The position numbers and the translations under genes are program-made. A model generated the notes under the pieces. That model did no database searches, had not been told where the DNA came from, and saw nothing but the letters and a program-made list of their open reading frames with translations. From positions 1 through 64,000 of the IMG/VR virus record IMGVR_UViG_3300036861_001052: a DNA stretch of 64,000 bases; one strand, 5' to 3'. This document shows, in pieces, positions 1 to 64,000 of this stretch. Numbering within the stretch: position 1 is the stretch's first letter; every line of letters begins with the position of its first letter. The DNA comes from a virus.

Positions 1-270
1 GGCGGTGCGCCGACGGTCGACGCGGGCGCGACGGGCGGGACTCTGGGCTCCGGCGGAAGCGGCGGAACCGGTGGCGTCACGCCGACGGGCGGGACGGGCG
101 GAGAAGATCCGTGCTTGTTTGGACTCTGCTGCCAGGGCACGCCGTGCGACGCTCCGTGCGGCGCGGCGTCGGGCGGCCCTTGCTGTAAGCCTGCTCCGCT
201 CACGGGGTGCGGCTGCCTCGAGAAGCCCTCCGGGTGCTCCGGGATCTGCGGCGCGTTCGTGTGCAAGTGA
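1..270 (+). CDS. C-terminal part of a Gly-rich, Cys-rich secreted or lipoprotein-like protein (5' end outside window)
   Basis: An open frame enters from the left edge and ends at TGA 268-270, giving 89 residues. The first part is Gly/Thr-rich (repeats like GGSGGTGG). The second part has about fourteen cysteines with CC and CxxC spacing (LCCQGTPCDAPC, GPCCKP), typical of disulphide-bonded extracellular domains. The organisation matches the complete lipoprotein at 21638-22423, which has a lipobox, a Gly-rich linker and a Cys-rich domain. I therefore infer that the missing N-terminus carries a signal peptide. Such lipoproteins are frequent in myxobacteria. An AAGGAG for the next gene starts right after the stop. 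Confidence 0.7.
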   Translation, partial: GGAPTVDAGATGGTLGSGGSGGTGGVTPTGGTGGEDPCLFGLCCQGTPCDAPCGAASGGPCCKPAPLTGCGCLEKPSGCSGICGAFVCK

Positions 271-282
271 AAGGAGTCGGGC

Positions 283-651
283 GTGAAAGAGAGCGAAATG
301 TCCGCCATCAGCAGACTGAGCAAGGTGCAGAGCGTTCTCATGCACCACAGCTCGGGACTCTTCACCGAACTGAACGCGATGAAGAATCCCGTCGGGCCGC
401 CCATGCTCGTCGTCGACCGCGCGCGCTCGCTCTGCGGGCTTCTCCTCGACGCGCTCCAAACTGAGTCCCCGCGGATCCCAATGATCCTCTTCTGTCCTAG
501 CTGCGGCAAGCGCCACATCGACGAGGGCATCTGGGAGAACAAGCAGCACCACACGCACTCGTGTCAGGAGTGCGGCTTCACGTGGAGGCCCGCCGTCGTG
601 AACACGGTCGGCGTCCGGTTCCTGCCGGGTTTCAAGAACGAGGAGCCATGA
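283..651 (+). CDS. Small phage zinc-ribbon protein
   Basis: A 122-residue protein from GTG 283, preceded by AAGGAG (271-276) six bases upstream. The C-terminal half has CPSCGKRHID followed after about 20 residues by CQECGFTWRP, a two-CxxC zinc ribbon. This arrangement is common in small tailed-phage proteins annotated only as hypothetical. The N-terminal part is predicted helical and has no recognisable domain. The stop overlaps the next start as ATGA, so it begins a translationally coupled run. Function unknown; DNA or RNA contact through the ribbon is only an inference. Confidence 0.7.
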   Translation: MKESEMSAISRLSKVQSVLMHHSSGLFTELNAMKNPVGPPMLVVDRARSLCGLLLDALQTESPRIPMILFCPSCGKRHIDEGIWENKQHHTHSCQECGFTWRPAVVNTVGVRFLPGFKNEEP

Positions 652-992
652 GCGACCCCAAGACCCCCAACGAGAAGCTGCGACTGTTCGCCGAGATTCT
701 CACTGAGCTCGCTTACGATCAGGACCCGCCGAGCGGCTACTTCGAGCACAGTCTCGAAGCGGCGCTCGACGAGCACAACATGAGCCGTGACGACCTCGAC
801 GCACTCTCGAAGGAGCTCGGTTTCGAGTGGCGCTGCCAGGACGAGCCGGATGATCCGAAAACGCTTTGCAAGGCCTGCGGCGGCGGCCTAGCCGGGAGTC
901 GGACCCGGAACCTTTGCTGCTGTGCGGAAGGCGCAAAAGTCGCTCGTGGAGCCGAGCTCCGTTACAAAGACTCGATACGTGCCTGGCCATGA
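648..992 (+). CDS. Hypothetical acidic protein with C-terminal cysteine cluster
   Basis: A 114-residue protein starting at ATG 648, overlapping the previous stop (ATGA). The N-terminal two thirds are acidic and helical. The tail carries CKACGGGLAG and, after a Ser/Arg stretch, CCC, a plausible incomplete zinc site. It is coupled at its 3' end to the next ORF, again by ATGA at 989. I recognise no family. Confidence 0.6.
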   Translation: MSDPKTPNEKLRLFAEILTELAYDQDPPSGYFEHSLEAALDEHNMSRDDLDALSKELGFEWRCQDEPDDPKTLCKACGGGLAGSRTRNLCCCAEGAKVARGAELRYKDSIRAWP

Positions 993-1324
993 GTGACCCG
1001 AGCAATGTCCGGCAGCTGGGCAAACATCCCCGTTGGGAGCGCGGTGGCGGTCGCGAGGAAACCGAACCCTTATTCCGCACCTTTCAGGTCGGCAAACCCG
1101 TCAGCGTCGACTGCAGAGAGGCCTTGCGGGCCTACGTGCTCGGCCAGCGACGTGGTCCCGTGACCGTACAGTGGCTAGTTCGCGGTCACTGGCGCAACCA
1201 GCCGTGCGGGCCTGGACTTACAGATCGCAAAGGCATTTGGATAATGCCGCATTGGAAAGGCCCCGCTGACGCACCGATCAACCTGCGACCGCATCTAGTC
1301 GGCAAGGACGACACAGGCGCTTAG
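989..1324 (+). CDS. Hypothetical basic protein, conserved-looking phage ORF
   Basis: A 111-residue protein from ATG 989 (4-base overlap with the preceding stop). It is rich in Arg, Trp and Gly. The central piece reads YVLGQRRGPVTVQWLVRGHW and the C-terminal piece WIMPHWKGPADAP, with regularly spaced basic residues typical of small phage proteins of unknown role. No catalytic signature is visible. Six bases separate it from the next gene. Confidence 0.55.
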   Translation: MSDPSNVRQLGKHPRWERGGGREETEPLFRTFQVGKPVSVDCREALRAYVLGQRRGPVTVQWLVRGHWRNQPCGPGLTDRKGIWIMPHWKGPADAPINLRPHLVGKDDTGA

Positions 1325-1330
1325 GCTCCC

Positions 1331-1549
1331 ATGCGTCCCCTGTCCACCGCAGAGCTCTGTGCGCTCGTACCGCCAGTGAAGACGATCTCTCCTGAGCTCT
1401 CCCGCGAGCTCGAGGCACGCGGCCTCATCGAGCTCTACCGCGACAGCGACCGTCCCATGTTCCGCCTGACCGCTCTCGGCGAGCTCGCCCTCCGCGTGCA
1501 CGCTGCCTTCCTCTCTTCCGTCTACTCCGAAGGAGTACGCATCACATGA
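1331..1549 (+). CDS. Small winged-helix-like protein
   Basis: A 72-residue protein. The arrangement of helices followed by a hairpin (ELSRELEARGLIELY, then FRLTALGELAL) resembles a MarR/ArsR-type winged helix, in which 'arGLI' leads into the wing and 'LTALG' into the last helix. The call rests on this pattern only. Its stop overlaps the start of a 41-codon ORF as ATGA. It may be a transcription factor or a small DNA-binding accessory protein. Confidence 0.5.
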   Translation: MRPLSTAELCALVPPVKTISPELSRELEARGLIELYRDSDRPMFRLTALGELALRVHAAFLSSVYSEGVRIT

Positions 1550-1671
1550 AATCGAAAAAGAAGAAGTCCGTCCGAACCACAAAGACGAACATCCGCACCA
1601 TTCGGGTCCGCCTGATCGGCACAGCCCCCCTACTCCAGGGGAAGTACTGGGCCAACGTCGTACTCTCGTAA
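1546..1671 (+). CDS. 41-residue ORF resembling the N-terminus of the downstream protein
   Basis: ATG 1546 is well placed behind GAAGGAG (about 1529-1535) and overlaps the previous TGA. The 41-residue product starts with a Lys-rich stretch, then reads RVRLIGTAPLLQGKYW and stops soon after. The downstream gene has VVQFKCVGTAPYVQNKFS near its own N-terminus, so the two look homologous. The ORF is either a truncated duplicate, a leader peptide with regulatory function, or a remnant. The structured-RNA candidate starts 19 bases after its stop. Confidence 0.55.
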   Translation: MKSKKKKSVRTTKTNIRTIRVRLIGTAPLLQGKYWANVVLS

Positions 1672-1689
1672 AGAAACGCTTCTGCCCGC

Positions 1690-1780
1690 GAGGGGCGGAG
1701 TGAGCGGTCTGGGGACTTCAGGCCCCGTCTTTTCCGGTCTGACGGTCCCGATTAGACCAGGTCGTCTCACTCCGCCCCTC
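1690..1780 (+). ncRNA. Candidate structured RNA / leader element with 15-bp closing helix
   Basis: Bases 1690-1704 (gaggggcggagtgag) are perfectly complementary to 1766-1780. The 61 bases between contain two further helices: GGGG 1711-1714 with CCCC 1723-1726, and GGTCT 1736-1740 with AGACC 1754-1758, the latter extendable by CC/GG around a bulged A. This makes a multibranch junction rather than a simple terminator hairpin, and no U-run follows. It sits in the 148-base gap before ATG 1820, so a cis-regulatory leader or a small RNA is plausible. It matches no riboswitch class I know. Confidence 0.5.
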
Positions 1781-1819
1781 CTGGGCACAAACAAACCAGG
1801 AGAAACGAAACGCAAATCA

Positions 1820-2557
1820 ATGAAACGAGCAGCAACCCGAGCGACCGAAACGGATCTCGGCCACGCGGAGGACGGAACGCCGGTCGTCGGCCTCAATGTC
1901 CCGCCGGCAGATCTCCGAGTCGTTCAGTTCAAGTGCGTGGGCACCGCTCCCTACGTGCAAAACAAATTCAGCGGAGAGCAGAAGAGCGGCATCCGCAAAA
2001 CCCAGGAGGCTGGTAGCCAGGCCAAGAGCAAGCGCAAGCGCGATCCCAAGGACTTCAACCGCCTCTACGAGAACGCAAAACACGTGAGCGAGGAAGGCTG
2101 GATCGGCATCCCAGCGTCGTCGTTCCGGTCGGCGATGATCTCGGCCTGCCGCCTGGTCGGATTCAAAATGACAATCGCAAAAATGACCGTTTTCATCGTC
2201 GCCGACGGTCTCGACGCGGAAGAAGGCACGCCGCTCGTCCGGATCTTCGGAGAGCCGGAACAGCACGAGGCCGCTGCACGGAACGCGACCGGTGTCGTCG
2301 ACATCCGGGTCCGTCCCATGTGGCGGAGGTGGCACTGCACCCTCAACGTGCGCTTCGATGCTGGCCAATTCAGCGCGCAAGACGTGTTGAATCTACTCGA
2401 GCGCGCTGGGGCTCAGGTCGGCATCGGAGAAGGCCGGCCGGATTCGAAAAATAGTACCGGAATGGGTTGGGGCACCTTCGAAGTGGAAGGCCTCAGCGCA
2501 GGCGACCTTCCTTCCGGTGTCACTCCGCTCCGAGGCAAGAAAGGACGCGCTCAGTAA
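1820..2557 (+). CDS. Conserved phage protein of unknown function (GTAP-motif family)
   Basis: A 245-residue protein. I chose ATG 1820 (product begins MKRAATRATE) because the upstream in-frame GTG at 1700 lies inside the paired RNA element. AGGAG at 1798-1802 is rather far away (17 bases). Landmarks are VGTAPYVQNKF near residue 40, a Lys-rich segment at about 55-75, a central GWIGIPASSFRSAM, and a C-terminal Gly-rich motif VGIGEGRPDSKN with TGMGWGTFEV. The C-terminal glycine pattern recalls RAMP/Cas7-like folds, but that is weak and I do not claim it. It is followed immediately by the pentamer array. Confidence 0.65.
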   Translation: MKRAATRATETDLGHAEDGTPVVGLNVPPADLRVVQFKCVGTAPYVQNKFSGEQKSGIRKTQEAGSQAKSKRKRDPKDFNRLYENAKHVSEEGWIGIPASSFRSAMISACRLVGFKMTIAKMTVFIVADGLDAEEGTPLVRIFGEPEQHEAAARNATGVVDIRVRPMWRRWHCTLNVRFDAGQFSAQDVLNLLERAGAQVGIGEGRPDSKNSTGMGWGTFEVEGLSAGDLPSGVTPLRGKKGRAQ

Positions 2558-2569
2558 ACGACAACTTCG

Positions 2570-4110
2570 CTGGCCAGGCCCGGCACGGCCCGGCATGTCG
2601 AGGCTTGGCTTGGCGAGGATCGGTACGGCTGGCAGCGCTCCGCTGCGCGCGGCATGGCATGGCCCGGCAGGACACGGCATCGCAGGCTCGGCCGCGCTAG
2701 GCTGCGCGCGGTACGGCACGGACCGGATCGGCATCGCTGGCACCGCTGGGCATGGCTCGGCATGACTCGTCGGGGCTCGGCGGGCACCGCAAGGCGTGGT
2801 ACCGCTAAGGCACGGCTGGGCAACGCACCGCTGGCAGCGCGTGGCTAGGTCGCGCTGGGCGAGGCCTCACACGGCAGGCACGGCTAGCATTGGCACCGCT
2901 GCGCGAGGCCGGGCAACGCACGGCAGGCATCGCGCGGCACCGCATCGCTGGGCTCGGCACGTCGTCGCAGCGCAGGCAAGGCGCGGCACCGCACCGCTGG
3001 GCTCGGCACGTCGTCGCAGCGCAGGCAAGGCGTGGCGCCGCGTCGTACCGCTCGGCTCGGCTCGGCAGCGCAGGCATCGCAGCGCAAGGTGGCGCCAGGC
3101 ACGGCTGGACTCGGTAGGGCGCGGCGGCGCGGGCAACGCGTCGTATCGTAAGGCCGGGCTCGGCACGGCCCCGCTGGCAAGGCGTCGCGTGGCTCGGCGA
3201 GGTTTGGTCCGGCACGGCCCCGCTGGCAGCGCTGCGCTCGGCACGGCGTCGCACGGCGTGGCTCGGCTGGCGCGGCAACGCATGGCGCGGCGCTGCATGG
3301 CCGGACCCGGCGTGGATTGGCACGGCAGGCTAGGCATGGCACGGTCAGGCTCGGTGGCGCTGGGCTCGGCCGGCACGGCGTCGCTAGGCTGGGCAGCGCT
3401 GGGCGCGGCTGGCTCGGCAGCGCGTGGTGTCGCTCGGCTCGGTGGGGCACGGCACGGCTGGCAAGGCAACGCTGCGCGACGTCAGGCTTCTCGCGGTCGC
3501 GCTGGGCTGGGCATCGCACGGCGGGCACGACGTGGCTAGACCGGGCAGCGCCCGGCTTCGCATTCTCACGGCGGGCTTGGCAACGCTGGGCGAGGTCACG
3601 CGCGTCGCGGCAAGGTCTCGCTGGCAATGCAAGGTGTCGGAGGCACGGCGCGGCAACGCCGGATAGGTGACGCACCGCAGGCATCGCATGGCATGGCTCG
3701 GCCAGGTTCGGCAAGGCTGGGCATCGCAGGCAAGGTGGCGCTAGGTCAGGCCGGGAGCGGCGTCGCTGGCGACGCAGCGCATGGCGCGGCACGGAAAGGA
3801 GTCGCAACGAACGGCGGGCAGCGCAAGGTTAGGCGTGGCTTGGTCCGGACGGGGCACGGCATCGCGGGCGTGGCAGGGCAAGGACTGGAGCGGCAAGGCT
3901 CGGTCCGGCTGGCGACGCAAGGCGCGGCACGACTGCGCGGCGCTCGGCTGGGCATGGACTCGCACGGCGGGAACGGCAACGCGGCGCTCGGCAAGGCCAG
4001 GCACGGCACCGCTGGCGTGGTACGGCTGCGCATCGCACGGCAAGGTTCGGTGGGGCAGAGCACGGCTGGCATCGCTAGGCAACGCCGGGCAACGCCCGGC
4101 CGCGCCGGCA
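2570..4110 (+). repeat. About 1.5-kb degenerate pentanucleotide array, no credible gene
   Basis: For some 1540 bases the + strand is a near-continuous run of 5-base units in which GGC (or CGC) is kept and the other two bases vary (gctcg gcacg gcgtc gcacg gcgtg gctcg), with occasional phase slips. The + strand is richer in G than in C. Many long open frames exist on both strands only because stop codons are rare in this composition. Their products are mixtures of Gly, Ala, Arg, His and Trp without domain structure, and a 5-base period is incompatible with normal codon use. Possible roles are a packaging or partition site, a replication or recombination hot spot, or a non-coding RNA; none is shown. 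Confidence 0.85.
2932..3029 (+). repeat. 49-bp tandem duplication inside the pentamer array
   Basis: The 49 bases 2932-2980 are repeated directly at 2981-3029 with essentially one difference (gcaccgcaT versus gcaccgcaC). This shows recent slippage or unequal recombination within the array and supports expansion by local duplication followed by drift. Confidence 0.85.
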
Positions 4111-4117
4111 CCCCCAC

Positions 4118-4148
4118 GGGGCGGCTGAATCCCGCGTTCAGCCGCCCC
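4118..4148 (+). terminator. Strong hairpin between repeat array and next operon
   Basis: ggggcggctgaa (4118-4129) pairs perfectly with ttcagccgcccc (4137-4148) around a 7-base loop, followed by a short run gctcatttt. It ends the repeat region and lies 25 bases before ATG 4174. It could be a bidirectional or rho-independent terminator isolating the next operon, or a leader hairpin. The T-run is weak, so termination is not certain. Confidence 0.6.
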
Positions 4149-4173
4149 GCTCATTTTCGAAAGGATTTTTCAC

Positions 4174-4425
4174 ATGACCGACGAACAAGCCACGAAGTTC
4201 ATTGAAAAGAGCCGGCAGAAGATCCGAGCGCTCATCGCCGGACTCGAGATCATTCAGGACCGGACGACCGGCGCGAGCTTCTACAACTCGAGCGGTGACA
4301 GCATCACGTTCACGATCGCGACGCCGCTCACCGACTCCGAGGCACAGGCGCTCCAGGCGCTCGACTTCGAATACCGCTGGTACCCCGAGCACGGCCACGG
4401 CTGCGCCCACTTCCGCGAATGGTGA
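4174..4425 (+). CDS. Hypothetical small protein
   Basis: An 83-residue protein with AAAGGA ten bases upstream of ATG 4174. The N-terminal helix (TKFIEKSRQKIRALIAGLEI) is followed by beta-rich sequence ending YRWYPEHGHGCAHF. The His/Cys-rich C-terminus could bind a metal. It is the first gene after the hairpin, so it probably leads the 4.2-13.2 kb rightward operon. I recognise no family. Confidence 0.6.
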   Translation: MTDEQATKFIEKSRQKIRALIAGLEIIQDRTTGASFYNSSGDSITFTIATPLTDSEAQALQALDFEYRWYPEHGHGCAHFREW

Positions 4426-4440
4426 CCGAAAGACAAGCAC

Positions 4441-5010
4441 ATGAACGACATCGAACTCATCCGCAAAAACGATCTCCTGCAGCGAGAGCTCACAAAGCTC
4501 GTCCGCCTCGACGGCTCTCTCCGTCCCGAGGACATCCTCGACGCCGCGAAGTCCGCGGCGCATCCCCTGCACAGCTGCTTCGTGTGGGACGACACCGAGG
4601 CCGCGGCGCGCTACCGCCTGCTCCAGGCCAAGGCGCTCGTCCGCTACGTCCGGATCATCATCCCGACTCCGGAGCACCGGACCATCATCGTCCGCATGTT
4701 CGCGTCGCTTCCGAGCGATCGGTTCTCGGGGGCGGGCTACCGTACGCTGAGCTCCGTGCTCTCGGACGAAGAGAAGAAGCGCGAGCTCGTCATCTCCGCT
4801 CTCCGCGAGCTCGAGGCCTTCCAGCGCCGCTACGCGAATCTCCAGGAGCTCGCCGGCGTCATGGGGGAGATCACCCGCCTCACCCGCAATCTCGAGAAGG
4901 CCGCCCGGACGAAGAAGCCGCGGAAGCGCCGCCCGAAGCGTAAGGGCCTGAAGCCGCCGCCGAAGATCCGGAAACCGAAGGGGCCGGGGCGCGGGGCGCC
5001 CAAGCATTGA
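4441..5010 (+). CDS. Conserved phage protein with basic tail
   Basis: A 189-residue protein. The segment at about residues 25-65 (PEDILDAAKSAAHPLHSCF, then WDDTEAAARYRLLQAKALV) resembles a recurrent phage family of unknown function in which 'PLH..F.WDD..AA..YRL.QAR.LI' is diagnostic. The last 40 residues are almost entirely Lys, Arg and Pro, a likely nucleic-acid-binding tail. The middle is helical. DNA binding is an inference from the tail only. Confidence 0.65.
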   Translation: MNDIELIRKNDLLQRELTKLVRLDGSLRPEDILDAAKSAAHPLHSCFVWDDTEAAARYRLLQAKALVRYVRIIIPTPEHRTIIVRMFASLPSDRFSGAGYRTLSSVLSDEEKKRELVISALRELEAFQRRYANLQELAGVMGEITRLTRNLEKAARTKKPRKRRPKRKGLKPPPKIRKPKGPGRGAPKH

Positions 5011-5017
5011 GGCGCGC

Positions 5018-5959
5018 ATGCACATTTTGGCGTATCAGATCGGAGTCCTCTACCCGGGATTCGAGGACGCGCCGCGGGCAGAGCTCGCTCGCGTCTTCGG
5101 AGAGTTCGGGTTCGAGAGGGCTGCCCATACGGCGACCGACATCGATCGGCACCGCGCCCTCTCCGTCGTGATCCGGAAAGTCGGCTCACACAGAAAGGAC
5201 GGTCTCCGCGCTTCCGTCGTGAGGCCCCCGCTCCACTTTCAGATCGAAGAGGCCGACCCAGACGGGGCAAGCCCCTACGTCATCGGCGCTCGGATCTTCT
5301 CCGAGCCCCGCGGCATCGTGATCGAGGCGCCCGCCTATGGCCCCTTCAAGAAGTCCCGGGCCCTCGCCGAACGTATCCAGCGCCGGGCTAACCGCCTGGT
5401 CACGCACGCCGACACGCGCGCGGTCTCCCGCGCCGTCAAGGCCATGGTGGAGGAGGCGCGGGCGTTTAGGTTCATTGCGAGGGGCTCTTACATGCTGCGG
5501 GCCGCTGACCCGGTCTCCGGGCGCCTCGTTCAATGCCTCCGGGCGCTTCGGCGAGAGTTCTACGACGAGGAGCGCCGCACGGGCCTCCGAGCGTCCGTCG
5601 TCGAGATCTTGGACAAGCCCGATAACCGACACGCCGTCGCCGACGCCGTGACAGACGACGCCGAGCGGCAGATCGCCCTCCTCGTCGAGCAGCTCGAGGA
5701 AGATTCACACTCGGAAAGCCTCCGGCCGGAAACGCTCGAGAAGAGGCGGCGCACCCTCCGCGCCTTCCACGAAAGTCTCGTTTCCGTCCAAGACCTCATG
5801 GGCCCCTGGTTTCTGCCGACCGCGGCTCGCGCGAAGGCCATCCTCGGCGCCTACGACTCGGCTGGCTCCGGCCTCGAGCTCTCGGTACCCTTGTCGCTCG
5901 AGCCCGTGCAAAAGACCACCAAACATCCACCACTCGCTTTACCAAGGGGCCTCATATGA
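5018..5959 (+). CDS. Hypothetical 313-residue phage protein, mixed alpha/beta with helical C-terminal half
   Basis: ATG 5018 follows the previous stop by seven bases. The first 100 residues look beta-rich (HILAYQIGVLYPGF, YVIGARIFSEPRGIVIEAP). From about residue 110 the protein is helical and Arg-rich, with a long acidic helix near residues 210-260. No transmembrane segment or catalytic motif is visible. It overlaps the next gene by ATGA, so it is probably expressed with it. Function unknown. Confidence 0.6.
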   Translation: MHILAYQIGVLYPGFEDAPRAELARVFGEFGFERAAHTATDIDRHRALSVVIRKVGSHRKDGLRASVVRPPLHFQIEEADPDGASPYVIGARIFSEPRGIVIEAPAYGPFKKSRALAERIQRRANRLVTHADTRAVSRAVKAMVEEARAFRFIARGSYMLRAADPVSGRLVQCLRALRREFYDEERRTGLRASVVEILDKPDNRHAVADAVTDDAERQIALLVEQLEEDSHSESLRPETLEKRRRTLRAFHESLVSVQDLMGPWFLPTAARAKAILGAYDSAGSGLELSVPLSLEPVQKTTKHPPLALPRGLI

Positions 5960-6174
5960 CCGACGACGCCGAGCTCAAGGCTCATGCGCTCAGCACCGAA
6001 GCTCGCCGCTGTGCCGAGAAGATCGCGGCAGAGTCGCCCCCCACGCGGATCATCGTCGTGGCCTTCCAGGACGGCGACGACTTTGGCGCCTCGGTCGTCC
6101 GGCAGAGCGGACAAGAGATCGTGCATATCGTGCGGGCCCTACGGGCCATCGCCTCCCAACTCGAGCAGAACTAG
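5956..6174 (+). CDS. Hypothetical small protein
   Basis: A 72-residue protein, ATG 5956 overlapping the previous TGA. The N-terminus is helical and acidic, the middle reads RIIVVAFQDGDDFGASVV, and the C-terminal helix reads IVHIVRALRAIASQLEQ. The compact alpha/beta pattern suggests a small folded domain, but no family is recognised. Its TAG shares a base with the next GTG start. Confidence 0.55.
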   Translation: MTDDAELKAHALSTEARRCAEKIAAESPPTRIIVVAFQDGDDFGASVVRQSGQEIVHIVRALRAIASQLEQN

Positions 6175-6590
6175 TGCAACGCTTCATCGTCGTGAACATC
6201 ACGAAGCGGCAGTTTCTCGACCCGGCGGCGTTCGGGGAGGGGCGAGGACTCCTCGACTTCGGGGCGAGCGGATCCGGCACCATGCTCGGGCTCGCCGTCC
6301 TTCTCGCCTCGGGCTGTAACCAGGGCCTCCGGGAGCTCCAGGTCGACCATCCTCTCATCGGATCCTGGAACGGCGACCGAATCGCCATCTCAGGCGATCT
6401 CGACACGCAGATCTTCACCGAGCTCCAGGGCTCGGAATTCCGACTGCTTCCGATCGCTCCATCGCTCTTCGAGGTGGCCCTGCGGCTCTACGACGACATC
6501 TCGGCGCAAGTCCTCGAGCTCATAGCCATCGAGCCCTACGAAAAACGCGCGCTCGAGAACAAGGGAGCGCTACCTAAAAAAGGAGACTGA
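6174..6590 (+). CDS. Hypothetical 138-residue protein
   Basis: GTG 6174 overlaps the preceding TAG by one base, the usual coupling here. The product contains ITKRQFLDPAAFGEG near the N-terminus, a Gly/Leu-rich GTMLGLAVLLASGCN segment, and later LIGSWNGDRIAISGD. Related small proteins in other phages share 'ckyk.f.dP..fGdG' followed by 'gs.WaGd.v...gd', which may mark a conserved family, but this is from memory only. No enzymatic signature. Confidence 0.55.
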   Translation: MQRFIVVNITKRQFLDPAAFGEGRGLLDFGASGSGTMLGLAVLLASGCNQGLRELQVDHPLIGSWNGDRIAISGDLDTQIFTELQGSEFRLLPIAPSLFEVALRLYDDISAQVLELIAIEPYEKRALENKGALPKKGD

Positions 6591-6592
6591 CC

Positions 6593-6805
6593 ATGGCCGA
6601 AACCATTTGGGACAAAGACGCGCGCGCCGCAGCGGCCGCCATTCTCACGAACCAGCGTAGCCCCAAGAACGAAGTGCCCGATGCCAAAAGCGTCGCGAGC
6701 TACGCAGCCGTCATCGCCGACGCCCTCGGTGCCGAGCGGCTCCGTCGCTACGAGGAGCGCATCGCCGCACTCGACAAGAAGCCCTCCGGAAAGCCCGGCC
6801 CATGA
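6593..6805 (+). CDS. Hypothetical 70-residue helical protein
   Basis: ATG 6593 follows a strong AAAAAGGAG. The product is highly helical and Ala-rich (DARAAAAAILTNQRSP, SYAAVIADALGAERLRRYEE) and ends in a Lys/Pro tail. The 3' end overlaps the methyltransferase start by ATGA. No known family. Confidence 0.6.
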   Translation: MAETIWDKDARAAAAAILTNQRSPKNEVPDAKSVASYAAVIADALGAERLRRYEERIAALDKKPSGKPGP

Positions 6806-7569
6806 GAACCATCGCCTACCTCGGCGACTACACGGCGCTCACGACGACGAAGTACGGGGACAAGATCTACGTCGACACGCGCGACACGTCGCTTGCGCCG
6901 CATCTCCTCGTCGAGGGCGACTGGGAGCCATGGGTCACCAATGCCATGCGCTCCGTGCTCTCGAGGATCGGGCCTGGCTTTACGTTCATCGACGTCGGCG
7001 CGAACTTCGGCTGGTACACGCTCCTAGCGCACCGGATGGACGCGCACTCCGTCGTCGCCATCGAGCCCAACCCCCGCCTCTTCGAGCTTCTTCGAAAGAC
7101 CGTCGCCGTGAACGGACGCATCGGAAAGACTGGTCTTATGGAGTTGGCAGCGACAGCCACTGTCCAACGGCTCTTTCTCGAGTTTACGTGGGACGAGCTC
7201 GGCGGCGGGCGGCTCGTGGAAGATGCCACGCGGAGCCACTCGCGAGTGGTCCCCGTCAGCGGAGTTCCGCTCGACACCGTCATCCCCTACGCCTCCACCC
7301 TTCCGCCCCGCGTCGTCATCAAAATCGACGTCGAGGGTGGCGAGGTCGACGTGCTCAGGGGAGCTAGCAAGATCCTAGATCTCGGCCCCATTCTTTTCGT
7401 GGAGCACCACCAGGAAAACACCGCCGCGCTCTGGGAGCTTCTCGGTTCGCGGTACACGATTCATCTCGCCAAGCACGACGGGCACCGGGGGGCCGCGCTC
7501 TCGCTCTCCGAGGCCCTGGACATCCCGAACGCCGAGACCCTCATCTGCCTCCCCGTCACCCTCCCATGA
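6802..7569 (+). CDS. FkbM-type SAM-dependent methyltransferase
   Basis: A 255-residue protein. Motif I is FIDVGANFGWYTLL (about residues 55-68), followed by an acidic SAM-ribose position in VVAIEPNPRLFELL. The characteristic FkbM end piece VVIKIDVEGGEVDVLRGA sits near residues 170-187. Members methylate hydroxyls on sugars, polyketides or glycolipids. In a phage genome that also encodes several glycosyltransferases, modification of a virion or host-surface glycan is a reasonable inference. It is coupled on both sides by 4-base overlaps. Confidence 0.85.
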   Translation: MRTIAYLGDYTALTTTKYGDKIYVDTRDTSLAPHLLVEGDWEPWVTNAMRSVLSRIGPGFTFIDVGANFGWYTLLAHRMDAHSVVAIEPNPRLFELLRKTVAVNGRIGKTGLMELAATATVQRLFLEFTWDELGGGRLVEDATRSHSRVVPVSGVPLDTVIPYASTLPPRVVIKIDVEGGEVDVLRGASKILDLGPILFVEHHQENTAALWELLGSRYTIHLAKHDGHRGAALSLSEALDIPNAETLICLPVTLP

Positions 7570-7883
7570 CCAAGAACGAACAGGGCGAGCTTATCGCGAC
7601 GCTAAAAGCCCACATCGAAGAGCTCGAGACCCAGCTCCGGGAAGCGAGCCAAGAGCTCGCCTTCGAGGAGAAGATCACCGCCGACCTGCACGAAAAGGTC
7701 GCGCGACTGGAGAAGCACCGGGGCATCGACCCACAGAGGATTGCCGCTGCCGTGCACGAGCTCCTCTACGACGAGGGCATGGCGCCGGGGGACCTGCCGT
7801 GGAAAGTCGCGCCGGCCCTCTGGCGGCAGAAGCTTCTCGGGGTCCTGTCGCGTTTCGAGTTTCCGGACCCGCACTGGGGCTAG
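7566..7883 (+). CDS. Coiled-coil hypothetical protein
   Basis: A 105-residue protein. Residues 5-55 form a continuous heptad pattern (LIATLKAHIEELETQLREAS onward), a predicted coiled coil. The C-terminal half is globular with several tryptophans (DLPWKVAPALWRQKLLG). It starts at ATG 7566 inside the previous stop. It may be an oligomerising accessory protein; function unknown. Confidence 0.6.
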   Translation: MTKNEQGELIATLKAHIEELETQLREASQELAFEEKITADLHEKVARLEKHRGIDPQRIAAAVHELLYDEGMAPGDLPWKVAPALWRQKLLGVLSRFEFPDPHWG

Positions 7884-7939
7884 CCCGGCGACAAAAGCCC
7901 CTTGGCGAGCCCCCCGGGGACCTGGGAGACTAAAGAGCC

Positions 7940-8119
7940 GTGGCGATCGACAAGAACGCCGCCGAAGTCGTGAGTGAGCTCCGGACCATCCTACGATCGG
8001 ATCCGGAGCGCTTCGACAAGCTCTGCCAGGACATCATCGTCTCGGCCACGGACGAAGTGACGAAAGAGTTCTGGGAGGACGTCCGGAGATTTGCGCGAGC
8101 CGAAAAGGAAGATGTCTGA
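7940..8119 (+). CDS. Small helical protein, 59 residues
   Basis: GTG 7940 lies eight bases after a GGGAG-like site. The frame runs to TGA 8117-8119. The product is an amphipathic helix pair (KNAAEVVSELRTILRSDPER, then EFWEDVRRFARAEKE). It fills the gap between two larger genes and keeps the spacing of the operon, which supports it as a real gene. No family recognised. Confidence 0.5.
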   Translation: MAIDKNAAEVVSELRTILRSDPERFDKLCQDIIVSATDEVTKEFWEDVRRFARAEKEDV

Positions 8120-8121
8120 GA

Positions 8122-8532
8122 ATGCCCGTCCGCAAGCTCAAGACCGCCAAGGAGTCTAGGTTCGCGGCGGAGGTCCGGCGGATGCTCGGAGTCGGGCCCG
8201 ACACTGACGTCGTCATGAAGACCCCGGAGTTCCACAGGCCGCGAGGTGCGACCGCTCCCGCGGCACCGCCGACGGACTTCGAAGCTCTCCGCGGCCTCGA
8301 CTCGAACGCCCTCCGAGAGCTCGGCTGCTCTGTGTGGTCAGAGCCGGACGACAAGGGCACCGTGCTCGTGCTCCTGCCGGGCGAATGGTACTCGTCCATC
8401 CCGGACGGCACCGAGCTCGAGAGCATCAGCCACTGCGCGGTACAATTCCGGAGAGGCATGACGAGCGCCGGCATTAGGTTCGGGTGCCTGGCGTATGGGC
8501 TACGGGTCAAGGAGTCGCGAGGCCGCGGGTGA
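8122..8532 (+). CDS. Hypothetical phage protein, 136 residues
   Basis: ATG 8122 starts two bases after the preceding stop. The N-terminus is basic, the middle is Pro-rich (TAPAAPPTDFEA), and the C-terminal 80 residues are beta-rich, with GTVLVLLPGEWYSSIPDGTE and FGCLAYGLRV. The stop overlaps the next ATG by one base. No catalytic pattern seen. Confidence 0.55.
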   Translation: MPVRKLKTAKESRFAAEVRRMLGVGPDTDVVMKTPEFHRPRGATAPAAPPTDFEALRGLDSNALRELGCSVWSEPDDKGTVLVLLPGEWYSSIPDGTELESISHCAVQFRRGMTSAGIRFGCLAYGLRVKESRGRG

Positions 8533-8828
8533 TGCACTACAAGCTCGTCGGCCACGAGCCCGTCCTCTGCGAGGATGTCCTCGAGTGGCAAGCTTGGCTC
8601 GCGACGGCTGATCGCAAGGTTGCCCTCACCGAGGTAGGGCCGTTCGTGGTGTCGACCGTATTTCTCCCAATAGGGGTCGAGGCTATGTTCCGGCGTCCGC
8701 CGCGACTCTTCGAGACAATCGTTTTCCGAGACGGGAGCCCCGACGAAGTTACGCGCACCGAGACGTGGGCCGAGGCTGAAGCGCTCCACGCCTCTATGGT
8801 CGCAAAGTGCAAAGGTAAGGTGAACTAG
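8532..8828 (+). CDS. Conserved small phage protein of unknown function
   Basis: A 98-residue protein from ATG 8532. The pattern HYKLVGHEPVLCEDVLEW, then TADRKVALTEVGPFVVSTVF, then LFETIVFRDG and an 'ET WAEAEALHASM' helix matches a family found in very many tailed phages ('Y.ldg..p...dl..W..w.e..dR.VA.T.vg...VSTVFLg'). Members are about 90-120 residues and have no assigned role. The match is recalled, not searched, but the order of motifs is distinctive. Confidence 0.75.
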   Translation: MHYKLVGHEPVLCEDVLEWQAWLATADRKVALTEVGPFVVSTVFLPIGVEAMFRRPPRLFETIVFRDGSPDEVTRTETWAEAEALHASMVAKCKGKVN

Positions 8829-9160
8829 TGGACCTGTCGGCCGTTCGCTGTCCGGACTGCGGGAAGCCCGGAGATCTCTACTTCTGGACGGACGGCAATC
8901 GCGTGGAGGCCTCGTGCTCTTGCGGAGGCGGCTTTGCCTCGCAAGGCGACGACGACATGGTCCGAGCCGTTCGTGCCCTCCTCCCAGGCGCCGGCGCGCA
9001 CACCTTGCTCGCGCGTGGCGTCACCGCCGTCGGAGACTACCTCTACTCCCCGGCGAAGCTCGGACGCATCAAGACTCCTCGCGAGACCGAACGCGACCTG
9101 ACAGAGCTCCTCCGTTGGCTCAGGGACGCGCGTGGATTTCTCGACCGGATCCCGAAGTGA
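8828..9160 (+). CDS. Zinc-ribbon protein
   Basis: GTG 8828 shares a base with the preceding TAG. The N-terminal CPDCGKPGDLYFWTDGN is followed after ten residues by CSCGGGF, giving a four-cysteine ribbon in residues 8-37. The rest (about 70 residues) is helical and ends with an acidic/basic amphipathic helix. Likely a small nucleic-acid or protein-interaction module; function unknown. Confidence 0.6.
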   Translation: MDLSAVRCPDCGKPGDLYFWTDGNRVEASCSCGGGFASQGDDDMVRAVRALLPGAGAHTLLARGVTAVGDYLYSPAKLGRIKTPRETERDLTELLRWLRDARGFLDRIPK

Positions 9161-9594
9161 GCACCGCGGCCAATAGCCCTGACCTCACCACGGCGCACGG
9201 CGTCGGAGAAGTCCTGAACGCTCGCGGCCCGCTCTGGGACGAGGAGCACGGGGCACGCCTTCCCCAGGTAGCCTACGCCTGGCATATCCATCGGGACGGC
9301 GACTGGGTACGGGAAGACGCCGAGGAGTACGGCTGCGCGAGGGCCGCAATGGTTTTTCAGCGCGAGGGCGAGGCCGCTTGGCGCGGCCCAGAAAACCATC
9401 AATTCGTTACTGCGGAGGATGCCAAGGCGGCTTGCGACGCAGTCCTTGTCGCTCGCGGCTGGCTTTTCGACGAGACTTCGGTGCGCCCCGACCGGGAGAC
9501 GCTTTCTGTGCGGCGCTGCATTCACGGAGAGGCGCACGACACATTCTGTGCGGCCTGCGGCCTCCATAACTTCATCGAGCCAGAGCCCCCGTGA
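9157..9594 (+). CDS. Hypothetical protein with terminal cysteine cluster
   Basis: A 145-residue protein from GTG 9157 (GTGA overlap). The body contains AYAWHIHRDGDWVREDAEEYG and a repeat-like ATAEDAKAACDAVL-type helix. The C-terminus carries CIHGEAHDTFCAACGLHNF, an HxxxH/CxxC arrangement likely to bind zinc. No family recognised. Confidence 0.55.
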   Translation: MSTAANSPDLTTAHGVGEVLNARGPLWDEEHGARLPQVAYAWHIHRDGDWVREDAEEYGCARAAMVFQREGEAAWRGPENHQFVTAEDAKAACDAVLVARGWLFDETSVRPDRETLSVRRCIHGEAHDTFCAACGLHNFIEPEPP

Positions 9595-10097
9595 TCATCC
9601 TCACCTACCACGCGGTCGAGCAGTTCATGAGCCGGTGCAAGACCGAGCTCTCGCACGAGGCGGCGTGGAACTACCTCGAAAAGCAACTCCCTTACGCAAG
9701 GAAGCTCCGGGAGCGTAGCCTCTGCGGCGACACGCTCTGGTCCCTCCCGAACGGCCACTACCTCATCACGAAAGGAAGCCGTGACGGAGACGTCGCCGTC
9801 ACCTTCCTCCGCGAGCTCACCGAGCGGCAGGGGCCGGGGCCGACTCCGGAGGAGCTCGAGATGCTCATCGAGCGCGCGGTCCTGGACAGTCCGGCTTCTG
9901 CTGCCCCACGCGAAGGGACGCTGCGGTTCGAGGTGTCGGTGAGGTACACGCTCGGCGCCGACAACGAGCCCATCGCCGTCGAGCGCATCGAGCAGTCCCT
10001 CCGGACGGCAGTCGGGGCCCTGAAGGGGCGCCACTTCGCCAAAGCCACCGTGCCGACCGTCTTGATTGTCCGCACCGAAGACAAGGAAGCGCCATGA
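9591..10097 (+). CDS. Hypothetical protein, 168 residues
   Basis: GTG 9591 overlaps the previous TGA. The N-terminal 70 residues (YHAVEQFMSRCKTELSHEAA, ARKLRERSLCGDTLWSL) resemble the small phage and bacterial 'T.HA..R..eR' proteins that often bind nucleic acid, but this is tentative. The C-terminal part is a beta-rich domain of alternating strands (LRFEVSVRYTLGADNEPIAV). Function unknown. Confidence 0.55.
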   Translation: MIILTYHAVEQFMSRCKTELSHEAAWNYLEKQLPYARKLRERSLCGDTLWSLPNGHYLITKGSRDGDVAVTFLRELTERQGPGPTPEELEMLIERAVLDSPASAAPREGTLRFEVSVRYTLGADNEPIAVERIEQSLRTAVGALKGRHFAKATVPTVLIVRTEDKEAP

Positions 10098-10825
10098 CTT
10101 GGATCGAAACGTTCAGTGGAAAGAGAATCGACCTCGCGATGCCCGACCCGGAGGAGATCTCCCTCGCCGACATCGCTCACGCCCTCGCGCGTATCAACCG
10201 CTTCGTCGGCCACACCGGCAAGGGCTACTCCGTCGGAGAGCACTCCCTCTGGGCCTGGAAGATTGCCGCCCTCGAGCGTCCGAAGGACTATCTCTTCCAG
10301 CTCCACGCCGAGCTCCACGACGCCCACGAGGCCTACACTGGCGATATCTCGCACCCGATGAAGATGCTGCTCCGGCGGCTCGGCGCTGGCGACGCTCTCG
10401 AGAGGATCGAGCGCGGGGTGCAGAACGCAATCCTCGGAAAGCTCCGCGTCCCGCCGCTTTCGGAAAACGACCGGCGCGCCGTCAAGATCATCGACGTGCG
10501 CCTTCTCGCGACGGAGCACCGATGCCCAGCCCTCATGCCCCACGGCGGACAGCACCCATGGGACGCTGACGACTTCGAGCACTACGAGGGGATCCTCGAC
10601 GGGACGGTCGGACTGGAGCCCTACGATATGCTCGGGCCAGACGTTTGGAACGGGGACTTCCCGGTTCGAACTTCATTCCCAACCTGGCTCGGAACCTTTC
10701 AGCCCGCGGAAGAGCACCCAGTGTACAGACCCATCTCGAAGCCACTTTCCGAGTCGGAGGTCGCCTTTCTCTTCCAGAGCAACACGGACCGCCTCCTTTC
10801 CCTCATCTACGAGCCCTCCCCATGA
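10094..10825 (+). CDS. HD-domain phosphohydrolase (YfbR-like 5'-deoxynucleotidase family)
   Basis: A 243-residue protein. The start reads IADIAHAL-like sequence (SLADIAHALARINRFVGHT), then YSVGEHSLWAWKIA, and the key pair LHAELHDAHEAYTGDISHP gives the H...HD metal site of HD phosphohydrolases at about residues 74-90. A distal Asp in VKIIDVRLLATEH completes the family pattern. Homologues in phages dephosphorylate deoxynucleotides or related metabolites and are typical of nucleotide-pool genes. The ATG overlaps the previous TGA. Confidence 0.8.
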   Translation: MTWIETFSGKRIDLAMPDPEEISLADIAHALARINRFVGHTGKGYSVGEHSLWAWKIAALERPKDYLFQLHAELHDAHEAYTGDISHPMKMLLRRLGAGDALERIERGVQNAILGKLRVPPLSENDRRAVKIIDVRLLATEHRCPALMPHGGQHPWDADDFEHYEGILDGTVGLEPYDMLGPDVWNGDFPVRTSFPTWLGTFQPAEEHPVYRPISKPLSESEVAFLFQSNTDRLLSLIYEPSP

Positions 10826-11217
10826 ACGTCTCCGAACTTTCGGATGACCAGCTCGTCGATGTCCTCATCGCAGAGACGGCTCGCTGGGCGCCTGCGGCCT
10901 CCGGCGTGTTGCTCGATCCCTTCGCCGAGGGACATCGCCAGAACCTCCTGGCCTGCAAAGACCAGCTCCTTCAGCGTCTCCGAGAACGCCTCGATAAGCC
11001 CCACCCGCTGCGGGACCAGATCCTGAAGCTCCTCACCGAGGACGGCACCGCGATGCGTACAGTGTCCGTCGAGCCTCCGGGATCGATCGGGGAGCCCGTA
11101 TGGGCGACGGTCAGCTTCGGCTGGCTCACGGTGAAGGGCACCGGACCCGATAAGCTCAAGGCTCTCGCCGACGCCTTCTTCGAGTACGACAAGGCCTTGA
11201 GGTCAGGAGGAGGATGA
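10822..11217 (+). CDS. Hypothetical protein, 131 residues
   Basis: ATG 10822 overlaps the HD gene stop. The first 75 residues are helical (LSDDQLVDVLIAETARWAP, NLLACKDQLLQRLRERLDK). The remainder forms a small beta sheet with WATVSFGWLTVKGTGPD. There is no motif that allows a functional call. Coupled at its 3' end by a 4-base overlap. Confidence 0.55.
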   Translation: MNVSELSDDQLVDVLIAETARWAPAASGVLLDPFAEGHRQNLLACKDQLLQRLRERLDKPHPLRDQILKLLTEDGTAMRTVSVEPPGSIGEPVWATVSFGWLTVKGTGPDKLKALADAFFEYDKALRSGGG

Positions 11218-11480
11218 AGCTCTCTTCCAGAGGACGAGTGATGCCCAGTGACGACTGGCCCACAAAAGAAAGGCTGTCCGAGTTGGCTCAGTGGCCAGAC
11301 CTAGACGCGCTCTGCCGGCACTGCTGCTTGCGTCGCGGCCTGCATCGCACCTCCGACGACAAGTGCCCCGGTGACGAGGTCACCGTCGTGTGGAAGGAAA
11401 CCGAGAGCCACCGAGAGTTCATGCAGCGGGTCGACGCGAACTTCGCCGTCCGTTCGAGCTTCTTCGAAGCTTCGGAATAG
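11214..11480 (+). CDS. Small Cys-rich protein, last gene of the tightly coupled run
   Basis: An 88-residue protein from ATG 11214; a second ATG at 11241 is possible. It contains DLDALCRHCCLRRGLHRTSD and a later cysteine (KCPGD), a potential zinc knuckle. After its stop at 11480 there is a 43-base gap before the kinase-like gene, the largest gap in this stretch. Confidence 0.55.
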   Translation: MKLSSRGRVMPSDDWPTKERLSELAQWPDLDALCRHCCLRRGLHRTSDDKCPGDEVTVVWKETESHREFMQRVDANFAVRSSFFEASE

Positions 11481-11523
11481 CCGAGGCTCGCGTCCTCCGG
11501 GCACCTCGTTTAGAATCGGGGCC

Positions 11524-12516
11524 GTGCGCCGTAACCCGGCTCCGATGGCAGTCCTCGAGCCCGAGCCCGGGCTCCGCGAGGACATTGCGGCCGGCGTCAC
11601 CTGGGCGCGCTTTCTCGACCTGAACCACCGCCGCTTCGAGCGGACCGTGGGGATGCCGGTCGGCGAGCGCCTCGGCTGCGGGCTCTTTGGCTGCGTCTAC
11701 GAGACGACGCCTCCCTGGGTGGTGAAGTTCACGAGGGATGAGACGGAGGGGCCGATCTGGGCGCTCATGGCGGAGCTCCTTGCCGATCCCGAAGTGACCG
11801 GTGAGCTCGACGCGTTCCTTCGCGTGCGGGACGTCGTCCGGATCCGCCCCGACGTCATCTTCCGCGGCGAGGAGATGCCCGTCTACGGGATCGTGCGCGA
11901 GGAGGCCCTGCCCGTTCTCTACGAGCCCTACCTTGCGACCGACGAGACGCTTCGTCGTATGGGCGCGACGCCGGACATGCTCCGGAAGGCGGGCCTGCCG
12001 GTAGAGCGGCCTTCTCTGAACGACATCAACGACTCGCTCTCCAAGTTTCCGCCGCCCGTAAGGAGCTCTTTCCGGGAGCTCTTCGCCGTGCTGCTCGGCC
12101 TGATGGAGTACCGAAAGCACGCGCTCGTCTATCACAAGTGGCGCGGGGGCCTCATCCACGGCGAGTACGAGGGCCTGTCTCGAGAAGACGCAGAGGACAT
12201 CGCCGACCAGTCGTTTCGGGACATGCTCGGCGCGATTGACATGATGCGGGGCGGCTTCGATTTCACGAACCGCTACGGAGACGACATCGGCCGGACTCTC
12301 CTCGCCGCCGTGAACTTCGCCGATCTGGTCTTCCGAGATTTGCACCTCGGTAACGTGGGCTGGAGGATCCACGAGAAGATCGGCGGCGACTCCCGCCCGC
12401 TCACCATGGTGATCCTCGATCCGGGAGCGATGGCGACGCCGTACGTCCCGGAGATCCACGAAGTCGAGCTCGTTGCAAACCTCTCGCGAGAGCTCCGGAG
12501 AGCCCGTGGATCGTAA
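11524..12516 (+). CDS. Protein-kinase-fold protein (paralogue of 13724-14596)
   Basis: A 330-residue protein from GTG 11524; ATG 11545 is an alternative. Kinase elements appear in order: a glycine-rich loop ERLGCGLFGCVYE with a following PPWVVKF (Lys as ATP anchor) around residues 50-70; an acidic segment TEGPIW; the hinge-like PVYGIVREEALPVLYEPY; a catalytic-loop equivalent VFRDLHLGNVGW (Asp and Asn both present) near residue 275; and a metal site MVILDPG in the place of DFG. The set is complete enough to predict ATP binding and probable phosphotransfer, but substrate class is unknown. TAGAAT at 11511-11516 could be a -10 box for a leaderless message. Confidence 0.7.
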   Translation: MRRNPAPMAVLEPEPGLREDIAAGVTWARFLDLNHRRFERTVGMPVGERLGCGLFGCVYETTPPWVVKFTRDETEGPIWALMAELLADPEVTGELDAFLRVRDVVRIRPDVIFRGEEMPVYGIVREEALPVLYEPYLATDETLRRMGATPDMLRKAGLPVERPSLNDINDSLSKFPPPVRSSFRELFAVLLGLMEYRKHALVYHKWRGGLIHGEYEGLSREDAEDIADQSFRDMLGAIDMMRGGFDFTNRYGDDIGRTLLAAVNFADLVFRDLHLGNVGWRIHEKIGGDSRPLTMVILDPGAMATPYVPEIHEVELVANLSRELRRARGS

Positions 12517-12862
12517 GGCCCTCCTCTTCTTCGGTGGCGGCATTGCCGCGGCAGGCGCTGCGGCCCTGGCGTATCTCCTCCGGACGCCGGCAGAGGACGA
12601 GACTCCGCTTTGCAAAACCCCGCCCCCCGGTCCTCAGCCACCGGTGCCTCCCGGCTGGCGCATGTACTCGGGCTCGGTGAGCTCGCTCGCTTCCCAGAAG
12701 GCTCGCCAGATGCTCTCCATGCCGATGGGCTCGAGTGACAGCTTCCTCGACGAGGACGGAGAAGTCCTGGGCGTGCTCGTCATGTGGCACTGCCACGATC
12801 CGTCCGAGGGCGTGACGCCGGTCGGCTGGCACAAGGGCGCGACGCTCTTCAGGATCGGCTGA
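12506..12862 (+). CDS. Single-pass membrane protein
   Basis: A 118-residue protein from GTG 12506, preceded by CCGGAG and overlapping the kinase stop by 11 bases. Residues 5-24 (LLFFGGGIAAAGAAALAYLL) form an N-terminal transmembrane helix followed by a Pro-rich linker. The outer domain (about 70 residues) contains VLVMWHCHDPSEGVTPVGW. It may be an anchored periplasmic protein. No family recognised. Confidence 0.6.
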   Translation: MDRKALLFFGGGIAAAGAAALAYLLRTPAEDETPLCKTPPPGPQPPVPPGWRMYSGSVSSLASQKARQMLSMPMGSSDSFLDEDGEVLGVLVMWHCHDPSEGVTPVGWHKGATLFRIG

Positions 12863-12935
12863 TCAACTACCAGGATTTCAGGGCTCCGGTGGAGAAGCTT
12901 CCGGCTAAGCCCGAAACCGGTTAGTCTTTAGCTCG

Positions 12936-13235
12936 ATGCTGTACGGACTCGGCGCCACCAAGGACATGCTCTCGGCCGCGATCGCGGCGCTGCCTCCGTG
13001 CTACTCGCCCGAGCTCGACAACTGTCTCGACCGGGACAACGTCGATGGCCTACCGAAGGCGCAGTGCGACCTCATCCACGGGCCCTACGCGCAGGGAGTC
13101 GACGACAAGACCACGTTCGCGATGGACCACGCCATCAACGCCCTCTCGGTCTGCGAGCCGCCGTCGATGGTCCCCTACGTCGGGGCCGCGTTCGCGGCGG
13201 GGATCTTGCTCTCGGCGCTCGTGCTTAGACGTTAG
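12936..13235 (+). CDS. C-terminally anchored small protein
   Basis: A 99-residue protein, ATG 12936. The N-terminal 70 residues include four cysteines (PPCYSPELDNC, AQCDLIH, SVCEPP) that could form two disulphides. Residues 78-97 (MVPYVGAAFAAGILLSALVL) form a membrane helix ending in RR. It is the last rightward gene before a convergent leftward gene. Function unknown. Confidence 0.55.
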   Translation: MLYGLGATKDMLSAAIAALPPCYSPELDNCLDRDNVDGLPKAQCDLIHGPYAQGVDDKTTFAMDHAINALSVCEPPSMVPYVGAAFAAGILLSALVLRR

Positions 13236-13292
13236 GGAAGATTCTACGGCGATTCTGGGAGATTGCCGGGATGCTCTTCCAGAAAGGTCGCA

Positions 13293-13655
13293 CTAGCGGA
13301 TGTTCTCTATCTCATGGAGATAGTTAATCGCCTGGTCGTACATACCGGACGTAACGCTCCGCTGCGCGGCCAGGAGCCTCAGCGCTAAGTCAGGATGCCC
13401 CGTCGTGTGCTGAAACAATAGGAGCAGCTCGTACATGCAGCCCTGAGCGTCTTTCTTAGTAGCACCGCTCTTCGCTGCCTCGAGCGCCGCAATCGTAGTG
13501 TGCAGAACCACTTGGTAACAGATCTCCTCGAGCTTCACGTTGCGCGCGGCATAAGCCGCCGCAAAGCGCTCTCGATACTGCTTCACGAGGTACGCGAAGG
13601 TTCCCTGTGGGTAGTAGGCCGAAATGAACGCGACGGCTCCCATTTCTGAGTACAT
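13293..13655 (-). CDS. Hypothetical helical protein, lower GC than neighbours
   Basis: A 120-residue protein, all-alpha by composition (TFAYLVKQYRERFAAAYAAR, DLALRLLAAQRSVTSG) and rich in Tyr and Leu. Its base composition is noticeably less GC-rich than the flanking genes, which suggests recent acquisition. It lies alone between a rightward gene and the second kinase-like gene. A C9G5 tract lies just upstream of its start. I recognise no family. Confidence 0.55.
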   Translation of the reverse strand: MYSEMGAVAFISAYYPQGTFAYLVKQYRERFAAAYAARNVKLEEICYQVVLHTTIAALEAAKSGATKKDAQGCMYELLLLFQHTTGHPDLALRLLAAQRSVTSGMYDQAINYLHEIENIR

Positions 13656-13669
13656 GGGTACGCATTTTG

Positions 13670-13683
13670 CCCCCCCCCGGGGG
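13670..13683. other. C9G5 homopolymer tract upstream of 13655 gene
   Basis: Nine C followed by five G lie 15 bases upstream of the start codon of the leftward gene at 13655, in the 68-base gap between it and the kinase-like gene. Such tracts slip during replication and could alter promoter or ribosome-site spacing (phase variation), or simply be a sequencing-sensitive run. Confidence 0.6.
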
Positions 13684-13723
13684 AAGTCAATGACCTTTTG
13701 ATGCCGCCCTGATCCCCGGTCGC

Positions 13724-14596
13724 TTAGAGCGCCGCGCGCGGATTCTCGAGGAGCACGGTCTCGATCTCCATCTTGTCCGTCGGCGTGTGACCCGGATCGA
13801 AGACCACGACCTTCGCCCAGTCGTCGTCGCTGCGCGGAAGGTGCCAGCCGATGTTCATGTTGTGGACGTCGCGGAGGAAGATGCGGTTCGAGGCGAGCAT
13901 CCCAAGGGACTCTCCGAGCGGCCCCATGAGCGGCCCGTGGAGGTGACCGAGTACGCGATCGATCGCCTCCTCGACGTCGTCCTGCGAGTCCATGCCGTAT
14001 CGACTCCTCATCGCCCCGAGGCGGGAGCGCTCTACGGAGCCGAGTCGCGACTTTCCGAAGAGATGCCAGAGCGTCGCGAGCTCTCGGTAATCGAAGAGCC
14101 CGTCGAGCCCATCGGAGAAGTCCTTCTGTCTGTCGGTCCCGCGCCTCAAGTTGAATGGCGCCTCCGGCGCCGGGAGCTCGAGGAGCTTCGTCTTAAACCC
14201 GCTCGTGAGGAGCGTCGTCCCGTGCCCGCGCTTGCCGAGTTCTTTCTGGCTGTACTCCCGAAAGACCGGCTCCACGGCCTCGCGCACGATGGCCCAGACC
14301 TTCCGGTTCTTGCCGCCGACCCTGAGATCAGGCGTCAGGCGCGTGATGCTCTTGAGCTCCACGAAACCGTCCGCGCCGTAGTCCTCGTCGGCCATGATGC
14401 CCCCGATCTTCGACCAGATGGGGCCCTCTGTCGGATCGATCGAAAACTTCACGACCCAAGGGCTCACCGACTCGAAGACGCAGCCCCAGTGCCCGCAGCC
14501 GAGCATCTCGCCTAGCGGCACACCGAGCGCGCCCGCGATGGCGTGGCGCTTGGTCATGAGGGCCTCGACCCACTGCTTCTTACGGTTCGGGAGCAT
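13724..14596 (-). CDS. Protein-kinase-fold protein (paralogue of 11524-12516)
   Basis: A 290-residue protein with the same ordered motifs as the rightward kinase-like gene: glycine loop EMLGCGHWGCVFE, SPWVVKF with the ATP-anchoring Lys, PTEGPIW, hinge VWAIVREAVEPVF, catalytic loop IFLRDVHNMNIGW (Asp and Asn retained), and VVVFDPG. Identity between the two is highest around the ATP site. Being on opposite strands 1.2 kb apart, they arose by duplication with inversion or independent capture. Role unknown; phosphorylating or sequestering a host target is an inference. Confidence 0.7.
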   Translation of the reverse strand: MLPNRKKQWVEALMTKRHAIAGALGVPLGEMLGCGHWGCVFESVSPWVVKFSIDPTEGPIWSKIGGIMADEDYGADGFVELKSITRLTPDLRVGGKNRKVWAIVREAVEPVFREYSQKELGKRGHGTTLLTSGFKTKLLELPAPEAPFNLRRGTDRQKDFSDGLDGLFDYRELATLWHLFGKSRLGSVERSRLGAMRSRYGMDSQDDVEEAIDRVLGHLHGPLMGPLGESLGMLASNRIFLRDVHNMNIGWHLPRSDDDWAKVVVFDPGHTPTDKMEIETVLLENPRAAL

Positions 14597-14837
14597 TGGC
14601 GATGAGTTCCCGGAGCGGCGCCTCGCCAGGGCCGGGAGGCCGGAGCGGCGACCACCGTATGAACGCGTCCGGCATTTGTCGGCGCGCAGCGATTGCCGCG
14701 AGTTGGGCGCTCCTCCAGTCGTCGAACGGACCGAGCGCGTACGTCACGAGGCCCTCATCGCCGTCCGGATCTGACAAGGCAATGAAGACGACGTACTGAC
14801 CGTGGAAGGCGTACCTCGGATCCGGCGGGACGATCAC
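14580..14837 (-). CDS. Small hypothetical protein
   Basis: An 85-residue protein from GTG 14837, which overlaps the transglycosylase stop as GTGA; its own stop overlaps the kinase start by 17 bases. Content is beta-rich (YAFHGQYVVFIALSDPDG, GLVTYALGPFDDW) followed by one helix (AQLAAIAARRQM). It is likely expressed with the transglycosylase and the kinase-like protein. No family recognised. Confidence 0.55.
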   Translation of the reverse strand: MIVPPDPRYAFHGQYVVFIALSDPDGDEGLVTYALGPFDDWRSAQLAAIAARRQMPDAFIRWSPLRPPGPGEAPLRELIANAPEP

Positions 14838-15490
14838 AGGATCCTCGCGAGCTGCCGCGGGGGCTTGGTGAGCCCCGCGATGATCGCCGCGGCGTAGAGC
14901 CCCGCTGCACCGAGCATAACTCCCATGAGAAGCCGCGGGCGGCGGAGGCTCATGTACATCACGGCGGCGTTGTTCCACTTGATCACGTTGCCGGCGTAGT
15001 CGTCGGCCATGGCGAGGTTCCAGCGGTTCTTGCCGGGACTGCAGACAGAGCCCGAGTTATACGCAGCGGCTATCTCGGGGAGCTGCCCGTGGCGGCGCTG
15101 ACTGAGATCGGCGAGGAGAGCCGCGCCGACGTCGATGTTCGACTTCGGATCGAACATGTCGGCCGGATCTGCGCCGAAGAGGCGCGCCGTAGCAGGCATG
15201 ATCTGCATGAGCCCCCGCGCGCCCGCGTAGGAGACCTTCGTCGCTTGGTCTTGTGGGTCGTCCGACCAGAGGCCCGTCTCCTCCGTCATGATGGAGAGGA
15301 TCCACGCGGGCGGCAGGCCGTACGTGCCCGCAGCGTCGAGGATGAGGCCCGACCAATTGTTCCACGAGGCGGCCATCTGCTCGAAGTGCACGCTCCCCGG
15401 CTCGAACGCCGGCGTCCCCTCGCCGTCGACCTCGATGAGGCCGTCGGGGCGCATGTCCCACCTCTGGCCACCGCAAGCGTTCTCGAGCAT
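14834..15490 (-). CDS. Lytic transglycosylase (SLT fold) with C-terminal membrane helix
   Basis: A 218-residue protein. The catalytic Glu lies in SIMTEETGLWSDD (about residue 70). The hallmark GARGLMQIMPATARL follows at about residues 90-104, then NIDVGAALLADL and AAYNSG. A hydrophobic segment near residues 185-205 (LLMGVMLGAAGLYAAAIIAG) could anchor it in a membrane or virion. It would cleave the MurNAc-GlcNAc bond during infection or release. It heads the leftward run that continues to the kinase-like gene. Confidence 0.85.
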   Translation of the reverse strand: MLENACGGQRWDMRPDGLIEVDGEGTPAFEPGSVHFEQMAASWNNWSGLILDAAGTYGLPPAWILSIMTEETGLWSDDPQDQATKVSYAGARGLMQIMPATARLFGADPADMFDPKSNIDVGAALLADLSQRRHGQLPEIAAAYNSGSVCSPGKNRWNLAMADDYAGNVIKWNNAAVMYMSLRRPRLLMGVMLGAAGLYAAAIIAGLTKPPRQLARIL

Positions 15491-15738
15491 CAGCCACGCT
15501 CCCCCGGAGGGTAGCTATCAGGTACCTCTTCGTCATCTGCCGCGACTTCGGCGAGCGCGCGAAGAGCGCCGACCGCTGCGATGACGCCTGCCGCAGCGCG
15601 TTCTACGCGTTCTTCCCAAACAGCAGGGATCTCTTCGCGATCGCCGATTCGTCGCTCGATTTGCTCGATCGCGTCGTGGAGGTCCTCCATGCGATCGCCA
15701 AGTTGCTTCGAAATGTCGACGATGAGGTCTTCGGGCAT
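15490..15738 (-). CDS. Coiled-coil small protein
   Basis: An 82-residue protein; its stop shares a base with the transglycosylase start. Residues 5-35 (IVDISKQLGDRMEDLHDAIE onward) form a heptad-type helix, followed by an Ala-rich helix. It starts 33 bases from the divergent SGNH gene, so that short gap must hold two promoters or leaderless starts. Confidence 0.55.
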   Translation of the reverse strand: MPEDLIVDISKQLGDRMEDLHDAIEQIERRIGDREEIPAVWEERVERAAAGVIAAVGALRALAEVAADDEEVPDSYPPGERG

Positions 15739-15771
15739 GGCTAATTCTACCTTCTAGATCCCCATGCTAAC

Positions 15772-16350
15772 ATGCCCCACGTGGACAGACGCTGGCTCCT
15801 CGGAGGGCTACTCATTGCGGGCGGCGTAGGCCTCGTAGCCGCCGCGACGCGGCGCCCGAAGCTCAGCGAAAAGAGCCGGGTTCTGCTCATCGGCGATTCC
15901 ATGGCCGTGGGGCTCGATCCCCACATGCGAGAGCTCGCCGAGGAGAGCGGCATCGAAGCGTACGCCGCGCGCGCTACGGTCGGGACCCGGATCGATCAGT
16001 GGGCGTCGAGCTCCGCGCTCGACAAGGAGCTCGAGAGCTTTCAGCCGACTCTCATTCTCGTCTCGCTCGGCACGAACGACGAAGCGCTCGGCGAGGGCGC
16101 GGCCGACCGGCAAGAGCTCTACCTCGACGAGCTTCTAGAAAAGCTCATGGCTACGGGCGCCGAGGTTGTTTGGATCTTGCCGCCGGCCTTACCGTTTCCG
16201 ACGCACGGCGTGACGGAGCTCATTCGCGACAAGGCGCCGTTTTACTTCACGAGCGACCGGCTCGACATCCCGCGCTCTCCCGACGGTCTTCACCCGAACG
16301 CCGCCGGCTACGCGGGCTGGAGCGGGGCCATCTGGAGGTGGCTCTCGTAA
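15772..16350 (+). CDS. SGNH/GDSL-type hydrolase with N-terminal membrane anchor
   Basis: A 192-residue protein. An N-terminal helix (LLGGLLIAGGVGLVAAA) acts as anchor or signal. Block I is LLIGDSMAVGLDPHM with the nucleophilic Ser, block III is LVSLGTNDEAL, and block V DGLHPNAAGY supplies the Asp/His. The family removes acyl or acetyl groups from glycans and lipids. In a phage it may deacetylate host capsule or peptidoglycan. ATG 15772 is used; GTG 15781 is an alternative. The stop overlaps the next ATG. Confidence 0.85.
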   Translation: MPHVDRRWLLGGLLIAGGVGLVAAATRRPKLSEKSRVLLIGDSMAVGLDPHMRELAEESGIEAYAARATVGTRIDQWASSSALDKELESFQPTLILVSLGTNDEALGEGAADRQELYLDELLEKLMATGAEVVWILPPALPFPTHGVTELIRDKAPFYFTSDRLDIPRSPDGLHPNAAGYAGWSGAIWRWLS

Positions 16351-16724
16351 TGGCGAAACCAGGGGAGATGCCCGGGTTTTTCGACCGGTACTCCGTCGGC
16401 CACGCCGCGCTCGGCTGCGTGTTCGAGGCGTCACGAATCCCCGCGCCCATCGCGCTCGGCTCCCACGTGCTCTTCGAGATGGTCGAGGACGACGCGAAGA
16501 CGCTCCTGAAGCCGCTCTTCCCCGACACGCGGCCAGAGTCCCTCGAAAACCACACGGGAGACGTCGTGGCGTTCGCGGCGGGCTACTACGCGACGCGCGT
16601 GCTCCGAGGCAGCATCGACAGCGAGCTCCTCTTGAGCGCGTTCGTGGGGCTCGGAGCGGCGATCTGGATGTGGGCACTTCTTCGGGGCCCGGGCGGCGCG
16701 CCGCGCCCCGGGCCGGAGTTTTAG
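16350..16724 (+). CDS. Integral membrane protein
   Basis: A 124-residue protein from ATG 16350 (one base shared with the previous TAA). Predicted membrane segments are at about residues 25-48 (ALGCVFEASRIPAPIALGSH) and 95-113 (LLSAFVGLGAAIWMWALL). Between them TRPESLENHTGDVVAFAAGY looks like a conserved polar loop. It may be linked functionally to the preceding hydrolase. No family assigned. Confidence 0.6.
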   Translation: MAKPGEMPGFFDRYSVGHAALGCVFEASRIPAPIALGSHVLFEMVEDDAKTLLKPLFPDTRPESLENHTGDVVAFAAGYYATRVLRGSIDSELLLSAFVGLGAAIWMWALLRGPGGAPRPGPEF

Positions 16725-16731
16725 GCGGCCC

Positions 16732-17109
16732 GTGTCGGAACGCGACCCGGCCGTCGACAAGGCAATCGAAGATGCGCTCGATCAGCTTTTCCGCATGGAA
16801 AAGCTCCTCACGAAGATCGATCGGAACAAGATCCTGTCCGCCCTCGAAAACCTGAAGAAGGCCCTCGGGGGCATCGAGGACCTCCAAGAAGCGCTCGAGG
16901 CGATCCCCCATACCGAGCTCGACATGCGAATGGCGCGCCTCCGAATTCAGGCCATAACGGGCCTCCAGCCGCCGTCTCTCGCCTCCGACCCCGACCGGAC
17001 GCCCGTCGAGCACATGCAGGTACGAAGACCCTCCTCGTCGACGTTCAAGGCGAGGGGCGAGACCCAGCCGGGCCTCGGCACGAGGATCCCACATCCGAAG
17101 AAACCATGA
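16732..17109 (+). CDS. Helical hypothetical protein
   Basis: A 125-residue protein from GTG 16732. Residues 5-75 are strongly helical with repeating charged/hydrophobic spacing (DKAIEDALDQLFRMEKLLTK, LKKALGGIEDLQEALEAI). The last 50 residues are disordered and rich in Pro, Arg and Ser. It resembles small phage structural or accessory proteins but has no assignable function. The operator-like dyad lies just downstream. Confidence 0.55.
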   Translation: MSERDPAVDKAIEDALDQLFRMEKLLTKIDRNKILSALENLKKALGGIEDLQEALEAIPHTELDMRMARLRIQAITGLQPPSLASDPDRTPVEHMQVRRPSSSTFKARGETQPGLGTRIPHPKKP

Positions 17110-17114
17110 TCCCT

Positions 17115-17141
17115 ATTGGCTAGCACTGCTAGCCGTGCTAG
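17115..17141 (+). promoter_or_regulatory. Operator-like dyad upstream of a ribbon-helix-helix-like gene
   Basis: GGCTAGC (17118-17124) and GCTAGCC (17128-17134) form a perfect dyad with a 3-base centre. A second overlapping dyad CTAGC-CGT-GCTAG occupies 17129-17141, giving three half-sites spaced about 9 bases apart. The 20 bases from 17115 match, with one difference, the site at 59878-59897 read leftward, where the site overlaps a -10 box. It lies 17 bases before GTG 17159, so autoregulation is likely if that gene encodes the binder. Confidence 0.65.
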
Positions 17142-17158
17142 GGCTGTCTGTAAGCCAC

Positions 17159-17344
17159 GTGACCGACGATAACCCCGATCGGGGCCTTTCTCGAAACCGG
17201 CGGGGCGTCTACCTCAGGATCCCGGTCCTCTTGTACGACAAGCTCCTACGCCTGGTCGCCGCCAAGACCGCGAAAGGACGCCAAGCCTCCGTGAATAGCG
17301 TCGTGATTTCCCTCATCGAGGATGCCGATGAGCCGGCGGCCTAG
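17159..17344 (+). CDS. Possible ribbon-helix-helix DNA-binding protein
   Basis: A 61-residue protein from GTG 17159; GTG 17135 would lie inside the operator. A short basic N-terminus leads to GVYLRIPVLLYDKLLRLVAA, a beta strand followed by helix, and then VNSVVISLIEDADE, the second helix. This is the size and order of an Arc/CopG-type fold. The dyad array immediately upstream strengthens a regulator call. Confidence is limited because such short folds are hard to recognise. Confidence 0.5.
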   Translation: MTDDNPDRGLSRNRRGVYLRIPVLLYDKLLRLVAAKTAKGRQASVNSVVISLIEDADEPAA

Positions 17345-17371
17345 ACCCCCCTCGGACCCTGGGGTGATGAA

Positions 17372-17641
17372 GTGACGGACGGCAAGCGCTACCGGGCGTA
17401 CCTCATGAAGTTCGAGCCGAAGTGGCCGCCGATGTCGGAGGCCTTCGTCGATCGGGTGATGCGGGAGGCGGACTTCTGTATGGAAGCTCCGCGAGGGCTC
17501 AAGGTCGGCGAGACCTTCCGCGTTTCCGGGATCACCCAACTCGGCGAGAACGGCTCCTCGCCGCGCTTCGGCGTCCGCATGAAGGTCGTCGAGCTTCACC
17601 ACTTCGGCAAGGTCGCCACGGTCGAGGAGGCGCCAGAATGA
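17372..17641 (+). CDS. Hypothetical small protein
   Basis: An 89-residue protein from GTG 17372, with an AGGAG-free but plausible context. A helix (PMSEAFVDRVMREADFCME) is followed by a beta-rich C-terminus (LKVGETFRVSGITQLGENG, RFGVRMKVVELHHFG). It is compact and soluble, with no recognised family. Confidence 0.5.
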   Translation: MTDGKRYRAYLMKFEPKWPPMSEAFVDRVMREADFCMEAPRGLKVGETFRVSGITQLGENGSSPRFGVRMKVVELHHFGKVATVEEAPE

Positions 17642-17727
17642 TGGCGGTTCAAACTGACGGGATCGACTACTGGCTTGCGGTCCAGCGCCCCCTGTTTCCT
17701 GCCCTCATGAACATTGAAGGAGACACG

Positions 17728-18105
17728 ATGAACAACATGAAGGTGATCGCGAAACGAGACGATGTCCTGACCGCCCTCCGCACGAACAGAGAAGAGCACC
17801 AGCAGATCCTGAAGGAGGCCCGCGCGGGCTACGTGCAGAAGGCGAGAGAGGCCCTATCCAAGCGCCTCGACCAGCTCGCGAGCGGAAAGCTCCTGGCGCT
17901 TCACTTCGACCTCGTCCTGCCGAGCGACTACACGAAGGAGTACGACGCGGCCATCCGGATGCTCGAGCTCCACCAGGAAGACACCGTAACGCTCGACGAA
18001 TCCATGGTGCGCTGCCTCGTCCTGAACGAGTGGGGCTGGATGAGCGGCTTTCTCACCTCGAACTCCGCCTACTCGAACACGGCCCGATCGAAGCTCTCGG
18101 AGTAG
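17728..18105 (+). CDS. Conserved phage protein of unknown function
   Basis: A 125-residue protein. I chose ATG 17728 because GAAGGAG (17716-17722) is ideally spaced; the in-frame ATG 17638 overlapping the previous stop would add 30 residues. The order LTALRTNREEHQQILKEARA, then SKRLDQLASGK, then LVLPSDYTKEYDAAIRMLEL, then TVTLDESMVRCLVLNEWGW and TSNSAY matches a very widespread phage family ('L...l..NR..H...f..A...Y'). Its role is not known. The match is recalled, not searched. Confidence 0.75.
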   Translation: MNNMKVIAKRDDVLTALRTNREEHQQILKEARAGYVQKAREALSKRLDQLASGKLLALHFDLVLPSDYTKEYDAAIRMLELHQEDTVTLDESMVRCLVLNEWGWMSGFLTSNSAYSNTARSKLSE

Positions 18106-18106
18106 C

Positions 18107-18841
18107 TTGTCCCTCACGCGCGTCACGATCTCGGGCGCCGACGACGGCGTGGATCCTGCGGAGCTCGCTCGGCTCTCTGCCGAGTTTCCGTTCGTGGAGT
18201 GGGGGATCCTCTACTCCGCGAAGCGGAACGGTGAGCCTCGTTACCCCTCGCTCGGCTGGCGCGTTCGGCTCGGCAAGATCGAGACCCGCATGCAGCTCTC
18301 GCTGCATCTTTGCGGCCAAGTTGCGAGGGACGTGCTCGAGGGGGACACGGAACTCATCGGGACCGTCGACGACGACTACCAGCGGATCCAGGTCAACGGC
18401 TGGCAGCCGTCGGGGCAGGAGTTTCGGTCGGTCGTCCTCGGCGAGAGCCGAGAATTCATTTTACAGGCGCGATGCGAAGAGGATTTGCCTCGGGCGTCTC
18501 TCGAGATCTCGGCAATCGAAGCCGAGGTGCCCTCCGAATGGACCGGGGCGGTCTCGGTGCTCTACGACGTTTCCGGAGGTCAAGGCATCACTCCGCCGTC
18601 CTGGCCGACCCATCGACTCCCCATGCGCTTCGGCTGGGGCCGACTCGGCTACGCTGGCGGCATCGGTCCTGACAATGTGGTCGCCGTCCTGCTGGCCATA
18701 GGCGCCGTCCCTCAGGACTTCTGGATCGACATGGAGAGCGGAGTCCGGACGGACGACAAGTTCGATCTAGCAAAGGTGCGCCGCGTCCTCGATCTCGCCG
18801 AGCCGTTCGTGAGACACGGACAAGACCTGAGAAGGAGCTAA
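18107..18841 (+). CDS. TIM-barrel protein resembling phosphoribosylanthranilate isomerase
   Basis: A 244-residue protein from TTG 18107. Strand-like motifs appear in barrel order: RVTISGADDGVDP, FVEWGILYS, LSLHLCGQVARD, RIQVNGWQ, GAVSVLYDVSGGQG, FGWGRLGYAGGIGPDNV and FWIDMESGVRTDD. The pattern Gly-Gly-Ile-Gly-Pro-Asn, with an Asp-x-Glu-Ser-Gly strand near the end, is what TrpF-like barrels use for phosphate and substrate. Related proteins occur in phages and bacteria outside trp operons. A role in tryptophan synthesis is unlikely; binding of a phosphorylated sugar or nucleotide is an inference. Confidence 0.65.
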   Translation: MSLTRVTISGADDGVDPAELARLSAEFPFVEWGILYSAKRNGEPRYPSLGWRVRLGKIETRMQLSLHLCGQVARDVLEGDTELIGTVDDDYQRIQVNGWQPSGQEFRSVVLGESREFILQARCEEDLPRASLEISAIEAEVPSEWTGAVSVLYDVSGGQGITPPSWPTHRLPMRFGWGRLGYAGGIGPDNVVAVLLAIGAVPQDFWIDMESGVRTDDKFDLAKVRRVLDLAEPFVRHGQDLRRS

Positions 18842-18846
18842 ACCCC

Positions 18847-19203
18847 GTGGGAGCCCACCTTATCGACGGCGAGTTTCAGTCCGACAAGTACCCGACGTGT
18901 CCGCGCGGCAAGGTGCCGCTCAGCGTGAAGGACCGGACGGCCCAAGACCTCCTCTGGGAGTACGCGCAGAGGCGGCGCCTGGTCGACGCGGAGTTTTCCG
19001 ACGATCTGGAAGCAGCGCTCAAGGCCGCGGGGTTCGTGCCGCCGGACAAGAGGTTTTGGTTTTGCATAGGCGACGTCGTCCGCCACAAGCAGACGCGACG
19101 CACTGGGACCGTTAACCGAGTCGTCCCCGATACGGGTGAGCTCTGGATCGACCACACCGGGCCCTACGACCCATCGCAGTTCATTCTGCTCGCGGCCAAA
19201 TGA
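18847..19203 (+). CDS. Conserved hypothetical protein
   Basis: A 118-residue protein from GTG 18847. The N-terminal segment QSDKYPTCPRGKVPLSVKD and following helix DLLWEYAQRRRLVDAEFSDD look like a conserved small family. The C-terminal half holds FCIGDVVRHKQTRRTGTVN, a beta-barrel-like segment resembling KOW/Tudor folds. It overlaps the next ATG by 4 bases. Function unknown. Confidence 0.6.
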   Translation: MGAHLIDGEFQSDKYPTCPRGKVPLSVKDRTAQDLLWEYAQRRRLVDAEFSDDLEAALKAAGFVPPDKRFWFCIGDVVRHKQTRRTGTVNRVVPDTGELWIDHTGPYDPSQFILLAAK

Positions 19204-19352
19204 CACTCTTCGACACCCTGAACGCCATCCTGGTTCTTCTTTGCCTCGCGATCCTTGCGACAGGAGGGCTAGTTGGGCTCGTCTGGGCACTCGCCGAATG
19301 CGCCGTCGTGTGGCTCTTCTTGCGCGCGACGCGCGGCGGCTGGGGGCACTAG
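19200..19352 (+). CDS. 50-residue single-pass membrane protein
   Basis: ATG 19200 overlaps the previous TGA; the TAG shares a base with the next GTG. The product is almost entirely hydrophobic (LVLLCLAILATGGLVGLVWA, then CAVVWLFLRATR) and predicts one long or two short transmembrane helices. Size and hydrophobicity fit a holin-like or other small phage membrane protein, but this is only an inference. Confidence 0.55.
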   Translation: MTLFDTLNAILVLLCLAILATGGLVGLVWALAECAVVWLFLRATRGGWGH

Positions 19353-19702
19353 TGAAGCGCACACCGAAACGCCGTCCTAAAGCGCGGCATCCCATGCAAC
19401 CTGTCATCGTCGACGAGCACGGGATCCACCGGTTCAAGGAAAACAAGATCGTGAGCTGGCTTCTGGATGTTAGAGGCCCCAAGTCCCTGAACGACATTGC
19501 CCTCCAGGGGTTTCCTCGTGAGGACGAGGAGCAATTCGCCCAGCTCATCGGCTACTCGGTGAGCGGCGCCTGCGATCTCTCGTACATGAGCGCCGACGTG
19601 TGCAATGCCGCGTTCAAGGAGTCCTGCCGTATCAGGGAGGCTAGCTCAAAGGCCAATCTCCCGCCCAGACGCCGGGCCCAGAAGCGGGGGCGGCGTTCGT
19701 GA
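19352..19702 (+). CDS. Conserved phage protein ('GYSVSG' family)
   Basis: A 116-residue protein from GTG 19352. The core reads DEHGIHRFKENKIVSWLLD, then SLNDIALQGFPREDEEQFAQ, then LIGYSVSGACDLSYMS. This combination of RFk.N.iV..LLD, EDqeQFAQLIGYSVSG and LSY is conserved in a large number of tailed phages, where it is of unknown function. The C-terminus is strongly basic. The family is recalled, not searched. Confidence 0.75.
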   Translation: MKRTPKRRPKARHPMQPVIVDEHGIHRFKENKIVSWLLDVRGPKSLNDIALQGFPREDEEQFAQLIGYSVSGACDLSYMSADVCNAAFKESCRIREASSKANLPPRRRAQKRGRRS

Positions 19703-19962
19703 TCCGCTTGATTCGTGAGGCCTATGCGCGCTTCCTTTTCCGGAAGTGGGACCGTGACTTCTACGCTGCAGAGAGACGGATGCGAGGATGCGCCCACGCC
19801 CGCACGGGCTTCGTCGACGTTGGCGTAGTGTACGAAAAATGCCGTGACTGCTGGGCACTTCGGGTGCCGGCTTTCGACGGGTCCGAAGCGCTACACTGGA
19901 CCCCGAACTCGGCGTCACCGAGACGGTCGCGCTGGGTGAGCGCGCCGGGAGAGAGCGCATGA
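19699..19962 (+). CDS. Hypothetical small protein with Cys/His pattern
   Basis: An 87-residue protein from GTG 19699 (GTGA overlap). The N-terminal basic helix (LIREAYARFLFRKWDRDFYA) is followed by GCAHARTGFVDVGVVYEKCRDC, where Cys/His residues could coordinate zinc. The C-terminal 25 residues look disordered. Its stop overlaps the macro-domain ATG. Confidence 0.5.
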   Translation: MIRLIREAYARFLFRKWDRDFYAAERRMRGCAHARTGFVDVGVVYEKCRDCWALRVPAFDGSEALHWTPNSASPRRSRWVSAPGESA

Positions 19963-20468
19963 TCCGCTTCGTCCAAAAAGGCTCCCTCTTCGGCTCCGAG
20001 ATGCAAACCCTCGTAAACCCCGTGAACCGGGTCGGAGTCTCCGGCGCGGGCCTCGCCAAGGACTTCAAGCGGCGCTGGCCGGACATGCATCGCGACTACG
20101 CCGCGGCCTGCAAGGATAAGACGATGGGGGCTCTCCGGCTCTCGTGGACCTTTCCGCACGTCCACATGGTGCTCTGCTTCGTTACGAAGGAGCACTGGCG
20201 AAACCCCTCGACTCTCGAGCTCATAGAACAGGGCCTCACCGAGTTTGCTGCCTCGGCCTGGATCAAAGACGGCACGATCACCAGCATCGCCTTTCCCGCG
20301 CTCGGCTGCGGCAACGGTGGCCTCGACTGGAAGGACGTCAGGCCGCTCATGACGCGGTATCTCGAGCCCCTCGATCTGCCGCTCGAGATCTACGAGCCGA
20401 TAGACCGAGCCGCTCTCGCTCGCTCGCGCGAGCGCGGTCCCTACCGCCGCAGAACGCAGGTCTTCTAG
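19959..20468 (+). CDS. Macro-domain protein, DarG-like (ADP-ribosyl binding or removal)
   Basis: A 169-residue protein. The ligand loop LVNPVNRVGVSGAGLAKDF (residues 18-36) has the Asn and Gly pattern of macro domains, followed by HMVLCFVTKEHWRNPSTLE and the second loop FPALGCGNGGLDW, with the GCGNGGL turn typical of DarG-type domains. Such domains bind or hydrolyse ADP-ribose on DNA or protein. In phages they can counter DarT-type DNA ADP-ribosylation defence, which is a reasonable but untested inference here. Its stop and that of the convergent fibre fragment share bases. Confidence 0.8.
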   Translation: MIRFVQKGSLFGSEMQTLVNPVNRVGVSGAGLAKDFKRRWPDMHRDYAAACKDKTMGALRLSWTFPHVHMVLCFVTKEHWRNPSTLELIEQGLTEFAASAWIKDGTITSIAFPALGCGNGGLDWKDVRPLMTRYLEPLDLPLEIYEPIDRAALARSRERGPYRRRTQVF

Positions 20469-20713
20469 CCCCCGAGCGGGAAGAGCGCGCCGTTAGACTG
20501 GGAGACGCAGTCGGCGCTAAATTCGGTCGCCCGGAGCGTCGCTGCCACGCCGGGCGCAAAGCCACCGAGGTTCGTGCCACCTACTAGGAGCGGGGCAGAC
20601 GACGTGTAGAGGAGCCACACCGTGACGGTCGCTGGATCGACGCCGTCGGGGATCGTGACCGCGGCCGAGCCCGCCATGCTGTCCCACTGCACGTCCGATT
20701 GGTTCTCGCCGAC
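20465..20713 (-). pseudogene. 3' fragment of a fibre-domain gene split by a transposon
   Basis: This segment encodes the last 82 codons (including stop) of a structural protein whose 5' part is at 24497-25216. Reading across the deleted transposon restores one uninterrupted frame: ...SRIPPAVG joins ENQSDVQWDSMAG, ending NGALFPLGG. An open frame from ATG 20782 exists but its first 23 codons lie in the transposon end, so it is probably not a native start. The fragment may still be translated as a truncated protein. Confidence 0.8.
20708..20713. repeat. Target-site duplication, left copy
   Basis: GCCGAC directly abuts the left terminal inverted repeat and recurs at 24497-24502 next to the right one. 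Removing the element and one copy restores the fibre gene frame, which supports the assignment. Confidence 0.75.
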
Positions 20714-20770
20714 GGGGCTTTGCCCGCTAATCGCCACCTGCCCGGCAATTGCTCCGGCTGCCCGACAATT
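20714..20770 (+). repeat. Left terminal inverted repeat
   Basis: Starts GGGGCTTTGCCCG and continues with two CAATT-containing blocks spaced 20 bases apart (gcccggCAATTgc, gcccgaCAATTcg). Read from the other end, the right terminus has the same GGGCTTTGCCCG start and two AATT blocks. The paired blocks are candidate transposase-binding sites. Confidence 0.65.
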
Positions 20771-20786
20771 CGAGATGGTCATCTGG

Positions 20787-21182
20787 TCATCGCCCTCTCC
20801 ATTCTTTCAGGTACTCGACGTACTCGTCTTCTGTGTGGCCGGGCTTTGGGTACGGCCATGACTCGGTGTCGTGCCGGCAGATGCGCTCGCCGGTAGGAAA
20901 CGTCTCGATAAACCACTCAGGGACACGTTCGCCGCATCTCGTGCAGGTCACATGACCGGCGGGGCTGCCTTTGCGTTCCGTACCGCGCCGACCCCACAGC
21001 CATAGGATGACCGAAAGGACTAGGAAAAACACGGAGACAGTGCCCAGCCAATTCCATGTCCACCAGGCAACGCTTGCGGCAGGAGCAACGTTCTTGATCA
21101 CGCTGACACCTCCGGTCGCCGCGGCAAGAAATACCGATACGATTGCTGCCCAGGACGCGGTGGGCCTAGTCTCTGGCGCCAC
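20787..21182 (-). CDS. Two-helix membrane protein with zinc-binding tail
   Basis: A 131-residue protein. Two membrane helices (SWAAIVSVFLAAATGGVSVI and LGTVSVFFLVLSVILWLWG) are followed by RRGTERKG and a C-terminal CTRCGERVPEWF...CRHD, a probable Cys/His metal site. The start overlaps the end of the XRE regulator gene, so the pair forms a leftward operon in the transposon. It may be a sensor or accessory membrane protein. Confidence 0.6.
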   Translation of the reverse strand: MAPETRPTASWAAIVSVFLAAATGGVSVIKNVAPAASVAWWTWNWLGTVSVFFLVLSVILWLWGRRGTERKGSPAGHVTCTRCGERVPEWFIETFPTGERICRHDTESWPYPKPGHTEDEYVEYLKEWRGR

Positions 21183-21528
21183 GCTTCTGCCCTCTGCGAT
21201 ACTCCCGGATCACTCCGCGGAGCATTCCGCGCACCGCGGGCATCGCCGCCGCAGGCACCGACTCCAGTAGAGCCACCATCGGATCTTTTTCTTCGTTCGG
21301 GAGCGCCGTCTCGCCGAAGAGCGCTCCGACTGGAAGCCTGAATGCGCGGGAGAGGCGAACCAGAGTCCCCACCGCCGGTAGCCGCTCGCCACGTTCGAGA
21401 AAACTTACGTACTCGACACTCAAGTCTAGTTTCTCGGCCAGTACAGCCTGGGACCAGCCCGCGCGGCTCCGACACGAGCGGACCGCTCTGCCTATCTGTT
21501 TGGCTGCTTTCTGTTCGATGTCGTCCAT
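21166..21528 (-). CDS. XRE-family transcriptional regulator
   Basis: A 120-residue protein from ATG 21528. Residues 10-65 hold a helix-turn-helix: IGRAVRSCRSRAGWSQAVLA, EKLDLSVEYVSFLERGERLP, VGTLVRLSRAFRLPVG. This is the classic HTH_3 pattern with 'GWSQ..LA...dLS..yvS..E.G...P...tL..L...'. The C-terminal 45 residues are helical. A dyad at 21590-21610 in the divergent promoter region is the likely target, controlling itself and the lipoprotein gene. Confidence 0.85.
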   Translation of the reverse strand: MDDIEQKAAKQIGRAVRSCRSRAGWSQAVLAEKLDLSVEYVSFLERGERLPAVGTLVRLSRAFRLPVGALFGETALPNEEKDPMVALLESVPAAAMPAVRGMLRGVIREYRRGQKRGARD

Positions 21529-21586
21529 TTCCGGGCAATGGAGCCCGGGGCGTCGACGACACGCGATGGACCGCCAGTACAGACCA

Positions 21587-21615
21587 TAGACACGTACTAC
21601 AAGTGCGTGTATCCA
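21587..21615 (+). promoter_or_regulatory. Divergent promoter region with dyad operator
   Basis: ACACG-ACT and AGT-CGTGT half-sites form an imperfect 21-bp dyad at 21590-21610, between the XRE gene and the lipoprotein gene. A rightward TAGACA (21587-21592) lies 17 bases from TATCCA (21610-21615), so a repressor bound to the dyad would cover the whole promoter. The promoter boxes are weak matches and inferred. Confidence 0.45.
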
Positions 21616-21637
21616 TGTCGATCCAAACGGGAGGCAC

Positions 21638-22423
21638 ATGATGGCTAAACGCGACTTGATGGGCTTTATGGCTGTATTCCTGCTTGGTTGTGGGGGCTCG
21701 GATGCTCCGAATGCGCCCGGCGCCGGTGGCGCCAATGTCGCGACAGGCGGTTCCACGTCCGCTGGCGGTGTCGCGACCGGGGGCGCTGCCGGTGCTGCCA
21801 CCGATACCGGTGGCGTCGCGAGCACAGGCGGGGCGCCCGGCAACGGCGGCGCGGGAGGAAGCGTTTCGAGCGGCGGCACAATAGCCACCGGCGGAGCGGC
21901 ACCGACAACGGGTGGCGTCCCAGGAACTGGCGGCGCTCCTAGCTGCCCAGTGAGCCTCCAGTGCGGCACTGCTTGCTGTAATCCCTTGGCCGTCTGCTAC
22001 GACGACGGGGCCGGGAACATGAGCTGCGCCGTGGCCTGCAGCCGAAACTCCGAGTGCCCAGGAGCAACGCCCGTCTGCACACTGTTCGCCGACGGCTCGT
22101 CCGGCTGCACACCAGACCTCGGTGGTCTCCAACGATGCGAAACAGCAGCCGACTGCTCTACCGGAGCATGCGCACCGAATGTGGATACGTCCGGAAACCC
22201 AATCGGACCGTTCATTTGTGTGCCGAACGACGGCGCCGCATACCACGGGTGCCACGGCCTTCTGACGACGTGCTCGGCGCCGTACTGCTGCTTCACGGAC
22301 GGGAACGACAACCAATTCTGTGCGACGGCGTGCGTGAACGATTCCCAGTGCGGCGCAGCGCATTGCCGGTCGCTCAGCAACGCGAACACGACCTGTTCCG
22401 CGACAATGGGCTGCGCCCCGTAG
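21638..22423 (+). CDS. Gly-rich, Cys-rich lipoprotein
   Basis: A 261-residue protein; GGGAGG precedes ATG 21638. The signal peptide ends in the lipobox VFLLGCGG. Residues 25-105 are Gly/Ala/Thr repeats, then a Cys-rich module (CGTACCNPLAVC, CAVACSRNSEC, CETAADCSTGAC, CCFTDGNDNQFC) with about 20 cysteines in paired spacing. It is likely an outer-membrane or surface lipoprotein of myxobacterial type carried as cargo. It may protect the host cell or mask a receptor (superinfection exclusion), which is only an inference. Confidence 0.8.
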   Translation: MMAKRDLMGFMAVFLLGCGGSDAPNAPGAGGANVATGGSTSAGGVATGGAAGAATDTGGVASTGGAPGNGGAGGSVSSGGTIATGGAAPTTGGVPGTGGAPSCPVSLQCGTACCNPLAVCYDDGAGNMSCAVACSRNSECPGATPVCTLFADGSSGCTPDLGGLQRCETAADCSTGACAPNVDTSGNPIGPFICVPNDGAAYHGCHGLLTTCSAPYCCFTDGNDNQFCATACVNDSQCGAAHCRSLSNANTTCSATMGCAP

Positions 22424-22704
22424 ACTCCGGCAGCTAGGGGGGCGCCGCCGGCAACGCGCATTTGTCGTGTCACGACGATTGCGCGACATACTTTTTGACT
22501 TCGTCTGGGGCATGGAGAGATGGGGGTATAGAAATAGATAGATGGCCGACCTAGGTCGGCCACGACGGGCATCGCGAGCGTTAGTGGCGCTCGGATTGAT
22601 GACCCGAACGGAGGAGTCATGTGCACCCCCCACAGACGGGTCACTCCGTCGCGGCCAACCTGCGTCGGCCGTCTCGTTCTGCCCCCGGAGCAGCGGCGTG
22701 AGCG
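22424..22704. other. Gene-free gap in the transposon with a 20-bp palindrome
   Basis: No supported gene lies here. Besides the terminator it contains a perfect 20-bp palindrome at 22543-22562 (TGGCCGACCT and its complement) preceded by an AT-rich run ggtatagaaatagatagatg. A binding site for one of the element's DNA-binding proteins is possible. A GACCCG...CGGGTC inverted pair flanks 22600-22640. Confidence 0.5.
22455..22485 (+). terminator. Hairpin after the lipoprotein gene
   Basis: CGCGCA (22455-22460) pairs with TGCGCG (22480-22485), and inside GTCGTG pairs with CACGAC. A T-rich stretch (acatacttttt) follows. Position 30 bases after the lipoprotein stop suggests a terminator, with the T-run somewhat displaced. 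Confidence 0.55.
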
Positions 22705-22872
22705 CTAGTTCATACCGGCGGCACGGCCCGCTACCCAACGGATCCAATTGCTCAAGTCGCGGCCCTCGCGCTCCGCAGCTTTCACGAAGGCTTCTTTCTC
22801 GGCATCGGTCAGGCGCAGACGGATCGACGCTTCTTTCCGGTCGCCTTTTGGTTTTCGACGCTTCGTCGCCAT
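22705..22872 (-). CDS. CopG/MobC-like small DNA-binding protein
   Basis: A 55-residue protein from ATG 22872 (an upstream in-frame start at 22950 would overlap the transposase promoter). A basic N-terminus is followed by ASIRLRLTDAEKEAFVKAAE and REGRDLSNWIRWVAG. The strand, helix and 'dLS.WIR' end are typical of ribbon-helix-helix plasmid or mobile-element proteins. It may repress the divergent transposase gene; a TGTGGCCACA palindrome at 22882-22891 sits just upstream. Confidence 0.65.
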   Translation of the reverse strand: MATKRRKPKGDRKEASIRLRLTDAEKEAFVKAAEREGRDLSNWIRWVAGRAAGMN

Positions 22873-22881
22873 GTGGCCCAG

Positions 22882-22891
22882 TGTGGCCACA
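22882..22891. promoter_or_regulatory. Palindrome between CopG-like and transposase genes
   Basis: TGTGGCCACA is a perfect 10-bp palindrome, with a further gtggcc copy six bases away, in the 88-base gap between divergent genes. Candidate operator; no binding evidence. Confidence 0.4.
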
Positions 22892-22960
22892 GTGGAATAC
22901 GCGGTCAAGAGGAATCGTTTGCTCGCGCCCGTCGTATCTTGTGGCAACACCGGAGATACA

Positions 22961-24160
22961 ATGGATACCAGGCAGGAACGCGGACGAGCACTCGCTCAGA
23001 ACAAGAGGATCAGGCAGGTCCAGGACGCTCTCTGGTCCGTTCCTTCCCAGACCCAGAACTCGGGCGGCTACCTCGTGGATGTGCGCGCGGCCACATGCAC
23101 TTGTCCAGATCACGAGGAGCGCCGCACGAAGTGCAAACACCTCTGGGCCGTCGAATTCGTTCAGACGGTCGAGGTCCAGTCGGACGGCTCCGCGACAATG
23201 ACCGAATCCGTAGTCCTGACCCGGAAGTCCTACGCCCAAGACTGGCCGCGCTACAACGCCGCTCAGTGCGCCGAAAAGGCGACCGCGCAAGCGCTTCTCC
23301 GTGGGCTCTGCGCCGGCATCCAGACGCCGCCGCACCCCGGACGTGGTCGCAAGCCTACGCCACTCTGCGACGCTGTATTTGGCATGACGTGGAAGGTCTA
23401 CACGACCATGAGCGGCCGTCGTGCCACGACGGACCTGGAAGCGTGCGCCGACGCCGGTCACATGCGGAAGGCCCCTCGTTACAATACGCTTTTCGACCTG
23501 TTCGATCGTCCTGACATGACGCCGCTCCTGACGACGCTGGTTGAGGAGAGTGCGGCGCCGCTTGCGTGCGTCGAATCGAACTTCGCCGTCGATTCCACCG
23601 GATTCGGCACTGTCACGTACCGCCGATGGTTCGACCACAAATACGGACGCGAGATGAGGGAACACGGGTGGGTCAAAGCCCACGCGATGGTCGGCACGAA
23701 CACCAACGTCATCACCGCGATCCGCGTAACAGGTGGTTACGAAAACGATTGTCCGGAGCTTCCAGCACTGGTCGACGCGACGAGACGGCGCTTCGCCCTG
23801 GCGGAAGTCAGCGCGGACAAGGCGTACCTGTCCCACGGAAGCCTCGCCGCCATTGAAGCCGCTGGAGCAGTTCCGTACATCCCATTCAAGATCAACTCCA
23901 AGGCTGACGGCTCGGCCGCGTGGCGCCGAATGCTTGGCCTCTTTCTGTTCAAACAGGCGGACTTTTTTGCGCACTACCACGCACGGTCGAACGTCGAGAG
24001 CACCTTCTCTGCCCTCAAGCGCAAGTTCGGCGGATCCGTCCGGTCGAAGAACGAAACCGCACAGGTCAATGAGGTTCTGTGCAAGGCGTTGTGCTTCAAC
24101 CTTTCGTGTCTCGTCCACGCGATCCACGAGCTTGGAATCGATCCGACCTTTGCGAGGTGA
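22961..24160 (+). CDS. SWIM zinc-finger DDE transposase
   Basis: A 399-residue protein from ATG 22961. Residues 38-60 hold a SWIM-type finger (CTCPDHEERRTKCKHLWAVE; CxC...CxH). The catalytic core has Asp in FAVDSTGFGT, Asp in VSADKAYLS and Glu in RSNVESTFSALKRKFGG, the DDE order of DDE_Tnp_1-type enzymes, with a long central region. Matching inverted repeats and a 6-bp duplication flank its element, so it probably catalysed the insertion. The SWIM domain may recognise the ends. Confidence 0.85.
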   Translation: MDTRQERGRALAQNKRIRQVQDALWSVPSQTQNSGGYLVDVRAATCTCPDHEERRTKCKHLWAVEFVQTVEVQSDGSATMTESVVLTRKSYAQDWPRYNAAQCAEKATAQALLRGLCAGIQTPPHPGRGRKPTPLCDAVFGMTWKVYTTMSGRRATTDLEACADAGHMRKAPRYNTLFDLFDRPDMTPLLTTLVEESAAPLACVESNFAVDSTGFGTVTYRRWFDHKYGREMREHGWVKAHAMVGTNTNVITAIRVTGGYENDCPELPALVDATRRRFALAEVSADKAYLSHGSLAAIEAAGAVPYIPFKINSKADGSAAWRRMLGLFLFKQADFFAHYHARSNVESTFSALKRKFGGSVRSKNETAQVNEVLCKALCFNLSCLVHAIHELGIDPTFAR

Positions 24161-24163
24161 GTC

Positions 24164-24442
24164 GTGAGCGACCTGACAGACCAGGAACAGGCCAACGTCC
24201 GCAAGGCGCTCGCGGTCCTGCGGCTGCGGTGCGGTACGTGGGTAACGCTCGCGAAGGCCCTGCGCGTGAAGTACTCGACGCTGCAACGCGCGGCTGGCGG
24301 CCACGACGCGGTGAGTGCGCGACTGGCGCTCAGAACCGCTCGACTCGTCGGAATCGGTATCGACGACATTCTCGTCGGGAAATGGCCGCCTCCGAACACG
24401 TGTGCCCACTGTGGACAGCCGATGCCCAGGCCTGCCCGGTAA
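24164..24442 (+). CDS. Helix-turn-helix protein with C-terminal CxxC
   Basis: A 92-residue protein from GTG 24164, four bases after the transposase stop. Helices (VRKALAVLRLRCGTWVTLAK and LRVKYSTLQRAAGGHDAVSA) resemble an XRE-type reader. The tail CAHCGQPMPR suggests half a zinc site. Its stop falls two bases into the right inverted repeat, so it is the last element gene. It may regulate transposition or the upstream operon. Confidence 0.6.
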   Translation: MSDLTDQEQANVRKALAVLRLRCGTWVTLAKALRVKYSTLQRAAGGHDAVSARLALRTARLVGIGIDDILVGKWPPPNTCAHCGQPMPRPAR

Positions 24443-24496
24443 TTGCGATGCCTGCACGAGAATTGCGCCAGGCGTTCGCATTCCCGGGCAAAGCCC
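24441..24496 (-). repeat. Right terminal inverted repeat
   Basis: Reading leftward from 24496 gives GGGCTTTGCCCG, AAT, then two AATT blocks, mirroring the left end. A hairpin (CGGGC aaa GCCCG) forms within 24485-24497. Confidence 0.65.
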
Positions 24497-24502
24497 GCCG
24501 AC
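24497..24502. repeat. Target-site duplication, right copy
   Basis: GCCGAC abuts the right inverted repeat; identical to 20708-20713. Its phase relative to both halves of the fibre gene is the same, so loss of the element restores the frame. Confidence 0.75.
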
Positions 24503-25216
24503 GGCGGGAGGAATGCGCGAGCCAGCCTGGCCGTTACCGACAGCGAAAAAGTCGTTCGGAAAAGACGGCGACGCCGTGAACGCGATCGCCGGCACGGCCG
24601 AAAACTGCACGTTCGTGTTGGGGTCCGTGTTGCCGAGCGTCATGTTCCAGTAGATCTCGACGACGTTGCCCGGCACGGCATTCGGTAAGACCACCTGAAG
24701 AGGCGCCGGATCGGGACTCGCGTCACGCGGAAACGGCTCGCTCGAGGCCGCCTGCACCTCGAAGCTCACCGTAGGCTGGTCCCAGCCGGTCTGGACGAGG
24801 CACGGCGCCTCTCCGTCGCCGCCGGCAACGGTGCCCGTGACGACCATCCCCATGAACTCCGTCCCCGAGCTCGATCCGGCGATCTGCGTGTCCGAAAACA
24901 CGTCGCTCACAGCCGGGCTTGCGGCGAGCCGAGCAATCAGCAGGGCTTCGGACTCGCTCGCGAGAAAGCACGTGACCACGGGCGGCTCCGACTGAAAGCC
25001 TCCGGTCGTGTCGGCGAGAAGGCCCGCGTCTATTTCGACGACGAAGCTCGGTCCCTGTCCGCCGCCCGCGAGCGTGAGACCCACGACGACGTAGCCGTCC
25101 GGCAGAGCGCCGATGGCGTCGTTCACGCGGAGGGTGAGATCATCCGGAAGCGAGCTCTCGACGATGCGCGTGATGAGCGACGACGCCGCCGAGACCGCGA
25201 CTGATCCGTACTTCAT
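24497..25216 (-). pseudogene. 5' part (240 codons) of a transposon-split fibre-domain gene
   Basis: From ATG 25216 the first about 130 residues match the shared N-terminal domain of the other fibre genes (KYGSVAVSAASSL, YVVVGLTLAGGGQGPSF, GFQSEPPVVTCFLA, GTEFMGMVVTG). The C-terminal part (STVSFEV-like region to FFAVGNGQAGSR) is beta-rich. The coding sequence stops being native at the 6-bp duplication 24497-24502. Without the element it would be a 320-residue protein ending at 20465. The frame also stays open far into the transposon, so a chimeric protein is possible. Confidence 0.8.
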
Positions 25217-25224
25217 GGGCTCGC

Positions 25225-26073
25225 TCAGGCCGAAGCGCGGAGAGAAGCCGAGAGCACAGAGCCGGCAGCCGAAGTGATGCGGAGACCGAGCTTCGTCGAC
25301 GCGATCACCTGAGGCTCGAGGACGACGAAGCCCAGGACCGACACGTTGTCGAACTCGCCGGCAGCGACGTGACCCTTGGTCGACGCGACCACGCTCGGCG
25401 TCCCGAGCGGATCGGTCACGATCTCGGCAGTGAAATCTCCATCCGCCGTGAGGCCCACGGTGATGCTCGCTTCAATCTCAGCGAAGATCGCGCTCGTGCC
25501 CGTGTAGAGGATCTCTTGCGGAGAGGCCAGCGTGAACCGCGTGCCCATACTGAGCGCGTCGAACGCCAGGATGGTCTCTCCCGCACCGAGCGCCTGGAGC
25601 GTGGTCGCGACGGCGAGGAGTCGAACGTCATTGCCGCCGAGCGGCACGGACGACGCCCCGAATACGGTGAGGCCCATCACGCGCTGGCCCTTGGCGGCGC
25701 CGGCGACCTGCTCGTCCACCACCCCGAATGGCACCAGGCCTCCCGCCGGCGGCGGCACGCCCGCGGCGGTCTTCGCGCGCGCGAGCGCTTCCGGGTCGCT
25801 CCCGAGGTAGCACCGCACCAAGGTGCCCGAGATGCCGTTGATCGCTCCGATGAGCCCGCCGTTCACGTCGTCGAGAGGCGCCGTCTCGAGGAGCACGGTG
25901 AAGCTGTGGCCGTCTCCCGACCCAGCCAGAGAGATCGAGCTAGTGACCCTCGAGTTACCGTCCACCGCGAGGAGGGCGGCGTTCACGAGGGCTTCGAGCT
26001 CTTCTGGATCTGCGGCCTCGAGAAAAAAGGTTTCCGTGTCCGCGTTGCCACCAACTGTTCCAAATTGCGTCAT
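25225..26073 (-). CDS. Structural protein of the shared N-terminal-domain family
   Basis: A 282-residue protein, ATG 26073, overlapping the previous stop. The N-terminal part (FGTVGGNADTETFFLEAADP, VTSSISLAGSGDGHSF, LVRCYLGSDPEAL, GAAKGQRVMGLTVFG) follows the same order as the fibre family: initial strand, 'lAG.GdG..F', 'v.cYl.s..eal' and 'a.kGqrfMG'. The C-terminal 110 residues are a beta-rich domain (ILYTGTSAIFAEIEASITV). Probably a virion protein; no enzymatic motif. Confidence 0.65.
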   Translation of the reverse strand: MTQFGTVGGNADTETFFLEAADPEELEALVNAALLAVDGNSRVTSSISLAGSGDGHSFTVLLETAPLDDVNGGLIGAINGISGTLVRCYLGSDPEALARAKTAAGVPPPAGGLVPFGVVDEQVAGAAKGQRVMGLTVFGASSVPLGGNDVRLLAVATTLQALGAGETILAFDALSMGTRFTLASPQEILYTGTSAIFAEIEASITVGLTADGDFTAEIVTDPLGTPSVVASTKGHVAAGEFDNVSVLGFVVLEPQVIASTKLGLRITSAAGSVLSASLRASA

Positions 26074-26528
26074 GTGTTTGTCCCTCGATCTGTAAAACGT
26101 TCTCCTGCTAGAAATGCCATGATACCCCAGCCGGCGCCCGCCGCGCCCATTGCGAGGCGCCGGAGCGATCCGTCACCGCGTGCGGCGCGAATCGCCGCCT
26201 CCTGGTAGTCGTCGAGACTCTCGGCGTCCGCCGCCATCCAGAATTTCGCGACGACGGCCGGAAGGGCCGCGGGAGGCCAGCCCGAGTCGCCGCTCTCCAC
26301 CTTGTCAGACAGGAGGAGGTGCAGGACGACCCCGCTAGCGGCGCTCGAGATCCCGATGGCGGCAACGCCGAGCCGCCACTTTCCGGTCGCCTTCGCACGC
26401 TCGTCGTTCTCGGCGATGAGCGCCTGGAGTTTCTGCTCGAAGGCGCGTTCCAGCTGCTCCGGGTCGCTTCCTTGAATGAAGTCGGCCCGGACGTACGCGC
26501 TCGCGGGAAGTGCTGCGTGTAAAAACAA
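26070..26528 (-). CDS. Membrane protein in the structural cluster
   Basis: A 152-residue protein from TTG 26528, an unusual start here; no better start is evident. N-terminal SAYVRADFIQGSDPEQLERA echoes 'a.dpe.le...' of the neighbours. Two membrane segments are predicted: LGVAAIGISSAASGVVLHLL and LAMGAAGAGWGIMAFLAG. A central helix-rich part lies between. Role unknown. Confidence 0.5.
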   Translation of the reverse strand: MFLHAALPASAYVRADFIQGSDPEQLERAFEQKLQALIAENDERAKATGKWRLGVAAIGISSAASGVVLHLLLSDKVESGDSGWPPAALPAVVAKFWMAADAESLDDYQEAAIRAARGDGSLRRLAMGAAGAGWGIMAFLAGERFTDRGTNT

Positions 26529-26542
26529 CTCGGGGCTCTCGG

Positions 26543-27079
26543 TCAGGTTATCTGCGGCGGCGGGACGAGTCCCGTAACGGCGACCATGAAGCGTTGACCC
26601 TTCGCGCTGCCAGCGACGGCGACGAAGTTACAGAGCACCGTTGCGTCGCCACCAGGCGTTCCCGCAGCGGCGTCCAGGATGTCGCTCACGGCCTTGTTCA
26701 GGGCGGCGTCGACCGCGTCCTGCTCGGCCGCGACCGCGAACTTCGTGAGGAAGAGTGCCGGGTCGAGAAATACTGCCGCGGGCGAGAGCGGCAGAGCCGA
26801 CGACTCGCCGACGAGCAGGTTCTGGACGGCTGCGATGCTCGCGCGGGTGAAGTACACCGTGAATATGAACGTATGCCCGTCGCCTGCAGCAGCGAGAGAA
26901 GCGTCCACCGGCGTGAACTTGTTCTCATCGCCCTGGATGGCGGCGTTCATGGCCACGATCTCGGCAAGGTGAAGGGCGACGACGCGGGCCATTTCCTCCG
27001 CATCGGCCGCCTGAGCGCTCCGAATGAAGTAGTCAGGGACGCCGCTCGTGCGAGAGAGATAGAGATCCGAAAACGACAT
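26543..27079 (-). CDS. Structural protein of the shared-domain family (short)
   Basis: A 178-residue protein from ATG 27079. It contains the same order of motifs as the fibre family, diverged: AQAADAEEMARVVALHLAEI, ASLAAAGDGHTFIFTVYF, then SAKGQRFMVAVTGLVPPP at the end. It consists of little more than the common domain, so it may be a connector or a base-level subunit for the longer family members. Inference only. Confidence 0.6.
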   Translation of the reverse strand: MSFSDLYLSRTSGVPDYFIRSAQAADAEEMARVVALHLAEIVAMNAAIQGDENKFTPVDASLAAAGDGHTFIFTVYFTRASIAAVQNLLVGESSALPLSPAAVFLDPALFLTKFAVAAEQDAVDAALNKAVSDILDAAAGTPGGDATVLCNFVAVAGSAKGQRFMVAVTGLVPPPQIT

Positions 27080-27137
27080 GGGTGGTTTCCTCGGGTTGGG
27101 GTCCCGGCGGCGTTGGCTCTACCGGGACAGAGACAGA

Positions 27138-27623
27138 CTACCTGGACAGGACGCGGCGGGCTAGTACCACGCCGATGCTAGCCAAACCGACCCCGAAGAA
27201 AGCCCGCACGCCGGGCCTCGCTAGAAACGGTCTGTCCTCCGGCCACGGCAGGTCTGGATCGGGGCAGTCAGCGTCACCCGTGCACACGTCGGAAATCTTG
27301 AGCCCCGGATGCCACTCGAAGTGACCCGGATCCCAGCCCCAGTCGCCGCCCCAGACCCCGCCCATCTTCTTCCAGTACTCGCCGAGAATCGCGTAGCCGT
27401 CGGAAAGCCCGTCGATGTGCAGGTCCGCGGCGCGTCCCCAGACGTGCCAGGAGATGCAGCCTCGCGCCTGCGTCGCGACTCCTGGCGCCGACTCGTAGAT
27501 GGCGTTCTGCTCGGCGCAGCTCCGCCTTGTCGAGACGACGTGGGCTGAGACGCCGCTCCGAGCCGCGAAGCGGAGGAGCTCGTCGAGCTTGTCGCTCATC
27601 CACGGCGTGAGATCGGGGTTCAT
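27138..27623 (-). CDS. M15-type peptidase (VanY-like), membrane anchored
   Basis: A 161-residue protein. The metal site is visible as SWHVWGRAADLHIDG (SxHxxGxAxD) followed by HFEWHPG, the family's second His pair. This is the D-Ala-D-Ala peptidase fold used by many endolysins. The last 25 residues (AFFGVGLASIGVVLARRVL) form a membrane helix. It cleaves peptidoglycan stem peptides, most likely in release. It overlaps the next gene upstream by four bases. Confidence 0.8.
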   Translation of the reverse strand: MNPDLTPWMSDKLDELLRFAARSGVSAHVVSTRRSCAEQNAIYESAPGVATQARGCISWHVWGRAADLHIDGLSDGYAILGEYWKKMGGVWGGDWGWDPGHFEWHPGLKISDVCTGDADCPDPDLPWPEDRPFLARPGVRAFFGVGLASIGVVLARRVLSR

Positions 27624-27973
27624 TCGAAGGCAGGCTCTGGCTCCGCCGAGAGCTCCGGGGGGTTCGGCTCCTGCGGGACTGGAGCGGGGTTCTCCTCGTA
27701 CTCCTCTTTCTTCCGCCGCGGCCTTCCTCGGTAGACTTCGGCAGTGACGTTCTCGCCGGTCCTGGCCTCGTACTGCGCGACGATGCGGAAGCCCTGCCGC
27801 GACTTAGGATTCGTGGTCACGGCGCGATCGTGTTTGCCTTCCGTCGCGCCGATGCGCGCGAGGTCTTTCGCAGCCTTGAGCTCGAGAGGCTTTCGATTCA
27901 CCTGGCGGACGGGGCTTCGGCGGTCCCGGATCCCCATTTCCCAGACGTGGTAGCCGTGGGCGTTCGGCTTCAT
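27620..27973 (-). CDS. Hypothetical basic protein
   Basis: A 117-residue protein. The N-terminal HGYHVWEMGIRDRR and middle RQGFRIVAQYEARTGENV are folded-looking. The last 35 residues are Pro/Glu-rich and disordered. It lies between the M15 peptidase and amidase and overlaps its neighbours by ATGA. No family known. Confidence 0.5.
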   Translation of the reverse strand: MKPNAHGYHVWEMGIRDRRSPVRQVNRKPLELKAAKDLARIGATEGKHDRAVTTNPKSRQGFRIVAQYEARTGENVTAEVYRGRPRRKKEEYEENPAPVPQEPNPPELSAEPEPAFE

Positions 27974-28212
27974 TCGTCACCTCTAATGGCTATCTTCATC
28001 GCAGCATCGGCGACAGCCCCAACCGGATCCACCAAGAACCCCAGGGTGGACTTCGCCGCTTCCGGCAGATCGCTCGCGTAGAGTTCTCTCCGGAACCTCG
28101 CGCGCTCTTCGAACTCGACGAGCATCGCCGCGGCGCGCGCGATCACCTTGTCGAAGCGACGTGCTTGGCGCGCCTTCATCCTGGCTTTCCTCGTGCGCTT
28201 CTCCCGGCTCAC
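27970..28212 (-). CDS. Small basic protein upstream of lysis gene set
   Basis: An 80-residue protein; GTG 28212 overlaps the amidase TGA (GTGA). The N-terminus is a very basic helix (SREKRTRKARMKARQARRF), then AAAMLVEFEERARF and a DPVGAVADAAMKIA segment. It may be membrane-associating or nucleic-acid binding. Unknown. Confidence 0.5.
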   Translation of the reverse strand: MSREKRTRKARMKARQARRFDKVIARAAAMLVEFEERARFRRELYASDLPEAAKSTLGFLVDPVGAVADAAMKIAIRGDE

Positions 28213-29021
28213 GTCGCCTCCTTCGCCCATAGGAGCACCACGTCCTTCGGGTAGTTCAGGCCAGGATCTGTATGCGTCGTCTGATGAAACGCTAGCCGGA
28301 CGTCGTTATGCGTGCAGAGCCCTCGGCCGCCGGCTCGGAGCGTACCCGGAGTGAGCCACACGAGCGGGACGTCCCACTTCTTCGCCTCGAAGGCTATGAG
28401 GCGCGCGACGAGCCGCAGCATGCTCTGGCCGTAGGGATCGAGCCACTCGTCCCTGGTCTGCTTCGCGTATCCGGCCTGCTCGATGCCGATCGTCCATTCG
28501 TTTGGCGGCGCGTGGTAGGCGATGTGCTCGTCGGGCACGCAGCGGATGATGCTGTCGACGTCGACGACGAGGTGCGCGCTCGCGGGCTTCTTCGGTCCAA
28601 GCTGGAAGTACGTTCCGATCGCCTCGGCACTCGAGAGGCCCTCTCCGGTCTCTGCCGAGTGGACCACGATGGCGTCGATCGAGGGGCGATTCGCCCAGCG
28701 CCAGTACTTGGCAGGCACGTCCTTGATCGGAGGCAAACCCGTATCCGGAGGCGGCGACGGATCGATGAAGAGCGTCGGGTCAATGAACGCGCGGGTCTTC
28801 GGGCCAACGACTCCGTCAGGCTCGAGCTTTCGCCGCCTCTGAAACTCTTTTGTCGCTTCCTTCGTGACCGCGCCGAAGCCGCCATCGACCGTGATGGGCC
28901 AGGAGTATCCCCACGGCTCGGGGCGCTTTTCGTAGCGCTGGACCGCCTGCCACGCGGCCACGTCGTGGCCGACCATGCCCTGCTGGAGCAGCCGCCATTC
29001 GCTCGGAGCAGGCTTGAGCAT
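28209..29021 (-). CDS. N-acetylmuramoyl-L-alanine amidase (endolysin) with peptidoglycan-binding domain
   Basis: A 270-residue protein from ATG 29021. Residues 10-75 are a PG_binding_1 module (VAAWQAVQRYEKRP, VDGGFGAVTKEATKEFQRR, GVVGPKTRAF). Residues 115-265 form an Amidase_2 fold: DAIVVHSAETGE carries the first zinc His, DSIIRCVPDEHIAYHA lies in the centre, and HTDPGLNYPKD the second. This is the standard phage endolysin layout. It has no signal peptide and would need a holin-type partner; small membrane proteins are nearby (29030, 30204). Confidence 0.85.
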   Translation of the reverse strand: MLKPAPSEWRLLQQGMVGHDVAAWQAVQRYEKRPEPWGYSWPITVDGGFGAVTKEATKEFQRRRKLEPDGVVGPKTRAFIDPTLFIDPSPPPDTGLPPIKDVPAKYWRWANRPSIDAIVVHSAETGEGLSSAEAIGTYFQLGPKKPASAHLVVDVDSIIRCVPDEHIAYHAPPNEWTIGIEQAGYAKQTRDEWLDPYGQSMLRLVARLIAFEAKKWDVPLVWLTPGTLRAGGRGLCTHNDVRLAFHQTTHTDPGLNYPKDVVLLWAKEAT

Positions 29022-29029
29022 TGGAGTTT

Positions 29030-29611
29030 TTACCTGTCGACGCTCACGCTCACCGGCAGAAGCGCGAAGCCGCCCTTGTCCGGCTCGTGAAGATCGCAGG
29101 CGCGGCCCGCTGATTGAGGCACCTCGATGTGCCGGCCGCCCTCGCACCAAGTCGATCCAGGATCGGTATTCTTGTAGGCGATCTTCTGACCGCGGCTCGC
29201 GAGCCACGACGACGGATCCACGCTCGCCATTGCTCCACCCGGCAAAAATTCCGTGACGCTGAAGTAGACGCGGCCCGTCGACTCGCCGAGCTTCTGCCCG
29301 CGGCCGACGTACTGCCCCTCTTCGACGTCACCCGGCACGACGCCGTCCATCATCACGAAGACCGGCTCGTAGAGAGATCCGACGACGACGAAGCTATCGC
29401 CGACTGCCGCGACGCGTCCTCCCACTGTCGAGTACACAGGGCTACCCTGTGGGGTACTAATCACGAGACTTGGATCGCACACGCTACCCCGGCGGGTACT
29501 GGGACAGGACTCCACACTGCCCTCTTTCACTACGGCTCGAAACGGCCGAAAAAACGTTTTGACGATCGCGACGCCGGCAATCGCTCCGAGCACATAGGGC
29601 GCAGTACTCAT
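29030..29611 (-). CDS. Membrane-anchored M23/lipoyl-like beta-barrel protein
   Basis: A 193-residue protein with an N-terminal helix (APYVLGAIAGVAIVKTFF). The middle GSPVYSTVGGRVAAVGDSF, MMDGVVPGDVEEGQYVGRGQ and GESTGRVYFSVTEF resembles an M23 peptidase or biotinyl/lipoyl-like barrel with the 'G..v.aG..iG..G.tGr' rhythm. The usual zinc ligands (HxxxD, HxH) are not visible, so it may be an inactive or binding version. It follows the endolysin and may act in peptidoglycan contact. Confidence 0.55.
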   Translation of the reverse strand: MSTAPYVLGAIAGVAIVKTFFRPFRAVVKEGSVESCPSTRRGSVCDPSLVISTPQGSPVYSTVGGRVAAVGDSFVVVGSLYEPVFVMMDGVVPGDVEEGQYVGRGQKLGESTGRVYFSVTEFLPGGAMASVDPSSWLASRGQKIAYKNTDPGSTWCEGGRHIEVPQSAGRACDLHEPDKGGFALLPVSVSVDR

Positions 29612-29674
29612 CTCTCGATCATGCCGGAACTAGGCGCTTCCCGCAAGGCTTGGTAGGCTCTACGCAGATCCCCG

Positions 29675-29974
29675 ATGGCGCAGCGTTTCTCGCCTGAGCT
29701 CCCCTGGATCCTGGTCCACCCGTCCCGAAGCGGCGGCTTCTACATGACCTGCGAGGTCTGCGGAGAAGAAGGCCACGGCATGGATCACCGCGAGGCGCAC
29801 GCCTTCGCGTACCAGCACCGCGAGCACACCGCAGGCGAAGGCTACCTCGGCGCCGGCGACGCTTTCGCGGCAGTCGCCAAACCCATCGCGCGCGCGATGG
29901 GCAAAGCCCCCTGCACGCCCTGCGAAGCGCGGCGGCGCGCCATGAATCAAGTCAGGTTTCCCTGGCCCTGGTAG
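29675..29974 (+). CDS. Zinc-binding small phage protein
   Basis: A 99-residue protein from ATG 29675, divergent from 29611. CEVCGEEGHGMDH is followed by HREHTAGEGY and, near the C-terminus, CTPCEARRR, giving four cysteines plus several histidines. The layout suggests one zinc site linking both ends. It starts a short rightward trio. Confidence 0.6.
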   Translation: MAQRFSPELPWILVHPSRSGGFYMTCEVCGEEGHGMDHREAHAFAYQHREHTAGEGYLGAGDAFAAVAKPIARAMGKAPCTPCEARRRAMNQVRFPWPW

Positions 29975-30214
29975 TTGTCCGAGAACGGAAAGACGGTGCC
30001 CAAGACCGACAAGGAAGCCCCTACCAAGCCCGAGAATCACGACCCTCTCATGGCCGCGTTTGCGCGGCTCGAGGGCAAGGTCGACAAGATGCTTGGCATG
30101 ATGCACGCGTTTTTCGACGAGCTGAACGAGCAGCGCAGGGAGCTCAACATGCAAAGGCTCCGGGTCGAGGCCCTCTCCGAGCGTGTCAGGATGGAGCTAG
30201 CCGATGGTCCCTGA
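29975..30214 (+). CDS. Coiled-coil small protein
   Basis: A 79-residue protein; TTG 29975 directly follows the previous TAG, and GTG 29996 is an alternative start. Residues 30-70 form a coiled coil (AAFARLEGKVDKMLGMMHAF, ELNEQRRELNMQRLRVEALS). Its end overlaps the next ATG by 11 bases. It may pair with the following coiled-coil membrane protein. Confidence 0.55.
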   Translation: MSENGKTVPKTDKEAPTKPENHDPLMAAFARLEGKVDKMLGMMHAFFDELNEQRRELNMQRLRVEALSERVRMELADGP

Positions 30215-30611
30215 GGGAGATCGCGTGGAACGACTCCGGCTCGATGCTCTCGAGCGCTGGCGCGACAAGGTCGACGATGAGAGAGGAACAATCATGGGCG
30301 ACCTCGGCATGATCCGAGGGCTACTGGAAGGCATCAAAGACGACTTCGCCGACGTGAAGACTCGCCTCTCCAATATCGAGGACAAGATCGAGGAACGCCC
30401 GAGCCGCACGGAGATCCAGAAGCTCGATCGGGATATCGATAGCCTCCGGGCCAAAGCCAAGGACAGTAAGATTCGGGGCTGGACGAAGTTCGAGGTGACG
30501 GGGCCGGGAGGGATGAAGTTCAAGCTGCTTGGTGTCTCGGGCGTCACGATCGTGCTCGTCTTGCTCCTCGCCGTCATCGGCGTGACCCTCATCCTGCTCC
30601 TCAAGAAGTGA
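30204..30611 (+). CDS. Coiled-coil protein with C-terminal membrane helix (holin/spanin-like)
   Basis: A 135-residue protein from ATG 30204. Residues 5-95 are a coiled coil (RLRLDALERWRDKVDDERGT, LSNIEDKIEERPSRTEIQKL). Residues 110-133 (VSGVTIVLVLLLAVIGVTLI) form one membrane helix ending in Lys-Lys. This resembles XhlA/holin-associated and tail-lysis proteins that carry an N-terminal coiled coil and a C-terminal anchor. Nearness to the endolysin favours a lysis role but does not prove it. Confidence 0.6.
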   Translation: MVPEGDRVERLRLDALERWRDKVDDERGTIMGDLGMIRGLLEGIKDDFADVKTRLSNIEDKIEERPSRTEIQKLDRDIDSLRAKAKDSKIRGWTKFEVTGPGGMKFKLLGVSGVTIVLVLLLAVIGVTLILLLKK

Positions 30612-30798
30612 GCTCTCTGTCGAGCTCGGCCTGCTCAGCTGGCGAGAGCGCCTCCCACAGGCTGTCGAGCTCTTCGATGTAGCGGCTCTCTTCCGATCCG
30701 GAGAGCGAGCCGCCCGCTTCCTCCCTGGCTTTCAGAAGCGCCCGGAGAAGCCGGCGATAGCGTTCCGCGGTGTCGCTCACCGGCGGGACGAGCGCCAC
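30601..30798 (-). CDS. Small helical protein next to HicB-like gene
   Basis: A 65-residue protein, all helical (AERYRRLLRALLKAREEAGG, DSLWEALSPAEQAELDREL). It overlaps the HicB-like gene by 22 bases, so the two are coupled. It is a plausible partner protein, but is not a HicA-type toxin. It overlaps the convergent coiled-coil gene by 11 bases. Confidence 0.5.
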   Translation of the reverse strand: MALVPPVSDTAERYRRLLRALLKAREEAGGSLSGSEESRYIEELDSLWEALSPAEQAELDRELTS

Positions 30799-30968
30799 GG
30801 GGCTCGCTCCCCAATTTCGTCCAGATAATCCGCAAGCTCCCGGAGAGCGTCCCTCAGATCAGAAACCGCTTGGGACTTGGTCTCGCCAAGACCGTAGACG
30901 CCAGACACACCTCGGCAGCTGGCCGTCCAGACGCCCTCTTCCTTCCAAGCGATGGGCTCGCTAACCAT
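30777..30968 (-). CDS. HicB-like domain protein
   Basis: A 63-residue protein. WKEEGVWTASCRGVSGVYGL, then GETKSQAVSDLRDALRELAD, gives the strand, strand and helix order of the HicB antitoxin fold ('e.gg....vP.lpGc.s.GdT.eEAl.n.rEal'). No HicA toxin is adjacent, so a solitary or repurposed domain is likely. Phages use such domains as regulators or anti-toxins. Confidence 0.65.
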   Translation of the reverse strand: MVSEPIAWKEEGVWTASCRGVSGVYGLGETKSQAVSDLRDALRELADYLDEIGERAPWRSSRR

Positions 30969-31012
30969 CGGAGAGAAAAGTCTACCGACCGCGACTTAGC
31001 TCGTCAAACAGT

Positions 31013-31564
31013 TCACCGGAGCCCCAATCTCCGGGGCCTTACGCCCCTCTCGAACGATTGGAGCTCGCAGGGCCCCGAGTAGCCGATGGTCTTACCCGTG
31101 AAGTGCTCGGCGATGGCGTCCGCCGTCCGCTCGACCGTGTCCTTGTCCCGCTTCCTCCAAAACCTATCTCTCGCGAGCACAGCTTCGAGCCCTCTCTGAT
31201 CGAGCTCCTGGTCTGGGACTTCCGGCATGGTCACGAGCTCGCCGTCGTCGACGACCATGTACATGCCCGGGTAGAGGAAATCGACCGCGTGCCCGAACTC
31301 ATGACTCAAGATGGCGAGGAGCGTCCCCTCGGGGAGCTCGGCAAACTCGGGAGCGACCACGATGCGCCGGCCCGTGTCCTCGGTCGCTGCGAAGTGCCGG
31401 GGAGCGTCGTGGGCCCACCGGGCGATTTCGAGCGTCGTCTTCTTCGCGCGCGGTGCGCCACGGGCGAAGATGTCCCGGACGACCGTGAAGTACGGATCTA
31501 TGACGGCCCGGGCCTCGTCGAGCGTGAGCTCGCTCCGGATTGGTGGACACGCAGACTTCGGCAA
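31013..31564 (-). CDS. Zinc metallopeptidase (zincin, HExxH)
   Basis: A 183-residue protein. The signature is LLAILSHEFGHAVDFLYPG (HEFGH) at about residue 85. A downstream Glu in VERTADAIAEHFTG could be the third ligand. The N-terminal 75 residues hold an ARGAPRAKKTTLEIARWAHD helix and a beta segment. It may be a virion or host-targeting protease, but substrates are unknown. It lies four bases from the zinc-ribbon protein 31568. Confidence 0.75.
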   Translation of the reverse strand: MPKSACPPIRSELTLDEARAVIDPYFTVVRDIFARGAPRAKKTTLEIARWAHDAPRHFAATEDTGRRIVVAPEFAELPEGTLLAILSHEFGHAVDFLYPGMYMVVDDGELVTMPEVPDQELDQRGLEAVLARDRFWRKRDKDTVERTADAIAEHFTGKTIGYSGPCELQSFERGVRPRRLGLR

Positions 31565-31567
31565 CGC

Positions 31568-32032
31568 TCAGCCGTTCCGGGCCCTCCAGGCGCCGACCTC
31601 GTCGGCCCATGCCTTGGCCTGGCCCATGGGGATGAGGTTTCGACTGATGGCGTCGTTTACGCGCTGGCGCGCTTCGTCCGGCGTCACTTGCGGGCAGAGC
31701 GGCTCGCGGCACTTGCTGCAGTAAACGCTCGCTGGGTAGAGCGTTCCGTTGTTCTCGCTGTACTGCCAGCCGGTCGGCGGAAGCATGCTTTTACCGGGAC
31801 CGTTGCTCCCGACGACGAAAAGCTCCTGCCACTCGAGCGTGAGGTCGTGGCCCTTGTTGCATTTGCGGCAGTTGATCCGGATCTTGACTCCATCCGGACC
31901 CACGCTCTCCCTGAGGGTCTCGTAGTCTTTGATGCCGCCGCCCTCGAAGACTCCGCCGTCATCGTTGGTGCCGCCGGTGTAGTCGTCGAAATAGTCGACC
32001 CCGGGATCTCTCTGTCCACGAAACACGCTCAT
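31568..32032 (-). CDS. Zinc-ribbon structural-region protein
   Basis: A 154-residue protein behind an AAAGGAG and a TATAAA-type promoter. INCRKCNKGHDLTLEW and, 35 residues later, VYCSKCREPLCPQV give a two-CxxC site. The N-terminus is acidic and Gly-rich. A role as a small virion or accessory protein is suggested only by location. Confidence 0.55.
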   Translation of the reverse strand: MSVFRGQRDPGVDYFDDYTGGTNDDGGVFEGGGIKDYETLRESVGPDGVKIRINCRKCNKGHDLTLEWQELFVVGSNGPGKSMLPPTGWQYSENNGTLYPASVYCSKCREPLCPQVTPDEARQRVNDAISRNLIPMGQAKAWADEVGAWRARNG

Positions 32033-32081
32033 CGGGTCTCTCCTTTGTCGCTCGCTCGGGGGCTTAAAAGCTCCTGCCTAA

Positions 32082-32087
32082 TTTATA
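32082..32087 (-). promoter_or_regulatory. TATAAA -10-type promoter, leftward
   Basis: Read leftward the gap contains GTGTATAAATTAGG, an AT-rich island in a very GC-rich region, with a strong AAAGGAG and ATG 32032 some 50 bases further on. A TTTCGG lies at the -35 distance. The same TATAAA core recurs rightward at 44019-44024. Candidate late or middle promoter, not proven. Confidence 0.45.
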
Positions 32088-32125
32088 CACTACACTCTAC
32101 TCGGCCGAAAGTGCGGCGTTTCCGC

Positions 32126-33676
32126 TCACCGGGAAACGTAGCTGCGGCCCTCGGAAACGTCGACCTTCCCCGTCACCCGAAGCGTGACGTTGTGGAGTCC
32201 CGGCGAGAGCGGACCCGAGTCGTAAAGAAGCTGATTGTAGATGTCGGAGACGCTGACGAGAGAAACCGGCGCGCCGTACGCGCCGCCGTCGAGCGAGAAC
32301 TCCACCGAGCCGTAGGTGGGGCCCATGGTCCCGAAGATCATGAATCGCGTCGTCGCCCGCGCCGGCGCAAGCTTCCAGGTATTGCCGTTCGTGGAGCTAC
32401 GGGCGGACGAGTACTGGAAGGAGCCCGTGGTCGGATCGGCAATGCCGACCTGATCTTTGATGAGGCTCCAGGCACCGACCCGCACCACGTCCACGTTGAA
32501 GGACCAGCCGTGATACTGATCCCAGTACTGCCTCCTGTAGACGTTCGAGCGGATGTCGCGAAGGACGTCGAGGTAGATGCCGAGCGGGTTCACGGTCGCT
32601 TCGCTCCTTGCGACGAGCTGCGCCGTCGGCAAAAAGGCTCCGGCCTCGCCGACCTCTCCCGTTGAATAGAGGTAGACGACGTGGGGGCCGCCGTCGAGCG
32701 CGGCTTGCTGCATGGCCGTTCTGAGGTTCTGTTCCCACTCGGTACGAATCGGAATATCCGTCCAGTTACCGACGTCGCCGTGCCACGGCCGCGAATCGAT
32801 CGATTGCGCGATGGTCTTGAACGAATACACCGTGACGCCCGTCATTTGCCTGTAGACGCGATCGCCCGCGAGGACCCACGCGTACGTATTGGGCGCCGCG
32901 GTCGGCGACTGGATGATGCCGGCGTACGCGCTGACGGCGTTGGTCCCGAGCGCCGTCACCTGCGGGGACTGCCAGTTTCCTTGCACCAGGTACGGATCGA
33001 CGCCGAGCGTGTCCTGGCACTCGGTAACGATGGCGTTCTTGTGGGTCACGTCCCAGACGCCGTTCAGGCCAGAGTTATCGTCGTAGAGCGTGATCACGGG
33101 CTTGCCACCGACCTTGAAGTGCTGGTCGTCGCTCATGAGCGGCCCGAGGCTTGCCACGAACGTCGTAAAGTTGGCAAAGTTTCCACCCCGAAGACGCCCG
33201 GGGACCGGCTGATCGGCGTCCGTCGCCATCGCGAGCTGCTCGATGAGCAAGTGCCACTTGATTCGAGGCTTGTACGGGCTTGCGAGATAGCGCTCGATGA
33301 CATGGAAGGCGTCGCTGATTACGAGACCCCCAGGAGGGGGACTCGCGGCCCAAAGCGCGGCCGTCGGAAACCAGAAGAATTCGATGACGCCCACGCCGCC
33401 GTCACTCAAGGACTTCAGCATCGCGTCGCAATTGGCTTGCTCCGTCGGATCGTCGCCGCTGTTCCACATGTGCCAGTAGGGAGTTCCGTCGGCGCGGATT
33501 GCCTGCCTGTGGCCGTATTTGCGCTGGTAGCCGATCGAATCCGGATCCCCGTCGATGACCATGATCTCGGATCCGGGAGCGACGAAGTTCGTCGAATTGA
33601 TGAAGCACCCCGCCCAGCACGACGCCATGAACACCGCGTCCGTGTAGTAGCGTCGATTGATCGCGTATCTCGCCAT
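32126..33676 (-). CDS. Glycoside hydrolase-like fibre protein (GH99/GH71-like barrel)
   Basis: A 516-residue protein from ATG 33676. The N-terminal 330 residues contain YYTDAVFMASCWAGCF, DDPTEQANCDAMLKSLSDGG, VGVIEFFWFP and IKWHLLIEQ, then strands ending in acidic residues. This barrel pattern resembles glycoside hydrolases that act on alpha-glycans (GH71/99-like). The C-terminal 180 residues are a beta-sandwich (GSVEFSLDGGAYGAPVSLVS). Its place among fibre genes suggests a tail-associated depolymerase; catalytic residues cannot be assigned with certainty. Confidence 0.55.
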   Translation of the reverse strand: MARYAINRRYYTDAVFMASCWAGCFINSTNFVAPGSEIMVIDGDPDSIGYQRKYGHRQAIRADGTPYWHMWNSGDDPTEQANCDAMLKSLSDGGVGVIEFFWFPTAALWAASPPPGGLVISDAFHVIERYLASPYKPRIKWHLLIEQLAMATDADQPVPGRLRGGNFANFTTFVASLGPLMSDDQHFKVGGKPVITLYDDNSGLNGVWDVTHKNAIVTECQDTLGVDPYLVQGNWQSPQVTALGTNAVSAYAGIIQSPTAAPNTYAWVLAGDRVYRQMTGVTVYSFKTIAQSIDSRPWHGDVGNWTDIPIRTEWEQNLRTAMQQAALDGGPHVVYLYSTGEVGEAGAFLPTAQLVARSEATVNPLGIYLDVLRDIRSNVYRRQYWDQYHGWSFNVDVVRVGAWSLIKDQVGIADPTTGSFQYSSARSSTNGNTWKLAPARATTRFMIFGTMGPTYGSVEFSLDGGAYGAPVSLVSVSDIYNQLLYDSGPLSPGLHNVTLRVTGKVDVSEGRSYVSR

Positions 33677-33684
33677 TGGTGGGC

Positions 33685-34827
33685 TCAATTCAGAAAGTAG
33701 TTCTCCAGGCGAAAGAGCTCGTCGTCGGCCACGGCGCCCTGAAACCCCACGAACTCGCTCATGTCGTTGTTCGCGAAGTTTCCCGTCGCCGTCGTCTTGA
33801 TCGCCGAGACGCACATCTGGTTCAGGGTGAGACTATTGGCGATCGAGTTCGTGCCAGGGACCATGCTCTCGCCGCCGATGATGTCCAGGCCGTTCACACG
33901 CAGGCGCGACTCGACGCCGTCGAACCGCCAGATGATGACCTTCGGCCCGACGTTCGGGAAAGCGAGCGAATCGATGGTCGAGATCACGCCCGCCGTCGCA
34001 CGGCGAGTGATCTGATAGCTGTTCACGCCATTTTTCTTCAGCGTGACGTTCGGGAGGTTTGCGTCCGTCGTGTTGCCGGCGCACCAAAACGCTGTGGTGC
34101 CGACCTGATTGATGACGATGCCGCCGATCCAAATCACCGTGAACGGTGAGTTCAATCCGCCGAAGACCGTATTCCACACGCCCGAGGTCGTGTTGAAGTG
34201 CCGGTCGCTCGTCCCGTTGTACCGCATCGTCTGAAGGCCACCGGGCCCGGCGACGATGATCTGCGGGCGCTGCCCGGCTGTGACGTTCGCGAGATCGTTC
34301 GTGGCTGGCACGACCTTGTCGACGACGACGCTTGCGATGGCCTTGTAGGTGTTGTTTGCGTGATACGTGCCGGACGGAAAGTTGATCGTGATGCCCGTGC
34401 CGCTGATGAGCACCGTCGCTGCGGTGGTGCCGGTTTGATATGCGGGCCCCACTCCGTTGTTGAGCCACACGCTGTACGTTGCGACGCCGCGCGCACCGTC
34501 ACTGGTAGTGACCAAGATCCCGAGCGGCTGCTTGAGCGTTCCCGTGAACGTGACCACGGGTGGCGAGGTGCCGCCTGCTACGGGCGTCCCGCCGATGGTG
34601 TACGAGCTCTGGTCGTACCAGAAGCGAAGCGTCGCGCTCGTGATCGCGCTCGGTGACAGCGGCGACGAGTCGACCGAGAATGTATTGACCCCGAGGCAGC
34701 TTCGGCCGATGCCCCCGCACCGGACGCCGCGCGGAGCGTGGCGCGGAGCGTGCCGGGGCGCGCGAAGCGCCCGGTCGAGGTCTCGGAGTTTCGGGCTCCG
34801 TAGCTCCTGGTCTAGGGTCGCGAGCAT
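33685..34827 (-). CDS. LamG-like beta-sandwich fibre protein
   Basis: A 380-residue protein from ATG 34827. The second half resembles a LamG/concanavalin-like sandwich (VWNTVFGGLNSPFTVIWIGG, SRLRVNGLDIIGG, and a terminal DELFRLENYFLN typical of such domains). The first half is beta-rich with 'PPVVTFTGTLKQPLGILV'. It probably binds carbohydrate or forms part of a fibre. It ends nine bases before the depolymerase-like gene begins. Confidence 0.6.
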   Translation of the reverse strand: MLATLDQELRSPKLRDLDRALRAPRHAPRHAPRGVRCGGIGRSCLGVNTFSVDSSPLSPSAITSATLRFWYDQSSYTIGGTPVAGGTSPPVVTFTGTLKQPLGILVTTSDGARGVATYSVWLNNGVGPAYQTGTTAATVLISGTGITINFPSGTYHANNTYKAIASVVVDKVVPATNDLANVTAGQRPQIIVAGPGGLQTMRYNGTSDRHFNTTSGVWNTVFGGLNSPFTVIWIGGIVINQVGTTAFWCAGNTTDANLPNVTLKKNGVNSYQITRRATAGVISTIDSLAFPNVGPKVIIWRFDGVESRLRVNGLDIIGGESMVPGTNSIANSLTLNQMCVSAIKTTATGNFANNDMSEFVGFQGAVADDELFRLENYFLN

Positions 34828-34835
34828 CGCGGGCC

Positions 34836-35882
<1,047 letters not shown>

Positions 35883-35918
35883 CTATCAGAAAGCCGCCCG
35901 CCGCGGGGGCGCTCCGGA

Positions 35919-36551
35919 TCACCGGTCCTTCTTTCGAGACGTCAGAGTCGCCGAGAGATCGAGCACCGCGTTCCAGTGGTCGTTGAAGCGGCGGGCACGC
36001 ACCTCGTCGGCGTAGAGCGCGAACTCGGTGATGCCGATGGGGATGACGACGTAGTCGAAGTCGCACGAGACGGGGTAGTGCCCGACGCCCATCTCCTGCC
36101 GGTTCTTGGCGTTCAGGTAGGCGAAGGTCTGCTGGTTGATGAAGCGGCGGTGGGTCGGGTCCTGAAAGGCGCGGTCGCTCCGCGCGCAGGGCACTTGCAC
36201 TTCCATCTTCCCGCCAGGGACGAGAATGCGATAGCACTCGTCGAAGAACGCGAGGAAGTAGTCTCGCCCCACGAACTCTCCACTCGGATCGTCGCCGCGC
36301 TCGATGAACCTCGCGGGAATATGCTCGACGAAGTGCGTCGCATTGATCTCGTCGACGCTCGACGTCTTCCAGGGAAGCGGAAAGCACATGAGATCCACGT
36401 GGTGAGTCCCGCAGCCCGGACGTATGTCGACACCCTCGAATCCCTCCTTAGGTGCGCCTCCGCAGCCGAAGTCGAGCCGGAGCCCCGGCGTCGGCTCGTA
36501 AAGTACGGGTTCAGTAGACAACGCCGGTCTCCACGTCGAGGTGACCGACAC
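35919..36551 (-). CDS. SAM-dependent methyltransferase-like protein
   Basis: A 210-residue protein from GTG 36551, overlapping the glycosyltransferase gene by 41 bases; TTG 36521 is an alternative. LRLDFGCGGAPKEGFEGVDI is a SAM motif I with the acidic ribose position, followed by DLMCFPLPWKTSSVDEI, NATHFVEHIPARF and VPGGKMEVQVPCARSDRA. This matches small methyltransferases that act on sugars or lipids. With the adjacent glycosyltransferase it may modify glycan of the fibres or host. Confidence 0.75.
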   Translation of the reverse strand: MSVTSTWRPALSTEPVLYEPTPGLRLDFGCGGAPKEGFEGVDIRPGCGTHHVDLMCFPLPWKTSSVDEINATHFVEHIPARFIERGDDPSGEFVGRDYFLAFFDECYRILVPGGKMEVQVPCARSDRAFQDPTHRRFINQQTFAYLNAKNRQEMGVGHYPVSCDFDYVVIPIGITEFALYADEVRARRFNDHWNAVLDLSATLTSRKKDR

Positions 36552-37250
36552 GAACGCGCGTGTCGACGGCGATGCGCATTCCGGCGAGCCGCATCCGCTC
36601 GCAGAAGTAGAGGTCCTGGGTCTTCATCTCGACGCCTCGTTTTTCAGGGAAAACATTGTTCACCGTCACGAACCACGGCGGGGGGATCTTCCGAAACGTG
36701 TCCATGCGCCAGAGGGCGCAACCCATCCCGATGCCGTTCACCTCGATGATGTTGCCGCCGCGCATTGCGTCGACGACGTTACGCGGCTCGAACGTGCAGA
36801 CGCCCGTTTTTTCGAAGTCCCGCGGGTTACCGTAGGCCTGCGGCATGTTGTAGGCGCCCTTGGTGAAGTAGATGCCCGAAATAGCGGCAAAGGGGCCGAC
36901 ATCGATCGACTGCAAGAGCTGGATGTGCGCGTCGGGAGGCGGAAGGTTGTCGTCCTCGAGCGTCAGCACGTACTTGTAGCTCGAGAACATCTCGTTTTTG
37001 AGAATTTCCTCGATCATCCTGTTGTAAGCGTGGCCTACTTCGTCGCCGACCGCATAGATCTTCGCTCGCCGTTGATTCATCGGCTGGATGAGACTCTCCC
37101 AAGCATTGACGACACGGAAATGGATCTTGCCGCGCGTCGGCACGACGATAATCGTCGAAGAGTCCCGAAACGTGCTCCCCGGCAAGAGCTCGACGCGCTC
37201 GAAGCCGAGCATCCTGTCTTTTTCAGCGGCCGCTTGGACGTCGATCAGCA

Positions 37251-37251
<1 letters not shown>
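36511..37251 (-). CDS. GT-A family glycosyltransferase-like protein
   Basis: A 246-residue protein. STIIVVPTRGKIHFRVVNAW opens the fold, DEVGHAYNRMIEEILKNEMF follows, and YVLTLEDDNLPPPDAH holds the DxD-like acidic cluster; later NGIGMGCALWRMDTFR and FVTVNNVFPEKRGVEMKTQD complete a GT2-like catalytic core. It would transfer a sugar from a nucleotide-sugar donor. Located between two collagen-like genes and overlapping a methyltransferase gene, it could decorate the fibres. Confidence 0.75.
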
Positions 37252-38933
<1,682 letters not shown>

Positions 38934-38976
38934 TTATTCTCCGTTAAAATAGACTACCAGAACTTCTCCGGGCCTT

Positions 38977-39312
38977 CTACTCCGCCGCGTGCCGCGCCTC
39001 CCGGTCCTCGACGACCTCTTCGGCGTCGTAGAGAGCGGCTAGCACTTCCAGATAGAAGCGATTCATGGAAGGGGGAGCGATCCCCCCCGCGTCCTGCATG
39101 CTCGCATCCTTCACGAGCATGTCGTGCTCCATGTCGGTGAAGATCTTGTCACCCGGACACGCCAGCTTGTCCGAGATGGAGAGCGCGACCTTCACGTTTC
39201 CAATCCGCCTCCAGAACGGCCTCGTCAGCACCACTTCTTCGAGTACATCCTCGGCCGAGTAGGCCTTGTTGCCAATGGGCACCACCTTCTTCGGCAGTCG
39301 AACCTTCTTCAT
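38977..39312 (-). CDS. Hypothetical phage protein, possible assembly factor
   Basis: A 111-residue protein behind AAAGGAGAG. KKVRLPKKVVPIGNKAYSAE and then DVLEEVVLTRPFWRRIGNVK form a folded N-terminus. A helical C-terminus follows (RFYLEVLAALYDAEEVVEDR). Small helical proteins between fibre genes are often assembly chaperones, but I have no direct evidence. Confidence 0.5.
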   Translation of the reverse strand: MKKVRLPKKVVPIGNKAYSAEDVLEEVVLTRPFWRRIGNVKVALSISDKLACPGDKIFTDMEHDMLVKDASMQDAGGIAPPSMNRFYLEVLAALYDAEEVVEDREARHAAE

Positions 39313-39333
39313 GCTCTCTCCTTTTTCACTTCC

Positions 39334-41163
39334 TCATGCCGCGAACGCCGGGACCTTCAACTGGGTCCCGCCGATGTTGATATCCAAAAACCGGTCCACC
39401 GTTGCCGGCACGGCAGCCCCAGCGCCCGCGTTCGCGGTCGTGCTCGTGCCGTTCAGGCGAAGATTGATGCCGTTGAAGCGCCAGGCCGGTAGGCCTCCAG
39501 TCGAGTACTGAATATAGCCGTTCACGGCGTCTGCAGTCGGGTTCGTCTGAGCGTTGGCGACATAGATGATGCCGTCGCCCGTATTCGCCGGAAGCTCCGT
39601 CGTCGACACGCCCGAGAGCTTGACGAGCGAAAGCACTCGCCTGTCGAGCGCGACCTCGGTGGCCTCGACCATTGCCAGCGCTCCGGCCGAAGTATCGTCG
39701 ACATTCAAGCTCATCCTGACACCGCCCATGAGCCCGTTTCCGTCGGGGCCGCCACCAGATAGGAGGAGAATGCCGCCGTCCCCGTCGGCCCCTCCCGCGG
39801 TAACCGACTGCGCGTGTATCCAGAGCCGCTGCGCGGCAGGCCCGAGGCTCGCCTGTTGAATGATGTTCGGGTTTGCGACGGTCCGTATGAACGACAGCTC
39901 CGCCGGCGTAAACTCCGACCTGGTCGAGTTTATCGTGAGCCGCGCCGTTCCGGTGATGTCGACCTGGAATGTCGTCACACAGCGGAGCTGAAGTGTCGGC
40001 GTATGCACGTCGTCGCCGATCTGAAGGCTGTTGGTCGCGGCATCGGCGACGAAGCCCTGCACGTCGAGCGTGTTCGTCGCGTTCCGGTAATAGAGGATCC
40101 AGCCCTTCGTGAGCCTGATCGTTCCGGTGCTTGCGACCGGAGCGGCGAGGCCTCCGCTGCCGTGAATCGCCAGCACCTCTCCGACCTCGAGGGCGTTCGC
40201 AACCTGCACGTTGTAGGTGCCGCTCGGAAAAATCGTCAGCCGATCGGTCGGCGGCGAGCTCGAGGACGCCCGGAAGATGATCTTCTGAGGAACGCTTCCC
40301 GCGGCGACGGCACCGGACACCTCGAATGAAATCTCCGAGCTCGCGACATAGTTCGCGCCGTCGAATCCGGCGGACACGACTCTCGCGAGGCTATCGCCAT
40401 TGGCGACCGTCGTTTGCGCGACGCGCGTGCCCCGGCTCTTCATCCCGAGGAAACGCGCTGCCGCGGTGTCCGCCGAGTGCTGCGCGGCAATGATTCCGCG
40501 CACGGTCGCAGACCCCGTCTGGACGGAAACGACGCTGCCTGCGGCTTCGCCGTTCGTGACGGCGCTGCCGGCGTAGTAGCTCCCGGTCGTGAAGAGATTC
40601 TCGGCCTGGAAGTTCGTGGACCACGTCGGGACGCCGCCGATCGTGATGATGGCCTGGCCATTCGTGCCGCTTGGCGTGATGCCGATCTGGAGCTGTTCGT
40701 TCGCGCCGGGATTGAGCACGGTCGTCGTGATGAGCGAGCCCTCGGCGACCTTCGGATCTAGATAATTAGGCGTCGTGTCGGCCGCCGTCACGGCGACCAG
40801 GTTCGACGCGATGCCCGTCGGGCCCGTAGATCCCGTGGGGCCAGTCGGACCGGTAGCGCCCGTCGGTCCCGTGGGGCCAGTCGGGCCGTCCGTTGGCCCC
40901 GTGGGCCCGGTCGCGCCCGTGTTCGCGGCGCCGCCCGGAGTTCCCGTGGGGCCGCTCGGCCCGGTCGGCCCCGTCGCGCCTGTTGCGCCCGTGTTCGTGG
41001 CGGCTCCGCTCTGGCCCGTGGGGCCCGTACTGCCGCTCGGCCCCGTCGCGCCCGTCTGTCCCGTCGCTCCGGTCGGACCCGTCCCCGCCGTCCCGCCGCC
41101 GAAACCGGGCGGGACACGCGCGGTGCCGCGCCCAGATGTTCCGGTGCGATCTCGGATGGTCAT
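39334..41163 (-). CDS. Collagen-like fibre/spike protein without the shared N-terminal domain
   Basis: A 609-residue protein. After a short basic start ([16 protein letters not shown]), residues 26-118 are collagen-like. Residues 120-560 are beta-rich with repeating motifs ([32 protein letters not shown]) typical of phage tail-fibre shafts, ending [15 protein letters not shown]. The C-terminal stop precedes a short gap before 39312. It is the only collagen-like gene here lacking the common anchor, so its attachment may differ. Confidence 0.65.
40811..41088 (-). repeat. Collagen-like (Gly-Pro-Thr) coding repeat
   Basis: Residues 26-118 of the 39334-41163 protein, about 90 residues of Gly-X-Thr-Gly triplets with AATNTGATG-type breaks. 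Confidence 0.85.
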
Positions 41164-41171
41164 GTCATCGG

Positions 41172-43485
<2,314 letters not shown>

Positions 43486-43489
<4 letters not shown>

Positions 43490-43953
43490 GCCTTCGCTTT
43501 GTAGGCCTTGTATGCCGTGTAGCCGCCGGCAGCGACGCCGATGGCGCCGAAGATCGCCGAGACCACCGCTTCGTGCTTGTCGCTCGGATCGGCAGAGCCC
43601 CACCATTTCTGCGCGCGGTACATGTTGAAGAGCGAGCCCGAGAGCATGATGCCGGACACGCCGCCCCACGCTCCGCCGAGCGCAAGCCCCGTCCCGAACG
43701 AGAGCGCCGCGACGAGCGACGTGATGCCCGCCGATCGGAGCGCGGCATCGGGAGACGCGTCGGGTGGCTCTATGAAGTCGACTTTGCCGCCGACCGCTTC
43801 CGCATACGCGCCCATCCCATCGGGATAGCCTACGGGCACCGCGTGAGCCCCTAGTCCGTCGGGACTCGGCGCCCCCATGCCGGCCGCGGGCTTGCCTCCG
43901 CCAGATCCTTCTTCGGGGATGTTCTCGAAAACGTCGGCGGGCGATCCGAACAT
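43486..43953 (-). CDS. Two-helix membrane protein
   Basis: A 155-residue protein from ATG 43953. The first 75 residues are Gly/Pro-rich and disordered. Hydrophobic segments at about 85-110 (ITSLVAALSFGTGLALGGAW) and 130-150 (AVVSAIFGAIGVAAGGYTAY) suggest membrane helices. It is the first gene of the leftward fibre operon and starts divergently from 44038. Confidence 0.6.
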
Positions 43954-44018
43954 GACTCCGAGGATAGCCTGGGGGCGATGCCGTGTGAAGCTCCGAGGAT
44001 CGGGGCCCCGACTTCGGC

Positions 44019-44024
44019 TATAAA
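44019..44024 (+). promoter_or_regulatory. TATAAA -10-type promoter, rightward
   Basis: GGCTATAAAACGG lies 14 bases upstream of ATG 44038 in an otherwise GC-rich divergent gap. No good -35 box is seen. The same core appears leftward at 32082-32087, suggesting a shared phage promoter class. Confidence 0.45.
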
Positions 44025-44037
44025 ACGGGGCTGCCAC

Positions 44038-46116
44038 ATGAGTGACCCGGAGGTGCGGCTCGTCCTCTCCATGATCGTCCGGAACGAGTCCCGCGTCATC
44101 GATCGGTGCCTCGATAGCGCCCTCTCTATCGCGCAGGGCTTCGTCATCTCGGACACCGGCTCGACCGACGACACCAAAGAGCGCATCGCGCTAGCCGGAA
44201 AGCGGCACGAAGTGCCAGGGATCGTCGTCACCGATCCCTGGAAGAACTTCGGCTGGAACCGCACCCGCGCCGCGAATGCGACCCGGCGCTGGGTCAAGGA
44301 AAAATCCTGGGACCTTGACCATACCTACATGCTCCTGCTCGACGCGGACATGGTCCTTCGGGTGCTGCCGTCCTTCAAACGGCAAGCTCTTTCCGCCGTT
44401 TACTACCAGATCGAGCAGCGGAGCCCGAGTCTCTCCTGGCTAAACACACGGCTTTGCAGGCTTTCCCATAACTGGGAGGCCATTGGCGTGACGCACGAGT
44501 ACTGGGCGCCGGCCCCCAATGCGTCTCCTGAGCGCCTCGACTCCCTCTACATAGAAGACGTCGGCGACGGCGGCGCCAAGGGCGACAAGACCGCACGGGA
44601 CATACGCCTGCTCACCGACGGGCTCAAAGCCGAGCCGGACAACGTCCGCTACTACTTCTACCTCGCCCAGTCGTACTTCGATGTCGGTAACTACGCTGCG
44701 GCTCTTCCTCTCTATGAAGAGAGGCGGCGTCGCGGCGGATGGGCCGACGAGTGCTGGTACTCGCTCTTCAAGATGGGCCTCTGCGAGCTCCGGCTCGGCC
44801 ACGACCGAGAGGGCACGCGACTTTTGCACCAGGCGTTCGAGGAGAGACCCGGGCGCGCCGAGTCCGTCGCGCACCTCGCCCGCTTCTACAGAGAGCGGGG
44901 CTCGAATAACCTGGCGGTGCTCTTCGCGAGAGAGGCGCTTCGGATCCCAGTCTCGACCGAGAGCCTCTTTGTCGAGACGACCGCGCATCTGGAGATGCCG
45001 CTCGAAGATCTCGGGATCTCCGCCTACTACACGCCGCACAAGGACGAGGGCCGGCTCGCGTGCGCAAAGCTCCTGAGCCTGCCCGGCTCCAGGGAGTTTC
45101 ATAACCACATCCTTCGCTGCACGAGCTTCTATGCAAAGCCCATCGCGCCCCTCGCTGTGCGCAGGGGGACGTTCGCGATCCCGGAGGAGCTCCTGTCCGC
45201 GCCGGGGCCGTTTCTCGGGACCGAAGAGAACAAGACGCGGTACCTACCTAAAAATCCGTCCATTGCCCACCTTGGCCCCGGCTCCTCGCCCCTCGTCAGC
45301 GTGAATCTCGTAAACTACCACCACGAGCGCGGCGTCATCTTCGCGCCGAAGGATCCTGACGGCATCGTCCGCACCCGCAACGTAAACTTCGTCTGGGATC
45401 CCGTCCGCGCAGAGACAACCCATCTGCGAGAGTTCACTCCGTCGGAGTGGCCGGGCGGATGGGCAGCCGAGCCGCACGTCAGAGGTCTCGAGGATGTGCG
45501 ACTCTTCGCTCACCGTCAGCAAATATGGTTTACCGCAACGTGCTTTCATCCTCCGACGAAGCCAGGCTCACGCCATCTGTTCATCCCGAGCGTAGTCCTC
45601 GGTAAGCTCGGTCCCGCCGGCGTGGAGCATCTGACCGCGCTCACCTACGCCCGGGCCGGGCACTGCGAGAAGAATTGGCTCCCGTGGTCCAACGGAGAGC
45701 AGGTCTTCATGCTCTACGGCTACGATCCGCTCGTCGTGCTCGAGGTAGACGTCGTGACCGGCGTTGCGCGCGAGACCAGCCGGCGCTCACCAGGCCGTTC
45801 AGCTGCCTCCTGGCGCGGCGGCGCGCCGCCCGAAATCTCTCCATGGGGCAGGCTCGTGTTCATCGTGCACGAGGTCGCTCACTTCGACGACCGGCGCGTC
45901 TACATGCACCGCTTCGTCGAGCTCGACCGGGAGCGCTCGCTCTCTCGGTGTAGCCTTCCCTTCGTGATTGACCACGCGGGCGTCGAATACGTGGCCGGGC
46001 TCCTTTCGCTCGGAGAGACCGCGATCGTGACGTACGGACACGAAGAACGTGAAGCGCGGTGGGCCGAGTTTTCCTGGGAGGACATCGGCCGCTTACTCGG
46101 AGAAGACGCACTATGA
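44038..46116 (+). CDS. Three-part glycan enzyme: GT2 + TPR + glycosidase-like beta-propeller
   Basis: A 692-residue protein; ATG 44038 chosen behind the TATAAA box. Residues 1-200 are a GT2 domain (LVLSMIVRNESRVIDRCLDS, GFVISDTGSTDDTKER, MLLLDADM). Residues 210-330 are TPR-like helices (YYFYLAQSYFDVGNYAAALP, WYSLFKMGLCELRLGHDREG). Residues 390-690 resemble a five-bladed glycosidase propeller (RGLEDVRLFAHRQQIWFTAT, NWLPWSNGEQVFMLYGYDPL). The GT-TPR-propeller order is known in large bacterial and giant-virus glycan proteins. It would assemble or trim a glycan. Confidence 0.7.
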   Translation: MSDPEVRLVLSMIVRNESRVIDRCLDSALSIAQGFVISDTGSTDDTKERIALAGKRHEVPGIVVTDPWKNFGWNRTRAANATRRWVKEKSWDLDHTYMLLLDADMVLRVLPSFKRQALSAVYYQIEQRSPSLSWLNTRLCRLSHNWEAIGVTHEYWAPAPNASPERLDSLYIEDVGDGGAKGDKTARDIRLLTDGLKAEPDNVRYYFYLAQSYFDVGNYAAALPLYEERRRRGGWADECWYSLFKMGLCELRLGHDREGTRLLHQAFEERPGRAESVAHLARFYRERGSNNLAVLFAREALRIPVSTESLFVETTAHLEMPLEDLGISAYYTPHKDEGRLACAKLLSLPGSREFHNHILRCTSFYAKPIAPLAVRRGTFAIPEELLSAPGPFLGTEENKTRYLPKNPSIAHLGPGSSPLVSVNLVNYHHERGVIFAPKDPDGIVRTRNVNFVWDPVRAETTHLREFTPSEWPGGWAAEPHVRGLEDVRLFAHRQQIWFTATCFHPPTKPGSRHLFIPSVVLGKLGPAGVEHLTALTYARAGHCEKNWLPWSNGEQVFMLYGYDPLVVLEVDVVTGVARETSRRSPGRSAASWRGGAPPEISPWGRLVFIVHEVAHFDDRRVYMHRFVELDRERSLSRCSLPFVIDHAGVEYVAGLLSLGETAIVTYGHEEREARWAEFSWEDIGRLLGEDAL

Positions 46117-47468
46117 AGCTCGGCATCCCCACCCTGAACCAGTACGATTCCGTCCGGCGGCTCATCGAAAGCGCCGAGCGCGGTTCGATCGCGCCGGAGT
46201 CCTACATCGTCATCGACAACGGCGGCGGTTACCTGCCTGGCCCGCCGCTGTCCTCTGGTCGCGACGTCGAAGTCGTGCGCCCGGGAATCAATCTCGGCGT
46301 CGCCGCCTCCTGGAATCGCCTGCTCGACATGGCGGGGGACCACACCATCGCCATCTCGAATGACGACGTCGTCTTCGGCCCTGAGACGTTTCGGTCGCTC
46401 TTCGAGGCTTCCCAGCGCTTTCTCTTCGTCGGCGCGGTCGGCGGCTGGGCACTCTTCGCTCAGAGCCCCGAGTGCACGCGTCGCGTCGGCCACTACGACG
46501 AGCACTTTTACCCGGCCTACTACGAGGACTGCGACTACCTCCTCCGCATGCGGCGCGCGGGCGTAGAGTTTCACGACATAGGCTGGGCCGGGGCGACGCA
46601 CGACGGAGAGGCGACGACAAAGAGCGCCTCCGAGTCGGAGCGCGCGCTCATCGCCGAAGGTCGCTCCCGGAACTACTCCTATTTCGTGACCAAGTGGGGC
46701 ACGGACAGCCCCCGGTGGGGAAACCCCGACGTCAATAACTTCAAGGAGCCCTTCGACGGAAAGACTCCGGCGTACTGGTCGAACAGGCCGGAGACGCTCC
46801 CGACCAGTATGGAGGATCTCCGCACGGTCATCTCCCCCATGCGCTTCGACGTCCTGAACCTCATCGCCGATACGATCGGTGCCAAGCGCTACCTCGAGAT
46901 CGGAGTCTCCGACGGAGAGAGCATGCGCAAGGTGCACATCGACGAGCGCTGGGGCATCGATCCGAAGGCGCAGCTTTCCGGGGTCACTTCGTCGACGGTC
47001 TTCATCCCCCAGACCTCCGACTTCTTCTTCGCAAAGATTGCTCCGAATGTCGGTAAATTCGACCTCGTCTTCATCGACGGCGATCACCAGGCCGAGCAGG
47101 TCTACCGAGAAGTCAGAGCGGCGCTTCCTCTTCTCACCCAGAAGGGGGTCATCGTGCTCCACGACTGTAACCCCCACACCGAGGCCATGCAGGAAGTGCC
47201 GCACCGCTCCGGCTGGCAATGGACAGGCGACGTCTGGAAAGCGGTCGCGCGCCTGCGCGCAAGAGGAGAGTTCGTGCACGTCATCCCGGCAGACTTCGGC
47301 ATCGGCATCGTGCTCCCGAAGTCTCGGGGGCACGCCCCAGAGACGACCATCATGCCCTGTGAGTGGTTTCGCCTGCGCTACCAAGATCTCGAAGCCGACC
47401 GGGAGAACCTCCTCGGCCTGATTCGTCCTGGCGGCTGGGCCGACTGGATCCGCCGCTTCGTCGCCTGA
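46113..47468 (+). CDS. Glycosyltransferase-methyltransferase fusion
   Basis: A 451-residue protein starting at ATG 46113 (ATGA overlap). Residues 1-230 are a GT2-like fold (IPTLNQYDSVRRLIESAER, NLGVAASWNRLLDMAGDHTI, ISNDDVVFGPETFRSLF, YYEDCDYLLRMRRAGV). Residues 255-440 are a class I methyltransferase (RYLEIGVSDGESMRKVHIDE, FDLVFIDGDHQAEQVYREV, VIVLHDCNPHTEAMQEV). It could add and cap a sugar in one protein. The gene pair at 44038 and here is coupled. Confidence 0.75.
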   Translation: MKLGIPTLNQYDSVRRLIESAERGSIAPESYIVIDNGGGYLPGPPLSSGRDVEVVRPGINLGVAASWNRLLDMAGDHTIAISNDDVVFGPETFRSLFEASQRFLFVGAVGGWALFAQSPECTRRVGHYDEHFYPAYYEDCDYLLRMRRAGVEFHDIGWAGATHDGEATTKSASESERALIAEGRSRNYSYFVTKWGTDSPRWGNPDVNNFKEPFDGKTPAYWSNRPETLPTSMEDLRTVISPMRFDVLNLIADTIGAKRYLEIGVSDGESMRKVHIDERWGIDPKAQLSGVTSSTVFIPQTSDFFFAKIAPNVGKFDLVFIDGDHQAEQVYREVRAALPLLTQKGVIVLHDCNPHTEAMQEVPHRSGWQWTGDVWKAVARLRARGEFVHVIPADFGIGIVLPKSRGHAPETTIMPCEWFRLRYQDLEADRENLLGLIRPGGWADWIRRFVA

Positions 47469-47469
47469 C

Positions 47470-47673
47470 ATGATCGATCCGGAGAAAAGAAAGGCCGACT
47501 ACTACGCGCGCAAATGCTCCGGGCGCTGCGTCGTGTACGGCTGCCCCAACCCTCAAGCAGAAACGTTCCGGTGCGCCCATCACCAAGAGCTCAGTCGGCT
47601 GCATTCGCGCCGGCACAATCAAAGGAAACGACATGGCCGTTCCTCTCGTGCTTCAGTGGTCGATTCATTCTAG
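47470..47673 (+). CDS. Small Cys/His-rich protein
   Basis: A 67-residue protein from ATG 47470. CSGRCVVYGCPNPQAETFRC, AHHQELSRLHSRRH suggests a small zinc knuckle followed by a basic helix. It overlaps the next gene by 41 bases in another frame. Possibly DNA binding; unknown. Confidence 0.5.
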   Translation: MIDPEKRKADYYARKCSGRCVVYGCPNPQAETFRCAHHQELSRLHSRRHNQRKRHGRSSRASVVDSF

Positions 47674-47827
47674 AGACGCCTCCATGGCTTTGGAGCGGCT
47701 CGTGTGGTGGCTCTATCCCTGGAAAAACCCGCCGTACTTGAGCCCGCTCAAGCGGCACCTCGAATTCCTCAAACCGCAGAAGGAAGACGACGAGTCAGCT
47801 AAAGCTTTACCTGGCTCTGTCGAGTAG
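47633..47827 (+). CDS. Hypothetical small protein
   Basis: A 64-residue protein. AAAGGAAACG lies just upstream of ATG 47633, a good ribosome site that supports translation inside the previous gene. The product reads LERLVWWLYPWKNPPYLSPL in the middle and ends acidic. It overlaps the convergent leftward gene by 21 bases. No family recognised. Confidence 0.5.
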   Translation: MAVPLVLQWSIHSRDASMALERLVWWLYPWKNPPYLSPLKRHLEFLKPQKEDDESAKALPGSVE

Positions 47828-48169
47828 CTTGTAGGAGCGATCCACGCGCTTACTGCGCGGCGCCTTCTTATTCCGCAGAGCCTTGCAGGCGCAGGCCTCT
47901 ATCTTCACCTGCTTCTTCAGCCAGCGCGCCGCGTAGGTCTCCATGTACTCCTGAGCACGACGGAGGTCGGGAAACTTGCCGGCGTAGTCGTGCCCGTGAT
48001 CTCCGAGAAAGCCTTCCGGCCCCTCATTGGCTCCCTCGACCACCAAGACGTGCCAGTCGCCGTCTCGTTCGTTGGTCGACATGACAAGCCGGCGGTCCTT
48101 GTGGTGAAGCACGCATGCAACCTGAGCCGACACTACCCAGATCATCGGCAGACGCCTGATAAGCTTCAT
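47807..48169 (-). CDS. Last gene of the long leftward operon; hypothetical
   Basis: A 120-residue protein from ATG 48169, overlapping the nuclease-like gene stop (ATGA). Its N-terminus is weakly hydrophobic (LIRRLPMIWVVSAQVACVLH). The centre reads HVLVVEGANEGPEGFLGDHG and YAGKFPDLRRAQEYMETYA. The basic C-terminus contains two cysteines (EACACKAL). It is the last leftward gene and meets 47827 convergently. Confidence 0.5.
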   Translation of the reverse strand: MKLIRRLPMIWVVSAQVACVLHHKDRRLVMSTNERDGDWHVLVVEGANEGPEGFLGDHGHDYAGKFPDLRRAQEYMETYAARWLKKQVKIEACACKALRNKKAPRSKRVDRSYKLLDRAR

Positions 48170-48969
48170 TCTGCTGCCTCGCTCTCTTTCTCTTCCGGAG
48201 GACAAATCTTGACGAGGGCCTCGATGTCCTCCGCGATGTGTGCCATCCGGTGCTTGTAAACGCTCTCTTCGGCCCGGAGAGTCGCGATGGCGCTCGTCCG
48301 ATAGGCGCGATTCGTGAGAGCGCGTACGGCCTCGCCTACGTCTCCGTGCGCCCACGTGTCGATCATGACGCCCGACTTCTTCTGGAAGGTTTCGACCCTT
48401 TCGCGAAGTCTGTCTCGCTCCTCTTCGAGCCGCTCGATGCGCCGCGCGAGCTCTCCGTGACCGTCCTTTGCCCCCTCTTCCTTGCCCTCGCTCCGCTCAC
48501 GGCGGAGAAGGTCGTCGAATGCCTCGCCGTGCCGCCTGAGGATCGCCGCCACGAACGACTTCGTGAGCGGCTTCGGGCTGAGCTCCGGCGCCTTGACGAC
48601 GATCTTCGCCTTCCTTGCCTCGCTCACCTCGTAGAGCCCCCAGGTCGGGGGGAGCTCGTCCGGCGCGATGAGCCCAGCCGGGGCAGCGATCCACCACCTG
48701 TCGCAGAACGACTGGATCTCCTCCGCCTTCTTCGGGTTTTTGAGCTCACGCTTCCAGTCGGCGCGGTCGACCTTGATCTCGAAGCCGTGCACCAAAAGAC
48801 CTCGTGACGGCCAGATCCCCATGACGATCGCGTCCGCCCAGCGCCGTTGAGTCCATCCGACTCCGTTACCGACCTGCTCGAAGAGCGCGTACGCCGGAGA
48901 CGGAAACTCTGCCCTGAGGGCCGCGATGCAGCCCACCGCCGAGACATCGGCCACTTCTCGGTTTTTCAT
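48166..48969 (-). CDS. PD-(D/E)xK nuclease-like protein (MmcB-related)
   Basis: A 267-residue protein. WTQRRWADAIVMGIWPSRGL, VHGFEIKVDRADWKRELKN and SFCDRWWIAAPAGLI follow the Asp, then Glu-x-Lys pattern of restriction-like folds, similar to the MmcB/DNA-repair nuclease family. The second half is a long coiled coil (RRIERLEEERDRLRERVETF) and a helical tail. Such proteins may process or bind DNA in the early phase. Active-site geometry is plausible but untested. Confidence 0.65.
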   Translation of the reverse strand: MKNREVADVSAVGCIAALRAEFPSPAYALFEQVGNGVGWTQRRWADAIVMGIWPSRGLLVHGFEIKVDRADWKRELKNPKKAEEIQSFCDRWWIAAPAGLIAPDELPPTWGLYEVSEARKAKIVVKAPELSPKPLTKSFVAAILRRHGEAFDDLLRRERSEGKEEGAKDGHGELARRIERLEEERDRLRERVETFQKKSGVMIDTWAHGDVGEAVRALTNRAYRTSAIATLRAEESVYKHRMAHIAEDIEALVKICPPEEKESEAAE

Positions 48970-49226
48970 TGTTCCCCGAGGGGTTCAGGGTCGATGCCGC
49001 TACCCTCGCAGCGAGCGCAGGGATCTTCGTTCCCAGCCGGCACTCCGTAGCACCAAGAGCACGCCTCGCGAGCCACGGCGCTGACGGCGTAGTCGAGCAC
49101 GACTGGATTGCGCTTCTCGAAGAGGGCCATCGCATCCTTCGCGTCTTCCGCGTCGATGATGCACCGCATGTACCCTTGCCACGAAAACAGGTAGCGCCGT
49201 AGACTCGTCTTCTTTCTGTAGATCAC
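48966..49226 (-). CDS. DnaJ-type zinc-finger-like small protein
   Basis: An 86-residue protein from GTG 49226, sharing a base with the upstream TAG. The N-terminal half is YRKKTSLRRYLFSWQGYM and helical. The C-terminal half has ACSWCYGVPAGNEDPCARC, a CxxC pair in a glycine-rich context like DnaJ fingers. It may bind zinc. Function unknown. Confidence 0.6.
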   Translation of the reverse strand: MIYRKKTSLRRYLFSWQGYMRCIIDAEDAKDAMALFEKRNPVVLDYAVSAVAREACSWCYGVPAGNEDPCARCEGSGIDPEPLGEQ

Positions 49227-49501
49227 TACGCCGCTCTCCTTTGCGTCTCGAACCACTCTTCTTCTTTGGCCCTCTCTCGCTCTTCCTTCCGCCACTTCCA
49301 CCAGCCGTAGCAGTTGATGCAGAAGAACGTGACGGCGTTCAGGATGATGGGCTTACTCCCAAGCTGCACGCCGTAGAGGCCCCAGCTCACGATGGCCACG
49401 ATGCGGATCACCCAGCCCGAGCGCCACTTCCAGGCAAGCATCATGTTGCCGGCGACGTTCAAGGCAAAAGAGAGGAAGCCGTTTGCGTCCGCGAAGGTCA
49501 C
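49226..49501 (-). CDS. Small polytopic membrane protein (PnuC/SemiSWEET-like)
   Basis: A 91-residue protein from GTG 49501 (GTGA overlap). Three hydrophobic stretches (LSFALNVAGNMMLAWKWR, IRIVAIVSWGLYGVQLG, NAVTFFCINCYGWWKW) are spaced like small membrane proteins with 'W..yG.....p....N...f..n.yg..kW', which resembles the PnuC/SemiSWEET pattern. Small phage membrane proteins of this type are common but uncharacterised. Confidence 0.6.
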   Translation of the reverse strand: MTFADANGFLSFALNVAGNMMLAWKWRSGWVIRIVAIVSWGLYGVQLGSKPIILNAVTFFCINCYGWWKWRKEERERAKEEEWFETQRRAA

Positions 49502-49896
49502 GGGGCCGCCTTCCGGTCGACAGGGAAGAGGGGGCGCTTGATATCGCGGCGCGCCGGCGCGCGCGTGAGTCGTTCTAGCGCGCGCTCGGGCGCCGGCGGC
49601 GGCAGGTCTGCCGCGACGAGCGTCACCGGCAGAGGCGTGCACTTCACCGGGGCCGGCAGGCTCGGCACTCGGAGAGCCGGGCGCCCCGCGGCCGCCCCCA
49701 CCAGGAACGCTACCGCCACGGCGGCGACAGCGATCCAGTATCGCTTTTTCACCGGTTTCGGAGCGAGGAGGGCGTTCATGGCGGCGGGATGGAGGCGCAC
49801 GGTCGCTTTGACGTCGTCGCGAGTTACCGAGACGGGCGGACCGAGAAAAGATCCCCTGGCGCGGCTCATCACGTCCGCCTTGACCGTCTTCTTCAT
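49498..49896 (-). CDS. Single-pass membrane protein
   Basis: A 132-residue protein from ATG 49896. Residues 50-70 (KRYWIAVAAVAVAFLVGAAA) are a membrane helix. Upstream is a basic soluble segment; downstream a Pro-rich, probably disordered region (PSLPAPVKCTPLPVTLVAAD). No family known. It overlaps the next gene upstream by four bases. Confidence 0.55.
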   Translation of the reverse strand: MKKTVKADVMSRARGSFLGPPVSVTRDDVKATVRLHPAAMNALLAPKPVKKRYWIAVAAVAVAFLVGAAAGRPALRVPSLPAPVKCTPLPVTLVAADLPPPAPERALERLTRAPARRDIKRPLFPVDRKAAP

Positions 49897-50291
49897 AGGC
49901 CCTGCTTTCTCGCCCACTCGGCCCACGGCGTGTCCCGAAGGGAGAGATCGTCTCCGTGCTCGTCGCAGTAGGCGACCTGGCGGGCGATCCACTTCGTGCC
50001 GATCTTCACGCACCCCGACCAGGAGCACCGGGGGATCGTCTCGACGAGCGCGAGGAGCTCGGCCGTCCCCTGAGCGCTGTGCTCGTCCAGCACGGCGAGC
50101 ACCGCCGGCACGCAGTGGTGAAAGGCCTCGGCGATGTCCTGCGCGCACGTGTTGCAGAATCCGGGCTCTTGATCCGAGTCGTCCTTCCGATGAAACAGGC
50201 ACCGGCAGCGAAGACACGAGTCCGGCTCTTCGTCGTTCGGGGGGCCGATCGAGGCGTGGACCCGACGCAGGCGCTCTGCGCAGTCGTTCAT
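49893..50291 (-). CDS. Multi-cysteine hypothetical protein
   Basis: A 132-residue protein from ATG 50291. Cysteines fall in pairs: SCLRCRCLFH, FCNTCAQ, HHCVPA, RCSWSGC and YCDEHG, suggesting one or two zinc sites of treble-clef type. It may bind nucleic acid or another protein. Overlaps its neighbours by ATGA. Confidence 0.55.
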   Translation of the reverse strand: MNDCAERLRRVHASIGPPNDEEPDSCLRCRCLFHRKDDSDQEPGFCNTCAQDIAEAFHHCVPAVLAVLDEHSAQGTAELLALVETIPRCSWSGCVKIGTKWIARQVAYCDEHGDDLSLRDTPWAEWARKQGL

Positions 50292-51016
50292 GTGGCGGGA
50301 CCTTGTCGCTTGTCGCTGTACTCGGCTCGCACCTGCCGTAGCACGGCGTAGAGCCCTTCGGTCATGCTGAGCAGCGTGTCTCCCGCTTTGGCGCGCAAAA
50401 TTGCATCCACGACATCCGTAGCCCGAATGAGGACCGCTTTGGCCAGGTTTCCGAGAGCAATAGGTCCTCCCGGCCACCGCCACTCACCGCTCTTCCAGGG
50501 GACGTGACCCCATGGGTCCAGCACAAGGTCGCTCCCCTTCGTAGGCTCGGGAGGCTCCGTAAGATCCAGGATTCGATTGTCACGCTCCTCGAGCTTCCGC
50601 CCGAGCACGACGGCGAGGGTTCCGAGCGCACTCCGGAGGTCGTCATTGTCCAGCCGGAGCCTGTCCACGTACCGGCTCACCTCGTCCTGGAGCTCCCGGA
50701 ACCAAGTGACGCCCTTCACCGTCTCCCAGCGCTCGCCCATGGGCGGCGTCCGGAGCTTCTGTTTCATCGCCTCCACGTCGTGGTGCCGCGGCTCGTTATA
50801 ACTGCTCTGCCGCGTCCAGCAGCTCCGATGCAGACCGGACCATCGGTGCTGCGCGTTGCCGGGCAGGCTCACCAGGTACTCCACGGGCTCGCCGACCCGG
50901 CGAAGCGACGCGTCGTGACGCGGCAGCTCACAGAAGAGGCACGTGCACCAGACGTCCTCGCCTTCTGCCGGCCTCACCTTGAGGACCAAGGGAGGCGTCA
51001 ACTCGCCCTCGCTCAC
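50288..51016 (-). CDS. Hypothetical protein with central coiled coil
   Basis: A 242-residue protein from GTG 51016 (GTGA overlap). The N-terminal 65 residues have CTCLFCELPRHD, and LHRSCWTRQ, a possible zinc pair. Residues 95-150 are helical with coiled-coil character (WFRELQDEVSRYVDRLRLDN). The C-terminal part is helical (LLSMTEGLYAVLRQVRAEYS). No family recognised. Confidence 0.5.
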   Translation of the reverse strand: MSEGELTPPLVLKVRPAEGEDVWCTCLFCELPRHDASLRRVGEPVEYLVSLPGNAQHRWSGLHRSCWTRQSSYNEPRHHDVEAMKQKLRTPPMGERWETVKGVTWFRELQDEVSRYVDRLRLDNDDLRSALGTLAVVLGRKLEERDNRILDLTEPPEPTKGSDLVLDPWGHVPWKSGEWRWPGGPIALGNLAKAVLIRATDVVDAILRAKAGDTLLSMTEGLYAVLRQVRAEYSDKRQGPAT

Positions 51017-51369
51017 TTGAGTCCCTCCGAGATCGGAGGAAACTTCGGATCCATGCTCCAGGCGATCGCCTCTTTCTTCAAGCAGACGACGGTCGGACCA
51101 AACCCCATCACGGCCACGTACCCGTAGTGCTCGCAGGTCTCGATCGCTTTCCACTTCCTTTCGTACGCCCGGTCGAACTCAGCGTCCGACCCCGAATCTG
51201 ACGGCGGTCGCGCCGCAGCGCTCGCCGGCGCCCCCACCCTCGCCGCCACGGCGGACGGCAGCGACATCGGCACCGCGCTCGGGCTCTTTCTTGGAGCCTC
51301 ACGCGCGTTGCAAGAGACGAGCACGAGGAGGACCGCCACGTGGCGCTCGGTCATATTGAATGGATTCAT
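51013..51369 (-). CDS. Lipoprotein-like small protein
   Basis: A 118-residue protein; ATG 51369 is preferred over TTG 51387. An N-terminal hydrophobic run (HVAVLLVLVSCNA) ends in a lipobox-like LVSC, so it could be a lipoprotein. A Pro/Ala/Ser linker leads to a C-terminal domain (CEHYGYVAVMGFGPTVVCLK) with two cysteines. Possibly a superinfection-exclusion or spanin-like outer-membrane protein; inferred. Confidence 0.55.
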   Translation of the reverse strand: MNPFNMTERHVAVLLVLVSCNAREAPRKSPSAVPMSLPSAVAARVGAPASAAARPPSDSGSDAEFDRAYERKWKAIETCEHYGYVAVMGFGPTVVCLKKEAIAWSMDPKFPPISEGLK

Positions 51370-51373
51370 CGGT

Positions 51374-52216
51374 TTACTTTTCTGCAACGAGTACGCTCAC
51401 TCCGACTTTGCCGTCCGCATGCTGCTCGACTCGGAAGGCCCACGAGCGCGGGGGATCCCCGAGTCGCATGGCCCGCACGTAGCCGAGCTTGAAGTCCTCG
51501 CTGCTTAAGAGAGTCGACGCCTCGATCAGGGCCGGCTCCGGGATCTCGCTCGGCATCGCGCGCCGAAACCCCTTCACCGGCGACTTGTCCGGGCGCTTCT
51601 GCATCCGCGTGAGCCACTTGTCCGCGCGGCCCCACGCCCTATCGTCGGGCTTACAATTGCCTCCGCTCCCGTACCCCATGAACGTCGCCGCCACGCGCTC
51701 CCGGCTCGCTCGCTGCCCGATCCAGACGCCGCATTGCTTCGCGACCGAGACCCAGACGCGCGCCGTCGCGTCCGCGCACCTCGCCGTGCTCTCCTCGTCC
51801 GTGCCCGAGAGGGTCTTCCACTCGTCCTCCGGTACGAGCCTGGACGCATGGATCTGACCGAGACACTTGGCGAGGCCGCGGTCCTCGTTCCAGACGGGGT
51901 GGCCGGTGCCGGCATGGATCCTTTCGTCGAACCTGGTCTCTTCGTTCGTGAGGATGAGGATCGCCATCGCGAGCTCGCTTCCCGTCCAGCCCTTACCGTC
52001 TGCGTACGGTACGACCGCGTGGGCAAAGCCACGGGACAGCCTCTCGAGCCGAGCAAGCTCCTCGCTTTCGGTCTCCCCTGGAGCATGCGAGCGGGGCAAT
52101 TCCCGCGCCGTTTCGAAGAGCCACCGTGCGAGGGGCTCTTCGTGGGTCGCATGCGCGGGGATCCCGATCCCTAGAATCAAGCAGACACTGACCATGAAGA
52201 GTCTCAGTCGAGTCAT
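51374..52216 (-). CDS. Secreted lysozyme-like or transglycosylase-like protein
   Basis: A 280-residue protein from ATG 52216, with a signal peptide (LFMVSVCLILGIGIPAHA). A candidate catalytic Glu sits in ILTNEETRFDERIH, followed by RGLAKCLGQIHASRL and VAATFMGYGSGGN, an order similar to SLT-type lysozyme folds but without the exact GLMQ consensus. It would act in the periplasm. This is one of several murein-active genes in the window. Confidence 0.6.
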   Translation of the reverse strand: MTRLRLFMVSVCLILGIGIPAHATHEEPLARWLFETARELPRSHAPGETESEELARLERLSRGFAHAVVPYADGKGWTGSELAMAILILTNEETRFDERIHAGTGHPVWNEDRGLAKCLGQIHASRLVPEDEWKTLSGTDEESTARCADATARVWVSVAKQCGVWIGQRASRERVAATFMGYGSGGNCKPDDRAWGRADKWLTRMQKRPDKSPVKGFRRAMPSEIPEPALIEASTLLSSEDFKLGYVRAMRLGDPPRSWAFRVEQHADGKVGVSVLVAEK

Positions 52217-52290
52217 GATGCACACCTCGCCGCAAAGCCTGGCATAGGGGCCCATGCCCTGTCTAGATTCCGGCACAAGACCAAGAGCTC

Positions 52291-52623
52291 TCATGATTTT
52301 TCTTTGATGTCGTCGAGCACGTGCTCGGGCGCGATGTCCGTGCGGTGAGAGTGCTCGATGGCCAGATGCAAGTCCCTGCCGAGCGCGCGCCGGGCGCGCA
52401 CTTCTCCGATGAGCCGCCGGAGAACGCTCGGTCGCGGCAGCTGGCCGGTCCAGTTGTCGTTCTCGTGGTCGCTCTTCTCGAGCATCTTATCCATCTCGAT
52501 GAGCTCGCTTTCTTTCAGCGCGCCGAAGATGCGGCCGCAGGCGCTGCAGCGGTTCTTGCCGTGCGACATCGCGTCGAGCGGGCTGTCGTGCATGCTGCAC
52601 ATGGGGCAAGTTTTCCGGCTCAT
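52291..52623 (-). CDS. Zinc-ribbon protein
   Basis: A 110-residue protein from ATG 52623. TCPMCSMHDSPLDAMSHGKN, then CSACGRIFG, gives two CxxC pairs within the first 32 residues. A helical middle (SELIEMDKMLEKSDHENDNW) and a basic region follow. It overlaps 52620-53009 by four bases. Function unknown. Confidence 0.6.
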   Translation of the reverse strand: MSRKTCPMCSMHDSPLDAMSHGKNRCSACGRIFGALKESELIEMDKMLEKSDHENDNWTGQLPRPSVLRRLIGEVRARRALGRDLHLAIEHSHRTDIAPEHVLDDIKEKS

Positions 52624-53009
52624 CGCTGCTTATTCAGATACTGTCCAGGCACCACGAGCTCGATAGCATCGAGGAGCTGGTCCATTTCCTCAAGGTAACT
52701 CGCTGGCGCCGTCGAAACCCGCAGTTCGTCACCAATCCGCGATACGAGGTTGTGAGCCCTCGCCAGGAGCTCCCACTCGCTCATCTTCTGTGGGTCGTGC
52801 CGGCGGAGCCACTCCTTGAGCTGCCGGAGGAGTGACCGCTTGTGACTGAGCTCGGCGAGCGCCTGGGTGCGCCACTCGAGATCGGAGCGCACGGAGAGAC
52901 TGTCCTGCAGTCGATCGACCTCTTCGATGAGCTCGGCCCGAAGCTTGAGGGCCTCGTCGTAGCTCCGCGGCTCACCGAGGATCGCCTGCATTGGAAAGTG
53001 CGCCTTCAC
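52620..53009 (-). CDS. Helical hypothetical protein
   Basis: A 129-residue protein from GTG 53009 (GTGA overlap). It is mostly helical and charged (ALKLRAELIEEVDRLQDSLS, LSHKRSLLRQLKEWLRRHDP, YLEEMDQLLDAIELV). It may be a coiled-coil scaffold-like protein. No known domain. Confidence 0.55.
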   Translation of the reverse strand: MKAHFPMQAILGEPRSYDEALKLRAELIEEVDRLQDSLSVRSDLEWRTQALAELSHKRSLLRQLKEWLRRHDPQKMSEWELLARAHNLVSRIGDELRVSTAPASYLEEMDQLLDAIELVVPGQYLNKQR

Positions 53010-53236
53010 TGACACGACTCCATTCTCCGGCACGTGTACCCGGTCGCGGTCCAGCCGCAGACGTAGGGGTGCCCCTCGAATTCCACGGGATCGACCGGAA
53101 CGCCGCCCATGGGGGAAGCGTAGCAATTTCGCCGAACGCCCAGATCCCACGCAAGCCACACGAGGAGACCCCCCATCGCCACGCAGCCGACCACGATCAT
53201 GCCCCGCAGAAAGCTGTCGAAGCTCTCGTCCTTCAT
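53006..53236 (-). CDS. Small membrane protein
   Basis: A 76-residue protein from ATG 53236. Residues 12-31 (GMIVVGCVAMGGLLVWLAWD) are a membrane helix. The outer part has four cysteines (RNCYASPMGG, VCGWTATGYTCRRMESCQ) likely forming disulphides. Overlaps both neighbours by four bases. Confidence 0.55.
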   Translation of the reverse strand: MKDESFDSFLRGMIVVGCVAMGGLLVWLAWDLGVRRNCYASPMGGVPVDPVEFEGHPYVCGWTATGYTCRRMESCQ

Positions 53237-53508
53237 AACGCGCACCACATCGCAAAGAACAGACACGCAGCGGCGAGCATGAAGCAGAGTGTCGTAAGCC
53301 ACGGCTCCGAGCTCCCGATGGCAGCGCTGACAAGGCCACAGAGCGCCAGGATTAGCACGACGATCGTCACGCTCTTGACTCGCTTCTTCTCTGCCGCGTT
53401 GGCGATCCGGAGCGCAACCTGGGTACGCGCGACGACGTTCTTCGAGAGCAAGCCCTCGTCTTCGAGCGACTGAAGGAGCCGCACTTCTTCGTCGGATAGG
53501 TTCTCCAT
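53233..53508 (-). CDS. Two-helix membrane protein
   Basis: A 91-residue protein from ATG 53508. The N-terminal 40 residues are a cytoplasmic helix (SDEEVRLLQSLEDEGLLSKN). Two hydrophobic segments (SVTIVVLILALCGLVSAAIG and LTTLCFMLAAACLFFAMW) follow. Possible inner-membrane protein. Unknown role. Confidence 0.55.
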   Translation of the reverse strand: MENLSDEEVRLLQSLEDEGLLSKNVVARTQVALRIANAAEKKRVKSVTIVVLILALCGLVSAAIGSSEPWLTTLCFMLAAACLFFAMWCAL

Positions 53509-53717
53509 CACCAGAACCTCCTTCCTTTCTGAATTCGCGGAAACCGGACAAGCACCGGCCCGAGCCATACGCAAAACTCTCCCTGGATCGTGAGGCGATA
53601 GCCGTAGCCCCAGCGGTACGGCTTGAAGGCGCGCTCCCAGCCGAGCCACCAGACCGAGATGGTCCACGACGAAATGAGAGGCTCGACGGGCCTCGGCTTG
53701 ATCGCCCAGCCGCTCAT
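53508..53717 (-). CDS. Small hypothetical protein
   Basis: A 69-residue protein from ATG 53717 (ATGA overlap). It is Trp/Tyr-rich (SWTISVWWLGWERAFKPYRW, GYGYRLTIQGEFCVWLGP). It could be a peripheral membrane or small beta protein. No family recognised. Confidence 0.5.
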   Translation of the reverse strand: MSGWAIKPRPVEPLISSWTISVWWLGWERAFKPYRWGYGYRLTIQGEFCVWLGPVLVRFPRIQKGRRFW

Positions 53718-54172
53718 AGGGACCTCAAGAACGGCGACGTCAGGTACGAGGCCGCGAGGTAGCCAGCGACCCCGAGCACTGCCATCCGGGCGACCGGACT
53801 CATCCAGTAGCTCGCGGGCAATACGACGAGCTTTGTTCCGTCGAACTCTGCGCTGTGGTCGCCCGCGCAGACCAGCCTGACCGCGGAGACGGCGCACACG
53901 TTGTAAAATTGGGGGCGCACGACGAACCGCTCGGCGTCGAATGCGCCGCCGAGCCGTGCGCTCTCGAAGCGGCCGACGGAGAAGCCCACGCCGTGGTACC
54001 AGACCCAGACCGAGGAGCATAACGGGCATCCCCCGATGGGGCAGAGTCTGTCCGGGAGCTCGTCCAGGTTTCGCTCTCCGACCTCGAGCCAGATCACTGG
54101 GCCTCCGACCGCCGGCCCCCGCGGGGGCGTGCGCTCTTCGAAGTATGTAGGCAAGTCGAAGTCCGTCATCAT
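53714..54172 (-). CDS. Membrane-anchored hypothetical protein
   Basis: A 152-residue protein from ATG 54172. The middle reads CPIGGCPLCSSVWVWYHGVG and FYNVCAVSAVRLVCAGD, with six cysteines. The C-terminal helix (VARMAVLGVAGYLAASYL) is membranous. The protein may be tethered in the envelope. Role unknown. Confidence 0.5.
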   Translation of the reverse strand: MMTDFDLPTYFEERTPPRGPAVGGPVIWLEVGERNLDELPDRLCPIGGCPLCSSVWVWYHGVGFSVGRFESARLGGAFDAERFVVRPQFYNVCAVSAVRLVCAGDHSAEFDGTKLVVLPASYWMSPVARMAVLGVAGYLAASYLTSPFLRSL

Positions 54173-54486
54173 CTCGAGCACCACCACGCGACGACGATCG
54201 CCAAGACGACGAAGGCCACGGGCACGATGAGCGCAGAGAGAGCGCTCCCGGGCTTTGGTCTCGGGCGACGGGTCTCCTCGAGAATGGTATTCGAGGTGCC
54301 GCCCTCCTCTGTCACGGCGAGCGGAAGAGCCACATGGGCCGACTCCGACACGCCGGCGTCGTCGAAGATCCCGCCCGTGCGCTCGCCCGCGATCTCCTCC
54401 TGCATCTCGAGCTGGGCCCTGTAGTGCTCGCGCACGACCGGATCCTTGATTCCGGCAAGGGCCTCTTCCATCAGTCGCTTGTCCAT
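54169..54486 (-). CDS. Tail-anchored small protein
   Basis: A 105-residue protein; ATG 54486 behind AAAGGAG. The soluble part (KRLMEEALAGIKDPVVREHY) is helical, then a Ser/Thr/Pro linker and a C-terminal helix (LSALIVPVAFVVLAIVVAWW) that anchors it. The strong ribosome site suggests high translation. No family. Confidence 0.6.
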   Translation of the reverse strand: MDKRLMEEALAGIKDPVVREHYRAQLEMQEEIAGERTGGIFDDAGVSESAHVALPLAVTEEGGTSNTILEETRRPRPKPGSALSALIVPVAFVVLAIVVAWWCSR

Positions 54487-54821
54487 GTTGTCTCCTTTGG
54501 TGTGTCGCCGGTCTCGAGCGCCTTCGCTCGTTCGTGATAGTGCGCCGCAATCGCTTTCAGGGCGTCGCGGTCCCGCTCGGCCGCACGCGCCTTGTCCCAG
54601 ACGAGATCCGCGAGCTCTCGCCACGCCGACGCGAGGCGTGTTTTCTCGGCGGCGAGCTCGCCTTGCGCTTTTTCGACTAGCTCGGCGCGGCGCACGGTCG
54701 GAAGCACGAGCTCCCGAGCAGCACGGAGCTCGACGCGAAGGCGCCGGGCTTCTTGCGCTTTCGACAGAAGATCCTTCCAGTCGAAGAAGCCGTGGCTCCG
54801 GGCGAGGCGATTCGGGTTCAT
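54471..54821 (-). CDS. Coiled-coil protein
   Basis: A 116-residue protein from ATG 54821. Most of it is a coiled coil (DLLSKAQEARRLRVELRAAR, RAELVEKAQGELAAEKTRLA, AERDRDALKAIAAHYHERAK). Small coiled-coil proteins in early phage operons often oligomerise or bind host proteins. Function unknown. Confidence 0.55.
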   Translation of the reverse strand: MNPNRLARSHGFFDWKDLLSKAQEARRLRVELRAARELVLPTVRRAELVEKAQGELAAEKTRLASAWRELADLVWDKARAAERDRDALKAIAAHYHERAKALETGDTPKETTWTSD

Positions 54822-55714
54822 AGGATGTGGGAGACTCCGAAGGCTGCGGCCGTTATGAGCACGAGGTTCTTTTCGCCTTCGATCGCGTCGTCCTTGACCA
54901 TGGGTTTGTACGTCATGTGCCCGAGCTCGCGGAGCATCGCCGCAGGCTCGGCGTTGCCCCCAGCCTGCCGGATGACCGAGAGCAGGTACTCCTGACCCAT
55001 GGTGCCGCGCATTGCCCTGACGAAGCAGACGGCCCAGAGCGCCTGGTGCTCGCGGCTGTACTGCCAGGTCTCTTCCGCGCCGTGCCGCGGCCAGCGGATC
55101 AGCTGCCTGACTTCTTCGCCGGCCAGATCTGGTAAGAGCCTCGACGCGAACGCCACTTGCGCCCGATCCATCTGCTCGTCCCGAAGGAGCTCGGAGGCGC
55201 ACGAGACCCAGAGCCGCGCGCGGGCCTTCTGAGGCCCCGTCCACTTGACGGAGTTCGAGCCGAGGAGGACCAGCTTTCGGAGGCCGTCTTCGCTCATCAC
55301 GAGTGAGCCCTTCTCGTCGGCGAGCGCCATCCCGCTCGGACTCTTCTCGGTCGGCTTGGTGTGCGCGCCGGTCGCGTGGAAAACCGGTGCCATGACGTCC
55401 ACGAATTTGACTGGATCTTCGACGAGGCACGTGTTCAAGAGGAGCTGCGCGTAGCCCGAGGTCAGGGTGACGCCGAAGGCGCCTAGCGCCATGACGCCCG
55501 CGCTCGCGGCGTGCACCTGGTCGACGGCGACGCCCGCGTGGCGCGCTGCCAGCCCGAACGTGATCTCCCAGAACGTGCTCCCCACTTTCGGTGACCGCGT
55601 CCCCGGAGCGCACCAGCCCTGAAAGCCTTCGTGCTTCACCCATTGCACCCAAGGCTCGCCGGTAGGCGTGCGGGGCGACGGGGGAGGCGCCGCGTCTCTG
55701 ATTGGATCGAACAT
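54818..55714 (-). CDS. Hypothetical 298-residue protein
   Basis: ATG 55714 overlaps the previous TGA (TGATG). The first 45 residues are Pro-rich. The remainder is helical with HAASAGVMALGAFGVTLTSG and VFVRAM-like core helices, and a Gly-rich SSPSGMALADEKGS. No catalytic pattern is visible. It is the largest gene of this leftward operon between 53 and 57 kb. Function unknown. Confidence 0.5.
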   Translation of the reverse strand: MFDPIRDAAPPPSPRTPTGEPWVQWVKHEGFQGWCAPGTRSPKVGSTFWEITFGLAARHAGVAVDQVHAASAGVMALGAFGVTLTSGYAQLLLNTCLVEDPVKFVDVMAPVFHATGAHTKPTEKSPSGMALADEKGSLVMSEDGLRKLVLLGSNSVKWTGPQKARARLWVSCASELLRDEQMDRAQVAFASRLLPDLAGEEVRQLIRWPRHGAEETWQYSREHQALWAVCFVRAMRGTMGQEYLLSVIRQAGGNAEPAAMLRELGHMTYKPMVKDDAIEGEKNLVLITAAAFGVSHIL

Positions 55715-56067
55715 CACGGGCGCTCTACCTCGTAGGGCCACGTGGTGGCAGTGATTTTCTTGATCCTATGGACGGGGATGCAGCGGAGCGTGGGCGAGCC
55801 CCACCTCCAGAAGCCACGCTTGGTGGCCTGCTCGAGAGCGAGGTCGATCAGATCCTCTGCGAGCTCGGGCTCTCCGTTCTCGATGCGCCCCTTGAGCACG
55901 CACGTCTCGCGCGAGCCGTCGTCGAGCGTGAGCACGAAGTGCACCTCACCGACGTCGACTTTTTCTGCCGCGAACATTACCGCCCGCGCGGCGTCGGCGA
56001 ACAAGGGCGCGGTCACCATGTCGTCGGCAAGCCTCTCGGCCGCCGTCCTCTTCTTCCACGGCCACAT
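55714..56067 (-). CDS. Hypothetical 117-residue protein
   Basis: ATG 56067 overlaps the upstream TGA. The N-terminal WPWKKRTAAERLADDMVTAP is basic and helical. The rest is beta-rich (VGEVHFVLTLDDGSRETCVL, ALEQATKRGFWRWGSPTLRC). It may be a small folded protein of the phage early region. No family. Confidence 0.5.
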   Translation of the reverse strand: MWPWKKRTAAERLADDMVTAPLFADAARAVMFAAEKVDVGEVHFVLTLDDGSRETCVLKGRIENGEPELAEDLIDLALEQATKRGFWRWGSPTLRCIPVHRIKKITATTWPYEVERP

Positions 56068-56360
56068 CAGTGTTCTCCGATCCACTTCTGAACGAGCTGC
56101 AGGCGCTTGAGCTCGCGCTCCAGCCAGCTATTCCAGTAGTAGTCACACTGCTCGCCCGACGGAAACCGGTACCAGATGATGCCCGTGTCGGAGCGATACC
56201 TCCGTCCGTCAGAGAACTCGAGCTCCCACTCGTCGTCGACCTTCGAAAGGCCGATCGCCCGCGGGGAAGAATCAGGAGAACCGTCGCGACGCACCTGATC
56301 GAGGAGATTGCCTACGAAGACGCCGCACAAGAACGCGATAAAAAACTCTAACCACATCAT
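56067..56360 (-). CDS. Small membrane protein
   Basis: A 97-residue protein from ATG 56360 (ATGA overlap). An N-terminal helix (WLEFFIAFLCGVFVGNLLDQ) is followed by a soluble domain with WELEFSDGRRYRSDTGIIWY and a C-terminal helix. Likely a signal-anchored protein. Role unknown. Confidence 0.55.
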   Translation of the reverse strand: MMWLEFFIAFLCGVFVGNLLDQVRRDGSPDSSPRAIGLSKVDDEWELEFSDGRRYRSDTGIIWYRFPSGEQCDYYWNSWLERELKRLQLVQKWIGEH

Positions 56361-56791
56361 GCGTCCCCCAAGGTCACCCAGTGCGGGAGCCGTTCGAAGA
56401 GCTCGACGAGCTCGGTGACGATGCGTTCGCTGACGTCGGTGCGCGGCACGTCCCACTGGTAACGCCACGGAAGGCCTGTCGACGTGTCGACGAGCTGGCA
56501 CTGCGGGATCGCCCCCGGGACGTACACATCGAGAATCTTCGGCAAGTTCCAGCGGGCAAGCTCCGGCTCAGGCTCCCGGAGCCAGAGCCACGAATGCTCC
56601 ACGAACCCAAACCTCCCGTCACAGACCGGGAGCTTCAGCATCCGGCCGACGGCGCGCGCAAGCTCGTGGCACCGGATCGGCTGCCTGGTCTCTTCGTCGA
56701 GGTACGGCGCCACGCGCACCATGCGCTCGGCGCGCTCGCGCGCGAAGAGCTCCTCGCCCGTGAAGATTTCTGCCGCTGCGTACCCGATCAT
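56357..56791 (-). CDS. Hypothetical protein
   Basis: A 144-residue protein from ATG 56791. YAAAEIFTGEELFARERAER, then LDEETRQPIRCHELARAVGR and LPVCDGRFGFVEHSWLWLRE give a compact alpha/beta pattern similar to small phage proteins with conserved His and Cys residues (IRCHEL, FVEHSWLWL). There is a possible enzyme-like core, but no family assigned. Confidence 0.5.
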   Translation of the reverse strand: MIGYAAAEIFTGEELFARERAERMVRVAPYLDEETRQPIRCHELARAVGRMLKLPVCDGRFGFVEHSWLWLREPEPELARWNLPKILDVYVPGAIPQCQLVDTSTGLPWRYQWDVPRTDVSERIVTELVELFERLPHWVTLGDA

Positions 56792-56802
56792 GATCGCTTC
56801 CC

Positions 56803-57156
56803 CTAGAACGCTGCGAGCCAGCCGACGAGAAGCGCGACCGACGCCACGCAAACCTGCAAGATGCCAACCTCCAGCGGGCCCTTATCGTTTGTGGGGGCAG
56901 AGGCGCGGGCCGTCAGAAAACCCAGGAACACACTGAGGCCCACCGCGTGACCGAGGGACAACGGCGGTGCATGAAAGACCGGCGCCACGTGCCACTGCCA
57001 GAGCTTCATCGCCACGAATCCCTGGTAGAAGGTCACCGGCACGATGAACAGGAAGGCGATGAACACCTCGGCGCCGTTGTTCGTCCTGGCGGACTTCGAG
57101 AGGACGTGGGCGGCCACCACCCCGCTTGGATCTCCGACAAACTTCGGACTGACCAT
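56803..57156 (-). CDS. Polytopic membrane protein
   Basis: A 117-residue protein from ATG 57156 (TAATG overlap). Hydrophobic segments: VFIAFLFIVPVTFYQGFVAM, LSLGHAVGLSVFLGFLTARA and GILQVCVASVALLVGWLAAF, consistent with three membrane helices. The N-terminus is soluble. No function assigned. Confidence 0.6.
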   Translation of the reverse strand: MVSPKFVGDPSGVVAAHVLSKSARTNNGAEVFIAFLFIVPVTFYQGFVAMKLWQWHVAPVFHAPPLSLGHAVGLSVFLGFLTARASAPTNDKGPLEVGILQVCVASVALLVGWLAAF

Positions 57157-57707
57157 TATTCCTCCCCCTCCGGCTTCTTCGCTCCCGGCGGGAGCATCTT
57201 CGCCAAGAACTCCGGGCTCGCGACCTGCCGGAGGATGCTCTTCACGTCGCGCTGGTACCACTGCTTGAGCGCGCGGTTTTCGGCGGTATCGGGGATCCGG
57301 CGCGTGTCGATGATCTCGTCCTGCCGCGCGAGCGCGACGATCGAGCGCTCGACCTTCTTCGCACGGTCGCTCTGCTTGTGGCGGATGACGTCGGCGTCGT
57401 CGACAGACGCCCGCGCGCCGAGACCGCGGTGCCGGATGAGAGCACGCTTGTACTTCGCGTGCAGGAGCTTCTCCGCGCGGCCCGCGCAGCCCCGGATCGC
57501 GTCCACCTCTTCGGTGTCCATCCGAGGGAGGCGCCCGTAGCCCTCGACCGCCTTCAGGATTTCGTTGTAGGCGGCAAAGTTATACGGGTGCCGCTGCGCC
57601 CACCAGTCGAGGAAGGCGGCGATGCGCGCCGGCTTCGAGAGCGCCGTGTCGAGCGGAAAGCCCGCGACGTCCCGGGTTCCCGTTTTACTTTTACGAACAG
57701 CCATCAC
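57156..57707 (-). CDS. Helical basic protein
   Basis: A 183-residue protein; ATG 57707 or 57704. The order ALSKPARIAAFLDWWAQRHP, then AEKLLHAKYKRALIRHRGLG, then QWYQRDVKSILRQVASPEFL is helical and positively charged. It could bind DNA or RNA. It sits two bases from the DnaJ-domain gene. No family recognised. Confidence 0.5.
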   Translation of the reverse strand: MMAVRKSKTGTRDVAGFPLDTALSKPARIAAFLDWWAQRHPYNFAAYNEILKAVEGYGRLPRMDTEEVDAIRGCAGRAEKLLHAKYKRALIRHRGLGARASVDDADVIRHKQSDRAKKVERSIVALARQDEIIDTRRIPDTAENRALKQWYQRDVKSILRQVASPEFLAKMLPPGAKKPEGEE

Positions 57708-57708
57708 T

Positions 57709-58608
57709 TTACTTCTCCTTTGGCAGAGCCCGGAAACCCGGGTCTCGGTAGTCCTGGATCACGCGCCACGCCTCCATCACCGCCTCGAACTGCGGCCTGG
57801 TAGCGTCGCTGCCGTGCCGGTCGGGGTGGTACTCGCGCGCGAGCTCCTTGAAGCGGCGCTGCGCAGTCTTGAAGAACGCCTCCCCGGGCGCTTCCGTCGT
57901 GCTCTTCGGCGGATCGAGATGCAGCGTACGGCACGCCTCCACGAGCGCCCGGCGCGTGATCGCGACCGAGAGCGGGACCTGCCGGCGGCGCCGGGTGCCG
58001 ATCCTCGACTGGAATTCGGCGAAGACGACCTTGAGATCCGTCTCGAGCCGCTCGATGTCCGTCGCGAGCTCCATTTCGGAGTGCCCCATGAGTCGCTCCT
58101 GGACGTAGCCACGGATGAGGCCCCGGAGCTCGATCCAAAACTGTCCCTCCGACGTCTTGCCGCTCGAGTCCCGCGGCGGACGCTCCGAGACCGCGCTCTT
58201 GCTCTTCAGCCACGCGGGGCGGCGGACGATTTTTCCAGCGACATGGTAGATGTTTGGGCGAGCGTCGTACTCGGCGAGCACGCGCGACAGCACTTCCTGA
58301 TCGGTCTCGCCGCGCCCCTTGGTTTTCTTCACGGTGTGCGCGAGCTCGCAGGCCGTCCGGAGCATCATGTCCTCCTCGACCCGCTGCCAGAGCACCTCGA
58401 AGGCGTCGCCGTAGCCGAGCAGGCGCTGCCGGAGCGCGATCGGATAGCGCTGCGTGCCGAGCACGGTCGCCACGTAGTCGGCCCGGTCGCGCTTTTCCGT
58501 GCGCACCTCGAGCTTGCCGTAAAGGTTCCACATCTCGAGCTCGATCTCCGCGCGGGCGCGTTCGGTGTGGGCGCTGGCGTGGTCACGGATGAGCTCGGAG
58601 AGGGTCAC
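57709..58608 (-). CDS. C-terminal J-domain (DnaJ-like) protein
   Basis: A 299-residue protein from GTG 58608 (GTGA overlap). Residues 1-225 are helical, with no known domain. The C-terminal 65 residues form a J-domain: FFKTAQRRFKELAREYHPDR with the HPD tripeptide, then FEAVMEAWRVIQDYRDPGF. J-domains recruit Hsp70/DnaK; a phage could use it to redirect DnaK for replication or assembly, as lambda does with DnaJ. Inference from HPD only. Confidence 0.75.
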   Translation of the reverse strand: MTLSELIRDHASAHTERARAEIELEMWNLYGKLEVRTEKRDRADYVATVLGTQRYPIALRQRLLGYGDAFEVLWQRVEEDMMLRTACELAHTVKKTKGRGETDQEVLSRVLAEYDARPNIYHVAGKIVRRPAWLKSKSAVSERPPRDSSGKTSEGQFWIELRGLIRGYVQERLMGHSEMELATDIERLETDLKVVFAEFQSRIGTRRRRQVPLSVAITRRALVEACRTLHLDPPKSTTEAPGEAFFKTAQRRFKELAREYHPDRHGSDATRPQFEAVMEAWRVIQDYRDPGFRALPKEK

Positions 58609-58724
58609 GGCTGGTCCTTTCGGCGCTTTCGCTCTTCGGACGTCAGGTCCACCGCGATCCCGTGGCCCACGTAGTGACCGGCGAGAGCAGCGGCGGCCAT
58701 ACAAAGGAGCGTGTAGCGGTTCAC
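58605..58724 (-). CDS. 39-residue membrane peptide
   Basis: GTG 58724 overlaps the previous TGA and TGA 58605-58607 overlaps the J-protein start. Product: NRYTLLCMAAAALAGHYVGH and a charged tail. It predicts one membrane helix. Tight coupling on both sides supports translation. Function unknown. Confidence 0.5.
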   Translation of the reverse strand: MNRYTLLCMAAAALAGHYVGHGIAVDLTSEERKRRKDQP

Positions 58725-59026
58725 GGCAGCATCGTTCCCTTCGCTCGCTCTAGCTCCAGATCGAGACCGAGGGCATCGTGAATACGCGCCCGCGTGTCGA
58801 GCCCGCCACGATGGTAGGCCCAGGCCATCCAATTCAGCAGAAGCTTGGCCTGCGCCTCGCTCAGGCGAACCTCCGCGCGCATCACCGCACCATCGGGCCA
58901 CGTCACGAACCAATGGTTTTCCGGATTCCGGCGACCTTCGCATTCTCGCGAGGCCGTGAAGCCCATATCGCAGAGCACCGTCTTCTTCGGCTTTCCTGGT
59001 ACGCGAATTCTTTTTAGCTTCGCCAC
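58721..59026 (-). CDS. Hypothetical 101-residue protein
   Basis: ATG 59026. A basic N-terminus (AKLKRIRVPGKPKK), then CDMGFTASRECEGRRNPENH with two cysteines, and a helical second half (LSEAQAKLLLNWMAWAYHRG). Overlaps the small gene downstream by four bases. No family known. Confidence 0.5.
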   Translation of the reverse strand: MAKLKRIRVPGKPKKTVLCDMGFTASRECEGRRNPENHWFVTWPDGAVMRAEVRLSEAQAKLLLNWMAWAYHRGGLDTRARIHDALGLDLELERAKGTMLP

Positions 59027-59030
59027 TCTT

Positions 59031-59198
59031 CTACGGTCCTTTCTCGTCGACCTTCTTGTAGCCGTCGACGGCGAGCCAGCCGACTCCGACGTAGCCCAGC
59101 GTGATCCACAGAAACCCGATCCACGGAGCCGGGGCCCACGGCGACAGAAGCCCCGCCATCGCGAACGCCATCGGAAAGATCCATTGCGCGTCCTTCAT
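59031..59198 (-). CDS. 55-residue two-helix membrane protein
   Basis: ATG 59198 overlaps the upstream TGA (59195-59197) as ATGA, and TAG ends at 59031. The product is KDAQWIFPMAFAMAGLLSPW, then APWIGFLWITLGYVGVGWLA and a charged tail, predicting two membrane helices. It fills the gap between 59026 and 59195. Size fits phage membrane proteins; function unknown. Confidence 0.6.
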   Translation of the reverse strand: MKDAQWIFPMAFAMAGLLSPWAPAPWIGFLWITLGYVGVGWLAVDGYKKVDEKGP

Positions 59199-59698
59199 TC
59201 CCACGCCTTTCGGAGCGCCTCGAGCTCGCGAGCGAGCGCATCTTGCTTCTCGCGGATATGGACGACGTTCTCGAGGATCGCCGCCGTCATCTTGACGAGC
59301 GCGTCGAGTGCGGTGGCGTCGTCCCCGGCTTCCTCGACCGACGGCGCCTCTTCTGCTTCAGCGGCCTGGTCCGGCGGCACGAAGATTTCGGTAGCGCCCG
59401 CGCTTCCCGGCCAGAGGAGCGTGCCGACCTCGTTCGCGAGGATGATCTGCTCGAGACCGGGCGTTGCCGTGTAGACCTTCGCCGCTTTTCCGAATGCCGA
59501 GATCTCAGGCGAGAGCGTCACTGTCACGAGGCCCTGGTCCTCGAGTCGCCGGAGGAGCCTCGTGCGCCAGCTCCAGCGAAAGTTCGGGCCGAAGAGCTCG
59601 CGGCCCGTCGCGCCGCGGTCTCCGGCGGCGCGGAGATACTCGAGCGCCTTCGTTGCTTCCGCGAACTGCTGAGCGGCTCTGGCAGCGTAGTACCTCAC
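59195..59698 (-). CDS. Winged-helix-like first large gene of leftward operon
   Basis: A 167-residue protein from GTG 59698, GTGA-coupled to a 20-codon leader ORF. Helices and a wing-like segment (ALEYLRAAGDRGATGRELFG, TRLLRRLEDQGLVTVTLSPE) resemble a winged helix-turn-helix. An acidic linker and a C-terminal coiled coil (VKMTAAILENVVHIREKQDA) follow. As the first long gene behind the leftward promoter it may be a regulator of early genes. Confidence 0.6.
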   Translation of the reverse strand: MRYYAARAAQQFAEATKALEYLRAAGDRGATGRELFGPNFRWSWRTRLLRRLEDQGLVTVTLSPEISAFGKAAKVYTATPGLEQIILANEVGTLLWPGSAGATEIFVPPDQAAEAEEAPSVEEAGDDATALDALVKMTAAILENVVHIREKQDALARELEALRKAWE

Positions 59699-59757
59699 TC
59701 GCCGAGGATCTCCTTCACGCAGATCTCACCGGGCCCGAGGGAGAGGACGTTAGACAT
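59695..59757 (-). CDS. 20-residue leader ORF coupled to the leftward operon
   Basis: ATG 59757 with GGAAAG upstream reads SNVLSLGPGEICVKEILGE and ends at TGA 59695-59697, which overlaps GTG 59698 as GTGA. The coupling makes a leader or small-protein function plausible: translation of the short ORF would be needed to start the next gene. It lies about 120 bases after the predicted start of transcription. Conservation is untested. Confidence 0.5.
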   Translation of the reverse strand: MSNVLSLGPGEICVKEILGE

Positions 59758-59875
59758 CGACTTTCCTTTTTCTTTTTCCCGGGCGCGTCATGGCGCGGCG
59801 CGACCGGGGGGAGAATCAAGGCGCCGCCAGGGCGCGATTCATGGGGGTGTGAATACGGGCGACCTGGCGACGTCC

Positions 59876-59896
59876 TTGGCTAGCAGTGATAGCCAA
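59876..59896. promoter_or_regulatory. Operator-like dyad overlapping the leftward promoter
   Basis: TTGGCTA (59876-59882) and TAGCCAA (59890-59896) are perfect inverted arms separated by seven bases. Reading leftward, 59897-59878 matches 17115-17134 at 19 of 20 bases. The site covers the -10 box of the leftward promoter, so a bound repressor would block it. The regulator is likely encoded by the small gene at 17159-17344 or by 60795-61004. Confidence 0.65.
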
Positions 59897-59914
59897 TCGG
59901 TACGGATATGTCAA
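59886..59914 (-). promoter_or_regulatory. Consensus sigma70-type promoter for the leftward operon
   Basis: Leftward TTGACA (59914-59909) is a perfect -35; 17 bases later TATCAC (59891-59886) is a -10 with four of six consensus matches. It drives the leftward operon 59757-47807. It is the best promoter in the window. The -10 lies inside the operator dyad. Confidence 0.75.
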
Positions 59915-60046
59915 GCTCCCCTCTGTGACCCAAAGTTGCGGGCCGCGACCGGGGGGGCTCCGGGGCGCGGCCCGCGTCTCCGCCCCCAAAGGAGTTAGGC
60001 GAGCGGAGAGCTACCGGCTAATCCACGAAGGAAAAGGAATCAAGCG

Positions 60047-60751
60047 ATGTCGAGGTTTACGGTAGAGCTCACGCTCGACGAGGTCGGCGACGCGAGGCGG
60101 GCGGCAAAGAAGCGCGGCGACGCGGGACCGATGCGCGCGATCGGAGAGCAAGCGATCGCTGTCGCGTGCCGGCGGCGCTGGGAGGGCACGTTGGTAAACT
60201 TCGAGAAGTGGGACTCGTGGAAGAAGATCGGACGCGTGCCGCGGTGCATCGAAGTGCGCTTGGTCGACGCCGTGATTTCAGATCTGGATCTGGTTCAGGA
60301 TACCCCGGAGGACACTGTCGTCGTGCTCGTAGGTACCCGGGAAGCGCCCCGCTTCCTCCTCATCGGGTGGGCGTTCGCGGGGGATGTGCAGCAAGACAAG
60401 TACTGGCGAGAGGACGAGCGGAAGTTCGTGATGCCGCACATGAATCTTCGAAGTTGCTACGAGCTCAAGCGGCAGCCGAGAAAAACCGGCAGGCGCCTGC
60501 ACCGGAGCGATCCTGCTGACGATTTCGCTGGATACGGCGGCTGGCCAATGATGCTCGACACCGACGATGGGCGGCACCCGAAGTTCTACGGAAACCTCAT
60601 CCGATCGAAGTGGTCGCTTCCCTGTAGGCGTTGTCAGACGCTCGTCGTCGCGGGACAGCTTCAAGGTGGCAACTATCGCACCGGAACCATTCATGGAGAT
60701 CCAGAGGACTGCGGCTTCAAGATCGACGAGCCGAAAAAATCTTCTGCGTGA
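60047..60751 (+). CDS. Hypothetical early protein, 234 residues
   Basis: ATG 60047 follows GAAGGAAAAGGAA. The product begins SRFTVELTLDEVGDARRAAK, has a central beta sheet (TPEDTVVVLVGTREAPRFLL) and a Gly-rich region GWAFAGDVQQDKYWREDERK. Near the C-terminus CRRCQTLVVAGQLQGGNY with a later DCGFK suggests a zinc site. It is the first rightward early gene. No known family. Confidence 0.6.
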   Translation: MSRFTVELTLDEVGDARRAAKKRGDAGPMRAIGEQAIAVACRRRWEGTLVNFEKWDSWKKIGRVPRCIEVRLVDAVISDLDLVQDTPEDTVVVLVGTREAPRFLLIGWAFAGDVQQDKYWREDERKFVMPHMNLRSCYELKRQPRKTGRRLHRSDPADDFAGYGGWPMMLDTDDGRHPKFYGNLIRSKWSLPCRRCQTLVVAGQLQGGNYRTGTIHGDPEDCGFKIDEPKKSSA

Positions 60752-60754
60752 GGC

Positions 60755-60784
60755 TTGACTAGATATAGACGTACCGGGTAAGGG
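60755..60784 (+). promoter_or_regulatory. Candidate promoter before the RHH gene
   Basis: GCTTGACT (TTGACT 60755-60760) resembles a -35, with TAAGGG (60779-60784) 18 bases later. The sequence GCTTGAC...CGTACCG is shared in order with the leftward promoter (GCTTGACATATCCGTACCG). A weak match, suggesting a common early promoter class. Confidence 0.4.
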
Positions 60785-60794
60785 ACGAGATCCC

Positions 60795-61004
60795 ATGTCC
60801 GACACCATTGAGTCCATGCCGATGAAGAAGAAGCAGAAGCGGGCTCCGCGCAAGCGGCCGCTGTTCATGATCAAGTTCGACCACGAGGACCGAGCGATGC
60901 TCGATGAAGCGAGCCGGGTGGAGAAGCTCACTCGGAGCGACGTCCTTCGTCGAGCTCTTCGCGCCTATTACAGAAAGCTCCGCATCGACAAGATAGCCAG
61001 CTAA
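60795..61004 (+). CDS. Ribbon-helix-helix DNA-binding protein
   Basis: A 69-residue protein. A basic N-terminal tail (KKKQKRAPRKRP) is followed by LFMIKFDHEDRAMLDEASRV (strand and first helix) and KLTRSDVLRRALRAYYRKLR (second helix), a clear Arc/MetJ/CopG pattern. It probably binds a dyad operator in the early region. It lies immediately before the initiator gene and could control replication genes. Confidence 0.75.
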   Translation: MSDTIESMPMKKKQKRAPRKRPLFMIKFDHEDRAMLDEASRVEKLTRSDVLRRALRAYYRKLRIDKIAS

Positions 61005-61029
61005 GCCCTGCGGCAAAGGAAACGACGTA

Positions 61030-62016
61030 GTGGCTTGGCAGATCGACCCAAAGATCGCTGACGACCCGTGGTTCATGGAGGACCTCAACCGGGAGACGCA
61101 GGCGCTCTTCACATTTTTGCTGATCTGTCCGCTCCGGACGACGCTTCCCGGTCTCTACAAGAACATCAGCGTCGCGATCGTGGCCGACACGTGGAAGCAG
61201 CCGTTTGCCGAGGTCCAGCCTATTTTTCAGAAGCTTCTCGAGCCCTGCAGCGAGGGCCGGCGGCACGTGCTCTACGACGGCCGTGCCCGCGTTCTTCGGA
61301 TCCCGAGCGCACCGAAGTGGAATCACGGCCCTGGCGACAAGATCCTAGCGGCCTGGTTTCGGTGCTGGTGCGCCGTTCCGGACTGCGACCTCAAGTGGGA
61401 TCACCTCGACGGGATCCGGGACGCGGTCAATCTCCACAACCCGAAAGTTGCAGCCAGGTGGCAAACCACCTTCGAGCCGCTCCTCGCGAGGCGGGCTGCT
61501 GGGCTGAGGTCTGCGCGCCCCATCGACCTCCGCGCGCTGACGAACGCCGTTCGAACGCCGACCGAACGTTCACCGAACACTGATAACGGTCACTCGGCCG
61601 GCCCGACGCTCATCTCAGAATTATCTCCTAGGTATAATACTTCCGTTCCTACTGGACCAGAACGCCGTTCGAACGGCGTTCCTATGCCTCTGGATCAGGA
61701 TCTGGATCAGGAAGAGGATCAGGATCTGGATCTGGATCAGGATCCGCGGCGTTCGAACGCCGTTCGAACGGCGTTCCCAGAAAGCTCTAAGATTTTAAAT
61801 CTATCTAACTCCTCAGAACCAGAGGGAAAAGAGCCACGTAATGGCAATGGAAGGGTTTCGAAAGACGACAGGGAGGCTTTCGGAGGAAGTGACGGCGACC
61901 AGGTCGACCCTGAAAGCCACCCTGCGACAGCAAGCGCAGAACGCCGGCGGGAGTTCGAATTGGCTGGCTGGAAACTGTCCCCGATTGGCGTCTGGATCCC
62001 CCCAGGGTTTTACTGA
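61030..62016 (+). CDS. Replication initiator (replisome organiser) with embedded origin
   Basis: A 328-residue protein from GTG 61030. The N-terminal 150 residues (AWQIDPKIADDPWFMEDLNR, LFTFLLICPLRTTLPGLYKN, HVLYDGRARVLRIPSAPKWN) form an alpha/beta DNA-binding domain seen in phage replisome organisers. Residues 170-260 are a low-complexity linker, coded by repeats (ERRSNGVPMPLDQDL, then a run of Asp, Gln and Leu). A short C-terminal domain ends LAGWKLSPIGVWIPPGF. It precedes a loader ATPase and DnaB, the lambda O-P or DnaA-DnaC-DnaB arrangement. Confidence 0.7.
   Translation: MAWQIDPKIADDPWFMEDLNRETQALFTFLLICPLRTTLPGLYKNISVAIVADTWKQPFAEVQPIFQKLLEPCSEGRRHVLYDGRARVLRIPSAPKWNHGPGDKILAAWFRCWCAVPDCDLKWDHLDGIRDAVNLHNPKVAARWQTTFEPLLARRAAGLRSARPIDLRALTNAVRTPTERSPNTDNGHSAGPTLISELSPRYNTSVPTGPERRSNGVPMPLDQDLDQEEDQDLDLDQDPRRSNAVRTAFPESSKILNLSNSSEPEGKEPRNGNGRVSKDDREAFGGSDGDQVDPESHPATASAERRREFELAGWKLSPIGVWIPPGFY
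61633..61638 (+). promoter_or_regulatory. TATAAT within the origin region
   Basis: TATAAT stands in an AT-rich island (agaattatctcctaggtataatactt) inside a GC-rich gene. No -35 box is found at 16-18 bases. It may be a promoter for transcriptional activation of the origin, or part of the unwinding element. Confidence 0.4.
61693..61744 (+). repeat. Eight GATC sites in 52 bp
   Basis: GATC occurs at 61693, 61699, 61705, 61717, 61723, 61729, 61735 and 61741, mostly on a 6-base spacing (ggatct / ggatca repeats). It encodes an Asp-Gln/Asp-Leu run in the linker of the initiator. Such clusters mark methylation-sensitive origins (oriC, P1), but low-complexity coding is an alternative explanation. Confidence 0.75.
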
Positions 62017-62746
62017 AACCGAGCTCCTCGCCGAAAACATCGACGGCTACCGAGACGCCGAAAACCGCCTCGTGCTCTGCGCCAAATGCCCTGAGACGGG
62101 CGGCGGCTGCGCAAACGAGTTCTCGGTCGTCCCGGTAGGCGAACGCCCCGTGTGGCGTGACCGTAGGCTCGTCTCGGAGCCTTGCCCGAAGTGGGCGGAG
62201 TTCAAGACCAGGCGCCGGCTCAAAAATTCGGACGTCCCGGAGTTCTACTGGGACTCGTCGTTTTTCGCGTACGGCCAGCCGAAAAATTCCGCGCGCCTCG
62301 CCGAGGTCATGAAGTTTTCGCAAGCGATCGCCGAGGGCCGACGAGAGTTTCTCGTGCTCTCCGGGCCAGCCGGATCGGGTAAGACCCGTCTCGCCGTCGC
62401 GCTCTTGCGAGCGCTCGTGCAAAAAGTTCCGCGAGCCCTGCTCTGGTACGCCGACGTCACGACCGTCCGGAGCCAGATGAAACTTCGCTACGACGGCGAC
62501 GACGAGTCGCAAGGAGATCCGTTCGGGCACGCGCGAGAGTCGCACGTGCTCGTCGTCGATAACGTCGATCCAGCGAAGTACGCGAAAGAGCCCTGGGTCG
62601 CCGATCGCGTCGGAGCGCTTCTCCGCGAGCGGTGGCTCGGGCGGCGCGTGACCGTCGTCTGCACGCACGAGCGCTTTGCCGATCTCGAAAAAGCCTACGG
62701 AGACATCCCACAATTTTCCGAGACGAGACGTTGCCAGCTGTCGTGA
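61841..62746 (+). CDS. DnaC-like helicase-loader ATPase
   Basis: A 301-residue protein; the ATG 61841 start overlaps the initiator by 176 bases, and TTG 61985 is an alternative. Residues 75-110 hold cysteines (VLCAKCPETGGGCANEFSV, SEPCPKW) that may bind zinc. The ATPase core has Walker A VLSGPAGSGKTRLAVALL, Walker B SHVLVVDNVDPA and a sensor-like VTVVCTHERFADLE. This matches AAA+ helicase loaders. It lies between initiator and DnaB, with GTGA coupling to DnaB. Confidence 0.75.
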   Translation: MAMEGFRKTTGRLSEEVTATRSTLKATLRQQAQNAGGSSNWLAGNCPRLASGSPQGFTETELLAENIDGYRDAENRLVLCAKCPETGGGCANEFSVVPVGERPVWRDRRLVSEPCPKWAEFKTRRRLKNSDVPEFYWDSSFFAYGQPKNSARLAEVMKFSQAIAEGRREFLVLSGPAGSGKTRLAVALLRALVQKVPRALLWYADVTTVRSQMKLRYDGDDESQGDPFGHARESHVLVVDNVDPAKYAKEPWVADRVGALLRERWLGRRVTVVCTHERFADLEKAYGDIPQFSETRRCQLS

Positions 62747-64000
62747 AAGCTCCAGAGGAGCTCCGCCCGATCCCCGGACGAGTTCCGCCGCACGATCTCG
62801 ACGCCGAGGGCGCCGTCATCGCGGCCATCTTGCTGGTCGCATCCCAATTCGATCTCGTGATCGGGATCGTGAACTCCCTCTCGTTTTACTCCGACGCGAA
62901 CAAGATGGTCTTCAAGGCCATCGAAGATCTCGTGAGTCGCAACGAGCCCGTCGACGCGATGACCGTCGCCTCCGAGCTCCGCCGCGCGGGCACTCTCGAT
63001 CGCGCCGGCGGCTCGCCGTACATCGCCCAGCTCATCGGCGCGACGCCCGCCGTCGCCAACGTCGTCACGCACGCCGAGATCGTGCGAGACAAGTGGCAGG
63101 CGCGTCAGCTCATCCTCCGCGGCCAGCGCTTCATCGCGGAAGCGTACGTCGGGACCGATCCGTCGATCGAGATCATCCAGCGCGCCGAGACGTCGCTCGA
63201 CGAGCTCCTGTCTACCGGCGTCGGAAGCGAGCTCATCGCCGTCGGAAAAATCGCCGCCGATGAAGTCGCGATCCGCGAAGAGCTTCGCCGCACGGGCTCC
63301 ACCGGCCGCGGCACGGGCTCCCCGACCGGCTACGAGAGACTCGATCGGATGTGCGGCGGCACGCACGACACGGATCTCGTGATCGTCGCCGGTCGGCCAG
63401 GGATCGGCAAAACGACCTTCGCCATGAATCTCATCGCAAACCTCGCGCGCCCCTCGATCGGCGGCCCTCCGGAAGGCGCGGCCTTCTTCTCGCTCGAGAT
63501 GCCGAAAGAGCAAGTCGCGATCCGCTTCGCGTGCGCCGAGCAACAAGTCTCCGTCTCGAACGCTCGCCGCAATTCTCTTCGCGACGACGCGTGGGCGCGC
63601 TTTCAGCGCGGCGCCGAAGAGCTCCAGAGGTTTCCGATCTGGATCGACGACGCGCCGACGATCACCGTGCTCGAGGTCCGAGCGCGCGTGAAAAAACTCA
63701 TGCGCGACATCGCCTCTGGCAAAGCCGGAGTCCCGTGCTCACGGCTGAAGCTCGTCGCGGTAGACTATCTGCAGCTCATGCAGGGGATCCGGCAGAAGGG
63801 CGACACGCGCGAGAGCGAAGTCGCGAGCCTCTCTCGCGGGCTGAAAGCGCTCGCGAAAGATCTCGGCCTCACTGTCATCGGCGTCTCGCAGCTGAACCGC
63901 AATCCCGAGCGCGGAGGAAAAAAAGACAAGCGGCCGGAGCTCAGTGACCTGAGAGAATCTGGCGCGCTAGAGCAGGACGCGGACGTGGTGTGGTTCGTGT
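62743..64000 (+). CDS. dnaB: Replicative DNA helicase DnaB (3' end outside window)
   Basis: The open frame starts at GTG 62743 (GTGA overlap with the loader) and runs off the right edge, 419 full codons. The N-terminal domain reads PPHDLDAEGAVIAAILLVAS and MTVASELRRAGTLDRAGGS. The RecA-like domain has Walker A IVAGRPGIGKTTFAMNLIA, FFSLEMPKEQVAIRF, the Walker B LVAVDYLQLMQGI, VSQLNRNPE and SGALEQDADVVWFV. All standard DnaB motifs up to the edge are intact. It unwinds DNA at the fork and is loaded by the preceding ATPase. Confidence 0.9.
   Translation, partial: MKAPEELRPIPGRVPPHDLDAEGAVIAAILLVASQFDLVIGIVNSLSFYSDANKMVFKAIEDLVSRNEPVDAMTVASELRRAGTLDRAGGSPYIAQLIGATPAVANVVTHAEIVRDKWQARQLILRGQRFIAEAYVGTDPSIEIIQRAETSLDELLSTGVGSELIAVGKIAADEVAIREELRRTGSTGRGTGSPTGYERLDRMCGGTHDTDLVIVAGRPGIGKTTFAMNLIANLARPSIGGPPEGAAFFSLEMPKEQVAIRFACAEQQVSVSNARRNSLRDDAWARFQRGAEELQRFPIWIDDAPTITVLEVRARVKKLMRDIASGKAGVPCSRLKLVAVDYLQLMQGIRQKGDTRESEVASLSRGLKALAKDLGLTVIGVSQLNRNPERGGKKDKRPELSDLRESGALEQDADVVWFV

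Follow-up and report, generated by a model that had tools for sequence, protein, structure and literature searches.

Two reading frames on the minus strand of a phage genome, one on either side of a 3,780-bp segment, raise the question of whether they are the halves of a single gene and what kind of element came between them. The segment occupies positions 20716-24495 of the 64,000-nt stretch analyzed here (the window), which belongs to an IMG/VR record of 138,414 bp. It has the ends GGCTTTGCCCG and carries on both sides a perfect 9-bp duplication, CGCCGACGG. Very probably, it is an IS5/IS903-type transposon with cargo that inserted in a fibre-like gene. Its limits are as follows.

20707..20715, no strand assigned: left copy of the target duplication, 9 bp, CGCCGACGG
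20716..24495, plus strand: transposon, 3,780 bp, bounded by its ends and the duplication
20716..20731, plus strand: left terminal inverted repeat, GGCTTTGCCCGCTAAT
24480..24495, minus strand: right terminal inverted repeat, GGCTTTGCCCGGGAAT on that strand
24496..24504, no strand assigned: right copy of the target duplication, 9 bp, CGCCGACGG

The terminal repeats agree at about 13 to 14 of 16 positions rather than at all of them. The initial annotation had proposed a transposon insertion with inverted repeats and a flanking duplication, all of which are present, but its boundaries need correction: the 6-bp duplication that it gave, GCCGAC, is only the middle of CGCCGACGG, and the first G of its end, GGGCTTTGCCCG, is part of the duplication. 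The element thus begins one base further in, and its true ends are GGCTTTGCCCGnnAAT. A search of the whole 138,414-bp record for a second copy of the transposon returned this single match. We infer the empty site from the one consensus assembly in which the insertion is known.

Excision of the transposon together with one duplication copy removes 3,789 bp, a number divisible by 3, and yields one ORF of 320 residues that runs from 25216 to 20465 on the minus strand, as had been foreseen from the sequence at the outset. The two parts of this ORF and its upstream neighbour are arranged as follows.

20465..20706, minus strand: interrupted fibre-like gene, C-terminal part with the stop codon
24505..25216, minus strand: interrupted fibre-like gene, N-terminal part, about 237 residues, of which residues 1 to about 135 are a shared anchor domain
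25225..26073, minus strand: 282-aa paralogue lying upstream of the interrupted gene

The interrupted ORF starts 8 bp past the stop of the 282-aa paralogue. An ATG-proximal promoter search gave one weak match, no more than chance. In the restored phase, GC contents at the three codon positions are 0.65/0.52/0.82 before the junction and 0.66/0.55/0.84 after it; in the C-terminal part, both alternative frames of this strand hold stops. No second copy of the C-terminal half was found in the same record. At its 3′ side, the gene converges with a macro-domain-like protein (window 19959-20468) that overlaps its stop and has a 71% identical relative elsewhere in a related phage (L046). With the transposon present, the fibre frame does not end at the insertion but continues to 21098, some 1,130 codons further on, because it is exactly antisense to and in phase with the transposase codons and free of stops. 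The resulting 1,372-aa ORF (window 21098-25216) is an artefact of base composition, which automatic annotation would call as a false giant protein.

Residues 1 to about 135 of the interrupted gene recur at six other places in the record, with 37 to 54% identity, and the paralogues presumed by the initial annotation are thus real. At least four of these six genes continue as collagen-like fibres with GPTG repeats and differing C-terminal parts.

34836-35873: collagen-like fibre paralogue
37251-38933: collagen-like fibre paralogue
41172-42641: collagen-like fibre paralogue
104997 onward: collagen-like fibre paralogue

A 560-aa paralogue matches PHROGs tail-fibre families at 1e-34. In the paralogues, collagen-like repeats follow the shared N-terminal domain, which likens them to the collagen-like tail fibres of PHROGs 5073, 6320, and 1806, whereas the interrupted gene has no collagen repeats (the GXT type is absent from the joined 320-residue sequence) and a C-terminal part without relatives. 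We call it fibre-like because its anchor domain is common to collagen-like genes, one of which matches tail-fibre families; the sequence supports this designation. The original reading of a structural-type gene split by a transposon is likewise supported by the frame, the codon-position GC contents, and the paralogues. The stretch 34836-42641 is a collagen-like fibre array with one N-terminal domain and varied C-terminal parts, likely an adhesin repertoire. Methyltransferase-like and glycosyltransferase-like ORFs stand among the collagen-like genes (35919-37251, 43978-47468), possibly for fibre modification; their relatives in other phages of the group are similarly placed. Two endolysin-type genes lie near the fibre region (window 27138-29207), and a search of the record with PF03237 for a large terminase was negative.

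Related phage contigs of about 76 to 140 kb share the genes of the fibre region in the same order. An intact 320-residue homologue free of the element, which the initial annotation had named among its checks, was sought by tblastn in 50,697 phage records, by scanning viral contigs with a pattern for either half, and at 12 related-phage loci, and none was found. The C-terminal 180 residues gave no match in the phage records, the viral contigs, or the related loci. In four syntenic relatives, the homologue of the gene at 25225-26073 is followed by other phage genes and the interrupted gene is missing, which makes the latter look lineage-specific. Since no orthologue of its unique C-terminal part was found, there is no clock by which to date the insertion, which the initial annotation had taken to be recent; the perfect duplication and the undamaged halves are compatible with a young one.

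The transposon encodes a single transposase.

22961..24160, plus strand: transposase, 399 aa, with a SWIM zinc finger (C46, C48, C58, H60) and a DDE domain (D211, D286, E346)

Pfam recognizes DDE_Tnp_1 (3.6e-21) and SWIM (1.3e-4) in this protein. All seven of these zinc finger and DDE residues are invariant in 22 aligned transposases, as are Y339, R342, E346, and K353, which make up the Y(2)R(3)E(6)K signature. The best neighbours in a fold search were the ISCth4 and Tn5 transposases, both remote. The best NCBIfam model is IS5_2 (NF033579), on which the protein scores 119.2 bits, below the cut-off of 140; two relatives score above it (145.5 and 153.6) and two below, and the IS903 transposase reaches 357.6 bits. 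Because of this score, we call the element IS903-like and do not file it as an IS5_2 member. The copy of IS903 in phage HK022, our yardstick, is 1,057 bp long, begins with GGCTTTGTTGAATAAATC, and has a GGCTTTG end and a 9-bp duplication like those of the window element. The GGCTTTG terminal repeat, the 9-bp duplication, and the DDE domain are thus shared with the IS903 group, whereas the N-terminal SWIM zinc finger, the fixed subterminal iterons described below, and 1-7 kb of cargo are additions; identity to the IS903 protein is only about 26%. Compact insertion sequences of about 1 kb hold a transposase gene alone, whereas this element spans 3,780 bp and has five other ORFs. Transporter IS (tIS) are IS derivatives with passenger genes (PMC9330008). 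Each has a single transposase gene, and its one pair of ends encloses passengers that do not serve transposition, an arrangement found here; a tIS of the IS903 group is the fitting class. A composite transposon was rejected, as there is one transposase and no IS copy at either end, and a Tn3-type reading was rejected by anatomy.

This element belongs to a widespread family of cargo-carrying transposons, which the initial annotation had not noticed. Scans for the transposase turned up 22 loci among bacterial and archaeal genomes; viral contigs gave 4 plus 28, the sets overlapping. In samples from two phyla, 3 of 284 and 5 of 297 genomes carried it; one or two copies in a genome are usual. Thirty-one elements were bounded, 19 in viral contigs and 12 in bacterial genomes. 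All 31 start with GGCTTTG, and a perfect 9-bp duplication flanks 27 (the window element and 26 others); two of the remaining four, L002 and L014, show 10-bp duplications. Lengths range from 2,667 to 8,877 bp (median, 4,298 bp), and none is the size of a bare IS. Four viral contigs (L065, L066, L070, and L072) share one 5,308-bp element at equal coordinates, without the 9-bp duplication (1 of 9 positions matching). The member at 5720-14596 of L058, of 8.9 kb and with a perfect 9-bp duplication, seems to include in its cargo ORFs of structural appearance, among them one for a beta-helix tailspike-like protein. We found no paper joining SWIM, transposase, and IS903 in the open-access literature, which is weak evidence of novelty, and we know of no published account of a SWIM and iteron branch in the IS903 group. 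Novelty of the family as such is likely rather than certain.

The word that follows GGCTT at the ends (TGCCCG..AA in the window) is repeated in the same orientation 24 and 44 bp from the left end and 43 and 63 bp from the right.

20739..20748, plus strand: subterminal iteron TGCCCGGCAA, element position 24
20759..20768, plus strand: subterminal iteron TGCCCGACAA, element position 44
24433..24442, plus strand: subterminal iteron TGCCCGGTAA, 63 from the right end
24453..24462, plus strand: subterminal iteron TGCACGAGAA, 43 from the right end

Among the 31 elements, a copy stands at position 24 in 21, at 44 in 19, at right 43 in 22, and at right 63 in 15, and hardly any other position within 120 bp of the ends holds one. 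IS903 from HK022, in contrast, has no repeats at positions 24 and 44. The word varies between elements (TGCCCA, TGCACA, TGCCTC, TGCAAC, TGCACG, TGTTTA) and agrees within each. Comparison of internal words with the ends of their own element gave 859 matches, against 665.7 after permutation (standard deviation, 18.5; maximum, 746 in 5,000 permutations), a value that measures agreement within elements related by descent and not independent events. Such agreement would be expected if the transposase reads the word and both change together. Our guess is that reading occurs through the SWIM domain.

Five further genes make up the remaining content of the window element.

20787..21182, minus strand: cargo, small membrane protein with Cys/His pairs
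21166..21528, minus strand: cargo, XRE-type HTH regulator
21638..22423, plus strand: cargo, putative lipoprotein, Cys-rich and Gly-rich, 261 aa
22705..22872, minus strand: ribbon-helix-helix-like small protein, divergent from the transposase, with relatives in several other elements
24164..24442, plus strand: second, conserved gene for a 92-aa HTH-like protein whose CxHC tail resembles a zinc ribbon

The 92-aa gene lies just downstream of the transposase and has relatives in about nine other elements. It and the ribbon-helix-helix-like gene recur in the family; the other cargo differs between nearly all elements. A comparison of the window cargo with defence and resistance functions returned nothing beyond generic HTH matches, and among 189 genomes of one phylum, 2 hold weak matches to the 261-aa lipoprotein. 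Cargo of other elements, as assigned by Pfam, includes the following.

L048: N4/N6 methylase with a BstXI nuclease
L025: N4/N6 methylase with a BglII nuclease
L047 and L052: N4/N6 methylases with unrecognised partners
L062: methylase fused to an Mrr-like domain
L059: C5 methylase and HNH nuclease
L024, L067, and L074: type I-like methylases
L056 and L065: HTH and IrrE-like proteins
L021: AbiJ-N-terminal-like protein
L027, 6308-6814: protein with a zinc-ribbon-like start followed by a superinfection-immunity domain (PF14373, 4.1e-14)

The L027 protein and the window protein at 20787-21182 both pair membrane helices with Cys/His motifs. Restriction-modification (R-M) genes occur in 9 of the 19 elements from viral contigs and in 0 of the 12 from bacterial genomes (p = 0.005, for a small sample that ignores kinship and takes the contigs as viral as called). 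Mobile R-M units whose inverted repeats are imperfect and whose target duplications are short have been described (PMC3874152), as has IS-linked movement of R-M units (PMC3031569). Several family members resemble these units: their R-M operons lie between inverted repeats, and short duplications are present. What sets them apart is a transposase gene within the unit as the mover and an interchangeable cargo; the window element itself is without R-M genes.

We propose that a cut-and-paste IS5/IS903-type transposon with passengers entered a soil-type phage of about 138 kb, at about codon 238 of the 320 of a fibre-like gene, and duplicated 9 bp in the process. Its transposase probably recognizes the short word TGCCCG..AA in the terminal repeats and at the fixed subterminal sites, laid out as three copies in a row on the left and as the inverted end plus two copies on the right; the putative and likely reader of the word is the SWIM zinc finger. 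The enzyme would cut at GGCTTTG by DDE chemistry and join the ends to the staggered target strands. The truncated gene keeps the anchor domain. The native protein would be lost or altered, because the frame runs on for those roughly 1,130 codons antisense to the transposon, and the phage would then have to rely on paralogous fibres.

Three other accounts deserve weighing. The element may be an ordinary IS903-group IS lengthened by later gain of unrelated DNA, in which case its cargo would be meaningless. The diversity of passengers and the lack of any recognised defence or resistance function in the window cargo would suit this account, but not one of the 31 elements comes near the size of a bare IS (minimum, 2,667 bp against 1,057 bp for IS903), and the ends, the iteron spacing, and the two small flanking genes persist as the cargo varies. 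Several cargoes, moreover, are coherent operons, in which a methyltransferase accompanies a BstXI-like, BglII-like, or HNH nuclease, and we regard later lengthening as very unlikely.

That the flanking ORFs are separate genes joined in frame by chance is somewhat more improbable still. An open run of 82 codons is expected by chance in 19% of cases in resampled DNA of this GC-rich composition and is on its own weak evidence for the restored frame, and the C-terminal part has no relatives. Chance would nevertheless have to account for the exact phase obtained by removing the element and one duplication, for the matching codon-position GC, for the stops in the other frames of the C-terminal part, and for a joined gene that ends against its convergent neighbour. 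Misassembly of a bacterial transposon with phage DNA might be suspected of a single copy in a metagenome-derived record; it is scarcely credible here, as the sequence on either side comes from one phage gene, the 9-bp duplication is perfect, and relatives of both neighbours occur elsewhere in this phage group. Insertion of an IS903-like cargo transposon into a fibre-like gene thus remains our reading of the locus.

It is possible, though we would not call it probable, that an undescribed IS903-like branch with a SWIM domain, asymmetric iteron ends, and interchangeable cargo is a general vehicle that brings R-M and other exclusion modules into phages, each lineage having an end word of its own and a transposase that reads it. 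Should the family hold up, R-M systems would gain a defined mover within the same unit, some of the R-M units noted earlier, with their inverted repeats and short duplications, would be explained, and natural pairs of transposase and end word would become available for studying how recognition of DNA ends diverges. For the phages themselves, the locus indicates that large cargo transposons enter structural genes and that phages with several paralogous fibres could absorb such insertions.
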